Below, one piece after another: positions 1 through 64,000 of a stretch of 64,000 nucleotides of DNA. The stretch covers positions 55,046 through 119,045 of the forward strand of contig CATLHE010000006.1 of NCBI GenBank assembly GCA_949948895.1, given 5' to 3'. Every line of letters begins with the position of its first letter. Positions within the stretch are counted from its first letter, which is position 1. The stretch comes from an uncultured Christensenella sp. (GTDB lineage Bacteria > Bacillota > Clostridia > Christensenellales > Pumilibacteraceae). The translations under genes and the position numbers were made by a program. The notes below the pieces were generated by a model, which was given only the letters and a program-made list of their open reading frames with translations, had not been told where the DNA came from and made no database searches.

Positions 1-50
1 TTACCTGTCATCCTGAGGCGAAGCCGAAGGATCTAGGGCGTAAGCCCGCA
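1..50 (+). repeat. Right half of MITE-like repeat A
   Basis: This is the right-end half of a dispersed palindromic repeat (core TGTCATCCTGAGGCGAAGCC, then GGATCTAGGGCG). Near-identical copies lie at about 2447-2490 and 22570-22612. The left half, if present, is outside the window. No coding capacity is evident. Confidence 0.8.
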
Positions 51-205
51 CCAAACACGGTTTGGATTTCTGTCGTGTGTTTGCTTGATTGGTGGTTTTG
101 CGTTACGCCCGACCAAGCACAGCTTGGATTTCTGTCGTGTGTTTGCTTGATTGGTGGTTTTGCGTTACGCCCGACCAAACACGGTTTGGATTTATGTCGG
201 GTGCG
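51..205 (+). repeat. 62-bp tandem repeat, about 2.4 copies
   Basis: Units begin at 51, 113 and 175, so the period is exactly 62 bp. Each unit opens with a 6-bp stem and 3-nt loop: CCAAACACGGTTTGG in units 1 and 3, CCAAGCACAGCTTGG in unit 2. The middle unit changes both sides of the stem, so pairing is preserved. Diverged relatives recur at 2169-2262 and in the 22.0-22.9 kb strip. The 70-aa ORF at 89-301 is a by-product of the repeat. Confidence 0.9.
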
Positions 206-253
206 GGCTTACTGTACGCTTTTATGCTCGAATTAAACCTTTGTAATAAATAT

Positions 254-273
254 CCCCGCAGCGCGCCGCGGGG
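254..273 (-). terminator. Putative terminator of the PadR gene
   Basis: CCCCGC/GCGGGG hairpin about 40 bp past the padR-like stop codon. On the minus strand it is followed by an AT-rich run (ATATTTATTA) and not a clean U-tract, so it is a weak intrinsic terminator. Confidence 0.45.
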
Positions 274-310
274 AGTGGTGGTTATTGTAGCGACGGGCTA
301 GCCGTCAAGC

Positions 311-2041
311 TCATACCGCGTAATGTTCGGACTTGAGCAGGGTCATGAAAATGACTTCGCTGATGGGAATGAACAGCGCGTATATGCACGGGATTATCAG
401 CGTCGGCAGGTATTCCGCCGAGAACGATACGGGCATACCGAGTATGAGGTTGACGCAGTAAACAATGACTGCGACCTGGACCATTATTACGATGCGGATG
501 ATGATAGAGAACCTGAAATTAACGTTTATCCGCTTGGACTTGTCCGGCTCGCCCGCGAAAATAATGACCGCGGCAATAAACAGTACTATCGGCAACAGTC
601 CCGCCGCAACGTACAGCAGGTAGTCGTACTTCATGCGCATGCCCAGCCCGAAGTAGAAGGTGAGAAAGGCGAGCAGTCCGAGCATGAACATGATAGCGCA
701 CATCGTTGTGTAATGCGTCATCATGAGCCTGTTGGAGTAGTAGTGGTACTTGTGCGCGTATTGCTTGGGCGCATCGTCGTGCTCGCGCAGAACAACGTTG
801 TTGCCGAGCTCCGACATCGACTGTCTGACGTCGTCGAACCGCGTCGCCGTGGCGGCGTCTGCGACCGCCGCGCTTTCTTGCTCGCGCTCGGCTTCTCTCG
901 CGTTCTTTTCGGCTTCCGTGCGCGCCTCGCTGCGCTCAATGAGGTCACCGAGGATATCCTTGTACGCCTTTCTTGCGGGGGATTCGTCTTCGCTCGTTTT
1001 GGGCAGACCGCTCTCGTAGGGCTGTATCGCCGTATCGGTCGGTTTTACCGCGGGCGCGGTCTCGGCGGCGGGCTGTATCGCCGTCGTCGCGGCTACGGGC
1101 GCTACCGCTTTATCGTCGTATGGCTCGGGGCGGTCGTTGCCCGCTCGTCTCGCGTCGGCATAACTGCGGTTGCCCGTGTACGTCGAGGCATATAGCTCGT
1201 CGATAATGGCGCGCGGGTCGGCGGTCGGCTCGACCTTGGCTTCCGCGTCGGGCTTCGATGCTTTTTCGACGACGCTTGCCGTGTACGGTTCGCGTTCGGG
1301 CGCGGGCGCGGGCTCTTCCGTCGGTTCGTCGGGAAGCTCGCCGTCGGTCACCGTTTCGTCGCCGTACTTTGCGGCGTAGGACTCGAACATGCTCTGCTGA
1401 ACGTACTCGCGCTCGGGCGGTTGTGTCGTTATTTCGTCCGCGACCGCGTTCGTTTGAGCGGTCATGGTCGGTTCGGGCTCGGTCTCGGAGGTCTCGGCGG
1501 TTTTCGCGTCGGTATCGTCGCCTATTGCAAGCGCGTACTCGTGCTCGTCGTAAGCGGGCGGGTCGTACTTGATCTCGGGCGCCGCGACGGGCGGCTTGTC
1601 CTGCGTCTGTTCTTTGGGTTTTTTGGCGCGCGGACGGGTAGAGCGGCGCTTGGGCACCGCGTAATCGTCGTCGTCCACGTCCGAAAAATCGTCGGAGGGC
1701 AGGATTGTGGTCGTGTCGTCGGTGATGAGCTCGCCGAAAAGATCGCGCGAGCGTTCCCATTCGCTTTTATATGAAACAAACACGTCTCTGCCGCTGTCGG
1801 TGAGCGTGTAATACTTGCGTCTGCCGCCGTTCGATTCGGAAGCGTCCCAGTACGACGTGACAAATCCCTGCTTTTCGAGTTTTTTCAGCACAGCGTAAAA
1901 AGTGGCTTGCTTGATCTCCCATTGCCCGCCGCTTCTTGCGTTGATCTGTTTTATCATGTCGTAGCCGTACCTGTCGCCCTCGAACAGGACTTTCAGTATT
2001 ACGGTGTCGACGTTGCCGCGAAAAAGATCGCTCTTCTCCAT
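311..2041 (-). CDS. PadR-family regulator fused to a C-terminal membrane domain
   Basis: 576 aa. Residues 1 to about 95 are a PadR-type winged helix-turn-helix: an N-terminal helix, recognition segment QATFYAVLKKLEKQGF, and wing GGRRKYYTLTDSG. Residues about 100-445 are a low-complexity linker rich in Asp, Glu, Pro and Ala. Residues about 450-576 contain four hydrophobic helices, the second starting at YDYLLYVAAG and the last ending just before the C-terminus. Ordinary PadR proteins are 100-180 aa and soluble, so this one should be tethered to the membrane with its DNA-binding head in the cytoplasm. The start has a good ribosome site (GAGGTGAC) and its promoter carries a palindrome, suggesting autorepression. 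The nearest other gene is the giant surface protein, divergently transcribed. Ligand and targets cannot be read from sequence. Confidence 0.85.
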   Translation of the reverse strand: MEKSDLFRGNVDTVILKVLFEGDRYGYDMIKQINARSGGQWEIKQATFYAVLKKLEKQGFVTSYWDASESNGGRRKYYTLTDSGRDVFVSYKSEWERSRDLFGELITDDTTTILPSDDFSDVDDDDYAVPKRRSTRPRAKKPKEQTQDKPPVAAPEIKYDPPAYDEHEYALAIGDDTDAKTAETSETEPEPTMTAQTNAVADEITTQPPEREYVQQSMFESYAAKYGDETVTDGELPDEPTEEPAPAPEREPYTASVVEKASKPDAEAKVEPTADPRAIIDELYASTYTGNRSYADARRAGNDRPEPYDDKAVAPVAATTAIQPAAETAPAVKPTDTAIQPYESGLPKTSEDESPARKAYKDILGDLIERSEARTEAEKNAREAEREQESAAVADAATATRFDDVRQSMSELGNNVVLREHDDAPKQYAHKYHYYSNRLMMTHYTTMCAIMFMLGLLAFLTFYFGLGMRMKYDYLLYVAAGLLPIVLFIAAVIIFAGEPDKSKRINVNFRFSIIIRIVIMVQVAVIVYCVNLILGMPVSFSAEYLPTLIIPCIYALFIPISEVIFMTLLKSEHYAV

Positions 2042-2064
2042 TTGTCACCTCATCTATTCCAAAC

Positions 2065-2093
2065 ATTATACAATATATTGTACGGACTGTCAA
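2065..2093 (-). promoter_or_regulatory. Promoter and palindromic operator of the PadR gene
   Basis: On the minus strand TTGACA (2088-2093), a 17-bp spacer and TATAAT (2065-2070) form a consensus sigma-A promoter. The perfect 14-bp palindrome TACAATATATTGTA (2069-2082) fills the spacer and overlaps the -10 box. PadR repressors commonly bind AT-rich palindromes of this kind in their own promoters, so autorepression is inferred. Confidence 0.75.
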
Positions 2094-2168
2094 TATTTTT
2101 TTCGGTTTTGCCCGTATAAATTCGCGCGAAAGAAATAAAAACGCAAAACATACTCGGTTTTTTTGTCC

Positions 2169-2262
2169 AAACCAAATGTTTGACGTATGTCGTGTGTTTG
2201 CTTGTGTGGTGGGTTTGCGTAACACCCGACCAAACACAGTTTGGATTTATGTCGTGTGTGGA
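2169..2262 (+). repeat. Repeat B, two diverged units
   Basis: Two units resembling the 62-bp repeat at 51-205, with shared GTATGTCGTGTGTTTGCTTG and ACACCCGACCAAACAC blocks. The second contains the CCAAAC-ACA-GTTTGG hairpin, again with an altered loop. Noncoding. Confidence 0.75.
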
Positions 2263-2337
2263 CGGGGTGGATTTGTTTTTGGGAACACCCGAATAATTGC
2301 GGGGCGTTGGGGTAACGTTGGTTCGGCGTTTATGTTC

Positions 2338-2580
2338 TGCGGCGGTTCGCCTAGATTCTTCGCCTATGGCTCAGAATGACAGGAAACCATATACAACTCA
2401 TTTAATAAGGACGGATAATAAACAGAATATCCTACGCCATTTTACCTGTCATCCTGAGGCGAAGCCGAAGGATCTAGGGCGTAAGCCCGCATGGTTATTG
2501 TAACGTTTGTTTTGTGTGTCAATCCTGCGGCTACGCCAAAGATTCTTCACTGCGTTCAGAATGACATGAAACAATAATGT
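2338..2580 (+). repeat. Composite MITE-like repeat A (left-right-left)
   Basis: A left half (GCCTAGATTCTTCGCC... ending AATGACAGG) and a right half (CCTGTCATCCTGAGGCG...) are imperfect inverted repeats of about 35 bp separated by about 70 bp. A third, left-type half follows after CAATCCTGCGGC. The same architecture in the same orientation recurs at 22464-22693, with about 60 bp identical around the right half. There is no transposase ORF inside, so it is a nonautonomous element or a structured repeat. Confidence 0.8.
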
Positions 2581-2640
2581 ACATTCAATCGCAGGACGGG
2601 CGCGGAATGACAAAACAACAAATTTTTTGTCTAAAAAGCA

Positions 2641-2669
2641 TTGACAAAATATGAACAATATGTTAACAT
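2641..2669 (+). promoter_or_regulatory. Promoter of the giant surface-protein gene
   Basis: TTGACA (2641-2646), 17-bp spacer, TAACAT (2664-2669). The predicted transcript has a leader of about 78 nt before the ATG at 2754, which has a GGAG ribosome site 8 nt upstream. Confidence 0.6.
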
Positions 2670-2710
2670 TTACCTGAGTAAGCATATAAATATGAACAAA
2701 TTGTGAACAA
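2652..2710 (+). promoter_or_regulatory. Three phased TGAACAA boxes
   Basis: TGAACAA occurs at 2652-2658, 2693-2699 and 2704-2710, and a TGTTAACA palindrome lies at 2661-2668. Spacings are 41 and 11 bp, close to whole helical turns, within and just downstream of the giant-gene promoter. This looks like an operator cluster for an unknown regulator; function is inferred. Confidence 0.45.
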
Positions 2711-2753
2711 ATAAAGCATAAGCTGTCACAAAGCATAATATCGGAGCGTTAAT

Positions 2754-5700
2754 ATGAACAACAACACCGAAAACAATAAAATCACTGGCAAAGCCAAGCG
2801 TATAGCGATTTTGGCGGCTTCAGTTATCATAGCGGTAGCTCTTGCCGTTACTTGCGCGCTGTGCATAAACGTAGGCTCGCCCAAACGCGGAGAAGTGGGC
2901 GACGCAGATGGCGGCGGTATAAGAACGACGAGGTCGGTAACCGCGCCTACGAGCGGCGTCGGCGTAAATTACCTGATTGATCTTATAAACAACGGCGATA
3001 TAGGTTATAACGGCGACTATGTCGATTTCCCGTATAACGGCGGTTTTTATTGGATCAACCTGCCCAAGGGCAATATCAAAATGGAATGTTGGGGCGCGGC
3101 TAGTGCAAACGGAGTAAAAGGCGCGTACGCTACCATGACAATGAATATACAGTACGTTGTCACCGTAAGCTTATGCGTCGGAGGCGCGGGTAACGGTAAG
3201 AACGGCGGCTATAACGGCGGCGGCAACGGCACGTCTTACGGCGGCGGCGGTGCTTCGCATATAGTCCATAATAACCAAAACTTGCTTCTCAAAAACGCGT
3301 CCATGGGTAACATGGTTCTTATAGGCGGCGGCGCGGGCGGTTCGTCTACCTCTACTTCCAGCAACGGCGTGACTGGGCAGGGCTCAAACGGCGGTACTTC
3401 CGGCGGCGGCGCGGGATATCCGAGCGGTGCGGCAGGGTACTCCGGAACAAGTTGGATCAATACCGGTGCGTGGGGCTGGACGTCTACCAATACCAGTGTA
3501 TCGTACGGTCAGCGCAGCAGTAACGGCCTCATTCGTTTTACGCTCGGCACGGGACATAACTCCGCGCCTACGCAAAAAACGCTTTCTTATACCAACAGAA
3601 CGCTTACTACGGGCGGTTCTTCCGCTAAGCTTACCGTACACTCGTACGATTTTGCGCAGGATAGCGATTATTCCAATATTTCCGGCGGTAATGTAAACAA
3701 CGTCGACTTCATGAACAAAAACGACGTTTCGGGATATACCGGTGCAAAAATGTACGTCGATGCAGCCTGCACGGTTACTGCGGACGATTATTTCACGTAC
3801 AGTTTTTCGGACAGTCGCACGATGAACATAACGGAGTTTAAAAAACTGCCGCGGGCGGGCGACGGAAAGGCTAATCAGGATAACAAGATACGAATATATA
3901 TGCAGGTAAAAGACCGATATCCGTCGGGCAATGCATATATTGTGCGATATTTTGATATATCGTACGCCGCGATGACCGCGGGAAAAAAGGACGACACGAG
4001 CGGGACGCTCAAAAACGGTAATGCCTACTCGTACAAAGTGGGCGCGTCCACTACGCAAAACAGTGCGGAAGTTTTTTCGGCGGGCAAGATATACTCGCCG
4101 TCGGCAATAGGCACTTGGGCGCTTTGCGTAATGAAGCCCATACAAAAGAACACCACGTTTACCGTTACGGCGGCGGAGCTCATGGCGGTGACGGGGCCTT
4201 CTGGCGTTGATACGACTAAGTTCGCGGCATACCTTGTGCCGTCGGCGGCTAATACGAGTTTGTTTTCGTACTCGGGGACTTCGGTTGCGATAAGGACGGG
4301 CAACGGCTCGACTTCGGCGACGGGGTATACATCCATTACCATAAAAGCGATAAACGCCTCGCCGCAATGGCAGAAGGTCACGTTTACTTTATATATAGTA
4401 GAAAAAACTTCTTCGCGCGGCGCCAATTACGAGCCTATAGGCATAACTTACGCCGGCAATATTAAGACGCTCGAAGTCAACTTCCTCATGGACAACACGC
4501 GTCCGATACTCAAAGACGGAGTAAACAACGTTGTAAACGTCGGTATAGGCGCGAGCGTAAATATCAATCTCAAAGATTATTTTTACGACAGAGACGGCGA
4601 GATAACGACGAGCACGCACTCCATACTCGGTATTGACGTGCCTTCTTATGAGTTTGTACAGCTCGATAAGTACGGCAACGTCGTCAGCACCGCGGACAAA
4701 GCGGGCGCGAGCTCGGGCAATTCGTATTACAACCTGAGCGGCAGTCTTTCGAGTTCGCTTACGAGCGGCACGAGCAATACGCCCACGGGCTTTAAGTCCA
4801 ATATAGCGGTGGGCGCGACGGCTACTACCGCGCAGGTGAACGAGGCGTTCGTCAAGTATTCGTATACGGGTACGACGCTCACGCTCACGGGACTTCGCGC
4901 GAGTTATTCGCAGTATGCGTCGGATCGTACCAACAGGACTGCGTACACGGGCGGCAATACTACTACGGCGACGGGCGCGGCTACAGTGCTCAATCCCGGG
5001 CACTTTTATATATTGATCCATATAAAAGATAATATCGAGGCGGCGGATGCGGGTATCTGGCTGCCCATCGCGATAACGGTCGGTTCGCCCGACGGACTTG
5101 CGCCCGTGAACACGGGAAGCTCCACGGGCTCGGTCAGCGGTCAGGGCGTTGTTTCGGCTATGCCGAGCGCGGAAGGAAGCGCGGGCGCGGGCGACGCGTC
5201 GTCGTTCTATTTTGTGCCTATGGCTGTCAATATCGGCGGCACGCAACACCCCGTTGCCGCCAAAGTAGTCGATAACGGCGTTGAGATAGACAGCAGTCGT
5301 TGGCAGCCGCTCGCGCTCGACGGCGATAACTTTACTACGGCGACGGGCACCGCGTCTTGGAGCGGCAAGCTAAACGAGTTTTTGACGATAACTTCTACAG
5401 CCAACCAAGTGCAAAACCTTTTGCTTGCTTCTTCGTCCAGCGTGCGCACCACGCGTTACGCCACGGTGAGCGAAGTGGACGTTTATATACCGAGTTCGTA
5501 TTTCGGCGGGCGCGTTGCCGTAGGCAGTTCGTCAAGCGTTAATGCCGCGACGGGAGTCAATACGATCATGCTCACGGCGGACGGAGCTTTCTACAAGACG
5601 CGCGGGCTTAAAATAACGCTCGAATCGTCCACGATGAACAGATATGTATACGCTACGGTCAATCTTGCGGACAGCCGTTCGACGACCGTATCGGTAGAAA

Positions 5701-8700
5701 TCGCCATAAAAGTCAATAATTCCGATCCGACGGTTTCGGCTACGGCGGCTACGTTCAAGGGCGCGGCGGGCGCGGAAAGTTCTTACGACAACGGCACGGT
5801 GCCCACGCTTACTTATAAAGTGCCGATGTACTCGACCTTTATGCTCACGCCGTACGATCTCGTAAACGATATCAATCTTACCGAGGCGGGCGCGGCTTAT
5901 CCCGCGGGCGGCTTTACCCTCAACGGACTCGCGGGCAAGTACGCTAACGGCAAGTTTACCGTGGACGGCGCTGCGGCGACGGGCGAGCAAGCCGTGACCC
6001 CGCTGTTCGATACTTCGGTATACGGCGGCGCGTACAAAACGAGCTTGCAACAGTTCTTTACCAATATCGACAAAACGAGCACGGCTACCAAGCTCGCGGC
6101 TACGAAGGGCTTTAACGTTACTAAGACTCAGACGGTAATTCCCAACGATAGACTGTTCTTTGCGCGCAACAGCGATACCGCGACCGACGCGTTCACGTTT
6201 GCGCCCACGGGCTATAATGCGTTTACGTACGCCGCTTCGGGTACTGACGGTTATATCGACTGCATGTTCGGCGACAGGATAGAGTTTGCTACGGGCGGCG
6301 AGAAGGCGTTGGATTTTGTGCTGTTCTCGACCAAAACGAGAACGCCGCGCACGGCTGAGTTTACCGTGACGGTGCGCGACCGATTCGGCAACGTCGCCAT
6401 CACGGTGTGCGTCAAGATAGACGTTATCAATACGCCGCCTGTAATGAAAGACAATCTCAAAGCTACCGAGCTTGCCGTAACGCCTGTTTCGGACGGCAAC
6501 GTTACGCTCAAATCGGCGGTAGTGCACCCGACAGACGTCATGACCGATAAAGACGGCGACGAAGTTACGTTTATGATGTCGCGCGGCATAATAGTCGCTC
6601 GCGGCGCGGGTATCGAGTTTTCCGACTTTACTGCGGACGCCGCCGATCCGGATACCAATAAACTGCTATACGACGCCGACGGACATCTTCTCACCGATTA
6701 TTACGTGAGCGCGTCGCTCGATTCGGCTAACGATATTACGGTCACGGCTATCGGCTCGACCAAGAATATCGAAGAAGGCGTGTTTGTGTACTTTTTTGTA
6801 TCCGACCCGCGCGGCGGCGTGTCGCTCGGTTGGAAGCAGGTGGAAGTTATAAATACCGCGCCCACGTTCAACACTAGCACCGAGAACGGATTTTCGACAG
6901 CCGACCGCCTGTGGTCTATTGAGTCCGCGACCGTTGCTGACACCACGCGCGCCCGCTATATCGCGGGTTCGGAAGCTGCGTTCGCTTCGCTCAGAACGGA
7001 TAAGAACGCCGCAGCTATCGACGTTAAGCTCATCGCGAGCGACGCGGATAAACTTCAGGGCGTGTTGCTGTCTCAGCGCGGCAAACTTGAAACTTCTTAC
7101 GTAAACTACAATGCGACTAAGCTCACCAACTCCGCCGAAACTTACGATTATGACGACGCCGTTCCCGACGTCGTAACCACTGCGTCCGGCTTTGCCGACG
7201 GTTCGCCCGCTGCGGTATGGCTGTATAAGCGGTCGCAAACGGAAAGCGGCGAGCTTATAAGCGCCATGCAAAACGTTACGCCCACGCTCATGTTCTTGGT
7301 AAAAGGCGAGTGGTATGACCGCGACGAGCTTCTTACTGCAATAGCTTCGGGCGCGGATATTACAGCCGACGACTGCTTCGACGCCGACGGGCGCTTTATA
7401 GTAAGTGATTGGGCGCTCAGAGTCGTTGCTACCAATCCGTTCCTCGACGACAACGGCAAACAGTACAACATGGGCATAGCGTTCTCGCTCCGCGACGACG
7501 CGAGATACGGCGGCGATACCGCAGGACTCGATACAGCTTACGACAGCGACAGGTCCAAGGCTCAGACCACGGTTTCCGGCACTCTCAACGAGATCGTGTA
7601 CATGTTTATTTCCAATACGGGTATCATCACCAAGGACGAGTTCAGTAAGTACGAGAACTATTACGTGGTGGTGGGCAACGACGGCAATCCGTACGTTATT
7701 TACAACGACGGTACTTCCGTGCAGGCGACCGCTTACAACGTGGGCACGGTGGACGGCGTTGCGGGCTCGTATTCGTATCCCGGCACTATCGAGATACCCG
7801 GCAACACCGACGGCTCGGCTTCGTACGAGACGGTGTACGTGCCGATGAGCTACTTCGGTTTGTCCAATACGCTTGCTTCGCCAGACAGCTCTACGCATGA
7901 AGTCGTGTACGAGCCGAGCTTCGTCGCTTACGACGTTAGAACGGGCGATGCGGATAAAATGTACGACAGAGGCAATATCGACGATATAACGCGCGCGCTT
8001 ACCATTTCGGACGGTATCGATTCTTGGGGCGGCGAGAGCGGCAGACCGCTCAACGACAACCCGTACGTAACGGTGGACGCCGTCACATATACCGACGCTC
8101 AAACGCCCGCGTTCGGCACGGGCATAAGCGCGCCGTACTACAATAATCTTCTCGCAGTGCCCGACGTAGGGTTCAACGATTCCGCGTACACCTCGCTTGC
8201 GAGCGGCAACGTTTTGTACCTCGACGATCAGGCGAGTAAGCTTCCCGAGCATAGGTTCGGTCTTACGTTCACCAAAAAATCGTTCCGCACGGGCGTAAAC
8301 AATCTTACGTTTACCGTCAAGCTCGCGCTGTCCGCAAACGCGACGGGCACGGGCGTAAACACGACCACAGCGTACAATAACGACAGCAAAAACCTCCGCT
8401 CGGTATCGGTCGCGCTTTCCATAGGCAACTCGCCGATAGACCTTGTGTCGGGCAGGAGCGTGGACGTTGCGGGCAGCAGCGATCCAAGCGGCAAACTTCT
8501 CGAGTACGACGCGGAAAGAGGCACGTACTATACCGACGTGGAACTCACCACCTCGCAGAGCGCTTCGTACCTGCTTGTCAGAGACGGCGGGGATTCCGAT
8601 CCGCTCGACGCGCTCAACCGCACGTACAGACGGCTTTACTATACCGACAGGGATATCGAACTCGACGGCGCCAAGAGCACCGAGTACCGCGATTACGCGT

Positions 8701-11700
8701 ATTTCTCGAGCGATTCGATAACCGGACTTTCGTCCGCTCAGGATAAGCGCGTAAAAGAGCTCAACGCCGACGGCGACGCGCTTGCCAATGCGGCGAACAA
8801 AACCAACGCGCGCGCGCAAAACTCCGTACTCAATTATTACGGCGTGGGAAGCGTTGCCGACATAGCGAGCTCTGTTCAGCCCAACGGCGGCTACCACGGC
8901 TACAACAGCTACTTTAACGCGTCCATGGCGGAAAACAGCCGCGCTATCAATATTTCGGCTTCCCGCAAGACGTATATCAATCTTACCGCGTTGCCGGGCA
9001 TAGTCGACGTGCTCAAGACCGATCCCGAGTACGGCGCGGACTTTGCCGCTTTCGGTACATGGGATTCGACCAAGACTTACGGCGGACTTACCTATAAACA
9101 GCTCAACGCGATCTACGAGTCGCGCGGGTTTGTGCTCAAGTATTCGAGCGCGTCGCCGAGCGACGATCTTCACGACAGCAATGCGCTCGTTCCCGACAGC
9201 GAAACTTTGAGCGCGTATTATCCTTTGAAAGTGCTCATTTACGACGACCGCGGCGCGGGCTGGGACGAGGCGACTTTCGTGTCGATGGAGTTCCGTATCT
9301 CGATAGCCAATACCGCGCCCACCATCAAGGCGGGCATAGGCAAGGTGGTCAACGGCAAACGCGAGTATACCTTGAGCCTCGCTTCGGGCGACTCGACCGT
9401 TCTCAATCTTTACGACTTTGTGCAAGACCCCGATATCTTGGTATTCAGCAGCGGTAACACGCGTATGCTTGCCACCGAGGATGATTTCGGCAAGGCTACT
9501 TCGCAGTTGGTGCGCGAGACGGGCGACTATCTCGAATCGGTTTACAAGTACGCTTACGAGCCGTATGCCGACGCAGAGTCCATACAGGCGGCGCTTCTTG
9601 CGGGCGAGCTCGGCGTAACGTCGTATACGGAGACGCGCAGCGACGTTATCATGTATACCGAAACGACTTCGGGCTCGGTTAGCAACACTACGATCCCGTC
9701 CGATAACAAACTGTGGTTTAAGGTAAACAGGCGTACTACCGACGACAAAGGCAACAGCATCGATACGTTCAGGTTTACAATCGCGTTCAGGGACAATCAC
9801 GGCGAAAATTCGTGCACCGAGGATATCACGTTTGTCGTTAAGATAATCAACCAGGCTCCCACCGTCACAACGATAGTGAGAGACATAACGATGCACGCCA
9901 ACGATACGTTTACCGTGTTGCCCGCGTACTATGACACGTTTATCGGCGGCGCCGACTACGTGCAAAGCGACAAGCAGTACGACACGACAGACGAAGGCAC
10001 GGTCAACGAGCTGCCCAAAGAGGGTTCGCCCGCGTACCTCAATTCGCTTACGTACAGCTCGTATTTCAATAAGCGCAGCACGAGAGCGGCGTTCGATTAC
10101 AGCAAGATCACAAGCGACGTTTACGACTACGGCGTAGAGGACAGCGAGTTCGCGTTTAATACCGCGCCCACCGAGATAGGCGGCGTCAACCTCGGGTACT
10201 TGGGTATCGCGACGGACGACGCGCCGTGGCGTATGCGGTTCTCCAAGGTTCCCGACGACATGCCTGCTTATATTCAGGTTACGTCTCAAAACATTACCAC
10301 GCTCGAGGGTTCGGGCGATATTCGACGCGGCGCGATGGCTGTTCTTGTCAGAGCGGTCGGCGCTTGCAAGAACTTGCCTATCACGTTTACTCTTATCGAC
10401 GGCGAGGGCGGTACCGTTACGTACACGCTAAATATCACCATAGTCAGCACGCCGCCGACGCCGCGCAATCCAGCAGACCAGATCGACCGTCAGCTTCTTG
10501 CCGCTTCCAAGCTCGAAGGCATCAAGACGACCGAAGGGTATGAGTACGGCGTGTTCAGAACGTTTATCATTCCGTCGGGCGGTGCAGAAGGCGTTTCCGT
10601 ATCGCTTCAGAATATAGGCAGCGACAACAAAAAGACAGCGTATAAGGATGTTACTATCACGCTCAAGAACGTCGCGACCGATATAGACGGACAGAGTCAG
10701 ATAGACAATATGCGGCTGTTTAACGGCGGCGAGTTCACGGTGAACGGCGTTGCTATGGAAGCGCCCGATCCCGACGACGGCATATCGTATGACGACGGGC
10801 GAGTGGTGTCCGATTACTTCTATATCACGACCGCAAACGGCGGCGGCGCGTTTACCATACACGCTACCGGTTACGATATGTTCCGCGACTTCGAGGAGCT
10901 CACGTTCTCCATTGCCGACAGCGGTAACCCCATTGACGAGAACAAACTGACCGTGACGATACAGGTGTACACCGTTTATTCGGATATGACCAACCCGACG
11001 GTCGCGGGAATGACACCCGATCAGTACAACAAGTACTTGGGCGGCGCGAACGAAGTTCACGTTAAGGGCGTAGACGCATTCAACGGTTACGGTGAGTTTG
11101 CAAACAGTCTCGGCGTTAACGTTCCGTCCGAGTACGCGTTTATCAAGATGCAGGGCGCAAACGGAAACGACGGCAATGAGGGCAAATCGCCTATAGTCGA
11201 TCCCGACGTTTCCAAAGCCGGCGCTCAGTCGTATGCGACAAACGTTTATGCGTTTATCAATAACGACGGTTCACCGCTTTCCGCCGACGAGATCAAAGAG
11301 TTCTTCGTTCGCGACAGCGAGACCGGTACTTTTGCGATACGCTCGGATAAAAAGCTTTTGGCAAAAGATTACCTCATCGGCGGCGTGACCACAAACGGCG
11401 AGCCCGTTTCGGCGACATATCTCGAAAAACTCAATGCCGTCAATCGGTTTGCCGACTTCTCGATAGCGCTCGACGGTGCGAGCATATCGTTCACGCCCAA
11501 GACCGCGACGCTTAATACCAAGGTAATGATGTACGTGGAAGCGCAGAAGCGGCTCGGCACGGCGCGAAAGGTACTGCGTTCGGACGACTCCATTGCGTCG
11601 GGTTCGCTGTTCAGACTCGTTGTGGACGACTCCGCGCCGAGAGCGGTCAATCAGACGGGCAAAGAAGACTACAACGCCGAGTTTACCGGCTCGAAGGGCA

Positions 11701-14189
11701 GTGTCGGAACGTTTAAGATTTTCGACCGCGCCGACCTTAACGGCTCGCTGTTCAACGATTCCGATATCGACGATAAGGTCGAAATAGAGGGCTTCTCGGC
11801 GACCGATGCTACCGACAGCTCGTACGTCGAGGCGCTTAAGAACGCGCCGAGAACGCTCGATTGGCGCGCAGACGGCGCACAGGGCAAGGATCGCGCGTTT
11901 ACCGTTACGGTAGATAATGCGGCGGGCACGCTCAGCATAGAGATAAATCGCCGCATGGACGAGATAATAACCGTGACGGGCGAGGACGGCAAGCTCAAGA
12001 CCAAGTATGCCGAATCCGTTTCGTTCCCGCTTATCATAACCGGCTATGACACCGCCGGCAAGAAAGCGGAAACGGTTATCCGCATTACCGTTGTCAACTC
12101 GCCGATAAGCGCCAAGGACGATTATTCGTGGCAGGAGGGCGGTTCCAACGGCGTCGGGTATTCGTTTATACGCAACGCTTACGCTACGTACGATAACGAG
12201 TATATCCTCAATGCGAGCGTGACATTCGACGACGATCTTATAATCAAGTTCGACGACTTTCTTGTCGACAAGGACTATATCAAAAACACCAATAACGATT
12301 CGTTCGTGCTAGTCGAGGGCAGTCATAAAGTTCCGTACTCGTACTTGTTGGATAAACCGCTCAAGGCAGTGTACTACGAAGACGAGACTTACGGCGATCC
12401 TCTCGACCTTGCTACCGTTACGCCCATATACGAGGGCAACGGCACGGGCGCGCAGCTCAGGTATTCGGGTATCAAGATCCATGCCGAGACCACCTCGCGC
12501 GAACGTACCGGGTCTTTGTACCTTTGCATAATGGACAGATCGTCGGATACGACCTACGTCGAGACGGGCGTATACATTCAGCTCAACGTGACAGTCATGA
12601 ACGACGCGCCGTATATTCTAGACGGTATGGACGGCACCGAAGAGAACATTCTCGGCTCGGACAGCGTTACCGAACCTAGGATGTACCGCATCGGTAATTA
12701 CGTCAACGATAAAAACTCGTCCGACTATGCGGATATGACCGATCCCGACGCCGATCCCGACTCGTCCACTTACCTTCGTATCTATTCCGTAGCGTATCTG
12801 GATTATACCGATATCTGGTCGACGCCTGCCGCAAACCTCAGCGGCGGAGTGGTCGCAGACGATTCTTCGCTTCTGTTTGAAGTCAGTTATGACGTAAACG
12901 ATACGAACGATCAATACCTGCAGACGTTTATGATAAGACCCAAAGTCGGGTTCTACGGCTCGGGTGAAGTGGAAATAACGGTTTGCGACGGCAATATAAA
13001 CGTTAACCTCGACACCGAGTTTGTAACTTTCCGCATAAAAGTGAACATTGTATACGATCCGAACGATATCTCGGCGTTTAACGGTGTGTCCACGGCGCGC
13101 GGAAAAACGCAGATAATCACTATCGACAGGCTTATACCCGACGTCGATAATACGTTTGAAGGCATTGCATCGTCTCATGCGGGCGCGGACAGCGCGAACA
13201 ACATGCCGTCCAAAAACGCAGACAAGTTTAATCCCGCGTCGTGGTACGTGCTTAAATCGGTCACGCTTTCCGCCGATGCGGAGGGCTATGCCGAGATCAC
13301 GCAAACGAGCGACAGCGAATGGTCGTTGCACGCGCTTGTGGAAACGGCTCAAGCCAAGCGCATCAATATCACTTATGCGCTTAAAGCCGACGAGACCGCG
13401 CTGTACGAAGGGTTCTTCATGTTAAGCGTTACGCCAAACCTTCAGCCGTTGTTGCTGTACAGGCGCATGGTGTTTGAGCGGTATCCTGCCGACGAGACGG
13501 TCAACGTAATGCATCATCTTAATTCCAACAATACCGCGTACTTAAGCGCGACGCAGTTGTTTGAAGATCCCGAACAGGATGAACTCACGTTTATTTCCGT
13601 CAAGTCCAATAAGTCGGCGCTTGTCAGCGCAAGCCTTGCGCATGAAAACGAGCACTTGGCTATACGCTTTACGGCGCGCGGCTCGGCGGATATTACGGTG
13701 ACTATCTCCGACGAGACGGGCAAGAACTACTCGTACGTGATAACAGTCGTCAACGAGGACCTTGCGGCGCCCAGCTTCTGGACACGGTTGTTGGCGAGCT
13801 TCGAGTCCAATAAAGTGATGTGGGCGATTATCTTGGGGCTCGTTATCCTCGCGATAATCATACTCATAATCATCATCGCCGTCGTGAGAAAACGCAAACG
13901 CGCAAGGGAAGAGCTGGAAGCGCTTCTGGTTTCCGAAATGGAGATAGAAGAGCAGATGCTCAAGCTCGCGGGCGGACCCGCGCCTACCGGCTATCAGAGC
14001 TACGGTTACTTGCAGTCCGCGCCCGGGCAGACAGTCGTCGACCCGAACATGCTTCTCGGCGCAGGCACGCCCAACCCGACCATGCCCGAGTTTGCGCTTC
14101 CGCCCACGCCTAACGATCCTATGGCGCAGCAACAGCAGCAACAACAGCAGAATCAGCCGACGGATACCAATCCGTACGACGGCATGTAG
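2754..14189 (+). CDS. Giant membrane-anchored surface protein with Gly-rich and Ig/cadherin-like repeats
   Basis: 3811 aa, the largest gene in the window. A hydrophobic N-terminal segment (about residues 16-40, RIAILAASVIIAVALAV) acts as signal or anchor. Residues about 110-260 are Gly-rich with ECWGA and GGGGASHIV motifs, like the glycine-rich domain of ALK-type receptors and bacterial surface proteins. The rest is a series of beta-sandwich-like modules whose boundaries show a recurring 'V-N-x-x-P' motif (VINTPPV, VINTAPT, SIANTAPT, IINQAPT, VMNDAPY), typical of bacterial Ig-like or cadherin-like arrays. A C-terminal transmembrane helix (about 3688-3712) is followed by an RKRKRARE stop-transfer and a cytoplasmic tail with a nine-Gln run. 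There is no LPxTG motif, so it is membrane-anchored and not sortase-attached. A role in adhesion or surface architecture is likely; ligand unknown. Confidence 0.9.
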   Translation: MNNNTENNKITGKAKRIAILAASVIIAVALAVTCALCINVGSPKRGEVGDADGGGIRTTRSVTAPTSGVGVNYLIDLINNGDIGYNGDYVDFPYNGGFYWINLPKGNIKMECWGAASANGVKGAYATMTMNIQYVVTVSLCVGGAGNGKNGGYNGGGNGTSYGGGGASHIVHNNQNLLLKNASMGNMVLIGGGAGGSSTSTSSNGVTGQGSNGGTSGGGAGYPSGAAGYSGTSWINTGAWGWTSTNTSVSYGQRSSNGLIRFTLGTGHNSAPTQKTLSYTNRTLTTGGSSAKLTVHSYDFAQDSDYSNISGGNVNNVDFMNKNDVSGYTGAKMYVDAACTVTADDYFTYSFSDSRTMNITEFKKLPRAGDGKANQDNKIRIYMQVKDRYPSGNAYIVRYFDISYAAMTAGKKDDTSGTLKNGNAYSYKVGASTTQNSAEVFSAGKIYSPSAIGTWALCVMKPIQKNTTFTVTAAELMAVTGPSGVDTTKFAAYLVPSAANTSLFSYSGTSVAIRTGNGSTSATGYTSITIKAINASPQWQKVTFTLYIVEKTSSRGANYEPIGITYAGNIKTLEVNFLMDNTRPILKDGVNNVVNVGIGASVNINLKDYFYDRDGEITTSTHSILGIDVPSYEFVQLDKYGNVVSTADKAGASSGNSYYNLSGSLSSSLTSGTSNTPTGFKSNIAVGATATTAQVNEAFVKYSYTGTTLTLTGLRASYSQYASDRTNRTAYTGGNTTTATGAATVLNPGHFYILIHIKDNIEAADAGIWLPIAITVGSPDGLAPVNTGSSTGSVSGQGVVSAMPSAEGSAGAGDASSFYFVPMAVNIGGTQHPVAAKVVDNGVEIDSSRWQPLALDGDNFTTATGTASWSGKLNEFLTITSTANQVQNLLLASSSSVRTTRYATVSEVDVYIPSSYFGGRVAVGSSSSVNAATGVNTIMLTADGAFYKTRGLKITLESSTMNRYVYATVNLADSRSTTVSVEIAIKVNNSDPTVSATAATFKGAAGAESSYDNGTVPTLTYKVPMYSTFMLTPYDLVNDINLTEAGAAYPAGGFTLNGLAGKYANGKFTVDGAAATGEQAVTPLFDTSVYGGAYKTSLQQFFTNIDKTSTATKLAATKGFNVTKTQTVIPNDRLFFARNSDTATDAFTFAPTGYNAFTYAASGTDGYIDCMFGDRIEFATGGEKALDFVLFSTKTRTPRTAEFTVTVRDRFGNVAITVCVKIDVINTPPVMKDNLKATELAVTPVSDGNVTLKSAVVHPTDVMTDKDGDEVTFMMSRGIIVARGAGIEFSDFTADAADPDTNKLLYDADGHLLTDYYVSASLDSANDITVTAIGSTKNIEEGVFVYFFVSDPRGGVSLGWKQVEVINTAPTFNTSTENGFSTADRLWSIESATVADTTRARYIAGSEAAFASLRTDKNAAAIDVKLIASDADKLQGVLLSQRGKLETSYVNYNATKLTNSAETYDYDDAVPDVVTTASGFADGSPAAVWLYKRSQTESGELISAMQNVTPTLMFLVKGEWYDRDELLTAIASGADITADDCFDADGRFIVSDWALRVVATNPFLDDNGKQYNMGIAFSLRDDARYGGDTAGLDTAYDSDRSKAQTTVSGTLNEIVYMFISNTGIITKDEFSKYENYYVVVGNDGNPYVIYNDGTSVQATAYNVGTVDGVAGSYSYPGTIEIPGNTDGSASYETVYVPMSYFGLSNTLASPDSSTHEVVYEPSFVAYDVRTGDADKMYDRGNIDDITRALTISDGIDSWGGESGRPLNDNPYVTVDAVTYTDAQTPAFGTGISAPYYNNLLAVPDVGFNDSAYTSLASGNVLYLDDQASKLPEHRFGLTFTKKSFRTGVNNLTFTVKLALSANATGTGVNTTTAYNNDSKNLRSVSVALSIGNSPIDLVSGRSVDVAGSSDPSGKLLEYDAERGTYYTDVELTTSQSASYLLVRDGGDSDPLDALNRTYRRLYYTDRDIELDGAKSTEYRDYAYFSSDSITGLSSAQDKRVKELNADGDALANAANKTNARAQNSVLNYYGVGSVADIASSVQPNGGYHGYNSYFNASMAENSRAINISASRKTYINLTALPGIVDVLKTDPEYGADFAAFGTWDSTKTYGGLTYKQLNAIYESRGFVLKYSSASPSDDLHDSNALVPDSETLSAYYPLKVLIYDDRGAGWDEATFVSMEFRISIANTAPTIKAGIGKVVNGKREYTLSLASGDSTVLNLYDFVQDPDILVFSSGNTRMLATEDDFGKATSQLVRETGDYLESVYKYAYEPYADAESIQAALLAGELGVTSYTETRSDVIMYTETTSGSVSNTTIPSDNKLWFKVNRRTTDDKGNSIDTFRFTIAFRDNHGENSCTEDITFVVKIINQAPTVTTIVRDITMHANDTFTVLPAYYDTFIGGADYVQSDKQYDTTDEGTVNELPKEGSPAYLNSLTYSSYFNKRSTRAAFDYSKITSDVYDYGVEDSEFAFNTAPTEIGGVNLGYLGIATDDAPWRMRFSKVPDDMPAYIQVTSQNITTLEGSGDIRRGAMAVLVRAVGACKNLPITFTLIDGEGGTVTYTLNITIVSTPPTPRNPADQIDRQLLAASKLEGIKTTEGYEYGVFRTFIIPSGGAEGVSVSLQNIGSDNKKTAYKDVTITLKNVATDIDGQSQIDNMRLFNGGEFTVNGVAMEAPDPDDGISYDDGRVVSDYFYITTANGGGAFTIHATGYDMFRDFEELTFSIADSGNPIDENKLTVTIQVYTVYSDMTNPTVAGMTPDQYNKYLGGANEVHVKGVDAFNGYGEFANSLGVNVPSEYAFIKMQGANGNDGNEGKSPIVDPDVSKAGAQSYATNVYAFINNDGSPLSADEIKEFFVRDSETGTFAIRSDKKLLAKDYLIGGVTTNGEPVSATYLEKLNAVNRFADFSIALDGASISFTPKTATLNTKVMMYVEAQKRLGTARKVLRSDDSIASGSLFRLVVDDSAPRAVNQTGKEDYNAEFTGSKGSVGTFKIFDRADLNGSLFNDSDIDDKVEIEGFSATDATDSSYVEALKNAPRTLDWRADGAQGKDRAFTVTVDNAAGTLSIEINRRMDEIITVTGEDGKLKTKYAESVSFPLIITGYDTAGKKAETVIRITVVNSPISAKDDYSWQEGGSNGVGYSFIRNAYATYDNEYILNASVTFDDDLIIKFDDFLVDKDYIKNTNNDSFVLVEGSHKVPYSYLLDKPLKAVYYEDETYGDPLDLATVTPIYEGNGTGAQLRYSGIKIHAETTSRERTGSLYLCIMDRSSDTTYVETGVYIQLNVTVMNDAPYILDGMDGTEENILGSDSVTEPRMYRIGNYVNDKNSSDYADMTDPDADPDSSTYLRIYSVAYLDYTDIWSTPAANLSGGVVADDSSLLFEVSYDVNDTNDQYLQTFMIRPKVGFYGSGEVEITVCDGNINVNLDTEFVTFRIKVNIVYDPNDISAFNGVSTARGKTQIITIDRLIPDVDNTFEGIASSHAGADSANNMPSKNADKFNPASWYVLKSVTLSADAEGYAEITQTSDSEWSLHALVETAQAKRINITYALKADETALYEGFFMLSVTPNLQPLLLYRRMVFERYPADETVNVMHHLNSNNTAYLSATQLFEDPEQDELTFISVKSNKSALVSASLAHENEHLAIRFTARGSADITVTISDETGKNYSYVITVVNEDLAAPSFWTRLLASFESNKVMWAIILGLVILAIIILIIIIAVVRKRKRAREELEALLVSEMEIEEQMLKLAGGPAPTGYQSYGYLQSAPGQTVVDPNMLLGAGTPNPTMPEFALPPTPNDPMAQQQQQQQQNQPTDTNPYDGM

Positions 14190-14216
14190 GAAAGAAAATT
14201 CTAAACGTCACAAAGC

Positions 14217-14252
14217 AAAAGAGCGACGATAGTTGATATCGCCGCTCTTTTT
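14217..14252 (+). terminator. Terminator of the giant gene
   Basis: AAAAGAGCG...CGCTCTTTT hairpin followed by T6, 28 bp after the stop. It lies between convergent genes and may serve both strands. Confidence 0.8.
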
Positions 14253-14267
14253 TGTCTGTTTGGTTAT

Positions 14268-14663
14268 TCAGCCGATCCACCACTCGGGCGTGATATCTCC
14301 GAGCTTGACTGTTCTTCCGCTTGTCATATCAAGCATTATTTCGACGTCTTTGTATTTATGCGGCATGAGCTGAACCAAAAGTTCTCGGCAAGCTCCGCAC
14401 GGCGCGCCGCATCTTCCGTCGCTCATGATAGCAAGCACTTTTACCGCTTCGCATTCGCCGTTGGTTATCATATTGAATATGGCATTGCGCTCGGCGCATA
14501 TCCCGAGCGTGCTGCATGTATCTATGCATACGCCCGTATATATCTTACCGCTCGATGACAGTATGGCTGCGGCAACTCCGCCCGCTTCGATATATTCTGA
14601 TATCCGCCGCTCGTTTTGAACGCTCTTAGCCGCTTCGTACATTGTATTCCATATTCTTTCCAT
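14268..14663 (-). CDS. Cytidine deaminase-like zinc enzyme
   Basis: 131 aa from the chosen ATG. It carries the two zinc motifs of the cytidine deaminase fold, CAERNA (Cys plus catalytic Glu) and PCGACRE, with normal spacing. Expected reaction is hydrolytic deamination of cytidine or deoxycytidine in pyrimidine salvage, but blasticidin-S deaminase-like relatives share the motifs. The ORF track starts 27 codons earlier; I prefer the internal ATG because GAGG lies 5 nt upstream and the MERIWNTMYEAA start matches the family. A promoter-like TTTACT-N17-TAATAT lies within that upstream extension. It is convergent with the giant gene and separate from the ktr operon. Confidence 0.8.
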   Translation of the reverse strand: MERIWNTMYEAAKSVQNERRISEYIEAGGVAAAILSSSGKIYTGVCIDTCSTLGICAERNAIFNMITNGECEAVKVLAIMSDGRCGAPCGACRELLVQLMPHKYKDVEIMLDMTSGRTVKLGDITPEWWIG

Positions 14664-14774
14664 AACCGCCTCATAGGGAAAAGTTTTTACATATATTACC
14701 ATTATATCGAATAAAAGTAAACCGATAGAGTAGAGCGACGGCATTTATAGCTTTAAAGTTTTACGCAAAACAAA

Positions 14775-14807
14775 AGCCGCGCATTGCTATTGTAAGCGCG
14801 GCTTTGC
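14775..14807 (-). terminator. Terminator of the rqcP-ispDF-ktrBA operon
   Basis: Stem AAAGCCGCGC/GCGCGGCTTT with TTTTGTTTT following on the minus strand, 27 bp beyond the ktrA stop codon. Confidence 0.85.
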
Positions 14808-14833
14808 GTGGTCGTTTAAATGACGTCGGGCAT

Positions 14834-15547
14834 TTATAAAATATCGATATCGTAATCGGTGTAGACCGTTTCGGTAGCTTTGTTGCTGAGGCGTTTTGTG
14901 TCGTTTACAGTGCCCGCTATGATAAGTAGATCGTCCGCCAATAGTTTGCAGTCCGCGCCGGGCGAGGCTATGACCTCGTCGCCGCGCTTGATAACGACCA
15001 GCGTGACGTGCTCGGCGTTGCGTAAGTCGAGCTCCGCCAGCGTTTTGTCCTGCCATTTCTTGGGCGTGCGTATTTCCACCATTTGGAACTTGTCGGTAAG
15101 CGTCATGACCTCGACCATGTTCGGTTTGACGAGCGTGGCGGCGAGCTTTTCGCCCATGGCTTCTTCGGGGACGAACGTCGTGTCCACGCCTATCTTTTGC
15201 AGAACGAGTTTATGCCTGTCGTCGCGCGCTTTGGCAATGACGGTAGGCACGCCCATTTGCTTGCACATGAGGCTTACGAATATGCTCGCTTCGATATTGG
15301 ACGCTATGCAGACTACCGCAACGTCCATATTGTTTATGCCGAGCTTTTCAAGATTGCGCTCGTCCGTCGCGTCGGCGCAGACGGCTTGCGTGCAGAACGG
15401 CGATATCTCGTTTATTTTGTCCTCGTCCTCGTCGATGACAAGAACTTCCGCGCCGTATTCGCAAAGCGCTTTTGTGAGCGCGACGCCGAAGCGGCCGAGC
15501 CCGAAAATCACATACTGTTTTTTCAACGGTGAAACTCGTTTTTTCAT
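14834..15547 (-). CDS. ktrA: KtrA/TrkA-type potassium channel gating subunit
   Basis: 237 aa. An N-terminal RCK/TrkA-N Rossmann domain (residues about 9-130) has the GLGRFG nucleotide-binding loop and the acidic VIDEDEDKI segment after strand 2. A TrkA-C domain fills about 150-230. In the family this cytoplasmic ring binds ATP/ADP or NAD(H) and gates the membrane subunit KtrB, whose gene lies immediately upstream with a 9-bp gap. An AGGAG site precedes the ATG. It is the last gene of its operon and is followed by a clear terminator. Confidence 0.92.
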   Translation of the reverse strand: MKKRVSPLKKQYVIFGLGRFGVALTKALCEYGAEVLVIDEDEDKINEISPFCTQAVCADATDERNLEKLGINNMDVAVVCIASNIEASIFVSLMCKQMGVPTVIAKARDDRHKLVLQKIGVDTTFVPEEAMGEKLAATLVKPNMVEVMTLTDKFQMVEIRTPKKWQDKTLAELDLRNAEHVTLVVIKRGDEVIASPGADCKLLADDLLIIAGTVNDTKRLSNKATETVYTDYDIDIL

Positions 15548-15556
15548 ATTGTCTCC

Positions 15557-16933
15557 TTAGCCTATCATTATGTTTGCGGACGGATATTTGATCTTAGCCG
15601 TGTCGCGTTTTACGAATATCATGCCTATACTCAGAGGTCCGAGCCTGCCTATCGTCATTATTACGGCGAGTATAGCGAGCGCGGCGGGCGAGTAGGGGTG
15701 CGCCGCCGCAAGCGTTGTAGAGCCCATGGAAAGCCCCGTCGTGGTGAACGCCGTTATCGTCTCGAAAAAGTTTGCGCCAACCGCTACGTTGGGGTCTGTG
15801 GCGGAAATTATCATAACGCCGACCAAAACGCACATGGCGGCTATAAAAGTCACCGCCACGGCGCGCAAGCCGTTTTTAAGGCTTATACTGCGCTTGTGGA
15901 TGACCAGCTCGTTTTTGCCGCGCAGTCCCGATACGCCCATGAGAAGAAGTATGGCAAACGTGGTCGTCTTGATACCGCCGCCGGTACTGCACGGCGACGC
16001 GCCTACAAACATCAGAATGCATGTGAACACTTTGCCCGACGACGAAAGCAGGTTTTGGTCTACCGACGAAAATCCCGCCGTCGAGCTTGCCATTACCGAC
16101 TGAAACATGCTGTTTAAAAGCTTCTCGCCGCCGTTCATGCCGTCAAACGCTTTCGAGTTGAATTCCGACGCGAGAAAAAAGAACGTGCCGCACGTCATTA
16201 TTATAAGTGTCGCTATCAGCACTATCTTGGAATGAAGCGCATACTTGCGCCAGCGGAATTTGTTTTTGATAACGTCGTTGATTACGGGGAAGCCGAACGC
16301 GCCGAGTATGGCGAGAAACGCTATAATGATGAGCACGCCGGCGTTTCCGTTGTAGTCCGATAAAGAACCGTACGGATTGCCGACCGTAGCCATTACGTCG
16401 AATCCCGCATTGCAAAATGCCGATACGGAATTGAATACTGCTTGCCATATACCGTAAGCGCCGTTTTTAACTACGAAAAACGGCAAAAGCATAAGCGCGC
16501 CCGCAAGCTCGATGATGCCCGTCATTATGGCGATATTGCGCACCAATCGCACTACGCCTTTTATGTGGTCTTGACCGAGAGCTTCGGAGATGGCGATGCG
16601 GTCTTTCAGCGTTATGCGCTTTCGTATGAGAATAAATATAAAAGTAGCAAACGTCATGAACCCGAGCCCGCCGAACTGAACGAGTATGAAAAGTACGGCT
16701 TGCCCGAACCCGGTGAGCGACAGCGCGGTCGGCTTTATGATGAGACCTGTGCCGCAAACGCCGTTTGTAGCCCAGAATATGGCGTCTATGAACCGCATCC
16801 ACTTGCCGTCGGTATTGGAGGCGGGAAGGGCAAGCAAAAGCGCGCCGACAAGCATTACGGCTAAAAATCCGAGTAATACAAAAAGCATAGGCGGCATGTG
16901 AAGCCGTTTTATCGATCGTCTTTCCCGTTTCAT
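15557..16933 (-). CDS. ktrB: KtrB/TrkH-type potassium uptake channel subunit
   Basis: 458 aa integral membrane protein of the SKT (Trk/Ktr/HKT) superfamily, with four MPM repeats and their pore-loop segments GVCGTGL, AFCNAGFD, SPCSTGGG and FTTTGLSMG. It imports K+ (possibly Na+-coupled) when gated by KtrA. The start at 16933 is chosen over the track start because ATG overlaps the ispDF stop as ATGA and is preceded by GGAG at 8-nt spacing, so translation is probably coupled to ispDF. Confidence 0.93.
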   Translation of the reverse strand: MKRERRSIKRLHMPPMLFVLLGFLAVMLVGALLLALPASNTDGKWMRFIDAIFWATNGVCGTGLIIKPTALSLTGFGQAVLFILVQFGGLGFMTFATFIFILIRKRITLKDRIAISEALGQDHIKGVVRLVRNIAIMTGIIELAGALMLLPFFVVKNGAYGIWQAVFNSVSAFCNAGFDVMATVGNPYGSLSDYNGNAGVLIIIAFLAILGAFGFPVINDVIKNKFRWRKYALHSKIVLIATLIIMTCGTFFFLASEFNSKAFDGMNGGEKLLNSMFQSVMASSTAGFSSVDQNLLSSSGKVFTCILMFVGASPCSTGGGIKTTTFAILLLMGVSGLRGKNELVIHKRSISLKNGLRAVAVTFIAAMCVLVGVMIISATDPNVAVGANFFETITAFTTTGLSMGSTTLAAAHPYSPAALAILAVIMTIGRLGPLSIGMIFVKRDTAKIKYPSANIMIG

Positions 16934-18090
16934 TTTTGCTCCGATAATATGCAAGACGCGCTTGCGGCAATAGCTTTGCCTTTGCCGACAATGCCCATCA
17001 TCTCGGTAGTCGTAGCCGATACGTTTATGCGCTCCGTTTCGGTGTGCAGGCGAGCGGCGAGCGTTTCGCGTATGTTCTTTATATAACTTGCCAACTTGGG
17101 CTTTTGCGCGATAATTACTGCGGAAATGTTTTGTATGCGGTATTTGCGCTCGGTCAAAGCTTCGAGCACGTTATCCAACAGTTTAAGCGACGAAACGTTT
17201 AACAGCGCGGCGTCGTTGTCTGGGAACAAAACCCCGATATCGGGCAGTCCTGCCGCGGATAACAGCGCGTCCATGATAGCGTGCGTGAGAACGTCGGCGT
17301 CCGAATGTCCGTCAAGACCTTTGTCGTAGTTTATCTCGACGCCGCCGAGGATAAGCGGGCGGTTTTTAACAAGCCTGTGCACGTCGAAGCCTATGCCGAT
17401 CTTCGAGCCGACGGGCGCAAACCTTATAAGATCGTACCCCGTAGTTATTTTGATATTGTCATAAGCCCCTTCGACAATGTGCGGAGAGAACCCTGCGCGT
17501 TCGTAAACTTCCGCGTCGTCAGTGTATTCGCCGTCGGCGTCGGCGTACGCTTTTAATATCTCCGCGTACTTAAAAGTTTGCGGTGTCTGCATATTATAGA
17601 GTTTGCGTCTGTCGAGCGAGTGCACGACAGTATCGCCCGACACTTCTTTGATAGTATCGGTCGCGGGAACGGCGAGAACGCCGCTGCCATGCTTTGCTGC
17701 CGATTCGACGGAAGCGTCGATAAGTTCCGAACGTATAAAAGGTCGCGCGCCGTCGTGAATGACTACTATATCGCAGTCCTTTATGGCTTTTAAACCGCTT
17801 TTGACGCTTTCCGCCCGCGACGCGCCGCCTTTGCATACGGCGACAGCGGGGTAGGACTTTGTCAGTTCCTTTATCTGCGACAGTTCGTCTTGCGCGGCGA
17901 CTAGTACGAGCCTTTTGACGCAGGACTCGGAGAAAGCGTCGAGAACGTGTTCCAGAACGGTCTTTTGCCCGAGATGGTAAAACACTTTATTATATGAAAG
18001 CCCCGTTCGTTCGCCTTTGCCCGCGCACAGTATGACTGCGGCAATGCGGTCGGTGCTACTTAACGCCGTCGTTTCAGTTGACGATCTCAT
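16930..18090 (-). CDS. ispDF: Bifunctional IspD/IspF (MEP isoprenoid pathway)
   Basis: 386 aa fusion. Residues about 15-225 are IspD (4-diphosphocytidyl-2C-methyl-D-erythritol synthase), with LCAGKGERTG, GGASRAESV and HDGARPFI. Residues about 230-386 are IspF (MECDP synthase), with zinc motif FDVHRL, HSDADVLTHA and TTTEMMG. The two activities bracket the missing IspE step, as in other natural IspDF fusions. It overlaps the rqcP stop by 17 bp and the ktrB start by 4 bp, making an unusual operon with potassium uptake genes. The ATG has a GGAGG site about 12 nt upstream, slightly far. Confidence 0.93.
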   Translation of the reverse strand: MRSSTETTALSSTDRIAAVILCAGKGERTGLSYNKVFYHLGQKTVLEHVLDAFSESCVKRLVLVAAQDELSQIKELTKSYPAVAVCKGGASRAESVKSGLKAIKDCDIVVIHDGARPFIRSELIDASVESAAKHGSGVLAVPATDTIKEVSGDTVVHSLDRRKLYNMQTPQTFKYAEILKAYADADGEYTDDAEVYERAGFSPHIVEGAYDNIKITTGYDLIRFAPVGSKIGIGFDVHRLVKNRPLILGGVEINYDKGLDGHSDADVLTHAIMDALLSAAGLPDIGVLFPDNDAALLNVSSLKLLDNVLEALTERKYRIQNISAVIIAQKPKLASYIKNIRETLAARLHTETERINVSATTTEMMGIVGKGKAIAASASCILSEQK

Positions 18091-18313
18091 ACAGCGTTTG
18101 AGCCTCCTCTTTGGACGCCTTGTCGTTAAGCGATTTAACGGTAAACGCGATAGGCGAGCCGAGCTTGATCTCGACTTTGTCGCCTACTTTAAGAACGTAG
18201 GCGGGTTTTACCGCGCGGCCGTTTACGAAAATTTTTCCCGCGTCGCATGCTTCGGCTGCCACCGTGCGGCGCTTAATAAGTCTGGAAACTTTTAAAAATT
18301 TATCGATACGCAT
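18074..18313 (-). CDS. rqcP: S4-domain ribosome quality-control protein RqcP-like
   Basis: 79 aa, almost entirely one S4 RNA-binding domain. The opening MRIDKFLKVSRLIKRRT closely matches RqcP (YabO) of Bacillus, which binds stalled 50S-peptidyl-tRNA complexes and supports RqcH in adding alanine tails. A related heat-shock S4 protein (HslR) is the main alternative, but length and N-terminus favour RqcP. It is first in the minus-strand operon; the -10 box lies only 9 nt before the ATG and no ribosome site is visible, so the mRNA leader is probably about 3 nt. Confidence 0.85.
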   Translation of the reverse strand: MRIDKFLKVSRLIKRRTVAAEACDAGKIFVNGRAVKPAYVLKVGDKVEIKLGSPIAFTVKSLNDKASKEEAQTLYEIVN

Positions 18314-18322
18314 ATGTAAATC

Positions 18323-18351
18323 ATTATATCACTTTCATTTAAATATAGCAA
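18323..18351 (-). promoter_or_regulatory. Promoter of the rqcP-ispDF-ktrBA operon
   Basis: Minus strand TTGCTA (18346-18351), 17-bp spacer, TATAAT (18323-18328), then 9 nt to the ATG. It is back to back with the rRNA promoter, about 160 bp away. Confidence 0.75.
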
Positions 18352-18511
18352 ACGATTTGGCACGTATGTATTTTAATGAAAAACAGGGCGGTTATCGGCG
18401 GGTTCAAAGTAAAGCCTACTATTATTGATGGCATTTGTTCGCGATATACCGATATAAAACGAAAAAGCATAAAATTTTTTAAAAATATTTCAAAAAATTA
18501 GCGAAAAACAC

Positions 18512-18540
18512 TTGACATATAAAATAAATGGTGATAAACT
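18512..18540 (+). promoter_or_regulatory. 16S rRNA promoter with AT-rich upstream element
   Basis: TTGACA (18512-18517), 17-bp spacer, TAAACT (18535-18540). The preceding 45 bp is almost pure A/T tracts, resembling an UP element of strong rRNA promoters. The predicted start (about 18547) falls at the base of an 8-bp hairpin, GCTGTCTC/GAGATAGC (18547-18570). Confidence 0.8.
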
Positions 18541-18546
18541 ACGTAA

Positions 18547-18714
18547 GCTGTCTCGCGAAAGTGAGATAGCAAAGCACATTAGTAAGTGAATAGATTTTAG
18601 CGAATTAGACTTTCTTTTAAAAACAAAGTCAATAATTTATGTCAGTATGTTTTTGAGAAAGAATCGGTTACTTTTTATTTTTGTTAACTTCGAGAGCAAT
18701 CTCGTGTTATACGA
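18547..18714 (+). other. 16S rRNA leader with processing-stem arm
   Basis: Transcribed leader without genes. Bases 18584-18590 (AAGTGAA) and 18592-18601 (AGATTTTAGC) are perfectly complementary to 20289-20295 and 20279-20288 in the trailer, with one bulged T. Seven further pairs, including G-U wobbles, extend the helix toward the 16S. This is the expected RNase III-type processing stem enclosing mature 16S. A short CGAGA-GCAA-TCTCG hairpin sits just before the mature 5' end. Confidence 0.75.
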
Positions 18715-20226
<1,512 letters not shown>

Positions 20227-20314
20227 AAGGTACCGACATTAGAGTCGGTCAAAAAATCCAATCTCAATCGATTAGTTTGCTAAAATCTTTCACTTGATCA
20301 TGTGTAACGGATTG
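20227..20314 (+). other. 16S rRNA trailer with processing-stem arm
   Basis: Contains hairpin ACCGAC/GTCGGT just after the mature 3' end and the arm 20271-20295 that pairs with the leader. It leads directly into a terminator without any spacer tRNA or 23S start. Confidence 0.7.
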
Positions 20315-20336
20315 CCGCGCTGTCGCGCGGTTTTTT
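20315..20336 (+). terminator. Terminator of the solitary 16S unit
   Basis: CCGCGC-TGTC-GCGCGG stem followed by T6. Its position 89 bp after the 16S 3' end closes the transcription unit. Confidence 0.9.
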
Positions 20337-20416
20337 CGTGCCATAAATCCGTCGCGCGTTATCCGACTTGCTAACGCTTTGTCGTATACGCGTATACGCT
20401 CGAAAGTAAGATATAA

Positions 20417-20537
20417 AAAAATCCCCTACATATAAACCGTAGGGGATTTTTATATGCCGCAACGCGTGCGGCGCTGTATATTGTAAAACAATCATCAAAT
20501 CGTGAGATAAGAAGTCGCTTTACATTAGTATTGTGTG
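20417..20537 (-). ncRNA. Structured repeat, copy 1 (putative small RNA)
   Basis: Read on the minus strand: a small ACAC/GTGT-type hairpin (here with a G-U pair), ATTGT-TTT-ACAAT hairpin, GCCGCA-N5-TGCGGC hairpin (20456-20472), then ATCCCCTAC/GTAGGGGAT followed by T7, i.e. an intrinsic terminator. Two more copies lie at 20797-20918 and 21872-21993. The terminator stem differs in sequence in each copy but still pairs, which supports RNA function. The 66-aa ORF in the track (MMIVLQYTAPHALRH...) is an alternative reading, but its reading frame is not maintained in copy 3. RNA family not recognised. Confidence 0.6.
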
Positions 20538-20631
20538 ACGATTGCCGTTGCTTTCTTCATCGATCAATGTTTAATTTTTATTTTAATTTGCGCGAAACAA
20601 CGTATAATATTTTTCCTGCTACATAAGATAT

Positions 20632-20677
20632 TATTGTAAGGTGACAGTGATTTTTATGAACTAATCGCCTTACAATA
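20632..20677. repeat. Inverted repeat TATTGTAAGG/CCTTACAATA
   Basis: Perfect 10-bp arms at 20632-20641 and 20668-20677 separated by 26 bp, in the 260-bp AT-rich spacer between structured-repeat copies 1 and 2. A TATAAT lies nearby (about 20603). It may be an operator, a small hairpin or a remnant end. Nothing else is recognised in 20538-20796. Confidence 0.5.
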
Positions 20678-20796
20678 GATCGCTCAATGCGATAGCGGAA
20701 ATTCCCCGAGCCGAGTTGTGCGGCGTCGTGGATTTTTCCATTTTGCGTTGAGTTGTATATTTTGACATTTAGTTCTTATCGTATTACTCAGAAATA

Positions 20797-20918
20797 AAGA
20801 TTCCCCACGGACAAACCGTAGGGAATCTTTTATATGCCGCAACGCGTGCGGCGCTGTATATCGTAAAACAATCATCAAATCGGTAGATCAGTTAATCGCT
20901 TTACACTAATATGGTGTG
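20797..20918 (-). ncRNA. Structured repeat, copy 2 (putative small RNA)
   Basis: Same order of hairpins as copy 1. The GCCGCA/TGCGGC stem (20836-20852) is identical. The terminator stem reads GATTCCC-T-ACGG/CCGT-G-GGGAATC on the minus strand, a different sequence with preserved pairing. It starts 40 bp downstream of the Xre gene on the same strand and could double as its 3' UTR and terminator. Confidence 0.6.
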
Positions 20919-20957
20919 CAGATAGACAGCGGTTTATTCACGGCGCGTAAAAGTTTT

Positions 20958-21167
20958 TTATTCTTGACAGAGAATATAATTCGCGTCTTCGTCTAGCAAT
21001 TTGCAAAGATTGGCGAGCGTATCCAATGCCGGCATTTTGCGCCCATATAAGTAGCTTGAAATCATTGACTGACATACTCCTATTTCTTTAGCGATTGCGG
21101 TCTGTGTCATTCCGCTTTGTTTTATTGTTTCTGCCAACCGATTTTGTATTTGTTCTATTGTGATCAC
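20958..21167 (-). CDS. Small Xre-family (Cro/C1-type) regulator
   Basis: 69 aa, essentially a single lambda-repressor-like helix-turn-helix: SGMTQTAIAKEIGVCQSMIS forms helices 2-3, and LYGRKMPALDTLANLCKLLD completes the fold. GTG start; the upstream GGGTGAT is a weak ribosome site and the start sits in a GTGATCAC palindrome that may be an operator. It is divergent from the two Cys-rich genes at 21324 and so could control them. Such small Xre proteins are typical of mobile elements and toxin-antitoxin or phage regulation. Confidence 0.85.
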   Translation of the reverse strand: MITIEQIQNRLAETIKQSGMTQTAIAKEIGVCQSMISSYLYGRKMPALDTLANLCKLLDEDANYILCQE

Positions 21168-21323
21168 TGATTATCACCCGAATTGTTTTTTTCAGTATAC
21201 AACTATTTGATGAAAAACGCTTAAAGTACAACCATTAGCCGTACAATTTAAATTTACAAAGATATTGTGATACGATTTGATTGTTGGCGGTAACGTAGAG
21301 CATTTATCAGGTGAGGTGTCGTT

Positions 21324-21596
21324 ATGAGAGAGCAAATATGTGAGTGTTACAGGTGCAGGCATTTTGACAGGTATTATGTCGTAAACGACGGCAGATACGT
21401 AAAGACGCGCTACGATATTTGTTTGAAGTCCAAGTCGAACGTGGAAATACATGACGGGTGCGACGGTTTTGATTATTATATTGCGCGGAAAAAGCATGAC
21501 AGATTATTGCTTTGCGATTGTTTAAACGTGTTATTGGCGCAAATTTCGGCTGTTCGCCAAACGTTGGATAATGAGCTTGACGACGAAGACAAATGA
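21324..21596 (+). CDS. Small Cys-rich protein 1, putative zinc-binding
   Basis: 90 aa, no recognised family. The N-terminus has C-x-C-x2-CRHF (residues 7-13), and further cysteines follow at ICLKSK and DGC, with a late CDC. The pattern suggests one zinc ribbon. The start has a strong GAGGTG site. It overlaps protein 2 by 26 bp, and the shared C-x2-CRH motif suggests the pair arose by duplication. The adjacent divergent Xre gene and flanking repeats point to an accessory or phage-like cassette. Function unknown. Confidence 0.7.
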   Translation: MREQICECYRCRHFDRYYVVNDGRYVKTRYDICLKSKSNVEIHDGCDGFDYYIARKKHDRLLLCDCLNVLLAQISAVRQTLDNELDDEDK

Positions 21597-21825
21597 AACA
21601 GCTTGCTTGAATTGCAGATTTTGCCGTCACGCTTTTCGGGCTATGGAGTATTTGTTCATAGAAAGTAAGGCGTTTTATTGCGTGTACTGCGATATATTGA
21701 CCGAACGCCAAAATATATGCCGTTATTATGAACCGATAGCCGATAAATGCGCGTTGACGGCAAAACAGATAGACCGCGCGGCGGAAGCAGTAAGAAATAT
21801 TAAAAAGTATGTGGAAGGTGAGTAA
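21571..21825 (+). CDS. Small Cys-rich protein 2, putative zinc-binding
   Basis: 84 aa, no recognised family. Motifs are C-x2-C-x2-CRHAF near residues 12-20, then YCVYCD and ICRYYEPIADKC, giving about eight Cys able to bind one or two zinc ions. The C-terminal part is a predicted helix (TAKQIDRAAEAVRNI). The start overlaps the end of protein 1, implying coupled translation; only a weak GGAT precedes the ATG. No membrane segment or signal. Confidence 0.65.
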   Translation: MSLTTKTNETACLNCRFCRHAFRAMEYLFIESKAFYCVYCDILTERQNICRYYEPIADKCALTAKQIDRAAEAVRNIKKYVEGE

Positions 21826-21871
21826 GCATTTGATTACGGGCTTCATGGCATGCGGAAATTATATAGCAACG

Positions 21872-21993
21872 AAAAACCCCGACGGTACGGGACCGACGGG
21901 GCAGTTCATTGCCGCAACGCGTGCGGCGTTCTATATTGTAAAACAATCATCAAATCAATAGATAAGAGGTCGCTTTACACTAGTATGGTGTGC
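21872..21993 (-). ncRNA. Structured repeat, copy 3 (putative small RNA)
   Basis: Carries the invariant GCCGCA/TGCGGC stem at 21911-21927. The minus-strand terminator stem is CCCCG-T-CGGT/ACCG-T-CGGGG followed by T5, a third sequence with the same fold. It lies about 45 bp past Cys-rich protein 2, so copies 2 and 3 bracket the Xre/Cys-rich cassette as direct repeats. There is no conserved ORF: the short frame seen in copies 1 and 2 stops after 14 codons here. Confidence 0.6.
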
Positions 21994-22024
21994 AGATGCA
22001 CATGGGATTATTCGCGGATTGTAA

Positions 22025-22100
22025 TATTTTTTTGCAAGCCAAAGGCTTGGCGTCTGTCGTGTGTAGGCGTTGTCAATAATATTACGTTTCACCCGAATAA
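22025..22100 (+). repeat. Repeat B, diverged unit
   Basis: GCCAA-AGGC-TTGGC hairpin followed by GTCTGTCGTGTGTAGGCG, a relative of the units at 51-205. Noncoding. Confidence 0.6.
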
Positions 22101-22141
22101 TAGCGGGGCATGGTGAGGTGTATCGTTTGTTTTGCGTTTCA

Positions 22142-22200
22142 TATGTGCGGCGGTTCGCCTAGATTCTTCGCCTATGGCTCAGAATGACAGGAAACCATAT
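22142..22200 (+). repeat. Repeat A, left half only
   Basis: Near-identical to 2338-2390 (GCGGCGGTTCGCCTAGATTC through AATGACAGGAAACCATAT), but without the right half; the sequence diverges into GTAACGCC instead. Confidence 0.75.
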
Positions 22201-22239
22201 GTAACGCCTTTATTCGGGTGTCACGTAAAATAAATCATA

Positions 22240-22400
22240 ACGTAAACACACGACAAAAACAATCTGTGATTGCAAGCTGTGCTTTGCGGCGTGCCGAGTC
22301 GTCACGCCCTACGAACAGGCGGCGAGTTATATCAAGTACAACGTTAGCCCGCCAACCAAATGTTGGACGTATGTCGTGTGTGGGCGTGGTCGAGGAATGG
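22240..22400. repeat. Repeat B, inverted and direct units
   Basis: An inverted unit (ACACACGACAAAAACAATC, with CAATC-TGT-GATTG hairpin) faces a direct unit (CCAAC-CAAAT-GTTGG hairpin, then GTATGTCGTGTGTGGGCG). The hairpin sequences differ between units but keep pairing. No gene is visible in 21994-22897 apart from repeats. Confidence 0.65.
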
Positions 22401-22463
22401 CGGTGCGCTCGAATAATTGCGGCGCGTGGAGAGGGGTGACAAGTGGTTTGGCGTTTACGTTCT

Positions 22464-22693
22464 GCGGCGGGTCGCCTAGATTCTTCGCCGATGGCTCAGA
22501 ATGGCAAGAAACCATATGCAAAGCAGTGAACAAAGACAGACATTGAGCAGAATATCCTACGCCATTTTACCTGTCATCCTGAGGCGAAGCCGAAGGATCT
22601 AGGGCGTTAGCCCGCATAGTTAGGGTAACGTTTGTTTTGTGTGTCAATCCTGCGGCGGTTCGCCTAGATTCTTCACTGCGTTCAGAATGACAA
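22464..22693 (+). repeat. Composite MITE-like repeat A, second copy
   Basis: Same left-right-left architecture and orientation as 2338-2580. About 60 bp around the right half are identical (CAGAATATCCTACGCCATTT onward) and a further ~45 bp differ at only a few positions. The two copies are 20 kb apart as direct repeats. Confidence 0.8.
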
Positions 22694-22764
22694 AAGGACG
22701 GCAAAAACCGTCCATAAATATGCCATGTAATTATTCGGGTGTCATGCAATATTTCCGACAATGC

Positions 22765-22895
22765 ACACACACGACAGAAATCCAAACCGTGTTTGGTCGG
22801 GTGTAGCATGTAATTCACTGCAATGCAAACACACGACAAAAACAATCTGTGATTGCCAAGCTGTGATTGGCACGACGGGCGTCAAACATTTGGAT
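22765..22895. repeat. Repeat B, inverted units
   Basis: Two inverted units with ACACACGACA cores: one bears CCAAAC-CGT-GTTTGG, the other CAATC-TGT-GATTG followed by TGCCAAGCTGTGATTGGCA. They end just before the flotillin terminator. Confidence 0.65.
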
Positions 22896-22897
22896 TG

Positions 22898-22934
22898 AAA
22901 AAGCCCCGATACCGCAACTACGGCTCGGGGCTTT
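22898..22934 (-). terminator. Terminator of the NfeD-flotillin operon
   Basis: AAAGCCCCGA/TCGGGGCTTT stem with a T-run on the minus strand, 18 bp past the flotillin stop. Confidence 0.85.
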
Positions 22935-22951
22935 GTTCGTGAGTGTTTTTA

Positions 22952-24406
22952 TCAGTTCTTGTTTTTGGGCTTTTTAAGCGATCCTGCGGGCTTTTTATCC
23001 TCGACGGGTGTTTGCTCGCCGTCGCTCGCTACGGGCTTACCGAGGAACTCAGGAAGCTCCATACCGTTCATCTTGAACAGCTCATTGAGCGGGGGAACCG
23101 CGCCGAGCATGCCCGAGAGGAAGTTTGCCGTTGTGGGCTTGCCGTCCTTCATGCTGTCCCAAACAGTGACTTTATCGATATGCAGGTTTTGTATAGCCTC
23201 GACCTGTTTCGTGACGAGCGTCTCGATCTTGTCGGCAATAAGCATCTTGACCGCGTCGTCGCTCGACCCGCCCGCGGCGGCGATGATCTTTCCGAAACCC
23301 TCCGCCTGTTTGGTGAGTATTTCGAGCTGACCTTTAGCTTCGGCTACGCGCTTTGCGTAAGCCGCGTCCGCTTCACCTTGCGCGCGGCGACGGATACGCT
23401 CGGCTTCCGCTTCCGCTTCGATCTCCGCTTTTTGTTTTTGTATCTCGGCATTGACGAGAACGTCCGCTTCGAGGGTAGCGCGTTCGCGTTTGGCACGCTC
23501 CATTTCGGCTTGCTGTTCGGCTTTATACGCTTCCTCATTGGCTTTTGCCTGAGCGATGAACTCTGCGGACTGCGCCGAACGGTTGGCTTCCGCTTCCGCC
23601 TCGCGGAGCAAAGCATTGGACTGGCTTATACGGACTTTGGATTTGTTCTCACCGTCGATAGCTTCGGAGTTGGCGGCGGCGACTTGAATACGCTGATCCT
23701 TGATAGCATTGGCTTCGGCTATCGAACCGTCGCGGTCTTTTTCGGCAACCGACTTTTTAGCGTCGTTGCGGGCCTGAGCGGCGGCTTCTTTACCGAGCGC
23801 GTCGATATAGCCGGACTCGTCGCTGATATCTGTAACGTTAACGTTGATAAGACGAAGACCTATCTTTTTAAGCTCGCCCTCGACGTTTACGGATACCGAT
23901 TCGAGGAATTTATCGCGGTTGGTGTTTATCTCCTCGATATCCATCGTCGCGATGATAAGACGGAGCTGACCGAAAATTATATCTTCGGCGTAGCGCTGTA
24001 TCTCGGTAGGCGAGAGGCTGCGCAGGCGTTCCGCCGCGTTCTGCATGATGCCGGGCTCGGTCGAGATACCTACGGTAAAGCGCGACGGCACGTCGATACG
24101 AATGTTCTGACGCGACAGCGCGTTTTTGAGGTCTATCTGGATAGATATAGGAGTGAGGTCGAGGAAGCTGTAGCCTTGAACGAACGGCCATATGAACGCC
24201 GCGCCGCCGTGGATACACTTGGCTGAACGCGCAGTGCCGTCGGACGATTTGCCTACGCGACCGTATATGACCATGATCTTATCGGACGGGCACTTTTTAT
24301 ACCGCGTCGCGATGATGACCACGATCAAGAGTATGAGCAAAACGGCGCCTATGACTCCGCCGACGATACCGCCGATCGCTCCTTGGGAAAGGGAAAGTAG
24401 TTGCAT
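22952..24406 (-). CDS. floT: Flotillin (SPFH/band 7 membrane scaffold protein)
   Basis: 484 aa. Residues about 10-35 form the N-terminal membrane helix; about 35-215 are the SPFH domain; about 215-400 are an Ala/Glu/Lys-rich coiled coil (NAEIQKQKAEIEAEAEAE) with the EA repeats typical of flotillins; the tail ends in Pro/Lys. Flotillins organise functional membrane microdomains and influence fluidity and protein complexes. The upstream NfeD-like gene matches the usual yuaF-floT pairing. AAGGAG precedes the ATG by 6 nt. Its first 12 residues (MQLLSLSQGAIG) nearly match those of LemA at 55635. Confidence 0.93.
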   Translation of the reverse strand: MQLLSLSQGAIGGIVGGVIGAVLLILLIVVIIATRYKKCPSDKIMVIYGRVGKSSDGTARSAKCIHGGAAFIWPFVQGYSFLDLTPISIQIDLKNALSRQNIRIDVPSRFTVGISTEPGIMQNAAERLRSLSPTEIQRYAEDIIFGQLRLIIATMDIEEINTNRDKFLESVSVNVEGELKKIGLRLINVNVTDISDESGYIDALGKEAAAQARNDAKKSVAEKDRDGSIAEANAIKDQRIQVAAANSEAIDGENKSKVRISQSNALLREAEAEANRSAQSAEFIAQAKANEEAYKAEQQAEMERAKRERATLEADVLVNAEIQKQKAEIEAEAEAERIRRRAQGEADAAYAKRVAEAKGQLEILTKQAEGFGKIIAAAGGSSDDAVKMLIADKIETLVTKQVEAIQNLHIDKVTVWDSMKDGKPTTANFLSGMLGAVPPLNELFKMNGMELPEFLGKPVASDGEQTPVEDKKPAGSLKKPKNKN

Positions 24407-24473
24407 GGGTTTCTCCTTATATAAAATAATTATTTGACTTGATTGGGGTTTTTATTTGGTCAATACTATTGAA

Positions 24474-25217
24474 CTATTTTTCGGTCTCTATGACTATCGA
24501 GGGCTTTTTGTATCGTGTGACCAACAAAAGGTTTGCGCCGAGGTGTCCTATTACCTTGATCTCGGAACCCGTCACTATCGGCTCGTCGCTGTCGGTGACC
24601 GCTTCGTATTCGGCATAACGCTCTTGCACTAACACGTTTATCTTGCCTTGACCCGCGCGCTTCGGGGGAACGGTGAGATATACCGTGCCGATCTTGCCTA
24701 CGGCGTTATTGGCGTTGAGCGTGCCGTTGTCTTGCAGTTTTTCAATGCCGATGAGCGCGCCCGCCATGCAGCATGCCGCTACAAATCCGCAGGCTACCGC
24801 AATAATGACTGCGTAGTACCAATCGAGCATGTAGCAGAGCGTGTAGCACATCCACGATCCCATCATAACAAAAGCCAATATCGAACGCAACGACAAAAGT
24901 TTAAGTCCGAATCCGCTTCCCGTTGATACTTCGGTATCGGAAATACCGCCGCTTCCGCCGTTACTCGTCATGTCGCCGACGTCTGTGTCAAACGCGCCGC
25001 CAAGCCCCGAGTCGGGAACGTCTGCGTCCAAGATACCGCCGCCGCTCGGAACGTCGGCGTCAAAAACTCCGCCGCCTCCGGGCATATCGCCGTCGAAACT
25101 GCCGTCGCTAGCTCCTCCTATGAGCATAAGGATTATTTGAATCAAAAGCACGGCAGTCGTAGCGCAAGCGATTATAAACGTCACTTGTTGCAGTACCGAC
25201 ATCGTGTTCCACCACAT
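24474..25217 (-). CDS. NfeD-like membrane protein partner of flotillin
   Basis: 247 aa. An N-terminal membrane helix (about 5-32), then a Gly/Asp-rich loop with repeated GGG-x-x-DADVP units (about 35-100), two or three further helices (about 108-165) and a C-terminal OB-fold-like beta domain (about 170-240, NAVGKIGTVYLTVPPKR). This is the YuaF/NfeD type normally co-transcribed with flotillin. AGGAGG lies about 12 nt before the ATG. The Gly/Asp repeat loop is unusual for the family. Gap to flotillin is 67 bp. Confidence 0.85.
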   Translation of the reverse strand: MWWNTMSVLQQVTFIIACATTAVLLIQIILMLIGGASDGSFDGDMPGGGGVFDADVPSGGGILDADVPDSGLGGAFDTDVGDMTSNGGSGGISDTEVSTGSGFGLKLLSLRSILAFVMMGSWMCYTLCYMLDWYYAVIIAVACGFVAACCMAGALIGIEKLQDNGTLNANNAVGKIGTVYLTVPPKRAGQGKINVLVQERYAEYEAVTDSDEPIVTGSEIKVIGHLGANLLLVTRYKKPSIVIETEK

Positions 25218-25259
25218 ATGTATATAAATCCTCCTAATTTGCTCAATTTTGACGAGTAC

Positions 25260-25289
25260 AGTATACCACTAATATGCACATATTGTCAA
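25260..25289 (-). promoter_or_regulatory. Promoter of the NfeD-flotillin operon
   Basis: Minus strand TTGACA (25284-25289), 18-bp spacer, TATACT (25260-25265). Confidence 0.75.
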
Positions 25290-25363
25290 TTCATGTACGC
25301 AAATTTAATCAATTTTTAATGTGTATTTCCGCACGGTAAGGTCGGAGCAATTTCGTAACGCTA

Positions 25364-25393
25364 TTGACAAAAGCGGGGGGAATGCAATATAAT
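25364..25393 (+). promoter_or_regulatory. Consensus promoter overlapping the track start of the DUF3810 gene
   Basis: TTGACA (25364-25369), 18-bp spacer, TATAAT (25388-25393). The ORF-track start codon is the TTG of the -35 box itself, so it cannot be translated. The predicted transcription start coincides with an in-frame GTG at 25400. Confidence 0.85.
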
Positions 25394-25399
25394 ATATTC

Positions 25400-26746
25400 G
25401 TGTCAAGCGCGGTATTTACAGCCAAATCCATATTGCGCCCGATAAGACGGACGCGGTACTACAATGCCGACGGTACGCGCGCGTCAACCGTTCCGCAAAG
25501 AGTGAAAAAAGCTCCGTTCATAACGGCGGCTGTTATCGCGTTGCTTGCTATCCCGCTGATCGTAATGAACGCCGTGCGCACCGATCCCGAGCTTGCCGAG
25601 TGGTGGACGATCCATATCGCGCAAGGCTATACTAGGTTTGCGGGCGCTTTCACGTCGTGGCTTGCTATTTCGGTTTACGAGCTGCTTATCATTATATTGG
25701 TGTCGCTCTGTGTTTTTCTGTTTGTCAGGCTCGTCATAAATTTGAGTAAAAAGCGGTTTAAGGCGATACTTAACGGCGCGCTTGCCATGGGTGCGGCGGC
25801 GATGGTCGTTCTCAACTTATACATGGCGTCCATGGGGTTCGGGTATTACCGAGCGGACATGCCTCTTCCGCAAGCGGGCGCAAACTATAAAGGCGGTCAA
25901 GCGGCGATAGCGGCGCGATATTTCGTTGACGATTTTAATAAGCTTTGCGACAAACTCGAGCGCGACGAGAACGGCTGCGTTATATGCCCGTATGATTTCC
26001 GCGAGCTTTCCAAATTGATGGAAAAGGAATATTCGCGGCTCGACGACGAGTATTTCTTTTCGTATACGCCGCTGGCAAAGCCCGTGCTCAACAGTAAGCT
26101 GTTGTCGTGGCTGTCCATTACGGGCATTACGTTTTTGCCGATAGGCGAAGCGAGCGTCAATACCGACGTGCCGCCTACGACCGTTACGTACACGATGGCG
26201 CACGAGATAGCGCACACCAAGGGCGTACAGCGCGAGGGCGACGCAAATCTTATTTCGTATTACGTATTATTGTCGTCCGAAAACGATTATTTACGGTACT
26301 GCGGATATTACGCGACCATTTACGGCTTTATTCGTTCGGTGTCGCTCGCGGGCGAGTCGGAACAGTATTCGGAGATATACGATTCGGTGAGTAAAAAGCC
26401 GAACGCAGAGTACAAATATGCCGACGCGTATTGGGAGGCTCAGCCCGATATAATAGGCGAGCTCGGTGAGTTTTTCAATAATATTTACCTTGTATTCAAC
26501 GGCGCGTCGAACGGCACGGGCAGTTACAACAACGGCAATCAGTCGGGCGTCATCAAGCCCGTCGATCCCGAAACGGGCGATCCGATTATTGATCCCGATA
26601 CGCAAAAGCCCGTAATAATCCCCGTGTACTCGCAAGTCCAAAAATTATATTTCGCTTTATACGAGCAAAAGTTCGGTGTGCCGCCGATAGAAGTAAATAA
26701 GGCAATAGAAAAGCGCGCAAGACTTGCGCGCTTTAGTATCGATTAA
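25400..26746 (+). CDS. DUF3810-like membrane protein with putative zinc-protease motif
   Basis: 448 aa from GTG 25400. There are three hydrophobic helices in the N-terminal third (FITAAVIALLAIPLIV, ELLIIILVSLCVFLFV, GALAMGAAAMVVLNLY), then a soluble domain with AHEIAHTKG (HEIAH at about 268-272), the HExxH zinc motif, and downstream EGDANLISYY that could supply a third ligand. This matches the DUF3810 family of predicted membrane metallopeptidases; substrate unknown. The C-terminal part has a Gly/Asn/Pro-rich loop. I reject the track's TTG and the next ATG (25382) because both lie inside the promoter; with GTG 25400 the mRNA would be leaderless. Its stop overlaps the stop of the convergent tautomerase remnant. 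Confidence 0.8.
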   Translation: MSSAVFTAKSILRPIRRTRYYNADGTRASTVPQRVKKAPFITAAVIALLAIPLIVMNAVRTDPELAEWWTIHIAQGYTRFAGAFTSWLAISVYELLIIILVSLCVFLFVRLVINLSKKRFKAILNGALAMGAAAMVVLNLYMASMGFGYYRADMPLPQAGANYKGGQAAIAARYFVDDFNKLCDKLERDENGCVICPYDFRELSKLMEKEYSRLDDEYFFSYTPLAKPVLNSKLLSWLSITGITFLPIGEASVNTDVPPTTVTYTMAHEIAHTKGVQREGDANLISYYVLLSSENDYLRYCGYYATIYGFIRSVSLAGESEQYSEIYDSVSKKPNAEYKYADAYWEAQPDIIGELGEFFNNIYLVFNGASNGTGSYNNGNQSGVIKPVDPETGDPIIDPDTQKPVIIPVYSQVQKLYFALYEQKFGVPPIEVNKAIEKRARLARFSID

Positions 26747-26981
26747 AGCAGATCCTTGGGATCGTATTCGGGCGTCTTGTAAACGGCGGTGTCGGGCTTA
26801 TCGGCTATTTCCGTTTTAAAAACGCTTTGCCATTCTTGCGCGTCGTAGTCCTCTATCGTGCAAGTGATCCAGTGCTTGTCTGCGCCGAGATCGCGGGAGA
26901 GGACTTCCACTAAGTCTTTCGCGAGCTTTTGCTTTTGCTCTTCCTTCTGCCTTCGAGCATTTTTACAGAGATGTGGGGCAC
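26743..26981 (-). pseudogene. 4-oxalocrotonate tautomerase-like gene with a frameshift
   Basis: Not in the ORF track. The minus strand shows AAAGGAG, 8 nt, then GTG CCC CAC: VPHISVKMLEGR, where Pro after the initiator is the catalytic residue of tautomerases. The frame then fails, and a -1 shift restores EEQKQKLAKDLVEVLSRDLG and the rest to DPKDLL-stop. The total is 239 nt, one short of 80 codons, so a single missing base near 26938-26951 explains it; an AGA-ACN-GAA reading (GRTEEQ) would be expected there. It is either a recent pseudogene or a sequencing or assembly error. It overlaps the ECF gene end by 19 bp. Confidence 0.75.
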
Positions 26982-27637
26982 GGTGCGGTCTCCTTTATAT
27001 TTTGCTGTTTTTGTTTTTTCTTTAAGTCGGGCAAGAGCTTTAACTGCCTTAAAAGCGGGACCATGGCTAGCGTTATGCCTATGTTCACCGCGCTTACAGC
27101 GAGCTGCATAATTCTGGACGCGCCTATATACGCAAAGAAAGTCTTGTCGGCATAAGAGGCGAGTTTCAGATAGAACTTACACCAATACCATAGCGCAAAC
27201 GAGTCAAAGAGCAACGATACCAAAACGGTGCACATAATTCCCGAAAACAAGAACTTTGCGTAATGGTTTTTTACGGGGAAGTATTTATAGCACAGTCCCG
27301 CAAGCACGCCGTACATAGTGCAGCCGAGCGTGAGCAAGGGGTTTATCGCGCCTACGGGGAATATCAGCGCGCCGAGTATGTCCGATAAAAATCCGACTAC
27401 GCCGCCGCCGACGGGACCCAGCACCGCTGCGGCTATTAGCCATATAACGTAGATGGGCGTTATCTTAAAGTCTTTTGTGATGGTGAGCGCTTGTCCCGCG
27501 AACTTCATTACAAGCGCAAGAGCTGTGAATACCGCCGTATACGTCAGCCATTTGGTTGTTCCGAAAGACACTTTTTGCGAGCGGACTTTGGCGGATCTCA
27601 TGTCCGGAGTCGCAATTTCCTGTTGAGCTTTACTCAA
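26963..27637 (-). CDS. ECF transporter S-component (folate family-like)
   Basis: 224 aa with about six hydrophobic helices, including ITPIYVIWLIAAAVLGPVGG and the GFLSDILGALIFPVGAINP segment typical of ECF substrate-capture proteins of the folate/FolT type. These subunits bind a vitamin and work with a shared EcfT-EcfA-EcfA' module encoded elsewhere. Specificity for folate is a family-level guess. TTG start with AAAAGGAG 10 nt upstream. The leader from its promoter is about 65 nt and I see no THF riboswitch in it. Confidence 0.8.
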   Translation of the reverse strand: MSKAQQEIATPDMRSAKVRSQKVSFGTTKWLTYTAVFTALALVMKFAGQALTITKDFKITPIYVIWLIAAAVLGPVGGGVVGFLSDILGALIFPVGAINPLLTLGCTMYGVLAGLCYKYFPVKNHYAKFLFSGIMCTVLVSLLFDSFALWYWCKFYLKLASYADKTFFAYIGASRIMQLAVSAVNIGITLAMVPLLRQLKLLPDLKKKQKQQNIKETAPCPTSL

Positions 27638-27708
27638 TGTCGGGCTTCTCCTTTTATTACGTCGCGTCCATGCGGATCGTGTCGCATTTCGGCAACTGAT
27701 TTGCCCGT

Positions 27709-27737
27709 ATTATATCACGTGTATGCGGCGTTGTAAA
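27709..27737 (-). promoter_or_regulatory. Promoter of the ECF S-component gene
   Basis: Minus strand TTTACA (27732-27737), 17-bp spacer, TATAAT (27709-27714). Confidence 0.7.
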
Positions 27738-27750
27738 GTATATTGACGAT

Positions 27751-29280
27751 CTATTTGCGCGCTCTTGCTGTTTTTTTGCGGCGCGGTTTAGGCTCGGTCA
27801 CGCTTTTATTCTTTTTATTTTCTTTGCGCGTGCGTATGACCGCGGCAAAATCGACCGCGCCGAACACTACGGACAGAAGCGCCATAAAGCACGCGCCGCC
27901 TATCGCCGCTATTATCATAGAAAATATGTTGTCGGGCAGAATGGCGTTTACATATTCGGTAAACTGCCAAGCGGGGTAGCTCGCGGCGAGACAGATAACG
28001 AGCGGGCGGATAAAAGTGAGTTTACAGCCCGACCGACGCTTTATGTCGATCACGTCCAGAACGGACGAGACGGTAAGGCTTACGCCAAACGCAATCATGA
28101 AAACGTCTATGGTAAAGCGCGAGTAAAAGCAGAATGATATTATATACATTACCGCCGCGCCGATGAGATAGTTTATGAGCGATTTCTTTTCGAGGTCGAG
28201 TGAGTTGAGCATTGACGACGCTATGTTTTCAAACGACAGCGGCAGTAAGAGCCACGCCGATTTTTTGAGGAACATGCCCGCGTCGGTATTGTCGTAAATG
28301 AGCGTTCCGAGGTCGTCGCCAAGCGCGCCGTACACAGGCAAGACTATCGCGGCAATGATTATCGAGAAAGTGAGCGCGCTCTCTATCTGCGAGCACATGC
28401 TTTTTTTGTCGCCGGCGGCGTAAGCCTGCGATAGCGTGGGTATCATGACAAACGCCAAAGACCCGACGACGGTTATCGGGAGATACAACAGCGGTAACGC
28501 CATGCCTACGCACGAGCCGTATATGTACATCGATTGGTCGGAGTTGAGCCCCGTGGACATCAATAGGAAGGGCACTGCTACGGCTATAATGTAGTTGTTT
28601 ATGCTTGAAGTCGTGCGCGACAGCGTTATCGGCACGGAAGAAGCCATAAGCGGCTTGAAATGCGCTTTGGGCGCGGACAGCTTGCGCTTGCCCGCGAAAT
28701 AGAATATCGCGCACGCGCCCGCCGATACCGCGCACGCGACCGTCATGGAAAGCGCTACCGCGGCGTTCTTGTCGCGGAAGAGCGTTATGAATACTACGCA
28801 CACCACTATGCGCGCGATCTGTTCTATGAGCTCGACAAGGCTGACAGAGGTGAATTTCTTTTCGCCCCACAGCACGCCGCGGAACGCCGAGTATACTCCC
28901 GAAAATACGAGCGCGGGCAGCATTATCATGACGAGCGTCATGGACTGCGCATCGGCAAACAGCGCGCCTATCGGCTTATTGAGCGCGAGCACCGCGCCGC
29001 ATATCAGTAGCGCCGTTACTATCTCCACGATGAGCGCCGCCGAACAGACCCCGCCGCTTTGCGCTCTTCCGTTTTTTGCGGTCAGCTTTGACACGACGAG
29101 CGGTATGCCCGAGGTCAAAAGCGTAAGCAGTACGAAAAAGAATGAGAGCGCAACGGAGTAGATACCCATGCCGACGGCGCCTATCTCGCGCGAGAGATAG
29201 ATCTTGAAAAGGAATCCGAGCGTGCGCTCGGTCACCGTAAACGCCGTCAGCGTTATTACTGCTTTTGCCATCGATTTCAT
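27751..29280 (-). CDS. SpoVB/MurJ-like polysaccharide or lipid flippase (MOP superfamily)
   Basis: 509 aa polytopic protein with roughly 12-14 membrane helices. The N-terminus (TERTLGFLFKIYLSREIGA) and the SGIPLVVSKLTAKNGR segment match the SpoVB/MATE-like branch of the MOP flippase superfamily; members move lipid-linked oligosaccharides across the membrane, including spore-cortex or cell-wall precursors. A basic tail (KPRRKKTARARK) ends the protein. No ribosome site precedes the ATG and a TAGAAT lies 7 nt upstream, another possible leaderless start. Exact substrate unknown; murJ or spoVB assignment is not certain. Confidence 0.8.
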   Translation of the reverse strand: MKSMAKAVITLTAFTVTERTLGFLFKIYLSREIGAVGMGIYSVALSFFFVLLTLLTSGIPLVVSKLTAKNGRAQSGGVCSAALIVEIVTALLICGAVLALNKPIGALFADAQSMTLVMIMLPALVFSGVYSAFRGVLWGEKKFTSVSLVELIEQIARIVVCVVFITLFRDKNAAVALSMTVACAVSAGACAIFYFAGKRKLSAPKAHFKPLMASSVPITLSRTTSSINNYIIAVAVPFLLMSTGLNSDQSMYIYGSCVGMALPLLYLPITVVGSLAFVMIPTLSQAYAAGDKKSMCSQIESALTFSIIIAAIVLPVYGALGDDLGTLIYDNTDAGMFLKKSAWLLLPLSFENIASSMLNSLDLEKKSLINYLIGAAVMYIISFCFYSRFTIDVFMIAFGVSLTVSSVLDVIDIKRRSGCKLTFIRPLVICLAASYPAWQFTEYVNAILPDNIFSMIIAAIGGACFMALLSVVFGAVDFAAVIRTRKENKKNKSVTEPKPRRKKTARARK

Positions 29281-29427
29281 TGTAAGTATTCTATGCCGCC
29301 GCCTTTTGTAAAATGATATGACGTATGAATGTGTCGAACTTGCGTCTCGATAAATATGTTGCGCGGAGCTTAAGCGGTAAAAAACATTAGGATTATGTTA
29401 AAATTTGTCGAGTCGACCTTTTTGCTA

Positions 29428-29456
29428 TTGTCAAACGCATTTAATTTTGATATAAT
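29428..29456 (+). promoter_or_regulatory. Promoter with TATAAT 6 nt before a GTG start
   Basis: TTGTCA (29428-29433), 17-bp spacer, TATAAT (29451-29456), N6, GTG at 29463. Confidence 0.75.
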
Positions 29457-29462
29457 CGGTTT

Positions 29463-31949
29463 GTGGAAGTTTACTGTCGTAAAAACAATATTCTGCGTCG
29501 GCTGCTTCGCGCCGCAGTAATAGCCTTTGCGGCGTTACTGCTCGTTTTGGGTTTTATCGGTTGCGCGGCAAAACCCGACGTATCGTTCCGCGTGACGACT
29601 ATCGAGCTGAAAGTGGGCGACGAGCGCGATATTTTGCCGTATGCGGTTTTTTCGCCCGCTACGACGGATAATAAAAAACTTCAACTATCTACAGACGGAG
29701 ACTGTGTTACTATAGACGGCACGACGCTCAAAGCGGTCAAGCCCGGCACGGCGAGAGTCACCGCGCGGTCCGCGGGCGGCAGCGCCGTTTTGACTGTTTC
29801 GGTCGAGTACCGCGCCGCGCATAATCTTTCCGTCTCGCATACGGGAAACACGGTGCAAACGTCGGAAAACGGAAAATTCGATAAAGTCGTGTTTACCGCG
29901 CTGTCCGACGATTACATAGACCCCGAAACGGTGATCGAGTGGTCGGTCAACGGTGAACGCCGCGCGGTAGGGCACGTTTTTGAATTTACGCCCGACGGGT
30001 ACGGCGAATTTTGTATAGTTGCGGCGATAGGCGATCTTTCGGCGGAGCGCACGGTGTCGGTCTACAAAAAAATAAAAGCCGTCGGCAAGGCGGTAGGCGA
30101 GCTCGAGCAGTTTCGCAACTATTCGCCCGTTTGTTTTACTGTGAGCGAGGTCGTCGATCCGATGAATCCGCGCTCGGTATATGAGTGGCGCGTAAACGGC
30201 AACGTTACGTCGCGTTCGGCAAGGTATGAGTTTATTCCGCGCGCCGTGGGCGAGTACGAGGTCGAGCTTTACGTAAACGGTATCAAGCGCGACATAAACG
30301 GAAAACAGTCGGTAAAGATAGTATCGGTCGGCGACCGCGCGCCCGAATGTCGCGTCGAGTTTGATAGCTATGGAACGTTTGTCGTATGGGACGACCGCGC
30401 GGCGGCAAGAAGCGTCGCCGTCAAATCGCCGAGCGGCGGGACGGTCGTTTACAGCCGATCGGATGTAAGACATTCTTACAGGTTTTCGGACGGAACGTTT
30501 GACGCGAACGGGATAATTTCCGTTTGCGCCGCCGATCCCGATTCGTACGAGATAACGGTCACGGCGGACTCCGTTGGCGAAACTTTCGAGTTTGTGCAAT
30601 ATCCGTCGTCCGCCGCGCAGTATATAGCGCAAACGATACTGTGCGAAAATTCGTTTATAACGAGCGCCGAGGACTGCGCAAAGTTTGTCGCGGAGCTCTA
30701 TGCCTGCGGCAGGACTTCGGCGAGAGCGTATCTCGCGCGCGAGATAACAAACAGCGCCGACAAGGTAGAACAAACGCTTTCTTCCGCGCGTGCGGTGCTT
30801 GCAGTACTTAGCGTGAGCGCGACGGTAAGCGTTTCGGGCGAGTATATGGATATCAGGTTCGAGCCTTATAAAAACGCTCCTACCGTTTCTGTCGAGAGCA
30901 GAGTGCGGCAAATGCCTACGCCGCTTCCGCATATAGCGACCGCAGACCGCCGACCCGATAGCTATACTTTTGCGATAGAACGGGCGAAAAGAAGCGTCGA
31001 GGCGGAAAACACCGAGCAGTTGCTTATTGCCGTAATGAACGGCGTTCGCCCGATAGTAAAAGAAAACAGCGCGGCAGAAAAGGCATATAAACTGTGTAAG
31101 AACGTATTGGCGGGCGCGACCGGCATTATATCAAAAGATCATACCGACGCCGAAAAAGTGCATGCCATACATGATTGGTTGCAGTTTGTAACGCGTCGCG
31201 AGACTGCGGGCGGCGGAACGTCCGCGGATTTTTTGGAGGGCGTGTTCGGCGGTAACGTCGTAGCGGGCGGCGCCGTTTCGAGCTTGGGCATGTCCAAGGC
31301 GTTTGCTCTTATGTGCGGCATGGAAGGCATACCGTGCAAGATAGCCGTACGATACGGACAGGACGGACCGAACGCTTATTATTGGAACAAGGTCGAGCTT
31401 GACGGACTTTGGTACAACGTAGACGCGTACGGCGGCGAGGTAGCGCCCGTCGGAAAAAATGCCGAGTATCTGTCGCATTCGCGGCTGTTGTTGAGTGACG
31501 CAGCCATGGAAGAACTCGGGCTCGTTTCGGATGCGTCTATGCCCGAGGCGTTTGACGACGGCGGAGCGGAAATCATACGTAAACGCATACAAGGCGGCGT
31601 TTATTACGACGTGTATATCGATAAAGAAGAGGCGCGCGACTACGATCAAGTAAAGGCGGTTGTGTTCGAAGCTTTTTCGGAACAGTCGGAAAACGTGTTC
31701 ACGCTGCGCACGCCGCAAGGTACCACGACGTACAGTATAGACGCTTACGGCGTCGAGATCGTGCTCGGATTCGAGCTCGACGAGGAAGAAGTGCAAGCAG
31801 TGACGGCAAATGTGCGCCGCGCGGCGGCTGAGTATTATGAAAAAGTGCTCGGTCATGATCTCGATCTGTCGTCGGTCGGCGTGCAGATCGAAGGGCAAGT
31901 ATTGATAGCGGGCGTACAAAAACCGCGAAACATTTCAGTTGAAGCATAG
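29463..31949 (+). CDS. Lipoprotein with BIG2 domain and degenerate transglutaminase-like domain
   Basis: 828 aa. Signal peptide with lipobox FIGC (Cys34). An Ig-like BIG2 domain (about 40-115, VKPGTARVTAR) is followed by two beta-sandwich segments containing paired 'V-N-G' motifs (EWSVNGERR, EWRVNGNV). The C-terminal part (about 540-670) has the transglutaminase-like fold with AIHDWLQFV. The catalytic triad is broken: aligned with the downstream paralog, Cys is Ser607, His is Tyr639, and only Asp654 remains. It is probably a non-catalytic binding protein at the membrane surface. GTG start at the predicted transcription start, with no ribosome site; the next gene begins 10 bp after its stop. 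Confidence 0.85.
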   Translation: MEVYCRKNNILRRLLRAAVIAFAALLLVLGFIGCAAKPDVSFRVTTIELKVGDERDILPYAVFSPATTDNKKLQLSTDGDCVTIDGTTLKAVKPGTARVTARSAGGSAVLTVSVEYRAAHNLSVSHTGNTVQTSENGKFDKVVFTALSDDYIDPETVIEWSVNGERRAVGHVFEFTPDGYGEFCIVAAIGDLSAERTVSVYKKIKAVGKAVGELEQFRNYSPVCFTVSEVVDPMNPRSVYEWRVNGNVTSRSARYEFIPRAVGEYEVELYVNGIKRDINGKQSVKIVSVGDRAPECRVEFDSYGTFVVWDDRAAARSVAVKSPSGGTVVYSRSDVRHSYRFSDGTFDANGIISVCAADPDSYEITVTADSVGETFEFVQYPSSAAQYIAQTILCENSFITSAEDCAKFVAELYACGRTSARAYLAREITNSADKVEQTLSSARAVLAVLSVSATVSVSGEYMDIRFEPYKNAPTVSVESRVRQMPTPLPHIATADRRPDSYTFAIERAKRSVEAENTEQLLIAVMNGVRPIVKENSAAEKAYKLCKNVLAGATGIISKDHTDAEKVHAIHDWLQFVTRRETAGGGTSADFLEGVFGGNVVAGGAVSSLGMSKAFALMCGMEGIPCKIAVRYGQDGPNAYYWNKVELDGLWYNVDAYGGEVAPVGKNAEYLSHSRLLLSDAAMEELGLVSDASMPEAFDDGGAEIIRKRIQGGVYYDVYIDKEEARDYDQVKAVVFEAFSEQSENVFTLRTPQGTTTYSIDAYGVEIVLGFELDEEEVQAVTANVRRAAAEYYEKVLGHDLDLSSVGVQIEGQVLIAGVQKPRNISVEA

Positions 31950-31959
31950 AGGTGCGATT

Positions 31960-34575
31960 ATGTCTAAAAAATACACGTTTAAAAGAATAACGGCTTTTAT
32001 CTTGGCGGCGGTCATGATAACGCTGTCTTTCGGTGCGCTCATCGGCTGTTCGCTGTTTGACAGGGATCCCGACGGCGAAGTCGAGTTTTCAAAGAGTAAG
32101 ATCGAGCTGAACGTGGGCGACAAGTACGATCTTGCGCATATTACTTTCGTAGACTACGGCTCTTGTACGTACAGCTCGTCCGATCCTTCGGTAGCGTCGG
32201 TGTCGGGCTCTTTGTTAACGGCAAAGTCCGTAGGCACGGCGGTCATAACGGCGAGAGTGCGGCGTAGCGGCAACGAGGCAAAACTGCGCGTTACCGTATT
32301 GGAAGAAGACGGATTTACCCTCGGCGTTTCGGGCTCTTTGGTGCAGACTATGGGCGCTACGGAAAACGTGGAATTTACCGTTTCGGCTACCGGTATGGCG
32401 GCAGGTTACAACGTGTCCTGGTATGTAAGCGGCGAGTATCAATGCTCGTTGGCGCCGAGCATTCCGTATACATTTATTCCCGTCGCTGCGGGAGCGTTTG
32501 TTATTACCGCATCAAGCGAATACGGCGATTACGAGGCATCGGAGACCGTTCGCGTGTATTACGACGCGGACGCTTCGGGCAGTTACGATGGCGAAATATA
32601 CCAGACCGAAGCGCCGTATACGCCCGTTAAACTTACCGCATGGGCGGAAGAGCACGCGTTCAATCCGATAGACCCGTATATTGAGTGGTTTGTAGACGGC
32701 GCGCGCGTTTACGGCGGAACGGCAACCGAATACGAATATTATCCGACGGCGGGCAAGCATACTGTGACATTAAAAGTCAACGGCAAAACGCGCGATATCG
32801 ACGGGCAAAGTTCGCTCGACATCGTATGCGTGGGAAGTATTGTGCCGAGCGACATAAGCGTGGTTTACGACAACGTATATCCGCACGTATATGTGCGCTA
32901 TGACGCCGTAGGCTCGGCGGCGGTGGAGATTACGTCGCCGATAGGAAACGCAGTCACCGTCAGTCAAATCGATCGCCCCGAACTTTTCGATGAAAACGGC
33001 TTCGACGCAGGCGAGTATATCAATGTGTGCGCAAGCTCTTCGAGCGTGGGCGACTATAAGATCCGCGTCAAGTCGCTCGGCGACGGCGTCGCGTTGACCG
33101 AGAGCGCGTATACCGACCGTTACACGTTTACGCAGCTTCCGCAAAACGCGGAGAAGTACTTACGCGATCTGTATTTAGACAGAGACCATTATATAACGTC
33201 GGACGAAGAATACGTCAATCTGTTCGAGTATTACGTTATTAACAGGACGAAGATCGCAAATGCCGAGGTGTCGTTCGAATGCTATATAGGTTACCAATCC
33301 GACCTCACTAACGAGGAACTTTGGAATTCCGCTTTTCAAATAGGCGCGACGAGCGGTTCGTATACCGGCAAGGGTATTACAAAAACGGGCAACGTGATCA
33401 AGACCAACTTTAAGGTCAGCACGGTAAACAGTCCGACGCGTCAAACGTATTCTAGGTATTCGTCGGAAGACGATTATTCCAAACAGCTTCATGCCAATAT
33501 ACCGCATATCAATTACGACGAGGATAAATATCGTCCGAGCAATCATGTTTTCCCCATTGACGAGTTGGAACGCACTCAGAGCGTGACGTATACGGATGAA
33601 CTGTATTTGGCGGCGGAAAACAATACGCGCCCCGTACCTACCTCGGGCTCGGCTGCCGACGCCGTTTATCGGATTGCACGAGATATTTTGCGTCAGATAG
33701 TTACCGACGATATGAGCGACGCGCAAAAAGCCCATGCAATATACGATTGGATAATGTGGCAGGTAACGTATGATACTCCCGCAACGGAAGTGACTAAAAA
33801 CGGCGAGGCGTATTCTGCATACTATATGGAAGGCGTGTTCGGCGACGGTGTTACGCCCATTCGCGGCGTAACGTACGACCCGTACGCGGTATGCGACGGC
33901 ATGAGCAAAGCATACTCGTTGCTTTGCAATATCGAGGGTATTCCCTGTATGCGCGTGTCGGGTATGGCGGGAAGCTACGCCGCGTTTGCCGGCGGGCATG
34001 CATGGAATAAAGTCATGCTTGACGGTGAGTGGTATATAGTCGACTGCACTTGGGGTGACAGCACTATCGATTTGAGACTCGGGTACGCCTATGAGTCGTA
34101 TGAGTGCGCTTTACACGATTGGCTGTTTGTCACGGACGATTATGCGAACGACACCCATTACGAACCGTATTCTTACGCTTACGTAAAGCCGTCTTGGGGC
34201 GAGTGCAAAGTGAGATATGCGCCCAAAACGGCGAGTAAAGCTTACGACGTTTACAAAGATATGACTTATAACGGCGTAAAGATCGACTGTCGGTTGTTTG
34301 ACGACGGAAGCGCCGAAGACCGTTACTACGAAATAGTAACGCAGTTTATGAACGCATACGTTCCGAGGAGTACGATACGCGTGCCCGGTTACAAGGACTG
34401 CGTTTATACGCTGGACTACGAGGCGTTGGAGATCAAGCTCGAATCGGAGTACGTTTTGACGGAATCACAGTTTAGAAACATAGCGACAGCCGCCGTGCTC
34501 GCGATAAGACCTACCGCAGACGTAGAAATTGTGATAAGCGAAACGATAGCGCTTGTGCTTGTAAGCGACTTATAA
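31960..34575 (+). CDS. Lipoprotein with BIG2 domain and intact transglutaminase-like domain
   Basis: 871 aa from the ATG with GAGGTG upstream (track start is 7 codons too early). Lipobox LIGC gives Cys30. The layout repeats the previous gene: BIG2 domain (VKSVGTAVITARV-like segment), two PKD/Ig-like segments (EWFVDGARVYGG), then a transglutaminase-like cysteine hydrolase domain. The catalytic set is complete: AVCDGMSKAY (Cys645), GGHAWNKV (His680), WYIVDCTW (Asp695). Such extracellular domains in Clostridia cleave or crosslink proteins or peptides, usually at the cell surface. Tandem duplication followed by loss of activity in the upstream copy is the likely history. Confidence 0.88.
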   Translation: MSKKYTFKRITAFILAAVMITLSFGALIGCSLFDRDPDGEVEFSKSKIELNVGDKYDLAHITFVDYGSCTYSSSDPSVASVSGSLLTAKSVGTAVITARVRRSGNEAKLRVTVLEEDGFTLGVSGSLVQTMGATENVEFTVSATGMAAGYNVSWYVSGEYQCSLAPSIPYTFIPVAAGAFVITASSEYGDYEASETVRVYYDADASGSYDGEIYQTEAPYTPVKLTAWAEEHAFNPIDPYIEWFVDGARVYGGTATEYEYYPTAGKHTVTLKVNGKTRDIDGQSSLDIVCVGSIVPSDISVVYDNVYPHVYVRYDAVGSAAVEITSPIGNAVTVSQIDRPELFDENGFDAGEYINVCASSSSVGDYKIRVKSLGDGVALTESAYTDRYTFTQLPQNAEKYLRDLYLDRDHYITSDEEYVNLFEYYVINRTKIANAEVSFECYIGYQSDLTNEELWNSAFQIGATSGSYTGKGITKTGNVIKTNFKVSTVNSPTRQTYSRYSSEDDYSKQLHANIPHINYDEDKYRPSNHVFPIDELERTQSVTYTDELYLAAENNTRPVPTSGSAADAVYRIARDILRQIVTDDMSDAQKAHAIYDWIMWQVTYDTPATEVTKNGEAYSAYYMEGVFGDGVTPIRGVTYDPYAVCDGMSKAYSLLCNIEGIPCMRVSGMAGSYAAFAGGHAWNKVMLDGEWYIVDCTWGDSTIDLRLGYAYESYECALHDWLFVTDDYANDTHYEPYSYAYVKPSWGECKVRYAPKTASKAYDVYKDMTYNGVKIDCRLFDDGSAEDRYYEIVTQFMNAYVPRSTIRVPGYKDCVYTLDYEALEIKLESEYVLTESQFRNIATAAVLAIRPTADVEIVISETIALVLVSDL

Positions 34576-34590
34576 TGCCTAATACCAAAC

Positions 34591-34623
34591 AAAAACGCGC
34601 CCGAAATACTCGAGCGCGTTTTT
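34591..34623. terminator. Bidirectional terminator
   Basis: AAAAACGCGC...GCGCGTTTTT stem between the convergent lipoprotein and esterase genes; T-runs on both strands. Confidence 0.85.
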
Positions 34624-34626
34624 GTG

Positions 34627-35376
34627 TTATTTAAGTTTGGAAAATTCGGATAAAAACGCGCAGGCGGGCTCGCGCCAGCACGTTTCGTCGTGTATGCCCG
34701 TGTTGTCTACGGCAAGCGTCAGATCTTTAATGCCTTTATTGCGAAGCGCGTCGGTCAGTTTAAACGCGTCGGCAACGAACATATTTTCGACCTGCTCGCC
34801 GTATTCGGGTTTTCCCACTCGTTCGGACCCGCCCGTATATATTCGGTAGAGCGCAGACGCGTCGAACTGTGCGGCGTTCAAGAATCGGTCGAACGCGTCG
34901 CCGCTTAAAAACAGCGGGGTGGAAAACATTCCGTACGCCGAGAATTTGGCGGGTTTTCGCGCCGCAAAACAGAGCGTGGCTATCGCGCCTGCGGACGACC
35001 CGAGCATGGCGTAACGCCCGTATCCGAATCTTTTGTCCAAGTACGGAAGGATAATGCTTTCCAAGTAATCGAAGTAGACTTCGGCGTTGCCGCCGAAGTT
35101 GGGAAACCCGTACTTTTCGAGCTCGCTCGGAAAAGGGATATAATCGTTCAGCCTCGTCGTCGTCGAGTCGATACCGATTATCGCCACGTTTTTTATGCCG
35201 AGCGCTCTGACCGCGTCAAGCATGCGCCAGCTTTTGCCGTAAGACGCGTCGGCGTCGTCAAACGCGTTTTGTCCGTCGTGCATGATGAGCGCGCGGTCGG
35301 CGTGCTTGGGCGAGTATATGCGTACGGTCCGCGCAAACGCGCCCTTCGATAAAACTGCTATCTCGTATTTTCTCAA
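34627..35376 (-). CDS. Alpha/beta-hydrolase esterase (enterochelin esterase-like family)
   Basis: 249 aa, no signal peptide. MHDGQNAFDD and the nucleophile elbow MLGSSAGAIAT (GxSxG) mark the esterase family related to antigen 85 and enterochelin esterases; a C-terminal GIHDETCW gives the His and an acidic residue (YTGGSER region) is available. Broad acyl- or carbohydrate-esterase activity is expected; substrate unknown. TTG start with CGGAG upstream. Transcribed alone. Confidence 0.8.
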   Translation of the reverse strand: MRKYEIAVLSKGAFARTVRIYSPKHADRALIMHDGQNAFDDADASYGKSWRMLDAVRALGIKNVAIIGIDSTTTRLNDYIPFPSELEKYGFPNFGGNAEVYFDYLESIILPYLDKRFGYGRYAMLGSSAGAIATLCFAARKPAKFSAYGMFSTPLFLSGDAFDRFLNAAQFDASALYRIYTGGSERVGKPEYGEQVENMFVADAFKLTDALRNKGIKDLTLAVDNTGIHDETCWREPACAFLSEFSKLK

Positions 35377-35493
35377 TTTTCTCGCTCCGTTGTGTTTTTT
35401 ACATTATACGGGTATTTAAACGTTTTGTCAATATCGTTTGGCGCGGTTGCGTTTTGATGAGCATGCTTTTAGAAAAAGAATTAAGTAAAAGCG

Positions 35494-35522
35494 TTGCAAT
35501 TTTACGATAGGTATGTTATAAT
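35494..35522 (+). promoter_or_regulatory. Promoter with TATAAT 6 nt before the cca ATG
   Basis: TTGCAA (35494-35499), 17-bp spacer, TATAAT (35517-35522), N6 (TTCGGC), ATG at 35529. Confidence 0.8.
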
Positions 35523-35528
35523 TTCGGC

Positions 35529-36881
35529 ATGAAAATACAATTGGATAGCAAATGCGCCGAGTTTATTTCGGGTCTCGGCGAAAACGTGTACGTAGTCGGC
35601 GGCTACGTGCGTAATGCGCTGTGCGGTTTCGGAACGACCGATATAGATATAGCCGGTCCTATCCCCGCGCAAGCGTTAAAGCTTCCGCCCAAAACCTCCA
35701 TGACTATGGTGAACCACCGAATGGGCACGGCTCAGATAGCGTTTGACGATATCAAATTGGAGTATACGCCCTTTCGCGTCGAGGTATACAATCCCGGCGG
35801 CGAGCATACGCCCGCGCAGGTGTATTTTACGACCGATATGATAGCCGACGCGGAACGGCGCGATTTTACATGCAACGCCGTTTATTACGACGTTAAGCGC
35901 GACGAGATAATCGATCCGCTCGGCGGCGTTCGCGATTGCGAAGCAAAGATACTTCGCGGCTGTCATAAACGCGTGTTCGAGTCCGACGGGCTCAGGCTGT
36001 TGCGGCTTGCGCGGCTTGCCGCCCAGCTCGGCTTTAAGATAGAGGGCGAGACGGCGATGGCGGCAAAAGCCAACGCCAACCAATTGGAAGATATCACTAC
36101 CGAGAGAAAGCGCGCCGAGCTCGACAAGATATTATGCGCGGACGCCGCAAACGGCATAGCAAACGCGCAGTATCGCGGATTGAGGTTGTTGAAACAGCTC
36201 GATATTTTGCGCAACATAATCCCCGAGCTTGCCGAGTGCGACGGGCTCGCTCAGCCCGAGGCGTATCATAAGTACGACGTTCTCGAACATTCTTTCCAAT
36301 GCACGAGGTACGTTCCGCCGACGGTTACGATGCGGCTTGCCGCGCTGTTGCACGACGTGGGAAAGTCGTACTGTATGAAGAATTTCGGAAACTTCCACGG
36401 TCACGAACGCAGTTCGGAGATCACGGCGCGGATCGTTCTCAATCGCTTGCGCTATCCCAAAGACGTTATAGAGCAAGTGGCAAGGCTTTGCCGTCTGCAT
36501 ATGTACGACATGCGCGGCGACGCACGCGAATCAAAAGTTCGATTGTTTGTCGCCAAAAATTACGATATCGTCGATAAGCTTGTAACGCTTATCCGCGCGG
36601 ATAAACGCGCTACAGGCATGTGCGATCCCGAAACGATAGACGCGCCGCACCGCTTTGAAACCGCTATGGACCAAATGATAAAAGAGGGCGCGCCCATACT
36701 TAAAAAGTCGCTCAAGATATCGGGTAAAGAGCTTGCCGATATGGGGTTCGAGGGTGAAGCGATATCTCTTGCGCTCGAAACGCTGTGGCGCGAGTGCGTA
36801 GTAAATCCGTCGCTCAATAATGTGGAATGGTTGCGTAAAATGGCTGAAAAACTGCTCGATCAAAAGTCTGACGGTAAGTAA
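35529..36881 (+). CDS. cca: CCA-adding tRNA nucleotidyltransferase with HD domain
   Basis: 450 aa. The head domain has VYVVGGYVRNAL and the catalytic TTDIDIA motif (two Asp), then the RRDFTCNAV segment that binds the tRNA/nucleotide, and the neck region SDGLRLLRLARLAAQLGF. A C-terminal HD domain (LAALLHDVGKS, about residue 270) follows. Its role is synthesis or repair of the tRNA 3' CCA end; the HD domain may remove 2',3' phosphates. The start codon sits at the predicted transcription start with no Shine-Dalgarno. Poly(A) polymerase is the main alternative. Confidence 0.88.
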   Translation: MKIQLDSKCAEFISGLGENVYVVGGYVRNALCGFGTTDIDIAGPIPAQALKLPPKTSMTMVNHRMGTAQIAFDDIKLEYTPFRVEVYNPGGEHTPAQVYFTTDMIADAERRDFTCNAVYYDVKRDEIIDPLGGVRDCEAKILRGCHKRVFESDGLRLLRLARLAAQLGFKIEGETAMAAKANANQLEDITTERKRAELDKILCADAANGIANAQYRGLRLLKQLDILRNIIPELAECDGLAQPEAYHKYDVLEHSFQCTRYVPPTVTMRLAALLHDVGKSYCMKNFGNFHGHERSSEITARIVLNRLRYPKDVIEQVARLCRLHMYDMRGDARESKVRLFVAKNYDIVDKLVTLIRADKRATGMCDPETIDAPHRFETAMDQMIKEGAPILKKSLKISGKELADMGFEGEAISLALETLWRECVVNPSLNNVEWLRKMAEKLLDQKSDGK

Positions 36882-36966
36882 CCGTATCGACCATAAATCG
36901 CGACTGTTATCGATAAAATACAATATAACTAATAATTTCGCGGCAATTCGACATACTACTCGCAGT

Positions 36967-38277
36967 ATGAAATTGTCGCGTTTTTCATTAATAATAATTG
37001 CGCTTGCGGCATGTTTTGCCGCTCACGGCGCGAGTGCTGGCGGTAGTGACGCTGTGCAGACCTTTATTCCAATTACGGCGGAAAACGCGACTATAGCCGC
37101 GATAGAGTGCATAGCGACGACCGAAGAACAAAAGAGCGCAGAGGTCAAGATATATGCGGACGATAAGATATTTACGTACACGGACAGCCCGATAACGCCG
37201 ACCGATTTTACCGTACAGGAGGAAATATCCAAGCGGCGCATAAACGCGCCTATAGCGGCGAAGATCGAGCTCGTGGACGAATACTTACAAAAAGGCGCGG
37301 ACTATAAAACGGCGATGGACGTATGCTTTCCGCTGTTGACGCGCAAAGTGAAAGAAATCGCCGATCATGTTTATGTTGCGCCTGTCGATGCGTGCATACG
37401 TTACGAAAACGGCAAGTTTACGGTAGTAAACGAGCGCGAGGGCAGAGCGCTCGACGAAGAGCGCTTATTCGGCGCGCTGTATTACAGTCTTAAATTTTTC
37501 GGCGGACAGAAATCGGTTTATGCCGCCGTGCAAAAACTGAGTCCGTCGATAACGGCAAAAGAACTCAAAGCGAGACTTGTGTTGCGCGGAGAATACACGA
37601 CCGAGTATTTGTCGTCAACAAAAGCAAGAGCGCATAACGTGGCGCACGCCGCGTCAAAGCTGGACGGCGTAAAAATAGCGGCGGGCGAAACGCTGTCTTT
37701 TAATACAACGGTGGGCGAGCGAACGAAAGAAAACGGTTTTGAGACCGCCAAGATAATCGTAGACGGCAAGTATGTATTGGGTGCGGGCGGCGGCGCATGC
37801 CAAGCGTCTACTGCGGTATACAATGCCGCTATTCTTGCGGGGCTCGACGCCAAAGCCAATGCCCATTCGATCTGTCCGTCGTACTGCTCGCCGGGGCTTG
37901 ACGCTATGATAAGCACGGCAAGCGATCTTGTTATTAAAAACACGACTGATGCCGACGTTTATTTTTCTGTTTTTAACAACGGCAGGCGAACAACCGTTAA
38001 AGTGTTCGGCTTGCCCAATGAGTACCGCATAGAACCGGAGTCGGTGGTCAATAAAACCGTGCCGTTCGAGGAAATAGAAGAGATAGACAAAGAATATAAA
38101 TACTTCGACGACACGGCGACGAGCGGCGACAGGCTTGTCGTGGCGTACGGAAAGGACGGCTACGAGAGCACTACGTACTTAAAATACTACGATAAAAGCG
38201 GCGCGTTTATCAAGCGGGTAAAAATCCGCACTAACACATACAAAGCGACGCCGCAAATTACCGCTATCGCGCCTTAA
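36967..38277 (+). CDS. VanW-family exported protein
   Basis: 436 aa from the internal ATG; the track start lies inside cca. An N-terminal signal peptide (LSRFSLIIIALAACFAAHGASA) precedes a putative peptidoglycan-binding domain (about 60-225), then a VanW domain (about 235-365) with SFNTTVGERTKENGF and GAGGGACQASTAVYNAA. VanW proteins occur in glycopeptide resistance clusters and widely in Clostridia; biochemical role is unsettled but wall-associated. No van ligase set is present here. No ribosome site precedes the ATG. Confidence 0.85.
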   Translation: MKLSRFSLIIIALAACFAAHGASAGGSDAVQTFIPITAENATIAAIECIATTEEQKSAEVKIYADDKIFTYTDSPITPTDFTVQEEISKRRINAPIAAKIELVDEYLQKGADYKTAMDVCFPLLTRKVKEIADHVYVAPVDACIRYENGKFTVVNEREGRALDEERLFGALYYSLKFFGGQKSVYAAVQKLSPSITAKELKARLVLRGEYTTEYLSSTKARAHNVAHAASKLDGVKIAAGETLSFNTTVGERTKENGFETAKIIVDGKYVLGAGGGACQASTAVYNAAILAGLDAKANAHSICPSYCSPGLDAMISTASDLVIKNTTDADVYFSVFNNGRRTTVKVFGLPNEYRIEPESVVNKTVPFEEIEEIDKEYKYFDDTATSGDRLVVAYGKDGYESTTYLKYYDKSGAFIKRVKIRTNTYKATPQITAIAP

Positions 38278-38280
38278 CGC

Positions 38281-38309
38281 TTGACAAAAGGATAGCGGCG
38301 GTATATAAT
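38281..38309 (+). promoter_or_regulatory. Promoter with TATAAT 6 nt before the lgt ATG
   Basis: TTGACA (38281-38286), 17-bp spacer, TATAAT (38304-38309), N6 (CGAGCT), ATG at 38316. It begins 4 bp after the VanW stop. Confidence 0.85.
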
Positions 38310-38315
38310 CGAGCT

Positions 38316-39416
38316 ATGAATTGGTATGGCTTTATCATAGCTCTCGGAATAGTGATATGTGTCGTTATTGCGTATTTCACGGCGAAGCATAGAGGAATAG
38401 AAGGCGACGTTGTCATCGACGTTGTCATTTTGGGCTTACCGTTTGTTATTTTGGGACTGCGCACGTATTACGTCATATTCGATACCATAGCGGGCGGGCA
38501 TTGGACTTTTAAAAAGTTTATAGGGCTCGAAGACGGCGGGCTGGAAGGGCTTGCCATATACGGCGGTCTGATAGGCGTTTTGGTCGCCGCGGTAGTCTAC
38601 GTCATGTGGAAGCGCCGCAAAAAGAATCCCATAAACAAGCGCATCTCGTACATGCAGCTTTTGGATCTCGTGTTTACGTTTATGATCCTCGGTCAGGCGA
38701 TAGGGCGTTGGGGCAACTTCGCCAACGAGGAAGCTTACGGATACCTCATTACCAACCCGTCGCTCAAATGGTTCCCGATGGGCGTCGAAATCAACGGGGA
38801 TTGGTATTACGCCACGTTCTTCTATGAGTCCATGTGGAACATAGTCGGTTTTGCGCTTTTATACTTTTTGTACATGGGCAAGCGCAAGAGTTTCGATGGT
38901 TTCGTATTTTCGTGTTATTGCATATATTACGGTATAGGCAGGTCGTGGATAGAAGGCATGCGTTCGGACAGTCTTTGGCTCGTTCCGCCTTCCGTAGCTG
39001 GCGTAGGCGGTCAGCCGGACGTCGGCGGCGTGCGCGTCAGTCAGCTCGTAAGCATTATCATGATACTCTTTGGCGTGGCGTATATTATCGCGCATATCAT
39101 ACGCGCCAAAAAAGCGGGCAAAAAGATATTTATTTTCGTAAAGCAAGATAAGCTTAACGCCGATTATTTCGGCTATGAAAAGACCAAGCTCGCCGTTCCC
39201 ATGCCCGATATCAAGTTTTGGAAGGACCGTAATAAAAAGAGCGGCGACGGTATAATCGTAGACAACAACGGCGTCGCTATCAAGATCGACGAAGAAGTAA
39301 ACGACGACGGGACCGAAAAAGGACGCGTAGCGTCCGACGGCGGCGGGACGTCGTCGAGCGTCAAAGCGGCGCAACAGGCGGCGGAGGAGAACTATGAAGA
39401 CAGATGGGACGACTGA
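38316..39416 (+). CDS. lgt: Prolipoprotein diacylglyceryl transferase
   Basis: 366 aa. About seven membrane helices; signature WYGFIIALG at the N-terminus, an HRGIEGD-type loop, GGLEGLAIYGGLIG, and GQAIGRWGNFANEEAYG, where the Arg-containing Lgt motif lies. It transfers diacylglycerol from phosphatidylglycerol to the lipobox Cys, so it serves the lipoproteins encoded in this window. A charged cytoplasmic extension of about 95 residues follows the last helix, unusual for Lgt. The N-terminus is shorter than usual. Start is at the predicted transcription start, leaderless. Confidence 0.92.
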   Translation: MNWYGFIIALGIVICVVIAYFTAKHRGIEGDVVIDVVILGLPFVILGLRTYYVIFDTIAGGHWTFKKFIGLEDGGLEGLAIYGGLIGVLVAAVVYVMWKRRKKNPINKRISYMQLLDLVFTFMILGQAIGRWGNFANEEAYGYLITNPSLKWFPMGVEINGDWYYATFFYESMWNIVGFALLYFLYMGKRKSFDGFVFSCYCIYYGIGRSWIEGMRSDSLWLVPPSVAGVGGQPDVGGVRVSQLVSIIMILFGVAYIIAHIIRAKKAGKKIFIFVKQDKLNADYFGYEKTKLAVPMPDIKFWKDRNKKSGDGIIVDNNGVAIKIDEEVNDDGTEKGRVASDGGGTSSSVKAAQQAAEENYEDRWDD

Positions 39417-39942
39417 GGTCCTTCCGCTCAGCAAAAAGCAAAAATACGCTTGCAATATCGTTATGGGCGCTATGCTCGTCGCGGCGGGCGTTATACTCAT
39501 ACTTGCGGGCACGGGAGTAATCGACGCATCGGTACGAAAGATCGCTGCGCCTACCGTGCTTTTTGCGTTTTTTATAGCGGTGTTCGTAAGCGCGGTAATC
39601 GCCAAGAACGCGCTTTCCATGTGGATAGCGGGCGTGATACTTGCGTGCGGACTGCCGTCGTTTTTTGCGGCGATAGCTGCCGTCGGTTACGGAGAGTTGT
39701 ACCCGTTGTACGTGGCGGCTCCCGCAATAGGATGCGTTTTCGCTATATTCTATTCGGAATCGAAAGCTCCGCAGATAAAGGGTTTTTTATTCTTCGGCGT
39801 GCTTGCCGCGATCTTCGCGTTGCAATCCTCGGGCGTTTGCGGCTGGGGACTTACGGCGGGACTGCTTGCGGCGTTCGGCGGAGCGTGCATAATAATATAC
39901 GCGGTACTTGCGTATAAGAACAAGGAAAAAGACAATGCGTAA
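39394..39942 (+). CDS. Small membrane protein, six predicted helices
   Basis: 182 aa, no recognised family. Six hydrophobic segments, for example CNIVMGAMLVAAGVILILAG and GLLAAFGGACIIIYAVLAY, with a short charged N-terminus and a KNKEKDNA tail. GGAGGAG precedes the ATG by 4 nt. It overlaps lgt by 23 bp and pncB by 8 bp, so all three are translationally linked. Function unknown. Confidence 0.8.
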   Translation: MKTDGTTEVLPLSKKQKYACNIVMGAMLVAAGVILILAGTGVIDASVRKIAAPTVLFAFFIAVFVSAVIAKNALSMWIAGVILACGLPSFFAAIAAVGYGELYPLYVAAPAIGCVFAIFYSESKAPQIKGFLFFGVLAAIFALQSSGVCGWGLTAGLLAAFGGACIIIYAVLAYKNKEKDNA

Positions 39943-41359
39943 TCTTACGATGATGACCGATCTTTATCAGTTGACGATGATGAACGGTTATTTTTTACAG
40001 GGCAAAGCGAAAGAGATCAGCGTGTTCGACGTGTTTTTCAGACAGAAAGACACGATGAACTTTGCGGTTTTTGCGGGGTTGGCTCAGGCTATCGAGTATA
40101 TCGAAAATCTGCACTTTTCCGAAGAAGACGTGGAGTACCTGCGCGGGCTCGATATATTCCACCCCGACTTTTTGGAATACTTAAAAAACTTTAAGTTCAC
40201 GGGCGAGCTGTATTCCGTTCGCGAGGGCGACGTGGTTTATCCGCAAGAGCCTATCATGATAGTCAAAGCGCCGCTTATCGAAGCGCAGTTGATCGAGACG
40301 GCGCTACTTAACATAGTAAGTCATCAAACGCTTATTGCGACCAAATCGGCGCGCATAGTCCAAGCGGCGCAGGGCAAGGGCGTTGTGGAGTTTGGGCTGA
40401 GGCGTGCGCAGGGCCCCGACGCGGGCATTTACGGCGCGCGCGCGTCGATAATAGGCGGTTGCAACGGCACGAGCAACGTTTTGACAGGTCAGATGTTCAA
40501 TATTCCCGTCAAGGGCACGCACTCGCACAGCTGGGTCATGAGTTTCGACAGCGAGCTCGACGCTTTCCGCGCGTTTGCCAAGGTTTATCCCGATTCGTGC
40601 TTACTGCTTGTCGATACTTACGATTCGGTGCAGGGCATAAAAAACGCGATCACCGTGTTTAACGAGCTTAAAGCCGCGGGGCACAAGCCCATGGGTATAC
40701 GCCTCGACAGCGGCGACCTTGCGTATCTTTCCAAGCTTGCGCGAAAAATGCTGGACGAAGCGGGATTCCCCGACGCTATCGTTATGGCTTCCGGCGATAT
40801 CGACGAGTTTTTGCTCGCGTCGCTCAACAACCAAGGCGCAAAGATCGACATGTACGGCGTGGGCACAAAGCTCATTACAAGCGAGGACATGCCGTCGCTC
40901 GGCGCGGTGTATAAGCTTTCCGCGATAGAACGAAAGGGCAAGCTGTTGCCGCGCATGAAAATATCCGACTCTATAGTCAAAGTGACGAATCCCGGATTTA
41001 AGACGCTGTACAGACTGTACGACAAAAAAACGGGCATGGCAGTCGCGGACCTTATCGCTTTGAGCGACGAAACGTTCGGCAAGCCGCTCACTATCACGCA
41101 CGAGACCGAGCGGTGGAAGACCACCACGCTAAACGACTATGATATACGGTGCATGTTGAATAAGATATTCGAAAACGGTAAGAATATCTACGACAGTCCT
41201 ACGCTTGACAGCATAGTCGCGTTTGCAAAAAGCGAAAAGTCCAAGTTTTGGGACGAATATAAGCGTATAGACAATCCGCAGATATACAAGGTAAATCTTT
41301 CGGACAAGCTGTACGAGCTTAAACACAAGATACTCAAAGAACACAAAAGCCGACATTAA
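39935..41359 (+). CDS. pncB: Nicotinate phosphoribosyltransferase
   Basis: 474 aa. The MTDLYQLTMMNGYF start, EFGLRRAQGPD loop, KGTHSHSWV (phosphorylatable His) and GIRLDSGDLA motif identify the NAPRTase family. It makes nicotinate mononucleotide from nicotinate and PRPP with ATP, the first step of NAD salvage. The chosen ATG is 9 codons into the track ORF, where MRNLTMMTDLYQ matches family starts and AAGGA precedes it. It overlaps the membrane-protein gene. Confidence 0.93.
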   Translation: MRNLTMMTDLYQLTMMNGYFLQGKAKEISVFDVFFRQKDTMNFAVFAGLAQAIEYIENLHFSEEDVEYLRGLDIFHPDFLEYLKNFKFTGELYSVREGDVVYPQEPIMIVKAPLIEAQLIETALLNIVSHQTLIATKSARIVQAAQGKGVVEFGLRRAQGPDAGIYGARASIIGGCNGTSNVLTGQMFNIPVKGTHSHSWVMSFDSELDAFRAFAKVYPDSCLLLVDTYDSVQGIKNAITVFNELKAAGHKPMGIRLDSGDLAYLSKLARKMLDEAGFPDAIVMASGDIDEFLLASLNNQGAKIDMYGVGTKLITSEDMPSLGAVYKLSAIERKGKLLPRMKISDSIVKVTNPGFKTLYRLYDKKTGMAVADLIALSDETFGKPLTITHETERWKTTTLNDYDIRCMLNKIFENGKNIYDSPTLDSIVAFAKSEKSKFWDEYKRIDNPQIYKVNLSDKLYELKHKILKEHKSRH

Positions 41360-41375
41360 ATACATCGGAGCTGTA

Positions 41376-41996
41376 ATGTCTAACAAGAAAGAGTATACGC
41401 AAGAGGAGCTTGACGAGTACGTACAATCGGTCAAAGCGGAATATGAGTCGACGCTCGTTCGCCAGCGCGAGCGTATCGAAGAACTCAGGACCGCGCTCTC
41501 TAATGCCGAGAAAAAGATAGCCGATTACGTAGGTCAGCGCGAGCTTGTTTATAGAGCGATAACGGAGGCTGTGAAAAAAGCCGACGATATAGAACGCGTT
41601 TCGCTCATTCGCTACAATCAGGAAATAGCGCAACTTAAAAGCTTCCATGATAAATGGGTGGGCTATTTCAATAAGATCATCGATAAGTATCCGCTTACCG
41701 ACGAACTCGTCGCGGCGAGCAAAGTCAACGGCAGGATAGCCGAAGTGTTGAGCAAGGCAGGCGATATCGAAGCGCAATACGAGAGCGAACGGGCGAGACT
41801 GAGCGAGAGCTTGGCGGCGGAGCGCGAGGACGCTGGCGACGACGGGTTTAACAGAAGCGATGTAGCCGCCGCAGTGCAGGACGATTATAAAGACAGATCG
41901 CCCGCGGGGTTCTCCATATCCGAAGCGTTGCACCCCAAAGAAGACCTCAAAGACATTATGCGAGAGCTCGGCATCGTCATGGACGACGACGAGTAG
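41376..41996 (+). CDS. Coiled-coil protein of unknown function
   Basis: 206 aa, soluble, highly charged. Residues about 5-55 and 125-160 form heptad-like helices (TLVRQRERIEELRTALSNAE). The middle has an aromatic stretch, FHDKWVGYFNKIID. The C-terminus is acidic (IVMDDDE). It resembles DivIVA/GpsB-like or other scaffold coiled coils only in general character; no signature motif is visible. GGAG precedes the ATG; it is the last gene of the lgt cluster, 16 bp after pncB. Confidence 0.75.
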   Translation: MSNKKEYTQEELDEYVQSVKAEYESTLVRQRERIEELRTALSNAEKKIADYVGQRELVYRAITEAVKKADDIERVSLIRYNQEIAQLKSFHDKWVGYFNKIIDKYPLTDELVAASKVNGRIAEVLSKAGDIEAQYESERARLSESLAAEREDAGDDGFNRSDVAAAVQDDYKDRSPAGFSISEALHPKEDLKDIMRELGIVMDDDE

Positions 41997-42037
41997 TGAT
42001 AAGTTTATTCGCCCGATAGTCGATCAAAATACAAATT

Positions 42038-42067
42038 AAAAACCCCCGCTTTTAAACGGGGGTTTAT
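42038..42067. terminator. Bidirectional terminator
   Basis: AAACCCCCG...CGGGGGTTT stem between the convergent coiled-coil gene and rpsT, with A- and T-runs on both sides. Confidence 0.85.
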
Positions 42068-42094
42068 GTTTGCGGTAATGATAGGGAAGTCCGA

Positions 42095-42721
42095 TTACTC
42101 GGCCTTTTCCTCGGCGGGGGCTTCTGCTTTTACTTCTGCGGTCTCCGCTTCGGTCTTTTCCGCTTTTTTAGTCGTCTTTTTAGGCGCTTTTTCTTCGGCG
42201 GGAGATTCCGCTTTTTTGGTCGTCTTCTTAGGCGCTTTTTCTTTCTTTTCCGCTTTCTCGACGTCCTTGGCGGGTTTCTCTTTCTTATCGGCGGTTTCTT
42301 TTACCGTCTTTTTCTTTTTGTCCGCTTTTTCCGCTTCTTTCTCGAGCTGTTTTGCACGGAACTCGGCGCGGGCGGCTTCTCTCGCTTGCTTTGCGGCAAG
42401 AGCTTTCTCGGTAGCGATAGTCTTGTTGTCCTTTTTGACGGAAATAGTCACTTTACCGCTCTTTATGTCGCTGAGGCGTTTGCTGATAGCGGACTTTTTG
42501 TTAGCGGCGGCATTCTTGTGGATGATGCCCGCGGTCACGCTCTTGTCTATTATGGACATGGTAAGCGGCAAAAGACGCTCCGCTTCTTCCAAGTTAGCGG
42601 AGTCGATCGCCTTGTTGAACGCTTTGATCGCATTGTTCATCTTGGAACGGTCGCTACGGTTGCGTGCGTTTTTCTTTTTGGTAATGAGCACGCGCTTTTT
42701 TGCGGATTTAATGTTAGGCAC
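42095..42721 (-). CDS. rpsT: Ribosomal protein S20 with long Lys/Glu/Ala-rich C-terminal extension
   Basis: 208 aa from the GTG start preceded by AAAGGAG; the track start is 22 codons too early. Residues 1 to about 88 are S20 (PNIKSAKKRVLITKKKNARN, DKSVTAGIIHKNAAANKKSA), the 16S-binding three-helix protein of the 30S subunit. The remaining ~120 residues are low complexity with repeated KAPKKTTKKAE units alternating with acidic stretches. Standard S20 is 80-90 aa. The tail may bind RNA or partner proteins, and it occurs in a genome with an unusual 16S core. Confidence 0.93.
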   Translation of the reverse strand: MPNIKSAKKRVLITKKKNARNRSDRSKMNNAIKAFNKAIDSANLEEAERLLPLTMSIIDKSVTAGIIHKNAAANKKSAISKRLSDIKSGKVTISVKKDNKTIATEKALAAKQAREAARAEFRAKQLEKEAEKADKKKKTVKETADKKEKPAKDVEKAEKKEKAPKKTTKKAESPAEEKAPKKTTKKAEKTEAETAEVKAEAPAEEKAE

Positions 42722-42840
42722 GGTTAAACTCCTTTGAGCTTTTAATATTATCTTAAAGATTATACCATAACAAAATCGGTTTTGCAACTGTTAAGCGGCG
42801 GTTTACGACTAATTTTTTTAAATTTACAAACAATAATTTT

Positions 42841-43620
42841 ATGAAAAAACGCGCGATTTTTACGGATATGGCGGTCGAGTTTTGCAGGACCGCCAAAAGT
42901 TCGGACGACGGAGTGATAAGATATTACGAGATAGACGTGGACGACCGCATGTCGGCAAAGCTGAAGCGCCCGTGCGGAAAGTATACCACGCTTGAAACGC
43001 GCGCCGTGTTAAGCGGCAATTCGCAAGATTACGCACGGGTGTCGGACGCGCTTGGCAAAAGCATAGCGGAATACTGCAAGGGTTGTAAAAAGATAATGTG
43101 CGTCGGACTTGGCAATCCCGATCTTACGGCGGACGCGCTCGGCGATAGGGTGTTTAAAAAACTCGCCGTAAACCGTCACAAAAACGACGGTAGGTACTTA
43201 TGCGCGCTTACGCCCAACGTTTTGGGCATGACGGGCATCGAGAGTTTCGACATCATATCCGCGGTCACCGACAGGATATGCCCGGACGTCGTTATAGCCG
43301 TCGATTCTCTTACCGCCGCCGCGCCAAGCCGCATAGCGTCGGCTTTTCAAGTGACTGACAGCGGCATTACGCCGGGGAGCGGCGTGGATAATCACAGACA
43401 GAGACTTTGCCGCGAGTCGCTCGGTGTTCGCGTCGTGTCGGTTGGCGTGCCTCTCGTTGTGTATTCGTCCACCATAGCGCGTGAATACTGCGACGGAAGC
43501 GGACGCTGTGATACCGATATGGTCGTCACACCGAAGGACGTGGATATACTCGTCGAGGACTGCGCGACGGTGATAGCGGGCGCGATAAACGGAGCGTTTG
43601 CGTCCGCCGTATCGGACTGA
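42841..43620 (+). CDS. gpr: Germination protease GPR-like
   Basis: 259 aa. FTDMAVEF at the N-terminus corresponds to the GPR processing region; MCVGLGNPDLTADALG and TPNVLGMTGIESFDII are hallmark segments, and TDSGITPGSGVDNHR closes the core. GPR degrades small acid-soluble spore proteins during germination, so this marks a spore-forming ancestry. It is shorter than the Bacillus enzyme (about 370 aa), chiefly at the C-terminus. No ribosome site; a weak TTTACG-N17-TACAAA lies 10 nt before the ATG. murI follows within 50 bp. Confidence 0.88.
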   Translation: MKKRAIFTDMAVEFCRTAKSSDDGVIRYYEIDVDDRMSAKLKRPCGKYTTLETRAVLSGNSQDYARVSDALGKSIAEYCKGCKKIMCVGLGNPDLTADALGDRVFKKLAVNRHKNDGRYLCALTPNVLGMTGIESFDIISAVTDRICPDVVIAVDSLTAAAPSRIASAFQVTDSGITPGSGVDNHRQRLCRESLGVRVVSVGVPLVVYSSTIAREYCDGSGRCDTDMVVTPKDVDILVEDCATVIAGAINGAFASAVSD

Positions 43621-43666
43621 CGGATAACCTATGACAATGAGACGGTCTGAAGCATATATACTTATC

Positions 43667-44395
43667 ATGTGCTATAGACCGATCGGGGTTTTCGATAGCG
43701 GCGTAGGCGGGTTGAACGTGCTCAAAATAGCGAGCGAGCTCATGCCCAACGAACGCTTTATTTATCTTGCGGACAAGGCGAGAATGCCCTACGGCGTGCG
43801 GTCGGTGCGTGAGATAACGACCGCCGCGACCGAGTGCGCGGGGATTCTCGTCGGCATGAACTGTAAAGCGATAACCGTTGCGTGCAATACCGCGACGGAA
43901 GTAGCTATCGACACTCTGCGCTCGCTGTTTCCTTCCGTTATAATAGTCGGGTTGGAACCCGCTGTAAAACCGTGCTTACGCGAGCTCGGCTCCAATGGGT
44001 ACGCCGTCGCGCTCGTCACCGAAGCCACCGCCGCGTCCGTCAAGTTTGAAAGCGCTGTAAAAAAGAGCGACGGCAAGATCAAGGCGGTGCCGCTTCACGC
44101 GCTTGCGTCGGTAATAGAAAACAACGATATAAATTCGACCGCAGTGCGCGACTGTGTAAGTGCCGTACTAAAGCCCTATCCCGATGCGGAAGCCGTTATT
44201 CTCGGCTGTTCGCATTACACGTCGGTGACCCGCATAATACGCGAGATCTACGGCGGAAATATAAAGATATACGACGGCGCGTACGGCGAGGCGGCAAGGC
44301 TCAAATACTGTCTGTCCGTCGCGGGACTGTCCGCGCCGACGGAACAGACGGGTTCGGTACGGTTTTATTCAACAAAAAAACGGCAAGGCGTTTGA
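43667..44395 (+). CDS. murI: Glutamate racemase
   Basis: 242 aa from ATG 43667. GVFDSGVGGLNVL, the first catalytic Cys in VACNTATEV and the second in LGCSHYTSV are all present. It makes D-glutamate for peptidoglycan. The track ORF begins 12 codons upstream (43631); I prefer 43667 because MCYRPIGVFDSG fits family N-termini and TATACT lies 4 nt upstream, though neither start has a Shine-Dalgarno. The stop codon lies in the loop of the following terminator. Confidence 0.9.
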   Translation: MCYRPIGVFDSGVGGLNVLKIASELMPNERFIYLADKARMPYGVRSVREITTAATECAGILVGMNCKAITVACNTATEVAIDTLRSLFPSVIIVGLEPAVKPCLRELGSNGYAVALVTEATAASVKFESAVKKSDGKIKAVPLHALASVIENNDINSTAVRDCVSAVLKPYPDAEAVILGCSHYTSVTRIIREIYGGNIKIYDGAYGEAARLKYCLSVAGLSAPTEQTGSVRFYSTKKRQGV

Positions 44396-44413
44396 TAGTT
44401 GCCTTGCCGTTTT
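44377..44413. terminator. Bidirectional terminator overlapping the murI stop
   Basis: AAAACGGCAAGGC/GCCTTGCCGTTTT, a 13-bp perfect stem with an 11-nt loop that contains the murI TGA. It serves both murI and glmS. Confidence 0.9.
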
Positions 44414-44426
44414 CAATTGAGAGCCG

Positions 44427-46259
44427 TTACTCGACCGTTACCGATTTGGCGAGGTTTCGGGGTTGGTCAATATCGCAGTCGCGTTTTGCCGCTACGTAGT
44501 AAGCGAATAGCTGTAACACCACGGCGGTAAGAACGGGGGATACGTCGTCGTCGCATTCGGGTATGCAAATCATACCGTCGGCGTCGGAGCTTATTTTGGA
44601 ATTGGCTTTCGACGCTACGGCGAGCACCGTGCCGTGTCTTGACGATACCGCTTGAATATTGGACTCCATTTTATGGAAGAGCGCGCTTTGTGTCACTAGC
44701 GCAAGCGTGAGCGTGCCTGTTTCTATCAGAGATATAGTGCCGTGCTTGAGTTCGCCTGCGGCGTACGCCTCCGCGTGCACGTACGATATCTCTTTGAGTT
44801 TGAGCGCGCCCTCGAGCGACGCGGCGTAGTCGGTGCCCCTGCCTATAAAGAACACGCAGTGATGATTGCTGTACTTTTTGGCAAGCGTTTTTATTGAGCC
44901 TACGTATTCGTCTTTTAGCTGTTCGGATATCTTTTCGGGAAGGAGAGACAGTTCGGTTGTGAGCTCGGATAAGCGTTTGCCTTCTTCCGTGCCCAATATG
45001 CCGGCTAGTTTTATCCCGAGCAGGTACAGCGCCGCGACCTGCGTGGTGTAGCCCTTGGTGGTCGCAACGGCGATCTCGGGACCCGCGTGCGTGTAAAGCA
45101 CGTCGTCCGCTTCGCGCGCTATCGCGCTCTGCACCACGTTTACTATGGCAAGCGTGCGCGAGCCTTTTTTCTTTGCCAATCTCAGCGCGGCGAGAGTGTC
45201 TGCCGTTTCGCCGCTTTGGCTTATGATGACGGTTAGGCGATTGCTACCCGTTATGGGGTCGGAATAAATGTACTCGCTTGCGAGCTCGCAGTTTACGGGT
45301 AATCGGCAGTGCTTTTCTATGAAATGTTTGCCGACTATGCCCGCGTGATATGCCGAACCGCATCCGACGATATCCACGCCTATCAAGCTGTCGAGATAGC
45401 TCTTTTTAAAATCAATGCCGTCGAGATCGATGTTCCCGTTTTGTATGCGCGGTCTTATAGTGTCGGTGATCGCTTTGGGTTGCTCGTATATCTCTTTTAG
45501 CATAAAGTGCGGATAGCCGCTCTTTTCCGCGCGGCTTATATCCCAATCGACCGTATACGAGTCTTTTTCTATCAGATTCAGGTCGGCGTCGTAATATCTG
45601 ACCGAATCTGCGGAAAGCTCGGCTATTTCGCCTTCGCCAAGCAGTACGAAGTCGTGCGTGTGTTCTATCGCCGCGGCAAAGTCGGACGCGATAAAGTTTT
45701 CGCCTTTGCCGAGCCCTATCACGAGCGGATTATCCTTGCGCACGGCGTACAGTCTGTCTGGTGTTTTTGCGCACAGTATGCCTATCGAGTAAGAGCCTTT
45801 GATCTTTTTTAAAAGCTCGCGTATCGCTTTTACGGCGTCGCCTTTAAAGAGGTGGCAGAGAAGCTGAGCGATAACTTCGCTGTCGGTATCGCTTTTGAAA
45901 GTATAGCCGAGGCGCATGAGCTCGGATTTAAGCGCCGCAAAATTCTCTATTATGCCGTTGTGAACGATCGCAAAATCGCCGTCGCGGGAAACGTGCGGGT
46001 GAGAGTTGACGTCGCTCGGCACGCCGTGCGTAGCCCAACGCGTATGACCTATGCCGACCGTGCCGATAGGTTTTTTGCCGCCGTCCGTTTTTTCTTCGAG
46101 TTTTTTAATCTTGCCTTCCGATTTGATGACGTCTATCTTGCCGTCGTGTATGACAGCCATGCCGCTCGAGTCGTAACCGCGGTATTCGAGCCGTTTCAAT
46201 CCCGAAAGCATGATGGGCGAAGCCTGGCGTTTACCTGTGTATCCTATGATTCCGCACAT
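44427..46259 (-). CDS. glmS: Glutamine-fructose-6-phosphate aminotransferase (isomerizing)
   Basis: 610 aa from the ATG giving MCGIIGYTG, where Cys2 is the glutaminase nucleophile; the track start is 10 codons too early. N-terminal class II glutamine amidotransferase (1 to about 235), then two SIS domains with SQSGETADTL and VATTKGYTTQV, ending in the classical NLAKSVTVE. It makes glucosamine-6-phosphate, upstream of GlmM. AAAGGAG is 8 nt before the ATG. It is the second gene after the COG2426 membrane protein (4-bp gap), and no glmS ribozyme precedes it. Confidence 0.96.
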   Translation of the reverse strand: MCGIIGYTGKRQASPIMLSGLKRLEYRGYDSSGMAVIHDGKIDVIKSEGKIKKLEEKTDGGKKPIGTVGIGHTRWATHGVPSDVNSHPHVSRDGDFAIVHNGIIENFAALKSELMRLGYTFKSDTDSEVIAQLLCHLFKGDAVKAIRELLKKIKGSYSIGILCAKTPDRLYAVRKDNPLVIGLGKGENFIASDFAAAIEHTHDFVLLGEGEIAELSADSVRYYDADLNLIEKDSYTVDWDISRAEKSGYPHFMLKEIYEQPKAITDTIRPRIQNGNIDLDGIDFKKSYLDSLIGVDIVGCGSAYHAGIVGKHFIEKHCRLPVNCELASEYIYSDPITGSNRLTVIISQSGETADTLAALRLAKKKGSRTLAIVNVVQSAIAREADDVLYTHAGPEIAVATTKGYTTQVAALYLLGIKLAGILGTEEGKRLSELTTELSLLPEKISEQLKDEYVGSIKTLAKKYSNHHCVFFIGRGTDYAASLEGALKLKEISYVHAEAYAAGELKHGTISLIETGTLTLALVTQSALFHKMESNIQAVSSRHGTVLAVASKANSKISSDADGMICIPECDDDVSPVLTAVVLQLFAYYVAAKRDCDIDQPRNLAKSVTVE

Positions 46260-46263
46260 ACTG

Positions 46264-47049
46264 TCAGCTCCTTTTTTCGTTGTCGGCATTGTCGCCCATG
46301 GGTGTGCTCGCGTCTTTGTCGGCGTTGTTTTCGTCGTTACTAGCGTCGGCGCTCGTCACGTCGGCATTTGCGGCATTTTCGTTTTCTGCGGTTTTAGGCT
46401 TAAAGACTATCAGTTTGATTATAAGAACTATGACGACTACGACCGCTATGATAAAAAACGCTAGAGTAATATAGTTGACGTAATCGGAAAACGCGAAGCA
46501 GATGAGAGTTATTATCGAGCATGCCACGGCATTGCCGACGACTACGCTCACGAGTCCTTTGAAAAATCCGATCTTTACGATAGACGCGACCGCGCTGCCC
46601 GTCCAAACGCCGGTGAGCGGTATGGGCACGGCTACGAAAAGCGCCGTGCCGCCCATTTTCTTTAAGTCGGACTTGCTCAATTTCGGTTTATGCTCCGACT
46701 TGTGCGATTGTTCTTCCGTACTCGCGCCGTCGCTCGATTTTTTGTCGTCGAGCGCGTGTGATTTTTTCTCGAACTTGTCGTAAAGGAATTTGCCGAGTTT
46801 GGCAAATACGCGCGTTTTGGATAGCGCGTTGATTATGGGTATTAAGATCAAGAGCAATATGGGCGTTATGAGCGAAGTGCCCAAAAACGCATAGCCGAAC
46901 GAAACGAGCGGATCGAGCCCCATCGACATTCCGAAAGGTATGGCAAACCGCGCTTCCGCGATAGGTATCATGGAAAGTAAGAATACCGTAAGCGGCGCGC
47001 CGAGCGAATTGTTCATGGCTTCCGCTATCGAGTTGACAAATTCGTTCAT
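46264..47049 (-). CDS. COG2426-type 'small multi-drug export' membrane protein
   Basis: 261 aa. Membrane segments at the N-terminus (APLTVFLLSMIPIAEARFAI) and middle (ALFVAVPIPLTGVWTGSAVA) carry the IPIAEARFAIPFG motif of the Sm_multidrug_ex family; despite the name, transport has not been convincingly shown. A charged loop (about 95-130, rich in Lys, Asp, Ser) and an Asn/Asp-rich acidic tail are additions. The -10 box ends 8 nt before the ATG, so the mRNA leader is 0-3 nt. Co-transcribed with glmS. Confidence 0.82.
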   Translation of the reverse strand: MNEFVNSIAEAMNNSLGAPLTVFLLSMIPIAEARFAIPFGMSMGLDPLVSFGYAFLGTSLITPILLLILIPIINALSKTRVFAKLGKFLYDKFEKKSHALDDKKSSDGASTEEQSHKSEHKPKLSKSDLKKMGGTALFVAVPIPLTGVWTGSAVASIVKIGFFKGLVSVVVGNAVACSIITLICFAFSDYVNYITLAFFIIAVVVVIVLIIKLIVFKPKTAENENAANADVTSADASNDENNADKDASTPMGDNADNEKRS

Positions 47050-47057
47050 ATAAACAT

Positions 47058-47087
47058 ATTATAACCGAATTTGCGCCTTTATGTCAA
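47058..47087 (-). promoter_or_regulatory. Promoter of the COG2426-glmS operon
   Basis: Minus strand TTGACA (47082-47087), 18-bp spacer, TATAAT (47058-47063), N8, ATG. Divergent from the glmM promoter about 40 bp away, so the two amino-sugar genes share one control region. Confidence 0.8.
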
Positions 47088-47125
47088 TCGATAGGAATAC
47101 AATATAAAAGTCAAAAGTTTTTTAA

Positions 47126-47154
47126 TTGACAGCGGTGCATATATCGGCTATAAT
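47126..47154 (+). promoter_or_regulatory. Promoter of glmM
   Basis: TTGACA (47126-47131), 17-bp spacer, TATAAT (47149-47154); leader about 42 nt with GGAGGGG before the ATG. Confidence 0.8.
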
Positions 47155-47202
47155 AATTCAAAGCTGTTACTACATAAAATATTCGTGCACGGAGGGGCGT
47201 AT

Positions 47203-48489
47203 ATGGGTAAGTATTTCGGTACGGACGGTATCAGAGGCAAGTACGGCGACAATCTCGACGCGGCGCTCGCTTATAAAGTTGGGCTAGCTATAGTCGCATA
47301 TTTCGGCAAGGGCGAGATAGTGGTCGGGCGCGATACGCGCGTTTCGGGACCGGAAATAGAAGAATCACTCATAGCCGGGCTCAAACGCGGCGGCGCCGAT
47401 ATCCTTCGCGTGGGCGTGCTTCCCACTCCCGCGATCGCGCGCACCGCCATAGAGCACGAGGCGCTTTGCGGGATAGTCATTTCGGCTTCGCACAATCCGC
47501 CCGAATACAACGGAATAAAAATATTCGACGGCAACGGCGTCAAGCTCTCGGAAGAGCAAGAGGGCAGTATCGAGTATTATATAGACAATCCCACCGAGAT
47601 GCGCGCGGTGGGTTCGGTACGCGATATTCCCGACGCGAGACAGCGGTACATCGATTATCTCGTCGAGACGCTCGACTGCGATTTTACGGGCGCGAAAGTG
47701 TGGCTCGACTGCGGGTACGGCGCGGCGTCGCCCGTCGCCAAGGAAGCGTTTGAAAAACTCGGCGCGACCGTCGAGATAGAAAACTGCAAACTGCGCGGCG
47801 AAAAAATAAACTGCGGTTGCGGCGCGCTCCACCCCGACTACGTTCTTCATTCCATGGCGGATACCGACTATAAGCTCGGGTTTGCATACGACGGCGACGC
47901 CGACAGGCTTTCGTTCGTGTTTGACGGTAAGATAATGGACGGGGATTCCGTGCTGTACAATATCGGTCGTGAAATGTCGCTCAAAGACAACGTTGTCGTA
48001 GGCACCATACTCACTAATACCGCGCTCGAACGGCGCTTGGAAAAAGACGGGAGACGGCTCGTCCGCACGCCCGTGGGCGATAAGTATATTTGCGATCTTA
48101 TGTTTAAAAAGGGCTATAACCTCGGCGGCGAGCAGAGCGGACACTATATCGTGTACCCGCAAGCTACGACGGGCGACGGTATAATGTCGAGTATGTTCTT
48201 GACGAAAGCGCTGTACAAAAACGGCAAGCTCGGCGAGTTCATGGAGCTTAATCTGTTCCCGCAAAAATCGATAGCCGAGTATGCCGATCAATCGATAATG
48301 TACGACAAAGAGATGATAGCTCTGATCGAGGAGTATACTACAAGGCTTGCGGGAATAGGCAGGCTCATTGTGAGGATGTCGGGCACCGAGCCTAAGGTTA
48401 GAGTCATGTGCGAGTGCGAAGACCCGAGGAAGATAGACGAAGTGCTTACGGTGTTCAAAAAGTATATAAACAACCGCAGAGCGGACTGA
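47203..48489 (+). CDS. glmM: Phosphoglucosamine mutase
   Basis: 428 aa from the ATG after GGAGGGG; the track start is 6 codons too early. GKYFGTDGIRGKYG start, catalytic serine loop VISASHNPPEYNG, metal-binding DGDADR and phosphate-binding RMSGTEPKVR are all present. Converts glucosamine-6-P to glucosamine-1-P for UDP-GlcNAc. Divergently arranged with glmS, its pathway predecessor. Confidence 0.95.
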   Translation: MGKYFGTDGIRGKYGDNLDAALAYKVGLAIVAYFGKGEIVVGRDTRVSGPEIEESLIAGLKRGGADILRVGVLPTPAIARTAIEHEALCGIVISASHNPPEYNGIKIFDGNGVKLSEEQEGSIEYYIDNPTEMRAVGSVRDIPDARQRYIDYLVETLDCDFTGAKVWLDCGYGAASPVAKEAFEKLGATVEIENCKLRGEKINCGCGALHPDYVLHSMADTDYKLGFAYDGDADRLSFVFDGKIMDGDSVLYNIGREMSLKDNVVVGTILTNTALERRLEKDGRRLVRTPVGDKYICDLMFKKGYNLGGEQSGHYIVYPQATTGDGIMSSMFLTKALYKNGKLGEFMELNLFPQKSIAEYADQSIMYDKEMIALIEEYTTRLAGIGRLIVRMSGTEPKVRVMCECEDPRKIDEVLTVFKKYINNRRAD

Positions 48490-48554
48490 GTTTGGCGTAA
48501 TTTCGCGTCTAAGCCTAAAAATACCGACAAAATAAGGCAAAATGCTAATTTATA

Positions 48555-48583
48555 TTGACATATATAATTGTTGATGTTATAAT
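48555..48583 (+). promoter_or_regulatory. Promoter and leader hairpin of the epimerase gene
   Basis: TTGACA (48555-48560), 17-bp spacer, TATAAT (48578-48583). The ~86-nt leader contains an ACTGCGC/GCGCAGT hairpin (48600-48625) of unknown role; no U-tract, so not an obvious attenuator. Confidence 0.75.
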
Positions 48584-48675
48584 GTATGTCTAACGTATTA
48601 CTGCGCTTTTTATGCCGCGCGCAGTTTATAATCTCTCAAATTAAACAATAATCCTTGACGTAACTGCGAGGAGAA

Positions 48676-50757
48676 ATGGCAGAAAAACAAAAAAAGAATA
48701 AAAAATCGATGGATCAACGATCCGACGGTAAGTCAAAAAAGAACAAACTCAATTTGGCTAACGTATTTTTACCGCGCTACCGCAGCGTTATTTTGACGTT
48801 CCTATTGGACATAGGTTTCGTCGTCGGCGCATTTTGGCTGGCGCGGTTTTCCATGTTCTATAAGGTTTCGTTTCCCACGAACTACCTGAACTTCGAGATA
48901 CCGCTCATGATAATAATGGTGGCGGTACCTATAAGTCTGCTTGCGCTTTTCGATTGTTATAACGTCGTGTGGAAGTATGCGGGGCGCGTCGAGTTCCTCA
49001 AATTTATGGCGGCGTATCTCGTTTCGTTTTTGGTATTGCTCATCGTCAAAGCGATAGTCGGCGCTGCTTTCAACGTCGATCTTTGGACGACGCAAATACT
49101 TTTGTTCCTTTTGTATTCGCTTATACTCACTTGTATATTCAGATTTTCCAATATCGTAATAAGATACGTAAGACATCTCCGTTACGGCAATTTTGCCGCG
49201 CCCGATCAGGTGGATATAAAGTCCACGATAATAATCGGCGCGGGCAACGTCGGATCGGTCTTGATGAACCGCTTTGTCAATAACCCGCAAGAAGGGTATT
49301 CGGTCGTCGCGTTTGTGGACGACGATCCCGACAAGCAGGGCAAGACGATAGGCGGAACGTTGGTCGCGGGCGGACTCAACGCTATAGAGCGTATCGTTGC
49401 GGATTATAACCCCGATCTGTTCATCATAGCTATAACCGAGCTTACAAAGTCGCAGTTGAAGTCGATATACGAAAAGCTCGCAAGGTTCAACGTACCCATT
49501 AAAACGCTTCCGCCCATAAGCGACGTATCGGCAATGACGACGGGCAATCTCGAACTGCGCGACATAAAGATAGAATCGCTCTTGGGGCGCGACGAGTTCC
49601 AAGTCCGCCAAGAATTGGTGGACGCGTCGGTCAAGGACAAGGTAGTTATGGTAACGGGCGGCGCGGGCTCTATCGGTTCGGAGCTTTGCCGTCAGTCGCT
49701 CAATTTCGGTTGCAAGCATTTGGTCATTTTCGATCAGCATGAAAACGGCATGTTTGCCATAGATCAAGAGTTTTGTAAAAAGTACGACACCTCGAGATAC
49801 TCGCTCGTCGTAGGCACCGTGCGCGAAGCGGACAAGCTCGCTTGGGCGCTTAATAAGTACAAGCCCGAAACGGTCTTTCATGCCGCGGCGTATAAGCATG
49901 TGCCGATGATGGAGATTTCGCCGACGGAAGCGATAAAGAATAATGTTTTCGGTACGAAAAACGTTATCGAACAGTGCCAAAAAGCGGGCGTAAAGCGTTT
50001 CGTGCTCATTTCCACCGATAAAGCGGTCAATCCCGCCAACGTTATGGGCGCGTCCAAGCGCATAGCGGAAATGCTCGTTCAGACCCGCGCCGCAGACAGC
50101 GATATGCAAATGGCGGCGGTCAGGTTCGGCAATGTTCTCGGTTCGTCCGGTTCGGTTATACCCACGTTTTTGCGTCAGATACAGGAAGGCGGTCCCGTTA
50201 CAGTGACCGACCGCAATATCAAGCGTTATTTCATGACCATACCGGAAGCGGTGCGGCTCGTGTTGCAGACGGGCGCGCTTGCCGACAGCGGCGAGGTGTT
50301 CGTATTGGATATGGGCGAGCCCGTATATATTTACAATCTCGCATGCAACCTTATACGGCTCAACGGTCTTGTGCCCAATCAGGATATACAGATAGTGATT
50401 TCGGGTCTGCGTCCGGGCGAAAAACTGTTTGAAGAATTGCGTTACGACAAGGAAAAAGTCGATAAAACGCTTCACGAAGGCATCTTCGTGACTAAGCTCG
50501 AAACTATCGACCGCAAAAAGTTCGATAACGACTTGAAAGATCTTTGGCGTATCGCCACCGCGGAAGACGAAGAGGGTATCGAACAAAAAGTATTTTCGGT
50601 CGTTCCTCACGAAGCGCGCGACGAGGCGAAAGCTGAGCGCGTGTCAAGTCTTCGCGCCGCTGCGGCGGAAGCGCAAATGTCCGAAGAGAAGAACGTGGAC
50701 GTTGCGGTCACTGAGAGTGAAAAGTTCGGCGTCGACGCGGCTCAACCCGCGGTATAG
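48676..50757 (+). CDS. Membrane nucleotide-sugar dehydratase/epimerase (CapD/PglF/EpsC family)
   Basis: 693 aa. A basic N-terminus, four membrane helices (about 40-165), a CoA-binding-like Rossmann domain (about 180-300, IIGAGNVGSVLMNRF), then an extended SDR catalytic domain with MVTGGAGSIGSELCRQS and STDKAVNPANVMGASKR (catalytic segment where Met replaces the SDR Tyr, as is normal in this family). Typically a UDP-GlcNAc 4,6-dehydratase feeding capsule, exopolysaccharide or protein glycosylation. The ~80-residue C-terminal tail is variable. No glycosyltransferases are adjacent, so its product pathway is open. Confidence 0.9.
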   Translation: MAEKQKKNKKSMDQRSDGKSKKNKLNLANVFLPRYRSVILTFLLDIGFVVGAFWLARFSMFYKVSFPTNYLNFEIPLMIIMVAVPISLLALFDCYNVVWKYAGRVEFLKFMAAYLVSFLVLLIVKAIVGAAFNVDLWTTQILLFLLYSLILTCIFRFSNIVIRYVRHLRYGNFAAPDQVDIKSTIIIGAGNVGSVLMNRFVNNPQEGYSVVAFVDDDPDKQGKTIGGTLVAGGLNAIERIVADYNPDLFIIAITELTKSQLKSIYEKLARFNVPIKTLPPISDVSAMTTGNLELRDIKIESLLGRDEFQVRQELVDASVKDKVVMVTGGAGSIGSELCRQSLNFGCKHLVIFDQHENGMFAIDQEFCKKYDTSRYSLVVGTVREADKLAWALNKYKPETVFHAAAYKHVPMMEISPTEAIKNNVFGTKNVIEQCQKAGVKRFVLISTDKAVNPANVMGASKRIAEMLVQTRAADSDMQMAAVRFGNVLGSSGSVIPTFLRQIQEGGPVTVTDRNIKRYFMTIPEAVRLVLQTGALADSGEVFVLDMGEPVYIYNLACNLIRLNGLVPNQDIQIVISGLRPGEKLFEELRYDKEKVDKTLHEGIFVTKLETIDRKKFDNDLKDLWRIATAEDEEGIEQKVFSVVPHEARDEAKAERVSSLRAAAAEAQMSEEKNVDVAVTESEKFGVDAAQPAV

Positions 50758-50769
50758 TCCGTATGTAAG

Positions 50770-50800
50770 CGCGCGGCGCTCGCAAAATGCGCGCGTTTTT
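50770..50800 (+). terminator. Terminator after the epimerase gene
   Basis: CGCGCG...CGCGCG stem followed by T5. Confidence 0.75.
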
Positions 50801-50867
50801 GCGTATATTATCGTTTGGCTGTCACTATATATAAGAGCGTAATGCCGATGAAAGCGGAGGTTGTAAA

Positions 50868-51650
50868 TTGAACATACTGTGGTGGCAGGCGCTGGTATTG
50901 GGGCTTGTTCAAGGTCTCACGGAGTTTTTGCCCGTTTCTTCCAGCGGGCATTTGATTTTGATCCGCGAATTGATGGGGCTTAACGACGGTTCGTCTTTTT
51001 TGCTGTTTGACGTAATGGTGCACGTCGGCTCGCTCGTGGCGGTGGTCATCGTGCTGTACAAGCCGATATTGGAGCTGTTTAAAAAGCCGTACAAAAGGCT
51101 GGGCATGCTTATAGTAGCGTCCGTCCCCGCGGTCATAGTCGGGTTTACTTGCAGCGATATTATAGACAAGTATTTTTCGACGGCTCAGTACTTATGCTTT
51201 TTCTTTTTCACGACCGCCGTGCTCATGCTCGTCAGCGAGCTCGTCGCAAAACGCAAAAAAAGCGAAAAAGACATAACGTTCGGCTCGGCGATAGCCATGG
51301 GCTTGATGCAGGGCGCGGGTGTGTTTCCCGGTATTTCGCGTTCGGGCTCGACTATTTTCGGCGGTACCGTCGCGGGCGCTGACAGCAAGAAAGTAGCTAC
51401 TTTCTCATTTTTAATGAGTGTGCCGATCATACTCGGCTCGCTTCTATTGAGCGTGATCGACGTAGCCCAAGCGGGCGCGCTCGGCAGCGTCGATTGGTTC
51501 AGCATGGCGGTAGGCACGGTCGCGGCGTTTGCGTCGGGGTACTTTGCCGTGAGGGTGATGCTCAAACTCATAGCTAAAGCAAACTATAAATGGTTCTCGC
51601 TGTATTTGTTTATCGTTTCGATCTTGACTTTTGTTTTTTACTTTTTGTAA
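50868..51650 (+). CDS. uppP: Undecaprenyl-diphosphate phosphatase
   Basis: 260 aa, about eight membrane helices. Signature motifs GLVQGLTEFLPVSSSGHL and FPGISRSGSTIFGG are intact. It recycles undecaprenyl pyrophosphate for wall synthesis and confers bacitracin tolerance. TTG start with GGAGG 8 nt upstream. Confidence 0.96.
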   Translation: MNILWWQALVLGLVQGLTEFLPVSSSGHLILIRELMGLNDGSSFLLFDVMVHVGSLVAVVIVLYKPILELFKKPYKRLGMLIVASVPAVIVGFTCSDIIDKYFSTAQYLCFFFFTTAVLMLVSELVAKRKKSEKDITFGSAIAMGLMQGAGVFPGISRSGSTIFGGTVAGADSKKVATFSFLMSVPIILGSLLLSVIDVAQAGALGSVDWFSMAVGTVAAFASGYFAVRVMLKLIAKANYKWFSLYLFIVSILTFVFYFL

Positions 51651-51714
51651 TATTCAAAGAATACGTTAAATATAAATATCACATAGTTGCGGCGGCAGTC
51701 ATATAGTTTACTGT

Positions 51715-53058
51715 ATGATTGCTGTATTTTTCGGTGGAAGGTCGTGCGAACACGACATTAGTATCATTACGGGCTTGCAGGCGCTTTCAGCATGCCCGCG
51801 CCGCGCAGAGCCCGTGTACATAGACCCCGACGGCGTATGGTGGACGGGGAGCGGCTTCGACAGCGTAAACGCCGTCAAGAACAAACGGTTCAAAGGCAAG
51901 CGCGTGCACGTTCGCGCGGGCGAGCCGTATTTATATTGCAAAAATAAGCGGCTGTTTAAAATAGACGCCGCGCTGCTTTGCAATCACGGCATGCTCGGTG
52001 AGGACGGAAGCTTGCAAGGGCTGTTTGCCATGAGCGGTATTCCGTATACGGGCAGCGGAGTGCTCGCTTCGGCTGTCGGCATGAATAAACTCGCGTCGAA
52101 ATGGGCGTTCGAGCGCGCGGGATTGAGTGTGCTCCCGTATATCGCGCTTACTCGCGCGGAATACGAAAAGGACGTTACGCCCGCGCTAAAACGCGTCAAA
52201 GACGTGCTTGGCATGCCGGTCATTGTCAAGCCGTGCAATCTCGGCAGTTCGATAGGTATTTCCGTGGCAAAGACGCAAACGGAGTTTTTTACCGCGCTCA
52301 GGGTCGCGTTCGAGTGGGACGAGGTAGTAATAGTCGAAAAAGCCTTGGAGGGGTTTACTGAGGTGAACTGCGCAGTGCTCGGCGACGCGTCGTGCTTGGG
52401 CTTTACCGCGCCGCAAAAGCGCGAAAAGCGTGAAGTTTCCGCCATAGAACAAAGCGCGTCGGGCAAGGCGACGGTAAAGAAAAAAACTTCCGCAAAAACC
52501 AAAAAAGTCGCAGATTCAGAAACCGACGCAAACAAAGATAATATAAAGGACGGCGAAAGTTCGGGCGTGATCGACGAAGCAAAAACGTTTCAAATCGACG
52601 CTAAATGTCCGCAGCCGCAGGAACTAGGCGAAGCGGCGCTATCCGCAATACGTGAAGCAAAGCTTACCGTGTCGGAGACCGAACAGCCCGTCGGTTGGGA
52701 GCAGTTTCTCAAATTCAACGACAAATACTCGGGCGACGTCAAATCTACGCGGCATAAGATACCCGCCGAAGTAGGAGACGAGATCAATGAAAAGATAAAA
52801 GACATGGCAAAGCTCGCGTTTGTCGCGATAGGCTGTTCTGGCGTTGCGAGAGTGGATTTTTTGGTAAAGGACGGTACGGTATATGTAAACGAGATAAATA
52901 CCATACCGGGCTCGCTTGCAAGTCCGCTATTCTCGGGCTCGCTCGATTTTCCTCGGCTGATCGACAGACTGATAGAACTCGCGCAAGCGAGACAAAAGCG
53001 CGATAACGCGCTCAAACGCACGTATACTCCCGTCGAGCCTATCATCGGAAGCAAATAA
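51715..53058 (+). CDS. ddl: D-alanine--D-alanine ligase with a large internal insertion
   Basis: 447 aa, versus 300-370 for typical Ddl. N-terminal domain with FFGGRSCEHDIS; central ATP-grasp with VIVKPCNLGSSIGIS and EKALEGFTEVNCAVLG; C-terminal VNEINTIPGSLAS with metal-binding Glu and Asn. Between about residues 240 and 330 lies a Lys/Ala/Thr/Asp-rich low-complexity insert, placed just before the KFNDKYSG loop over the active site. The pathway role is to join two D-Ala for peptidoglycan; altered specificity (D-Ser or D-Lac) cannot be excluded from motifs alone. No ribosome site; TATAGT lies 7 nt before the ATG. Confidence 0.88.
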   Translation: MIAVFFGGRSCEHDISIITGLQALSACPRRAEPVYIDPDGVWWTGSGFDSVNAVKNKRFKGKRVHVRAGEPYLYCKNKRLFKIDAALLCNHGMLGEDGSLQGLFAMSGIPYTGSGVLASAVGMNKLASKWAFERAGLSVLPYIALTRAEYEKDVTPALKRVKDVLGMPVIVKPCNLGSSIGISVAKTQTEFFTALRVAFEWDEVVIVEKALEGFTEVNCAVLGDASCLGFTAPQKREKREVSAIEQSASGKATVKKKTSAKTKKVADSETDANKDNIKDGESSGVIDEAKTFQIDAKCPQPQELGEAALSAIREAKLTVSETEQPVGWEQFLKFNDKYSGDVKSTRHKIPAEVGDEINEKIKDMAKLAFVAIGCSGVARVDFLVKDGTVYVNEINTIPGSLASPLFSGSLDFPRLIDRLIELAQARQKRDNALKRTYTPVEPIIGSK

Positions 53059-53079
53059 ATATATCGATCATTTTTGACG

Positions 53080-53106
53080 GCGCGCCTTCGGGCGCGCTTT
53101 TGTTTT
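53080..53106 (+). terminator. Terminator of ddl
   Basis: GCGCGCC-TTCG-GGCGCGC stem with a UUCG-type loop followed by TTTTGTTTT. Confidence 0.9.
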
Positions 53107-53220
53107 GCCGACGATCGCGTTTATATAAAAATCGAAAAATATATACGGCGATATATTCTCGCGTCATATCGCGGCGGAATGCGGCATATCAATAATCGAG
53201 AAATAAAAAGGAGAGACTTT

Positions 53221-54687
53221 ATGAGAAAGAAACTCTTGGCAATTGTTTTATCGGCGGCGGTCGCCGTATCGTTTGCGGCATGCGCGCCGACGCATAAAGA
53301 CGAGGACAGTTCGTATACGATAGTCGCGTCGCTCGACGCCGATAACGTTCTTACCGCGTCGGTCACGTGCAAGTACGTCAATAATAACGACGTGCCGCTC
53401 GACGAGCTGTGGTTTCATCTTTATCCCAACGCGTTCAGAGAGGGCGCTAAGGTCGTGCCCATTACGGATGGCGAGATATCTACGGCGTACCCCAACGGAA
53501 AGAGTTACAGCAAGCTCGACATCACTTCCGTAACGGTAAACGGCGCGGCGAGAGACATAACGATCACGGGCACGGACGAGAATGTGCTTTCGGTAGCGCT
53601 CGGGAAAACTCTCGACCCCACCGAAAAAATAACGGTCAAAATAGATTACACGTTAAAGCTTCCCAACGTCACGCACAGGTTCGGATACAACGGCAAGACG
53701 GTCAATCTCGCCAACTTTTATCCCATAGCGTGCGTGTATCGCGACGGCGCGTTTGCCGCCGATCCGTACTATTCGACGGGCGATCCGTTTTTCAGCGAGT
53801 GCGCGGATTACGACGTTACGCTTACCGTTCCCGAAGCTTACGAGGGCGCGTTTACGGGCGTAGTTCAAAACAAAGCGACTGCGGACGGCGCGACGACGTA
53901 CAGGGTAAAAGCCAACGACGTGCGCGATTTTGCGGCGGTGTTCGGCAAATTCGAAAAGATGAGCGGGGTCGCCGGCACTACAATAGTCAATTACTATTAT
54001 TACGACGATATCGAGCCCGAGCGCGCGCTCAACACGGCGATTGACGCCGTCAAAACGTTTGACGATCTTTTCGGCGCGTATCCTTATCCCGAATATACAG
54101 TAGTGCAGACGAAGCTTTTGGCGGCGGGCATGGAGTATCCGTGCTTATCGATGATATCGGATAAGTACAAAGGCAACGCGGCGGGCGACGTTATCATTCA
54201 CGAAACGGCGCACCAATGGTGGTACGGCGTAGTCGGTAACGACGAGGTAAACAATGCATGGCTTGACGAAGCTATGGCGGAATACTCGACAATGCTCTTT
54301 TACGAGAACAATACCGAGGGCTATGCGTATACGTTTAACGGCAAGCGCGCCGACGCGCTGTCCGCGTACGTATTGTACTGCGAAACGTATAAAAACAACG
54401 GTCTTGGCGACACGTCGATGACGCGCGCGGTCAACGAATACGATGACGCTACAGAGTACGCGTATATGACGTACGTCAAGGGCGCGCTCATGCTCGACGA
54501 CGTGCGCAACACTGTAGGCACTGCGGCGTTTATGCGCGGATTAAAGTCGTATTACGGCGATATGAAGTACGAGATAGCCAAGCCCGAAAACTTGATAGGC
54601 GCGTTGGAAAAGTCATCTAAGCGCAAACTGAACGCGTTGTTCGATTCATGGCTCGACGGAAACATCAAACTGTACTCCAACAGCTGA
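53221..54687 (+). CDS. M1-family metallopeptidase lipoprotein
   Basis: 488 aa from the ATG after AAGGAGA; the track start is 49 codons too early. Lipobox FAAC (Cys21). A beta-rich N-terminal domain as in leukotriene-A4-hydrolase-type peptidases is followed by the catalytic domain with HETAHQWWYG (His327, Glu328, His331) and WLDEAMAEYSTMLF supplying the third zinc ligand. The GAMEN-like exopeptidase loop appears as AAGMEYPC. Probably a membrane-anchored extracellular aminopeptidase for peptide nutrition. Confidence 0.88.
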   Translation: MRKKLLAIVLSAAVAVSFAACAPTHKDEDSSYTIVASLDADNVLTASVTCKYVNNNDVPLDELWFHLYPNAFREGAKVVPITDGEISTAYPNGKSYSKLDITSVTVNGAARDITITGTDENVLSVALGKTLDPTEKITVKIDYTLKLPNVTHRFGYNGKTVNLANFYPIACVYRDGAFAADPYYSTGDPFFSECADYDVTLTVPEAYEGAFTGVVQNKATADGATTYRVKANDVRDFAAVFGKFEKMSGVAGTTIVNYYYYDDIEPERALNTAIDAVKTFDDLFGAYPYPEYTVVQTKLLAAGMEYPCLSMISDKYKGNAAGDVIIHETAHQWWYGVVGNDEVNNAWLDEAMAEYSTMLFYENNTEGYAYTFNGKRADALSAYVLYCETYKNNGLGDTSMTRAVNEYDDATEYAYMTYVKGALMLDDVRNTVGTAAFMRGLKSYYGDMKYEIAKPENLIGALEKSSKRKLNALFDSWLDGNIKLYSNS

Positions 54688-54819
54688 CGGTATATAACAC
54701 GTTTAGATAACGGCATAGCTTCCGTGTAAACGCTTAAATGCAACGTTTTGCACGGAAGTTGTGCACTTTTGCACATAGTTATGCACAATCGAGTCAAAGA
54801 CTCGGGAACGGAGATATTT

Positions 54820-55533
54820 ATGGCGTTTGTTACGATTAAAAAGAAAACACTTATAATAACGCTGTCGGTGATACTTGCAGTCGTCGCGATAGCGGCTACT
54901 GCGGCTACGGTCGCGGCGGCGACGCGTACCGATAACGGCATTACCATAGTCATAGATGCGGGGCACGGCGGCGCGGACGGCGGAGTGACGGGCGTTGCGA
55001 CGGGCACGAAAGAGAGCGATATAAACTTATCCATTTCCAAGTACCTCATGAAATATTTTCAAAAAGCGGGCTATAACGTCGTGCTTACGCGTTCCGATTC
55101 GGGCGCGGTGTGCGGGGGAATGCGATACGACAAGCGCGAGGACATGAAAGCGCGAAAAGCGGTAGTGGAAGCGAACGCGCCCGACCTTGTCATAAGCGTG
55201 CACTGTAACTCATTCCCCGTAGCGTCTGTGAACGGCGCGCAGGTGTTTTTTGCGGCGGGCGCCAACGAGGGCGCCAATTTCGCGACGGCGGTTCAGGGAT
55301 ATTTTAACGACGTGCTCAACCAAAAACCCAAAAGCGCGATGGTGGGGGATTACTACATACTTAACTGCAGTCAATACCCTTCCATACTCTGCGAATGCGG
55401 GTTTTTGTCCAATGCCGGCGACGAATCGCTTTTGATAGGCGCGAGCTATCAGGAAAAAGTCGCGTATACCGTATTTTCCGCAGTTGACTCGGTATTCGAC
55501 GCGCAAAAGGCGAACGGAACGCCGATTGATTAA
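54820..55533 (+). CDS. cwlD: N-acetylmuramoyl-L-alanine amidase, CwlD-like
   Basis: 237 aa from the ATG with GGAG 8 nt upstream. One N-terminal membrane helix, then an Amidase_3 domain: VIDAGHGGADGG (first zinc His), a later KES Glu ligand, ISVHCNSF (third His) and LCECGFLSNAGDE (catalytic Glu). Length and single-domain layout match CwlD, which starts muramic-lactam formation in the spore cortex; a vegetative amidase is the alternative. The upstream region has TTGTGCA repeats (about 54756-54788). Confidence 0.82.
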   Translation: MAFVTIKKKTLIITLSVILAVVAIAATAATVAAATRTDNGITIVIDAGHGGADGGVTGVATGTKESDINLSISKYLMKYFQKAGYNVVLTRSDSGAVCGGMRYDKREDMKARKAVVEANAPDLVISVHCNSFPVASVNGAQVFFAAGANEGANFATAVQGYFNDVLNQKPKSAMVGDYYILNCSQYPSILCECGFLSNAGDESLLIGASYQEKVAYTVFSAVDSVFDAQKANGTPID

Positions 55534-55570
55534 ATTTGAATTAAATATATATTAAATTTACACAAAACAC

Positions 55571-55599
55571 TTGCATTGTGCACATGATTGCTGTACAAT
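55571..55599 (+). promoter_or_regulatory. Promoter of lemA
   Basis: TTGCAT (55571-55576), 17-bp spacer containing TGTGCACA, TACAAT (55594-55599). Confidence 0.65.
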
Positions 55600-55634
55600 T
55601 AACAATATAAAAGAAAAACCGCAGGAGGATAAAC

Positions 55635-56252
55635 ATGCAGTTTTTATCATTATCGCAAGGCGCTCTCATCGGCATAATAGTTGCCGCTGTAGCAGTAGTC
55701 CTTATCGTCGTGTATGCGATCTGGTACATAACGACCAAAAACGGATTCATATCGCTTCGCAACGATATGGAAGAGTCGTATTCCGCTATGGACGTTCACA
55801 TGAAAAAGCGCTACGACCTTATTCCCAATCTCGTAGAGGTTTGCAAAGGCTACGCCAAATTCGAGGGCGAAACGCTTACGAAAATAACGCAGGCGAGAAA
55901 TATCGCCATGGCGGCGGCGCCCGCAGATAAAGCTGCGGCGGAATCCGCGCTTACTTCTCAGCTCCGCACGCTCTTGAATGCGGTGAACGAGAATTATCCC
56001 GAGCTTAAAGCGAATCAACAGTTTAACAACCTTACTTCGCAGCTTGAAGCGTGCGAGCATGAGATCGCCAACTCGAGAAAGTATTACAACGCCAAAGTCA
56101 AGATCCTCAATAACAAGATCGAGAAGTTCCCGTCCAGCATAGTTGCAAACAAAATGCGTTTGGAACGCAGACCGTATTTCGAGATCGAAGATGCTGCCGA
56201 GCGTCAAGCGCCCAAAATCAGCTTTGACGATACCCCTAAGACAAGACTTTAA
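55635..56252 (+). CDS. lemA: LemA family membrane protein
   Basis: 205 aa. N-terminal membrane helix (about 10-33), then the LemA helical bundle with VHMKKRYDLIPNLVEVCKGY and ANSRKYYNAKVKILNNKIE. Function of LemA is poorly known; it is often paired with DUF2207/TPM_phosphatase-like membrane genes, as here. AGGAGG ribosome site. The first residues MQFLSLSQGAL closely resemble the flotillin N-terminus at 24406. Confidence 0.92.
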   Translation: MQFLSLSQGALIGIIVAAVAVVLIVVYAIWYITTKNGFISLRNDMEESYSAMDVHMKKRYDLIPNLVEVCKGYAKFEGETLTKITQARNIAMAAAPADKAAAESALTSQLRTLLNAVNENYPELKANQQFNNLTSQLEACEHEIANSRKYYNAKVKILNNKIEKFPSSIVANKMRLERRPYFEIEDAAERQAPKISFDDTPKTRL

Positions 56253-56257
56253 AAATC

Positions 56258-58213
56258 ATGGCATCCAATTCAAAAAAAGGCACCGCTCTATTTGCGGTGC
56301 TCTTCATTATAGCGATCTCGTTTTTCTTTTTTTGCTTGTTCTTTTCATGCGACGGTAACAACTCCGATGATCTGTATGGAACGCAGATAGAAGACACGGG
56401 CATGCGTTTTAAGTCTATGGAAGTAGACATAAAATGGAATAACGATCGCTCCTGCGAAATAACACAAGAGATCGAAGTCGAGTTTTTCGAAGTTAGTCAC
56501 GGTATTTTCGTGGATATTCCGGTAAACTCGGGCGAAAAGGTCAGAGACCTGAAAGTAAAAACAAGCCCGTTGCGAGACTGCGTGTTAAGTCACGAGAGCT
56601 CCAACAGGATAGTGCGCGCAAGGATCGGCGACGAGGACAGGTACTTCAGTCGCGGCGATACGCTCGTATGCACCGTTACTTATAACTATCTTACGCCCAA
56701 GCACAGCCGCGGCGACGACATCCTCGCTCTGATGGCGATAGGAAGAGGCTGGACGTGCAGGACGGAAAATGCCGTCGTCACTATGACGTATCCCGCCGCG
56801 CCTAAAGACGCAGGCGATGAATACGGCATTTGGATAGCGGGCGAAAAAATTAATGACGGCGACAGTCGCGTCGCTTGGTTAAATGACAATAAGACGGTGG
56901 AGATCAGAGTGGGCGAGCTGTCGGCGTACAGCGGCGTGGAGATCGTTTACGAAATGCCCAAGGGCGTGCTCAAAACCCGTATCGACGGCGAGATTTGGAT
57001 AGTTTTTGTAGTCGGTGTGGCGCTTATCGGCGTGGCGATACTCGTTAAACTTTTGATCGCAAGAAATAAGCCTTTGACCCCGATAGTCGATTACTATCCA
57101 CCGAGAATAAACACGGGCGACGGCGAGGACGGCGAACCGAGAATCAAACGTATGCTGCCCGTTCAAATGGGTAAAATAATCGACGACAACTGTTCTAACG
57201 ACGACGTCACTTCGCTTATTTTCTATTGGGCGAGCAAAGGCTTTTTGGAAATAGACGAACGCGAAGACGATACGTATTTTATAAAGAACAAAAGAATGAG
57301 CGCCGTAACGGGATACGAGCGGCGTATGTTTGCCAAGCTGTTCCAAAACGCGGTAGATCGCGAGGACGGCAGACAAGAAGTATCGTTGGTTTCGCTTACC
57401 GGTAAGTTTTCGGGCGCGGTCACGGAATGTGCCGCGGCGGTAAACAAAGAGTACAGCGGCAAACTCTATAAGCGCGGCATATCTTCGCTTTCCGCTTTTA
57501 TATCCGTGCTGGCGGCGGCTTTCGGCGCTTGTATGGGTGTTTTAACGTCTTTGCGCGTCGGCGCTATGTTCAATCTGATAGGGCTTGCGTGCGCAGTTCC
57601 CGCTGCGATTTCGGCGGCTATCGGCACGCTGATATCCAAGTATTATTTCAAATTGAACAAGACAAAGCGCAACGCCTTTATAATCGGGCATTTTGTTCTT
57701 ATTTTGGCTGTGAGTTTTGCCGTTACGCTTGTCGTTCCGCTCGACGTCATGGGTTGGCTTGAGCGCATAGTGCTTGCGGTGACAATGGGCGGCACAGCCG
57801 CTATCGCGCCGTTTATTCGCGTGCGCACGCCCGAGTATAACGAGATGCTCAATTCGATACTCGGTTTCCGCGACTTCCTGCGCGATGCGGAAAAGGAAAA
57901 ACTCGAAATGCTTATCGCAGACGATCCGCAATACTATTACGACATTTTGCCGTATGCCAACGTGTTGGGCGTTTCCGATATTTGGAAAGACAAGTTTAAA
58001 GATATCGCGCTTGCTCCGCCTACGTATTATCGATCGTATCGCGGCGGCGTGTTCGATATATTTGTCATTCACAGTCTTACGCGCTCGGTAGGCTCGAGCC
58101 TTACATACGTTCCAAAAAGCAGCGGCGGCAGCTTTTCGAGCCATTCTGGCGGCGGAGGCGGCGGAGGCTTTTCGGGCGGCAGTTTCGGCGGAGGCGGCGG
58201 CGGACGCTGGTAA
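56258..58213 (+). CDS. DUF2207 membrane protein with Gly-rich C-terminus
   Basis: 651 aa. An N-terminal membrane helix (about 8-28), then an extracytoplasmic beta domain typical of DUF2207 (WNNDRSCEITQEIEVEF), a helix near 245-270, a cytoplasmic segment, three or four more helices (about 410-520), and a terminal Ser/Gly run ending in GGGGGGRW. The LemA-DUF2207 pairing recurs across Bacillota; function unknown. It starts 6 bp after lemA without a ribosome site, so translation is probably coupled. Confidence 0.85.
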   Translation: MASNSKKGTALFAVLFIIAISFFFFCLFFSCDGNNSDDLYGTQIEDTGMRFKSMEVDIKWNNDRSCEITQEIEVEFFEVSHGIFVDIPVNSGEKVRDLKVKTSPLRDCVLSHESSNRIVRARIGDEDRYFSRGDTLVCTVTYNYLTPKHSRGDDILALMAIGRGWTCRTENAVVTMTYPAAPKDAGDEYGIWIAGEKINDGDSRVAWLNDNKTVEIRVGELSAYSGVEIVYEMPKGVLKTRIDGEIWIVFVVGVALIGVAILVKLLIARNKPLTPIVDYYPPRINTGDGEDGEPRIKRMLPVQMGKIIDDNCSNDDVTSLIFYWASKGFLEIDEREDDTYFIKNKRMSAVTGYERRMFAKLFQNAVDREDGRQEVSLVSLTGKFSGAVTECAAAVNKEYSGKLYKRGISSLSAFISVLAAAFGACMGVLTSLRVGAMFNLIGLACAVPAAISAAIGTLISKYYFKLNKTKRNAFIIGHFVLILAVSFAVTLVVPLDVMGWLERIVLAVTMGGTAAIAPFIRVRTPEYNEMLNSILGFRDFLRDAEKEKLEMLIADDPQYYYDILPYANVLGVSDIWKDKFKDIALAPPTYYRSYRGGVFDIFVIHSLTRSVGSSLTYVPKSSGGSFSSHSGGGGGGGFSGGSFGGGGGGRW

Positions 58214-58232
58214 GAACGCAACGGAAAACGGT

Positions 58233-59255
58233 ATGGCAGATAAGCAAAAAATCGGCATAGTAGGTTTGGGACTTATAGGCGGTTCGCTCGCGCTTGCGCT
58301 GGGCGACCGCTTTGCCGTGTACGGCTACGACAAAGATAAGGCGACGCGAGAGCACGCCGCCACAGATAAAATGTGCACCGTTGTCGATTCGCTCAGCGGG
58401 CTAAAAGGCGCGGCGTTGGTTTTTGTTTGCGTGCCTATTTCGGTCATGACCGAAACGCTTGATTCGTTATGCGATCTATTCGGCGACGAGACGGTCATAA
58501 CAGACGTGGCGTCCGTCAAATTGCCGTTTGCGGGCACAAAGCGCCGATACGTCGGAGGACACCCGATGGCGGGCACCGAGCGTGGCGGGATAACCGCGGC
58601 AAAACCGCATTTGTTCGAAAATGCGTATTGGGTGATAACTTCGCGCGGAAAAGACGCGGACACGGTAAAAAATACAGTAGAGAGCATAGGCGCGATCCCG
58701 CTTTTCATGACGGCGGAAGAGCATGACAGAGCGGTCGCGGCGTTTTCGCACGTGCCTCATGCGGCGGCGTATGCGCTTACCGCGGCGGCTACCGATAAAC
58801 TCACCGCGCCCATTGCAGGCAGCGGTTTTTTGGACACGACGCGTATCGCAAAAAGCGACGGCAGGTTTTGGTCGGACGTTTTCATGCTGAACAGGAAAAA
58901 TGTTTCCGACGGAATCAAAGCGTTGATATATGAGCTTGACGCGCTCGATAAAATGATAGAGCAAGGAGACAGAGCCGCGGTTGAAAAATACCTATGCGCG
59001 GCGCGGAATAAGCGCGAAGCGCTCGATCGCGTCGATCTCGGCGGCGAAGCGTTGTACGTCGATCTTGTCGATCGCGTGGGCGAGTTCGAACGCGTTACGG
59101 GCGCGGTGGCGCGCGCGGGTATAAGCGTAAAAAACATAGCGCTCGTAGCGGGACGCGAGGGCGCTTCGGGCGCGCTTCGATTGGAGTTTGAGACGGCGGA
59201 AGACCGCAACAGGGCGCAATCCGTTCTGTCTGCGTCGGAACCGGGCGCAAAGTAA
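58233..59255 (+). CDS. tyrA: Prephenate dehydrogenase with C-terminal ACT domain
   Basis: 340 aa. Rossmann loop IGIVGLGLIGGSLA, GGHPMAGTERGG and the HVPHAAAYAL His region identify TyrA; residues about 275-335 form an ACT domain likely binding tyrosine for feedback control. Converts prephenate to 4-hydroxyphenylpyruvate. It opens the aromatic operon 19 bp after DUF2207, with only a weak ribosome site; I see no separate promoter, so it may be read through from lemA. Confidence 0.92.
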   Translation: MADKQKIGIVGLGLIGGSLALALGDRFAVYGYDKDKATREHAATDKMCTVVDSLSGLKGAALVFVCVPISVMTETLDSLCDLFGDETVITDVASVKLPFAGTKRRYVGGHPMAGTERGGITAAKPHLFENAYWVITSRGKDADTVKNTVESIGAIPLFMTAEEHDRAVAAFSHVPHAAAYALTAAATDKLTAPIAGSGFLDTTRIAKSDGRFWSDVFMLNRKNVSDGIKALIYELDALDKMIEQGDRAAVEKYLCAARNKREALDRVDLGGEALYVDLVDRVGEFERVTGAVARAGISVKNIALVAGREGASGALRLEFETAEDRNRAQSVLSASEPGAK

Positions 59256-59274
59256 CTTATAGGAGAACTTCGGC

Positions 59275-60429
59275 ATGGCAAAAATAGAATACGTTACGGC
59301 GGGCGAGTCGCACGGCAAAATGCTCGTCGGCATTATAAAAAACATACCGAGCGGTCTCGTTATAGACGGTGCGTTTGTAGACGGCGAGCTGGCTCGGCGC
59401 ATGTCGGGTTTCGGACGCGGCGGGCGCATGAAGATAGAAAAAGACCGAGCTGAGTTCGTAACGGGCGTGCGCGGCGGTAAGACCTTGGGCAGTCCCGTCA
59501 CGGCTGTTATTTACAATAAAGATCACGATAATTGGAAAGACGTAATGGGCGCGGACGCTACCGCGCTAAGCGAGCGGAAAGTGACGGCGGTGCGCCCGGG
59601 GCATGCAGACCTGTCGGGCGTAGTCAAATACGGTTTTGACGACGCGAGAAACGTTTTGGAACGCGCGTCCGCCCGCGAGACGGCGACAAAGGTCGCGCTC
59701 GGCGCGGTCGCAAAGCTGTACTTGAAACGGCTGGGCATAGAGATATCAAGCCATACGCTCGCTATAGGCGGCGTTGCCGCAAAAAGCTTTACCGACGGTT
59801 TTTACGATATAAACGCCCGCGCCGATAAAAACACGGTGCGCTGTCTCGACAGTGAAGCGTCGCTCGCCATGGTCGAGGCGATAAAAGCGGCGGCGTCGGC
59901 GGGCGATACGCTCGGCGGCGTTACCGAGATAATCGTTACGGGCTGTAAATCTGGCATAGGCAGTTATGTGTCGCAAGACCGCAAGCTCGACGGCATAATA
60001 ATGCGCGAAGTCGGAAGCGTTCAGTCCGTTAAAGCGGTGGAGATAGGCGAAGGCATAGCTTCGAGCGAAAGAGCGGGTTCCGAAGTCCATGACGCGATAT
60101 TGTCCGGACAAGGCGGAGTAAAACGCGCGACCAACCGCGCGGGCGGTATAGAGGGCGGCATGACAAACGGCGAGCCGATAGTTGTGCGCGCGTATATTAA
60201 ACCGATACCCACGCTCAAAAGCGGGCTCGATACAATCGATATTGCTACGGGAAAAGCGAGCAAAGCCGCATCCGAGCGCAGCGATGTGTGTGCTGTGCCC
60301 GCGGCGGGCGTCGTCGTCGAAGCCGCAGTCGCGCTCGCGCTCGCGGAAGCCGTATCGGACATGCTCGGCGGCGATACGATGGACGAGGTCGAAGAACGGT
60401 ACGCCGCAAAGAGGAACGCTCATGAGTAA
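59275..60429 (+). CDS. aroC: Chorismate synthase
   Basis: 384 aa. YVTAGESHGKML, RRMSGFGRGGRMKIE, VRPGHADLSGVVKYG and ERASARETATKVA cover the three family signatures. Makes chorismate from EPSP using reduced FMN. AGGAG precedes the ATG by 8 nt. Overlaps aroB by 8 bp. Confidence 0.96.
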   Translation: MAKIEYVTAGESHGKMLVGIIKNIPSGLVIDGAFVDGELARRMSGFGRGGRMKIEKDRAEFVTGVRGGKTLGSPVTAVIYNKDHDNWKDVMGADATALSERKVTAVRPGHADLSGVVKYGFDDARNVLERASARETATKVALGAVAKLYLKRLGIEISSHTLAIGGVAAKSFTDGFYDINARADKNTVRCLDSEASLAMVEAIKAAASAGDTLGGVTEIIVTGCKSGIGSYVSQDRKLDGIIMREVGSVQSVKAVEIGEGIASSERAGSEVHDAILSGQGGVKRATNRAGGIEGGMTNGEPIVVRAYIKPIPTLKSGLDTIDIATGKASKAASERSDVCAVPAAGVVVEAAVALALAEAVSDMLGGDTMDEVEERYAAKRNAHE

Positions 60430-61420
60430 TATACATTGCGGAAGAGATCTCAACGCGGACGTGAAAGCGGCGCTATCCATGTGTGATTTTACAGTGACGG
60501 ACAGCAACGTCGCGGCGCTTTACCCAAAGCTTAGCGGCGACGCTTTTATAATACCCGCGGGCGAAAAAAGCAAAAACACCGAGACTTTAAACGCTATTCT
60601 CGACGCTATGCAAAAGCGCGGTATAAAGCGCGGCGATACTGTTGCTGCGCTCGGCGGCGGCGTTGTCGGAGACATTACGGGCTTTGCGGCGGCGCTTTAT
60701 ATGCGCGGCGTGGATTGGGTGAGTATACCTACTTCGCTTCTCGCCATGGTCGATTCGGGGATAGGCGGAAAGACCGCCGTCGATTTTAACGGTATAAAAA
60801 ATCTCGTCGGTGCGTTCCATTCGCCGCGTGATATTTTTATAAACGCGGAGTTTTTGAAAACTCTTCCCGAGCGCGAATGGCTGTGCGGCGACGGCGAGCT
60901 CATAAAAACGTGCTTGCTCACCGAGGACGCGTTTAAGTTGCTTTCGTCGTCTCTAAACGCCGTGTTCGATAATGATATCGACGGGATATATCCGCTCATA
61001 ACGGAGTGCGTCAAGATAAAAAACGCAGTAGTCACAGCCGATCCCACGGAAAAAGATCTCAGAAAGATACTCAATATGGGTCATACCGTCGGGCATGCGC
61101 TTGAAAGTATAGACGGGTATAAACTCAGTCACGGCGAGTATGTGTTGAAAGGTCTGATGACGGAAGCGGCGATGTGCGCGGACGTTATGGATAAAGATTT
61201 TTACGAGCTGTATATCAAGCTTTTGAAAATGTTTACTTCGCCGCCGCTGTCCACTTCGGGCGCTGTGAGCGGCAAAGCGTCGATCGATAAGAAAAACGAG
61301 GGCGACTCCGTGTCGCTTGTGGTTCCCGTGCGCCCCGGCAAAATAACCGAAGTCAAGCTGTCTCACGACGCGTTCCGAGCGCGTTACGACTCGGCAGTCA
61401 AGATATTGAGGTCGGAATGA
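60422..61420 (+). CDS. aroB: 3-dehydroquinate synthase
   Basis: 332 aa; the track start lies 80 codons upstream in aroC. ALGGGVVGDITGFAA (NAD loop), SLLAMVDSGIGGKTAVD and NMGHTVGHALE (zinc ligands) are present. Somewhat short at the N-terminus relative to ~360 aa homologs, with the first strand region reduced. Catalyses DAHP to 3-dehydroquinate. GAGGA ribosome site inside aroC. Confidence 0.94.
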   Translation: MSNIHCGRDLNADVKAALSMCDFTVTDSNVAALYPKLSGDAFIIPAGEKSKNTETLNAILDAMQKRGIKRGDTVAALGGGVVGDITGFAAALYMRGVDWVSIPTSLLAMVDSGIGGKTAVDFNGIKNLVGAFHSPRDIFINAEFLKTLPEREWLCGDGELIKTCLLTEDAFKLLSSSLNAVFDNDIDGIYPLITECVKIKNAVVTADPTEKDLRKILNMGHTVGHALESIDGYKLSHGEYVLKGLMTEAAMCADVMDKDFYELYIKLLKMFTSPPLSTSGAVSGKASIDKKNEGDSVSLVVPVRPGKITEVKLSHDAFRARYDSAVKILRSE

Positions 61421-62676
61421 GCGATATACGCATAAACAAACTAAACGAATACGACCGCGAGATAACGTGCATGCCCGATAAGAGCATATCTATACGCGCG
61501 ATCTTGTTTAACGCTTATGCCACGGGCAAAGCCACCGTCAAAAACTTGTTACTGAGCGACGATGTTATGTCCGCCGTCGATTGCGTAAGACGGCTGGGCG
61601 CAAAGGTCGTTCTGGACGGCAATACCGCTACCGTATACGGCGCGCCGTTTGCGGGAAGCCAGCTCGACTGCGGAAATTCGGGCACGACAGCTAGACTGCT
61701 CATCGGCATGCTGTCGGGACTGAACGGCGTTTTCGAGATAACTGGCGACGAGTCGCTACGGTCGAGACCTATGCGAAGAGTCATAGAGCCGCTGAGAAAT
61801 ATGGGCGCAAATATCTCAGATACCGACGGAAAACTGCCCGTAAGAATAGTTGGCGGTCCGCTGTCGGGGCTTAGCTATTCCATGCCCGTTGCGTCTGCGC
61901 AGGTAAAAAGTGCGTTACTCCTCGCCGGGCTCAACGCCGCAGGCGACGTTACGGTAACGGAGTCGACGCGCTCAAGAGATCATACCGAAAACATGCTCCG
62001 CGCCATGAACGCCGCGGTCAAAAGCGACGGTAATACCGTAACGATATCGCCGAGCGTCACTTTTGCGCGCGATATGACAGTACCCGGCGATATTTCGTCG
62101 GCGGCATATCCCATTTGCCTCGCGCTTGCCGTTAATGGCGGGCGTTGCCGCATAAACAACGTGGGCGTAAATCCCACACGCACGGGGCTTATCGATCTGT
62201 TGCGTTCCATCGGCGCAAACATAAGATACGAGAATGAAATAAGATCGGTCGAGCCGATAGCAGATATCGTAGTCGAAAACAGCGATTTGAAACCGTTTAC
62301 GGTTTCGGGTTCGCTCGTTCCTCGGCTCATCGACGAGATACCCGTACTGTGTGCGCTCGCATGTTTTATCGACGGCGTAAGCGTAGTCAAGGATGCTCAA
62401 GAACTCAAGGTAAAAGAGACGGATAGGATAGAATCCACAGTCGCCGCGCTTAAAGCGCTTGGCGCGGATATCACGCCCACCGCAGACGGCATGATAATAA
62501 AAGGCGGCAAGCCGTTAAAGTACGGCAAGGTCGATCCGAAGCTAGATCACAGGATAGCCATGAGCGCGGCGGTCGCGGGCGCGGCGGGAGAGGGTGTGAC
62601 TATAACCGATGCGGAATGCGCGTCTGTGAGCTATCCGAATTTCTACGGTGAGGTGATAGGCGTTGAAAGAATATAG
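61417..62676 (+). CDS. aroA: 5-enolpyruvylshikimate-3-phosphate synthase
   Basis: 419 aa. PDKSISIRAILF replaces the usual GDKSISHRA (His is Ile here); LDCGNSGTTARLLIG, SRDHTENML and KETDRIES are canonical. Two inverse alpha/beta domains as usual. Adds enolpyruvyl from PEP to shikimate-3-phosphate. ATGA overlap with aroB stop indicates coupling. Confidence 0.95.
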   Translation: MSDIRINKLNEYDREITCMPDKSISIRAILFNAYATGKATVKNLLLSDDVMSAVDCVRRLGAKVVLDGNTATVYGAPFAGSQLDCGNSGTTARLLIGMLSGLNGVFEITGDESLRSRPMRRVIEPLRNMGANISDTDGKLPVRIVGGPLSGLSYSMPVASAQVKSALLLAGLNAAGDVTVTESTRSRDHTENMLRAMNAAVKSDGNTVTISPSVTFARDMTVPGDISSAAYPICLALAVNGGRCRINNVGVNPTRTGLIDLLRSIGANIRYENEIRSVEPIADIVVENSDLKPFTVSGSLVPRLIDEIPVLCALACFIDGVSVVKDAQELKVKETDRIESTVAALKALGADITPTADGMIIKGGKPLKYGKVDPKLDHRIAMSAAVAGAAGEGVTITDAECASVSYPNFYGEVIGVERI

Positions 62677-63454
62677 AGCCGCGCTTTTAGGCAGGGATAT
62701 AAGCTATACGAAGTCGCCGATCATTCATGCATCGATAGCGGAAGCGCTCGGCATAAGGCTGACTTTCGACGTAAAAGATACGCCTTACGACGCGCTCGAT
62801 AGAGCGGTAGCGGGGCTTATCGCCGACTACGATGGGTTTTTTATAACCAAACCGTACAAGACCGACGTAAAGCGTTATCTCGACGCGGTAGAGACGGCGT
62901 GCGGCGTTAATTTCGTGCGTTGCCGCGACAAACGCGGATATAACACGGACGGCGCGGGGTTCATACGCGCGCTCGACGCAAAGTTCGGAGGATGGGAGCG
63001 CGAAGTAGATAGCGCGCTCGTTCTCGGCGCGGGCGGCGCGGCTTACGCCGTGGCGGAGGCGCTTATAAAACGCGGAAAAAAAGTGTACGTGCTCAACCGA
63101 ACGCTTATGAACGCGGCAAAGCTGTGCAGTGCGATCCATGCCGAGATATATCTTAATCAGCCCGCCGAGCTTGTAGTAAACGCGACGAGCTTGGGGCTCA
63201 AAGGCGAGGACGTATTGGCGTCGCTGTGCGTGCTTCCCGATTTCAAGTACGCGTACGATCTGGTATATTCTCCGCCCGTAACGCCGTTTTTGCGCAGGTG
63301 CGCGCGCGCGGGCGCGAAAACAGCCAACGGCGAGGACATGCTCATATATCAAGCGATAGAGGGCGACGCCATACTTATCGACCGTCCGCTCGACGTGCAG
63401 TCCGTGTTCGAAGCGACGACGGAAATACTTAATAATAAAGAGCGCGGCAAGTAG
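62663..63454 (+). CDS. aroE: Shikimate dehydrogenase
   Basis: 263 aa, TTG start with GAGGTG upstream, overlapping aroA by 14 bp. GRDISYTKSPIIH (shikimate-binding Ser-x-Ser region), ITKPYKTDV (catalytic Lys), YNTDGAGFIRAL and the NADP loop LGAGGAAYAVAEA are present, then VNATSLGL. Reduces 3-dehydroshikimate. Confidence 0.94.
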   Translation: MKEYRAALLGRDISYTKSPIIHASIAEALGIRLTFDVKDTPYDALDRAVAGLIADYDGFFITKPYKTDVKRYLDAVETACGVNFVRCRDKRGYNTDGAGFIRALDAKFGGWEREVDSALVLGAGGAAYAVAEALIKRGKKVYVLNRTLMNAAKLCSAIHAEIYLNQPAELVVNATSLGLKGEDVLASLCVLPDFKYAYDLVYSPPVTPFLRRCARAGAKTANGEDMLIYQAIEGDAILIDRPLDVQSVFEATTEILNNKERGK

Positions 63455-63471
63455 CGCGTAAAGGAGACTAT

Positions 63472-63897
63472 ATGAAGATATTGGTTTTGAACGGAGTAAA
63501 TATCAATATGACGGGTAAACGCGAAGCAGTTTACGGAACGGAGACTCTCGACGATATAAACGCGAGACTCAAAAAGTTCGCGGACGGACTGGGCGTCGAT
63601 ATAGAGTTTTTTCAGTCCAACTCGGAAGGCGAGATAGTCGACCGTCTCCAAAAAGGCGGGTTCGACGGGCTTGTCATAAATGCGGGCGCGTACACGCATT
63701 ACTCATACGCTATTTCGGACGCGCTGTACTCGGTCAAGGCAAAAAAGATAGAAGTACATCTGTCAAACATCTTGGCGCGCGAAGAGTTCAGACAAAAAAG
63801 CGTGCTCGCGCGTAATTGCGACGGGTGTATCACGGGACTCGGCGCGGACGGATATTTTCTCGCCGTGAGAAACATCGTCGAGAGTGGCGATAAATAA
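63472..63897 (+). CDS. aroQ: Type II 3-dehydroquinate dehydratase
   Basis: 141 aa, the usual length. LNGVNINMTGKREAVYG (catalytic Tyr), NSEGEIVDRL, INAGAYTHYS (catalytic His; usual NPGAYTHTS) and EVHLSNILAREEFR are all in place. Forms a dodecamer in the family. AAGGAG ribosome site, 17 bp after aroE. Confidence 0.95.
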   Translation: MKILVLNGVNINMTGKREAVYGTETLDDINARLKKFADGLGVDIEFFQSNSEGEIVDRLQKGGFDGLVINAGAYTHYSYAISDALYSVKAKKIEVHLSNILAREEFRQKSVLARNCDGCITGLGADGYFLAVRNIVESGDK

Positions 63898-63900
63898 AGC

Positions 63901-63996
63901 ATGAGTTTAAACGGTAAAAGACTTGTATTTATAGGACCTATGGGTAGCGGAAAAAGGCGGCAGACGGAGCGGAAAGAAAATGAGTATCAACGGTAA
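63901..63996 (+). pseudogene. Truncated duplicate of the aroK 5' end
   Basis: A 31-codon ORF, MSLNGKRLVFIGPMGSGK followed by RRQTERKENEYQR and stop. The P-loop matches shikimate kinase but is cut right after GK, where Ser/Thr is required. A second in-window start (63980) repeats MS-NGKR with its own ribosome site GGAGCGG. The fragment therefore looks like a partial tandem duplication of the start of aroK, now acting at most as a short upstream ORF. Confidence 0.6.
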
Positions 63997-64000
63997 AAGA
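63980..64000 (+). CDS. aroK: Probable start of aroK (shikimate kinase), cut by window end
   Basis: Only seven codons, MSINGKR, are visible; identity rests on similarity to the upstream fragment, which continues into a shikimate-kinase P-loop, and on the operon context (the kinase is the missing step). Preceded by GGAG. Confidence 0.5.

Follow-up and report, generated by a model that had tools for sequence, protein, structure and literature searches.

Repeats beside the solitary 16S rRNA gene (rrs) of the window, the whole 64-kb stretch of DNA that was analysed, form on sequence grounds a lineage-specific small RNA (sRNA) family that is new to Rfam and occurs throughout a single genus of spore-forming, uncultured Clostridia from the gut. 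The promoters resemble those of the sigma-G (forespore) type, and we consider it probable that they are stand-alone, lineage-specific sRNAs that would be transcribed by sigma-G in the forespore, late in sporulation, and would act in trans. The family is new, but its kind, the forespore sRNA, is already known from CsfG and Bvs196. The genomes compared are draft MAGs.

The initial annotation had described three repeats at this locus, which are indeed present where it placed them; its list was corrected by adding a plus-strand copy within the window (copy 4) and a fifth one elsewhere in the genome, on C12 (Table 1). The genome of the window (G000) thus carries five copies in all, four of them in one cluster. 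BLAST searches of the genome retrieved copies 1 to 3 only, and copies 4 and 5 needed a covariance model. The cluster begins 190 bases past the 3' end of the 16S gene, which is the only 16S match in this genome, and copies 1 to 3 converge on it. On their 5' side, the copies end at the promoter, with a predicted start about 14 nt inside the 5' boundary drawn initially. Folding of the minus strand of copies 1 to 3 was 4.0 to 6.5 standard deviations better than that of dinucleotide shuffles. Between copies 2 and 3 are three ORFs (20958-21167(-), 21324-21596(+) and 21571-21825(+)), namely one small repressor-like gene (HTH_3) and two short, cysteine-rich ORFs that match no family; together they may represent a small insertion within the cluster.

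Table 1. Coordinates of the 16S rRNA genes, RNA copies, promoters and hairpins in the window, and of selected features elsewhere
Feature	Position	Strand	Details
Solitary 16S rRNA gene (rrs)	18715-20226	+	Rfam RF00177, 1560 bits
sRNA copy 1 (-10 region through terminator)	20416-20537	-	predicted transcript 20523 to ~20416; R1 52 bits, R2 87 bits; folding z -6.5
sRNA copy 2	20795-20918	-	predicted transcript 20904 to ~20795; R1 42 bits, R2 73 bits; folding z -6.4
sRNA copy 3	21871-21992	-	predicted transcript 21978 to ~21871; R1 34 bits, R2 64 bits; folding z -4.0
Divergent copy 4 (strand opposite to copies 1-3)	20622-20738	+	predicted transcript from 20636; R1 37 bits, R2 64 bits
Copy 5	G000:C12:22479-22593		found with R1
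Sigma-G-like promoter, copy 2	20910-20939	-	GAATA (20939-20935) N18 CACCATA (20916-20910)
Sigma-G-like promoter, copy 3	21984-22013	-	GAATA (22013-22009) N18 CACCATA (21990-21984)
Promoter, copy 4	20602-20630	+	GTATA N17 TAAGATA; -10 off CANNNTA at first base
P2 hairpin, copy 2	20836-20852	-	GCCGCA-CGCGT-TGCGGC; counterpart of UCGC/GCGA in relatives
P2 equivalents, other minus-strand window copies	20456-20472; 21911-21927	-	
16S rRNA genes in stretches of relatives (G017, G002)	L116: 4051-5563; L119: 9789-11301		
Subfamily B member	L036:1170-1348	+	
Subfamily B member	L008:220-396	-	
Subfamily B member	L033:1267-1443	+	
Subfamily B member	L006:1266-1440	+	
Subfamily B member	L047:1501-1679	+	
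Subfamily B member	L057:1501-1680	+	
Shortened member (G001)	L015:3465-3560	+	P1 and terminator

The location beside rrs is shared by relatives. Eight genomes have a readable 16S 3' flank (G000, G017, G002, G001, G004, G005, G009 and G008) and all of them carry RNA copies there, with at least one convergent copy each and the nearest copy 0.2-2.8 kb from the 16S gene; in G013, the flank is limited to 560 bases, with no copy within them. Many other copies are found near contig ends or beside ABC-transporter and flotillin-like genes, both of which follow the G017 cluster, and a flotillin-like gene also comes after the cluster in the window. Some copies are located away from 16S (G000:C12, G018:C34 and G010). 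Most flanking genes point towards the RNAs, and no shared gene lies downstream of them on the same strand. The 16S gene stands alone, with no 23S, 5S or tRNA match in the 64-kb window or in 14-16 kb of G017 and G002, and unlinked rRNA genes appear to be typical of the genus.

Covariance searches were carried out with two models. Model R1, built from twelve relatives with the window copies left out (alignment A4), recovered copies 1, 2 and 3 at E values of 9e-8, 7e-6 and 2.4e-4, and copy 4 at 6e-5. The training set of model R2 comprised 28 sequences, window copies 1, 2 and 4 among them, and this model scored the four copies of the window at 64-87 bits, the next match having an E value of 0.35. 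Members detected with R1 occur in 19 of the 20 genomes of the genus, at up to about 5 copies per genome, and in none of 54 genomes across 17 other genera of the family when stricter filters were applied. When 84,980 species genomes were scanned for a degenerate pattern of 23 bases taken from the 5' end, 15 stretches were returned; 12 of these show the RNA features, and L016, L021 and L024 are chance matches. Three weak R2 matches in other genera (L138-L140) were discarded, being devoid of promoter and P1. A phage origin was also rejected, with no blastn match in phages and two IMG/VR pattern matches devoid of the structure. In Rfam 15, no family reached the gathering threshold, either for the window copies, the 16S gene being the only match of the window, or for the RNA copies of relatives, and the matches below the threshold were scattered; the element had thus rightly been called unrecognised. 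Identity with 6S RNA, likewise a small structured bacterial RNA, was dismissed, the genome having a separate 6S match on C17.

Members of the family share the same architecture, with a stem P1 (GUAARGC/GCYUUAC) followed by a hairpin P2 (UCGC/GCGA) and an intrinsic terminator. Covariation was assessed with 28 non-identical sequences in an alignment fitted to the structure, which favours the result: over P1, P2 and the terminator, 91.8% of cells form standard pairs versus 81.5% in shuffles, double-sided changes occur in 11 of the 20 pairs, and none of 500 shuffles reaches any of these measures. When partners were slid by 1-3 columns as a control, pairing dropped to 28-44%. The strongest covariation was found in the terminator and in P2, where UCGC/GCGA is replaced by CCGC/GCGG in window copy 1. 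The sequence of P1 is mostly invariant, with one pair switching from AU to GC, and the P1 stem of copy 4 (GUAAGGUGA/UCGCCUUAC) shows compensatory change when set against the other copies. Because P1 and P2 covary, the RNA itself was taken to be under selection. The loop of P1 differs in sequence between species, which was counted against the favoured reading.

These data also bear on the structures drawn initially. The GCCGCA/TGCGGC hairpin is invariant across copies 1 to 3, as described, and terminator stems that differ in sequence yet stay paired are a correct observation that extends genus-wide. The ATTGT/ACAAT hairpin had to be abandoned: it pairs in 40% of cells among the 28 sequences, no better than shuffles, and most of its bases belong to a longer helix, GUAAAGC/GYUUUAC, which is paired in 96% of cells and of which they form the 3' strand. 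The more general proposal of minus-strand structured sRNAs with intrinsic terminators gained support from an independent covariance model, genus-wide covariation and a promoter in register. Typical sRNA features are present, namely an own promoter, a conserved structure, an intrinsic terminator and the absence of coding capacity.

In an alignment of 42 members by their 5' ends, P1 is preceded by an A/T tract and by two conserved blocks, and its 5' strand begins where transcription would be expected to start. Among the 40 members in register, the -35 block reads GHATA in 39 and the -10 block CANNNTA in 39, both being present in 38, with a spacing of 17 (25 members) or 18 (15 members). Only window copies 1 and 4 fall short, the former through a decayed -35 (GAAGA at 20558-20554), which may make it weak, and the latter through its -10 (TAAGATA); both departures were counted against the sigma-G reading. 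The pattern agrees with the sigma-G consensus of B. subtilis, GHATR-N17/18-CATWHTA; at the third position of the -10, most RNAs have A or C against the T of this consensus, which was likewise counted against sigma-G. An alternative -10 register, CATACTA, provides a perfect sigma-G -10 in some copies, and was set aside because it would be spaced about 20-21 from GHATA and lacks a conserved first base. Counting both strands, the 64 kb contain only six matches of the looser pattern GHATR-N17/18-CANNNTA, namely those of copies 2 and 3 and four others, so that its background is low. An ordinary promoter looks different in this genome, since the canonical TTGACA-N17-TAAACT is found upstream of rrs, and a sigma-A promoter was rejected for the RNAs, which do not carry this canonical sequence.

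Consistent with a forespore promoter, the genome of the window encodes SigF, SigE, SigG, SigK, SpoIIGA and SpoIIAB as best NCBIfam matches, those of SigG and SigF scoring below the curated cut-offs of NCBIfam itself. SpoVAC/SpoVAE were detected in 19 of the 20 genomes of the genus and SpoIIR in 18. None of the 20 encodes a detectable alpha/beta SASP (PF00269), which makes their spore programme unusual, a point counted against the forespore reading; for want of SASP genes, spoVA and spoIIR were used as promoter controls. GHATA-N18-CAAATTA was found upstream of spoVAC in 17 of 19 genomes, whereas the 18 regions upstream of spoIIR contained two scattered matches only. Since spoVA is a member of the sigma-G regulon in C. 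difficile (PMC3789822) and has the same type of promoter as the RNAs, the latter can be assigned the kind of promoter that serves a sigma-G gene. Unlike the RNAs, the spoVA operon is protein-coding. A contribution of sigma-F is also conceivable, as the consensus sequences of sigma-F and sigma-G overlap in C. difficile (PMC7438776).

In the favoured reading, each unit consists of an A/T tract and a sigma-G-type promoter, GHATA-N17/18-CANNNTA, from which the transcript is predicted to start at the first pair of P1. This stem encloses a variable loop and is followed by the short hairpin P2 and by an intrinsic terminator with a freely drifting stem. RNA polymerase carrying sigma-G would transcribe the RNAs in the forespore during late sporulation, and the P1 loop and single-stranded linkers may pair with forespore mRNAs in trans, as proposed for CsfG and Bvs196. 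The sequences themselves show the family, its structure, the promoter pattern in register with P1, the genes for sporulation sigma factors and the position next to rrs; the forespore timing, the exact start site, the independence of the sRNAs, the action in trans and the nature of the targets are what we infer. A bulk role in the spore, for instance that of a dormancy RNA related to the ribosome or to rRNA instead of an ordinary base-pairing regulator, is unlikely; it would fall to a multicopy, genus-wide family of forespore RNAs amplified in the locus downstream of the only 16S gene, in spore-formers with no detectable alpha/beta SASPs. Very few forespore sRNAs are known, and those found in our literature search come from Bacillus. 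The present family is structurally defined and absent from Rfam, and a promoter of recognisable forespore type marks it throughout a genus of gut Clostridia that are uncultured; with the covariance model, the rule for the promoter and the locus kept in synteny, spore-specific RNA regulation in these bacteria becomes testable in existing metatranscriptomes.

The proximity of rrs raises the question of a local role, in which RNA polymerase with sigma-G would run towards the 3' end of this gene and thereby damp or insulate rRNA transcription in the forespore, the RNA being incidental. Such a role would account for the convergence of at least one copy on 16S in all eight genomes with a useful flank and would suit a 16S gene that is solitary and single-copy in G000, but in G002 and G004 the nearest copy lies as far as 2-2.8 kb off, window copy 4 and one G001 copy are co-directional with 16S, and further copies are found elsewhere, as on C12. 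Every copy also has its own terminator, and both P1 and P2 covary. A local effect on 16S would leave the distant copies, the separate terminators and the covariation at the RNA level unexplained, and we regard it as unlikely. The repeats might otherwise be mobile or dispersed sequences in which a hairpin and a terminator are present by chance, as the initial annotation had suggested by referring to mobile RNA-encoding repeats. Several copies per genome, in tandem and in both orientations, together with a different short dispersed repeat close by (22120-22700), are in line with this suggestion, which we nevertheless find very improbable: copies do not exceed about 5 per genome, no transposase was seen among the three ORFs adjoining the copies and no terminal repeats in an unsystematic look, synteny with rrs, the ABC transporter and the flotillin-like gene is often kept, and the conserved part runs from promoter to terminator, with a covariation that argues against mere dispersal. 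With most copies in one conserved locus beside rrs, local duplication is enough to explain their number.

Cis-acting leader RNAs or riboswitches would display the same series of promoter, structured domain and terminator, and the conserved internal loops of the longer subfamily B would not be out of place in such elements; because most neighbours are oriented towards the RNAs, which are not followed by any shared gene on their own strand, this reading was judged highly unlikely. Coding by the MIVL-QYTAPHALR frame, which is open in copies 1 and 2, can practically be dismissed, since the frame runs into the terminator in these two copies, meets a stop after 14 codons in copy 3, and is lost in the relatives inspected, whose RNA pairing is kept.

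As putative forespore sRNAs, the RNAs resemble CsfG, the ylbH element of Bacillaceae, which is an intergenic forespore sRNA of conserved structure under sigma-F/sigma-G control. CsfG, which Rfam includes under the name ylbH, did not appear among the matches listed for the window region (E<=5) or for a relative (E<=1). The present RNAs differ by their lineage, their three-domain P1-P2-terminator plan and their multiple copies beside rrs, and were set apart from CsfG by description. Bvs196 (S547) of Bacillus velezensis is also a forespore sRNA with a conserved structure, mainly under sigma-G; set apart by description, it is 294 nt long and widespread in Bacillus, whereas the present RNAs are lineage-specific and about 105 nt (subfamily A) or 165 nt (subfamily B) long. 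Both are known forespore sRNAs under sigma-F/G (PMC9147052; for CsfG, also PMC3574147). CsfG is reported to have no identified target, and Bvs196 affects spore resistance (PMC9147052).

Subfamily B, which spans about 178 nt from the common 5' motif, has the promoter type, P1 and P2-like hairpin of subfamily A, and differs by a larger P1 interior, conserved internal loops (GGGUUUACGAUAGGU...ACCUCCUACCC) and CCUCC-rich stretches. Its members have no Rfam match and are scored weakly by R1 (E about 2e-4 to 0.1); none was found in the window with R1 or R2. A shortened member in G001 has P1 and the terminator, apparently without a separate P2 hairpin. Subfamily B often adjoins an A copy. The dispersed repeat at 22120-22700 ('CGGCGGTTCGCCTAGATTCTTCGCC..GGCTCAGAATGACA') is present in several copies, and similar sequence flanks RNA copies in relatives.

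Follow-up and report, generated by a model that had tools for sequence, protein, structure and literature searches.

Pseudoenzymes are usually studied singly. Erythrocyte band 4.2 (EPB42) and human menin, for example, have structural or scaffold roles. Both are inactive members of the transglutaminase (TG)-like fold (PMC10318531), and the fungal protein Cyk3 carries a TG-like domain that lacks the catalytic cysteine and that binds and stimulates the chitin synthase Chs2 (PMC4758748). Bacterial envelopes contain pseudo-peptidases that activate cell-wall enzymes, namely the degenerate LytM factors EnvC, NlpD and DipM; the last works via a conserved groove (PMC10336132). A search of the open-access literature returned no paper joining the terms "transglutaminase-like" and "pseudoenzyme" with bacterial lipoproteins; nor did it turn up a bacterial surface pair in which one transglutaminase lipoprotein is active and the other dead. 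As evidence of absence this is weak, since the search covered open papers. Dead TG folds are already known, and a bacterial, operon-coupled pair of dead and active copies looks like a new form of them.

Here we describe such a pair in a 64-kb window, the whole stretch of DNA analyzed, from a member of the genus Anaerocaecibacter (family Pumilibacteraceae; genome size 1.86 Mb). Positions 29463-34575 hold two open reading frames (ORFs), U (upstream) and D (downstream), and their initial annotation as tandem TG-fold lipoproteins holds: each bears a lipobox, and each exceeds the curated 23-bit cut-off of Pfam PF01841 (Transglut_core), with 27.6 bits for U and 42.9 bits for D. The U gene (29463..31949, + strand) has a GTG start and encodes 828 residues in an open frame. 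The D gene (31960..34575, + strand) encodes 871 residues from an ATG at 31960, which is the likely start; the TTG at 31939 chosen by the ORF caller overlaps U. As in bacterial lipoproteins, a hydrophobic N-terminal helix is followed by the lipobox cysteine (Cys34 in U, Cys30 in D), and this cysteine is kept in essentially all orthologues for which the N terminus is available. The two proteins share 31% identity over approximately 700 residues (E = 6e-68).

AlphaFold models give U and D the same layout: a signal helix with lipobox, four Ig-like domains, an alpha/beta domain, the TG domain and a C-terminal alpha/beta domain. In U, these lie at approximately 36-380 (Ig-like), 381-500 (alpha/beta), 504-665 (dead TG) and 666-822 (C-terminal), and D follows the same order. 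Pfam returns weak Ig-like or PKD-like matches upstream of the TG core in both. The models have mean pLDDT values of 88 (U) and 87.5 (D) and pTM values of 0.80 and 0.66, respectively; the lower pTM of D suggests that its domain arrangement is uncertain or flexible, while the individual domain folds are predicted with confidence. In the models, helix 607-620 of U begins at Ser607, and the counterpart helix 645-658 of D begins at Cys645.

The nearest solved structure is that of Streptococcus pyogenes TglA (PDB 9CRN), which has the TG fold and the Cys/His/Asp motif context of D (E = 2.9e-14 against the D profile; rank 18 by fold in a Foldseek search of the PDB). The sequence match covers the TG region only. 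D has a four-Ig stalk and a C-terminal domain in addition, and U is without the Cys and His. The open-access search found no relevant paper on TglA. When the U and D models were searched against the PDB with Foldseek, the Ig stalks dominated the matches, so that, apart from the hit of D to 9CRN, the search is hardly informative on the TG head. Proteins of the MAG6410 family of transglutaminase-related lipoproteins (NF045980) have a related TG segment and, like U and D, are lipoproteins; however, D and U score 60 and 23 bits against a family cut-off of 450 bits, and the match is confined to the TG segment. The described inactive proteins differ from U in other respects. Cyk3 is eukaryotic and intracellular, keeps its His and Asp, and has a partner that is not a sister transglutaminase. 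EPB42 and menin are likewise eukaryotic, are not operon-paired and are not surface lipoproteins. EnvC, NlpD and DipM resemble the role proposed below for U, but have a LAS metallopeptidase fold and target amidases or transglycosylases rather than a tandem active sister.

We examined the catalytic triad in an alignment of U orthologues from all 20 genomes of the genus, D, and 20 single-copy homologues from other genera. The residue numbers given initially are exact: the D triad is Cys645/His680/Asp695, and the corresponding columns in U hold Ser607, Tyr639 and Asp654 (codons computed from the residue numbers as 31281..31283 for Ser607 and 31377..31379 for Tyr639, + strand). The Cys-His-Asp triad expected of an active enzyme is found in 18 of the 19 D copies read (Cys in 19/19; His and Asp readable in 18 and intact in all 18), and it is absent from U, where the Cys column contains Ser in 16 orthologues, Asp in two, Arg in one and Gly in one. 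The His column of U contains His in a single orthologue, with Tyr, Gly, Asn, Phe or Arg in the other 19; Asp is kept in 20/20. In the HMM-fitted alignment, one U (L084) seems to retain the His, but MAFFT shifts this His by one residue and puts Asn in the catalytic column. All 20 single-copy homologues have the complete triad, and the Cys is retained in upwards of 40 homologues outside the genus. Contig homologues found independently in other lineages likewise have it in every case where the site can be read. An intact triad in the orthologues would have refuted the first reading; across the 20 genomes, none was found in U. Less general is the fold motif GMSKAF highlighted in the initial annotation, which is present in this U but particular to it; most orthologues have GAAKAF.

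In three genomes the copies lie at contig ends and are fragmentary (G008, G010 and G018), and the D of G002 runs off its contig. In one further genome (G019), U is present and the D frame is broken by a stop or frameshift shortly before the His site (L063, 5292-7849), with Arg at the His place in the downstream piece. This interruption may be an assembly error or real decay that leaves U without a working D; the draft is 84% complete.

U goes back to a TG-fold surface lipoprotein that was single-copy and able to catalyze, and that was duplicated in tandem, in place, no later than the last common ancestor of the genus. Outside the genus, we found no U-like tandem full-length copy among 74 genomes of the family or 297 genomes drawn evenly across the order. 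In other genera, one intact copy often occupies the same place, in the order flippase (divergent), TG gene, CCA transferase, VanW and Lgt; both flanks are shared in 10 of 20 outgroup neighborhoods and one flank in four more, the remainder being cut by contig ends or different. U, D and the single-copy homologues form three groups in the tree (SH-aLRT 100, 100 and 99). The tree is unrooted, and the sister relationship of U and D is drawn by parsimony from their distribution, because two full-length copies occur only in this genus and the single copy elsewhere is often in the same place. An older duplication followed by loss in other lineages would require far more events. Because the Cys is absent from every U and kept in D and in other lineages, catalysis was lost once: Cys and His disappeared in the U stem, at or before the genus ancestor, and both positions have drifted since. 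That stem is long (1.45 changes per column).

Loss of catalysis has not led to decay of the gene. Across three species pairs of differing distance, dN/dS ranges from 0.18 to 0.23 in U and from 0.15 to 0.20 in D, although the pair furthest apart is close to synonymous saturation. Divergence is faster in U than in D (mean distance 1.10 versus 0.76), and the most conserved part of U is the TG domain, at 49% mean pairwise identity versus 36-44% for the other domains of U; the TG domain of D reaches 70%. With orthologue-wide loss of catalytic residues, a retained fold and purifying selection (dN/dS near 0.2), the original reading of U as a retained full-length pseudoenzyme is strongly supported. 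To judge from its sequence, U is a true surface pseudoenzyme that purifying selection has preserved in every species. Since it stays intact under selection despite having lost its catalytic residues, U must have a useful role, which most likely is to help or steer D or to hold a target.

The residues lost in U cluster near the catalytic site (Val644, Cys645, Asp646, Arg665, Gly668, His680, Ala681, Trp682, Thr697 and Asp700 of D). Some replacements are themselves conserved among U proteins. In D numbering, these are Tyr or Phe at Ala681 and at Thr697 and an aromatic residue at Trp682, together with Gly at Trp698, Gln at Met599 and Tyr at Met585. We infer that the cleft may have been rebuilt as an aromatic-rich binding site. 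Conserved residues specific to U also span the whole protein (e.g., Arg55, Glu411, Tyr560, Gln574, Lys707 and Tyr791).

The two genes are closely linked. Only 10 bases (31950..31959, + strand) separate the U stop from the D start, and among the genus members that could be scored, nearly all have a gap of approximately -20 to +20 bases, and one has 47; this spacing suggests that the pair is co-transcribed and co-expressed. Both genes are present in 20/20 Anaerocaecibacter genomes, so that U and D show the strict co-occurrence and operon-like spacing expected of a regulatory pair. To the left lies a divergent polysaccharide/MurJ-type flippase gene (27751..29280, - strand; Pfam Polysacc_synt/MurJ and synteny), which is the left neighbor throughout the genus and in 12 of 20 outgroup neighborhoods. 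On the right, a CCA tRNA nucleotidyltransferase-type gene (35529..36881, + strand) is conserved in synteny and, like an Lgt-type (prolipoprotein diacylglyceryl transferase) gene at 38316-39416, is named by sequence character. A putative esterase gene between D and the CCA transferase (34627-35376, - strand) is found in the genus and is absent from the outgroup neighborhoods read.

The co-occurrence, the operon-tight spacing and the matched domain layout favor U as a partner of D. We put at roughly an even chance the proposal that U is a non-catalytic partner acting by substrate presentation or by switching D activity. U and D would be expressed together and exposed on the same side of the membrane, with their TG heads at equal height because they share a lipid anchor and a four-Ig stalk. 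The cleft of U could then bind the peptide or surface substrate of D and present it to the enzyme; alternatively, U could attach to D and turn the enzyme on or off, as dead LytM activators such as EnvC and DipM do for their targets. More tentatively, and with a probability we would set somewhat short of even, the two may form a surface machine in which an active TG lipoprotein stands beside an equally tall dead twin with a conserved aromatic binding site in its rebuilt cleft; the twin would choose the substrate, offer it to the enzyme or activate that enzyme. After removal of the species signal (flippase and CCA transferase), the evolutionary distances of U and D correlate with a partial r of 0.77, and no other pair tested scores as high. 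This lends support to partnership but does not decide the matter: the correlation is non-specific, as VanW and DUF3810 reach 0.54-0.63 with U or D. The main rival, which we rank after partnership and regard as possible though rather doubtful, is that U binds a peptide, glycan or cell-wall ligand independently and that its adjacency to D is a leftover of the tandem duplication. Such a function would fit the long U stem, the conserved cleft replacements and the U-specific residues conserved across the whole protein. It sits poorly with perfect co-occurrence and operon-tight spacing across 20 species, in which U without D is seen only as the one interrupted draft copy.

Other accounts of U are much less probable. 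A role as decoy, as the initial annotation had also offered, would have U divert attack from D through antigenic or phage-receptor variation, and the faster divergence of U is in keeping with it. Yet dN/dS is low, and conservation within U peaks in the TG domain, which should stand well away from the membrane anchor; a variable decoy would show the opposite. For this reason its antigenic form is disfavored, and we consider a decoy improbable. We think it more improbable still that U is an enzyme with a new nucleophile, such as Ser607, or another active site. Ser does occupy the Cys place in 16/20 orthologues next to an invariant Asp, but four species have Asp, Arg or Gly there, and the His place is changed in 19/20. 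This drift at both places argues against a serine nucleophile, and we rejected Ser607 as a substitute; moreover, the cleft segment of U showed no Cys or His that had newly become invariant. As for a decaying duplicate or a sequencing artefact, to which the loss of catalytic residues might itself point, the chance is slight in the extreme. Every complete copy has a full-length open frame, selection is purifying, and the same loss recurs in 20 independently assembled genomes, including that of a cultured strain. The frameshift decay that could have undone the first reading of U was looked for, and it is rejected by the open frames and the dN/dS values.

At this locus, the ancestral single active copy still in place in other genera, the duplicate, the loss of catalysis and the later evolution of both copies in 20 species can be read together. 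The U/D pair is present in a cultured strain from the mouse gut, Anaerocaecibacter muris CLA-AA-M11 (locus L089), which makes the role of a dead transglutaminase beside its active sister directly testable. Such work would give a first handle on what the widespread clostridial Ig-stalk transglutaminase lipoproteins do. Elsewhere in the window genome, a third TG lipoprotein of 395 residues (L133, 1370-2554; G000 contig C7) has Cys, His and Asp intact and is found across the genus and in other genera, and a fourth TG ORF of 1033 residues on contig C12 also keeps the triad. Among the TG proteins of this genome, only U is dead.

Other features of the window include a complete 16S rRNA gene (18715-20226, + strand). 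Rfam and ARAGORN searches of the 64 kb found no 23S, 5S or tRNA gene, which suggests that the 16S gene stands apart from the other genes of the rRNA operon. An ORF of 3811 residues (2754-14189, + strand) has a hydrophobic N-terminal stretch, one C-terminal transmembrane segment near residue 3692 and a Gln-rich tail. It is rich in Thr, Ala, Ser and Gly, has no Pfam match at E 0.001, and looks like a giant surface protein. Finally, the gene at 16930-18090 (- strand) encodes a fused IspD-IspF, a bifunctional isoprenoid biosynthesis enzyme (Pfam IspD and YgbB).
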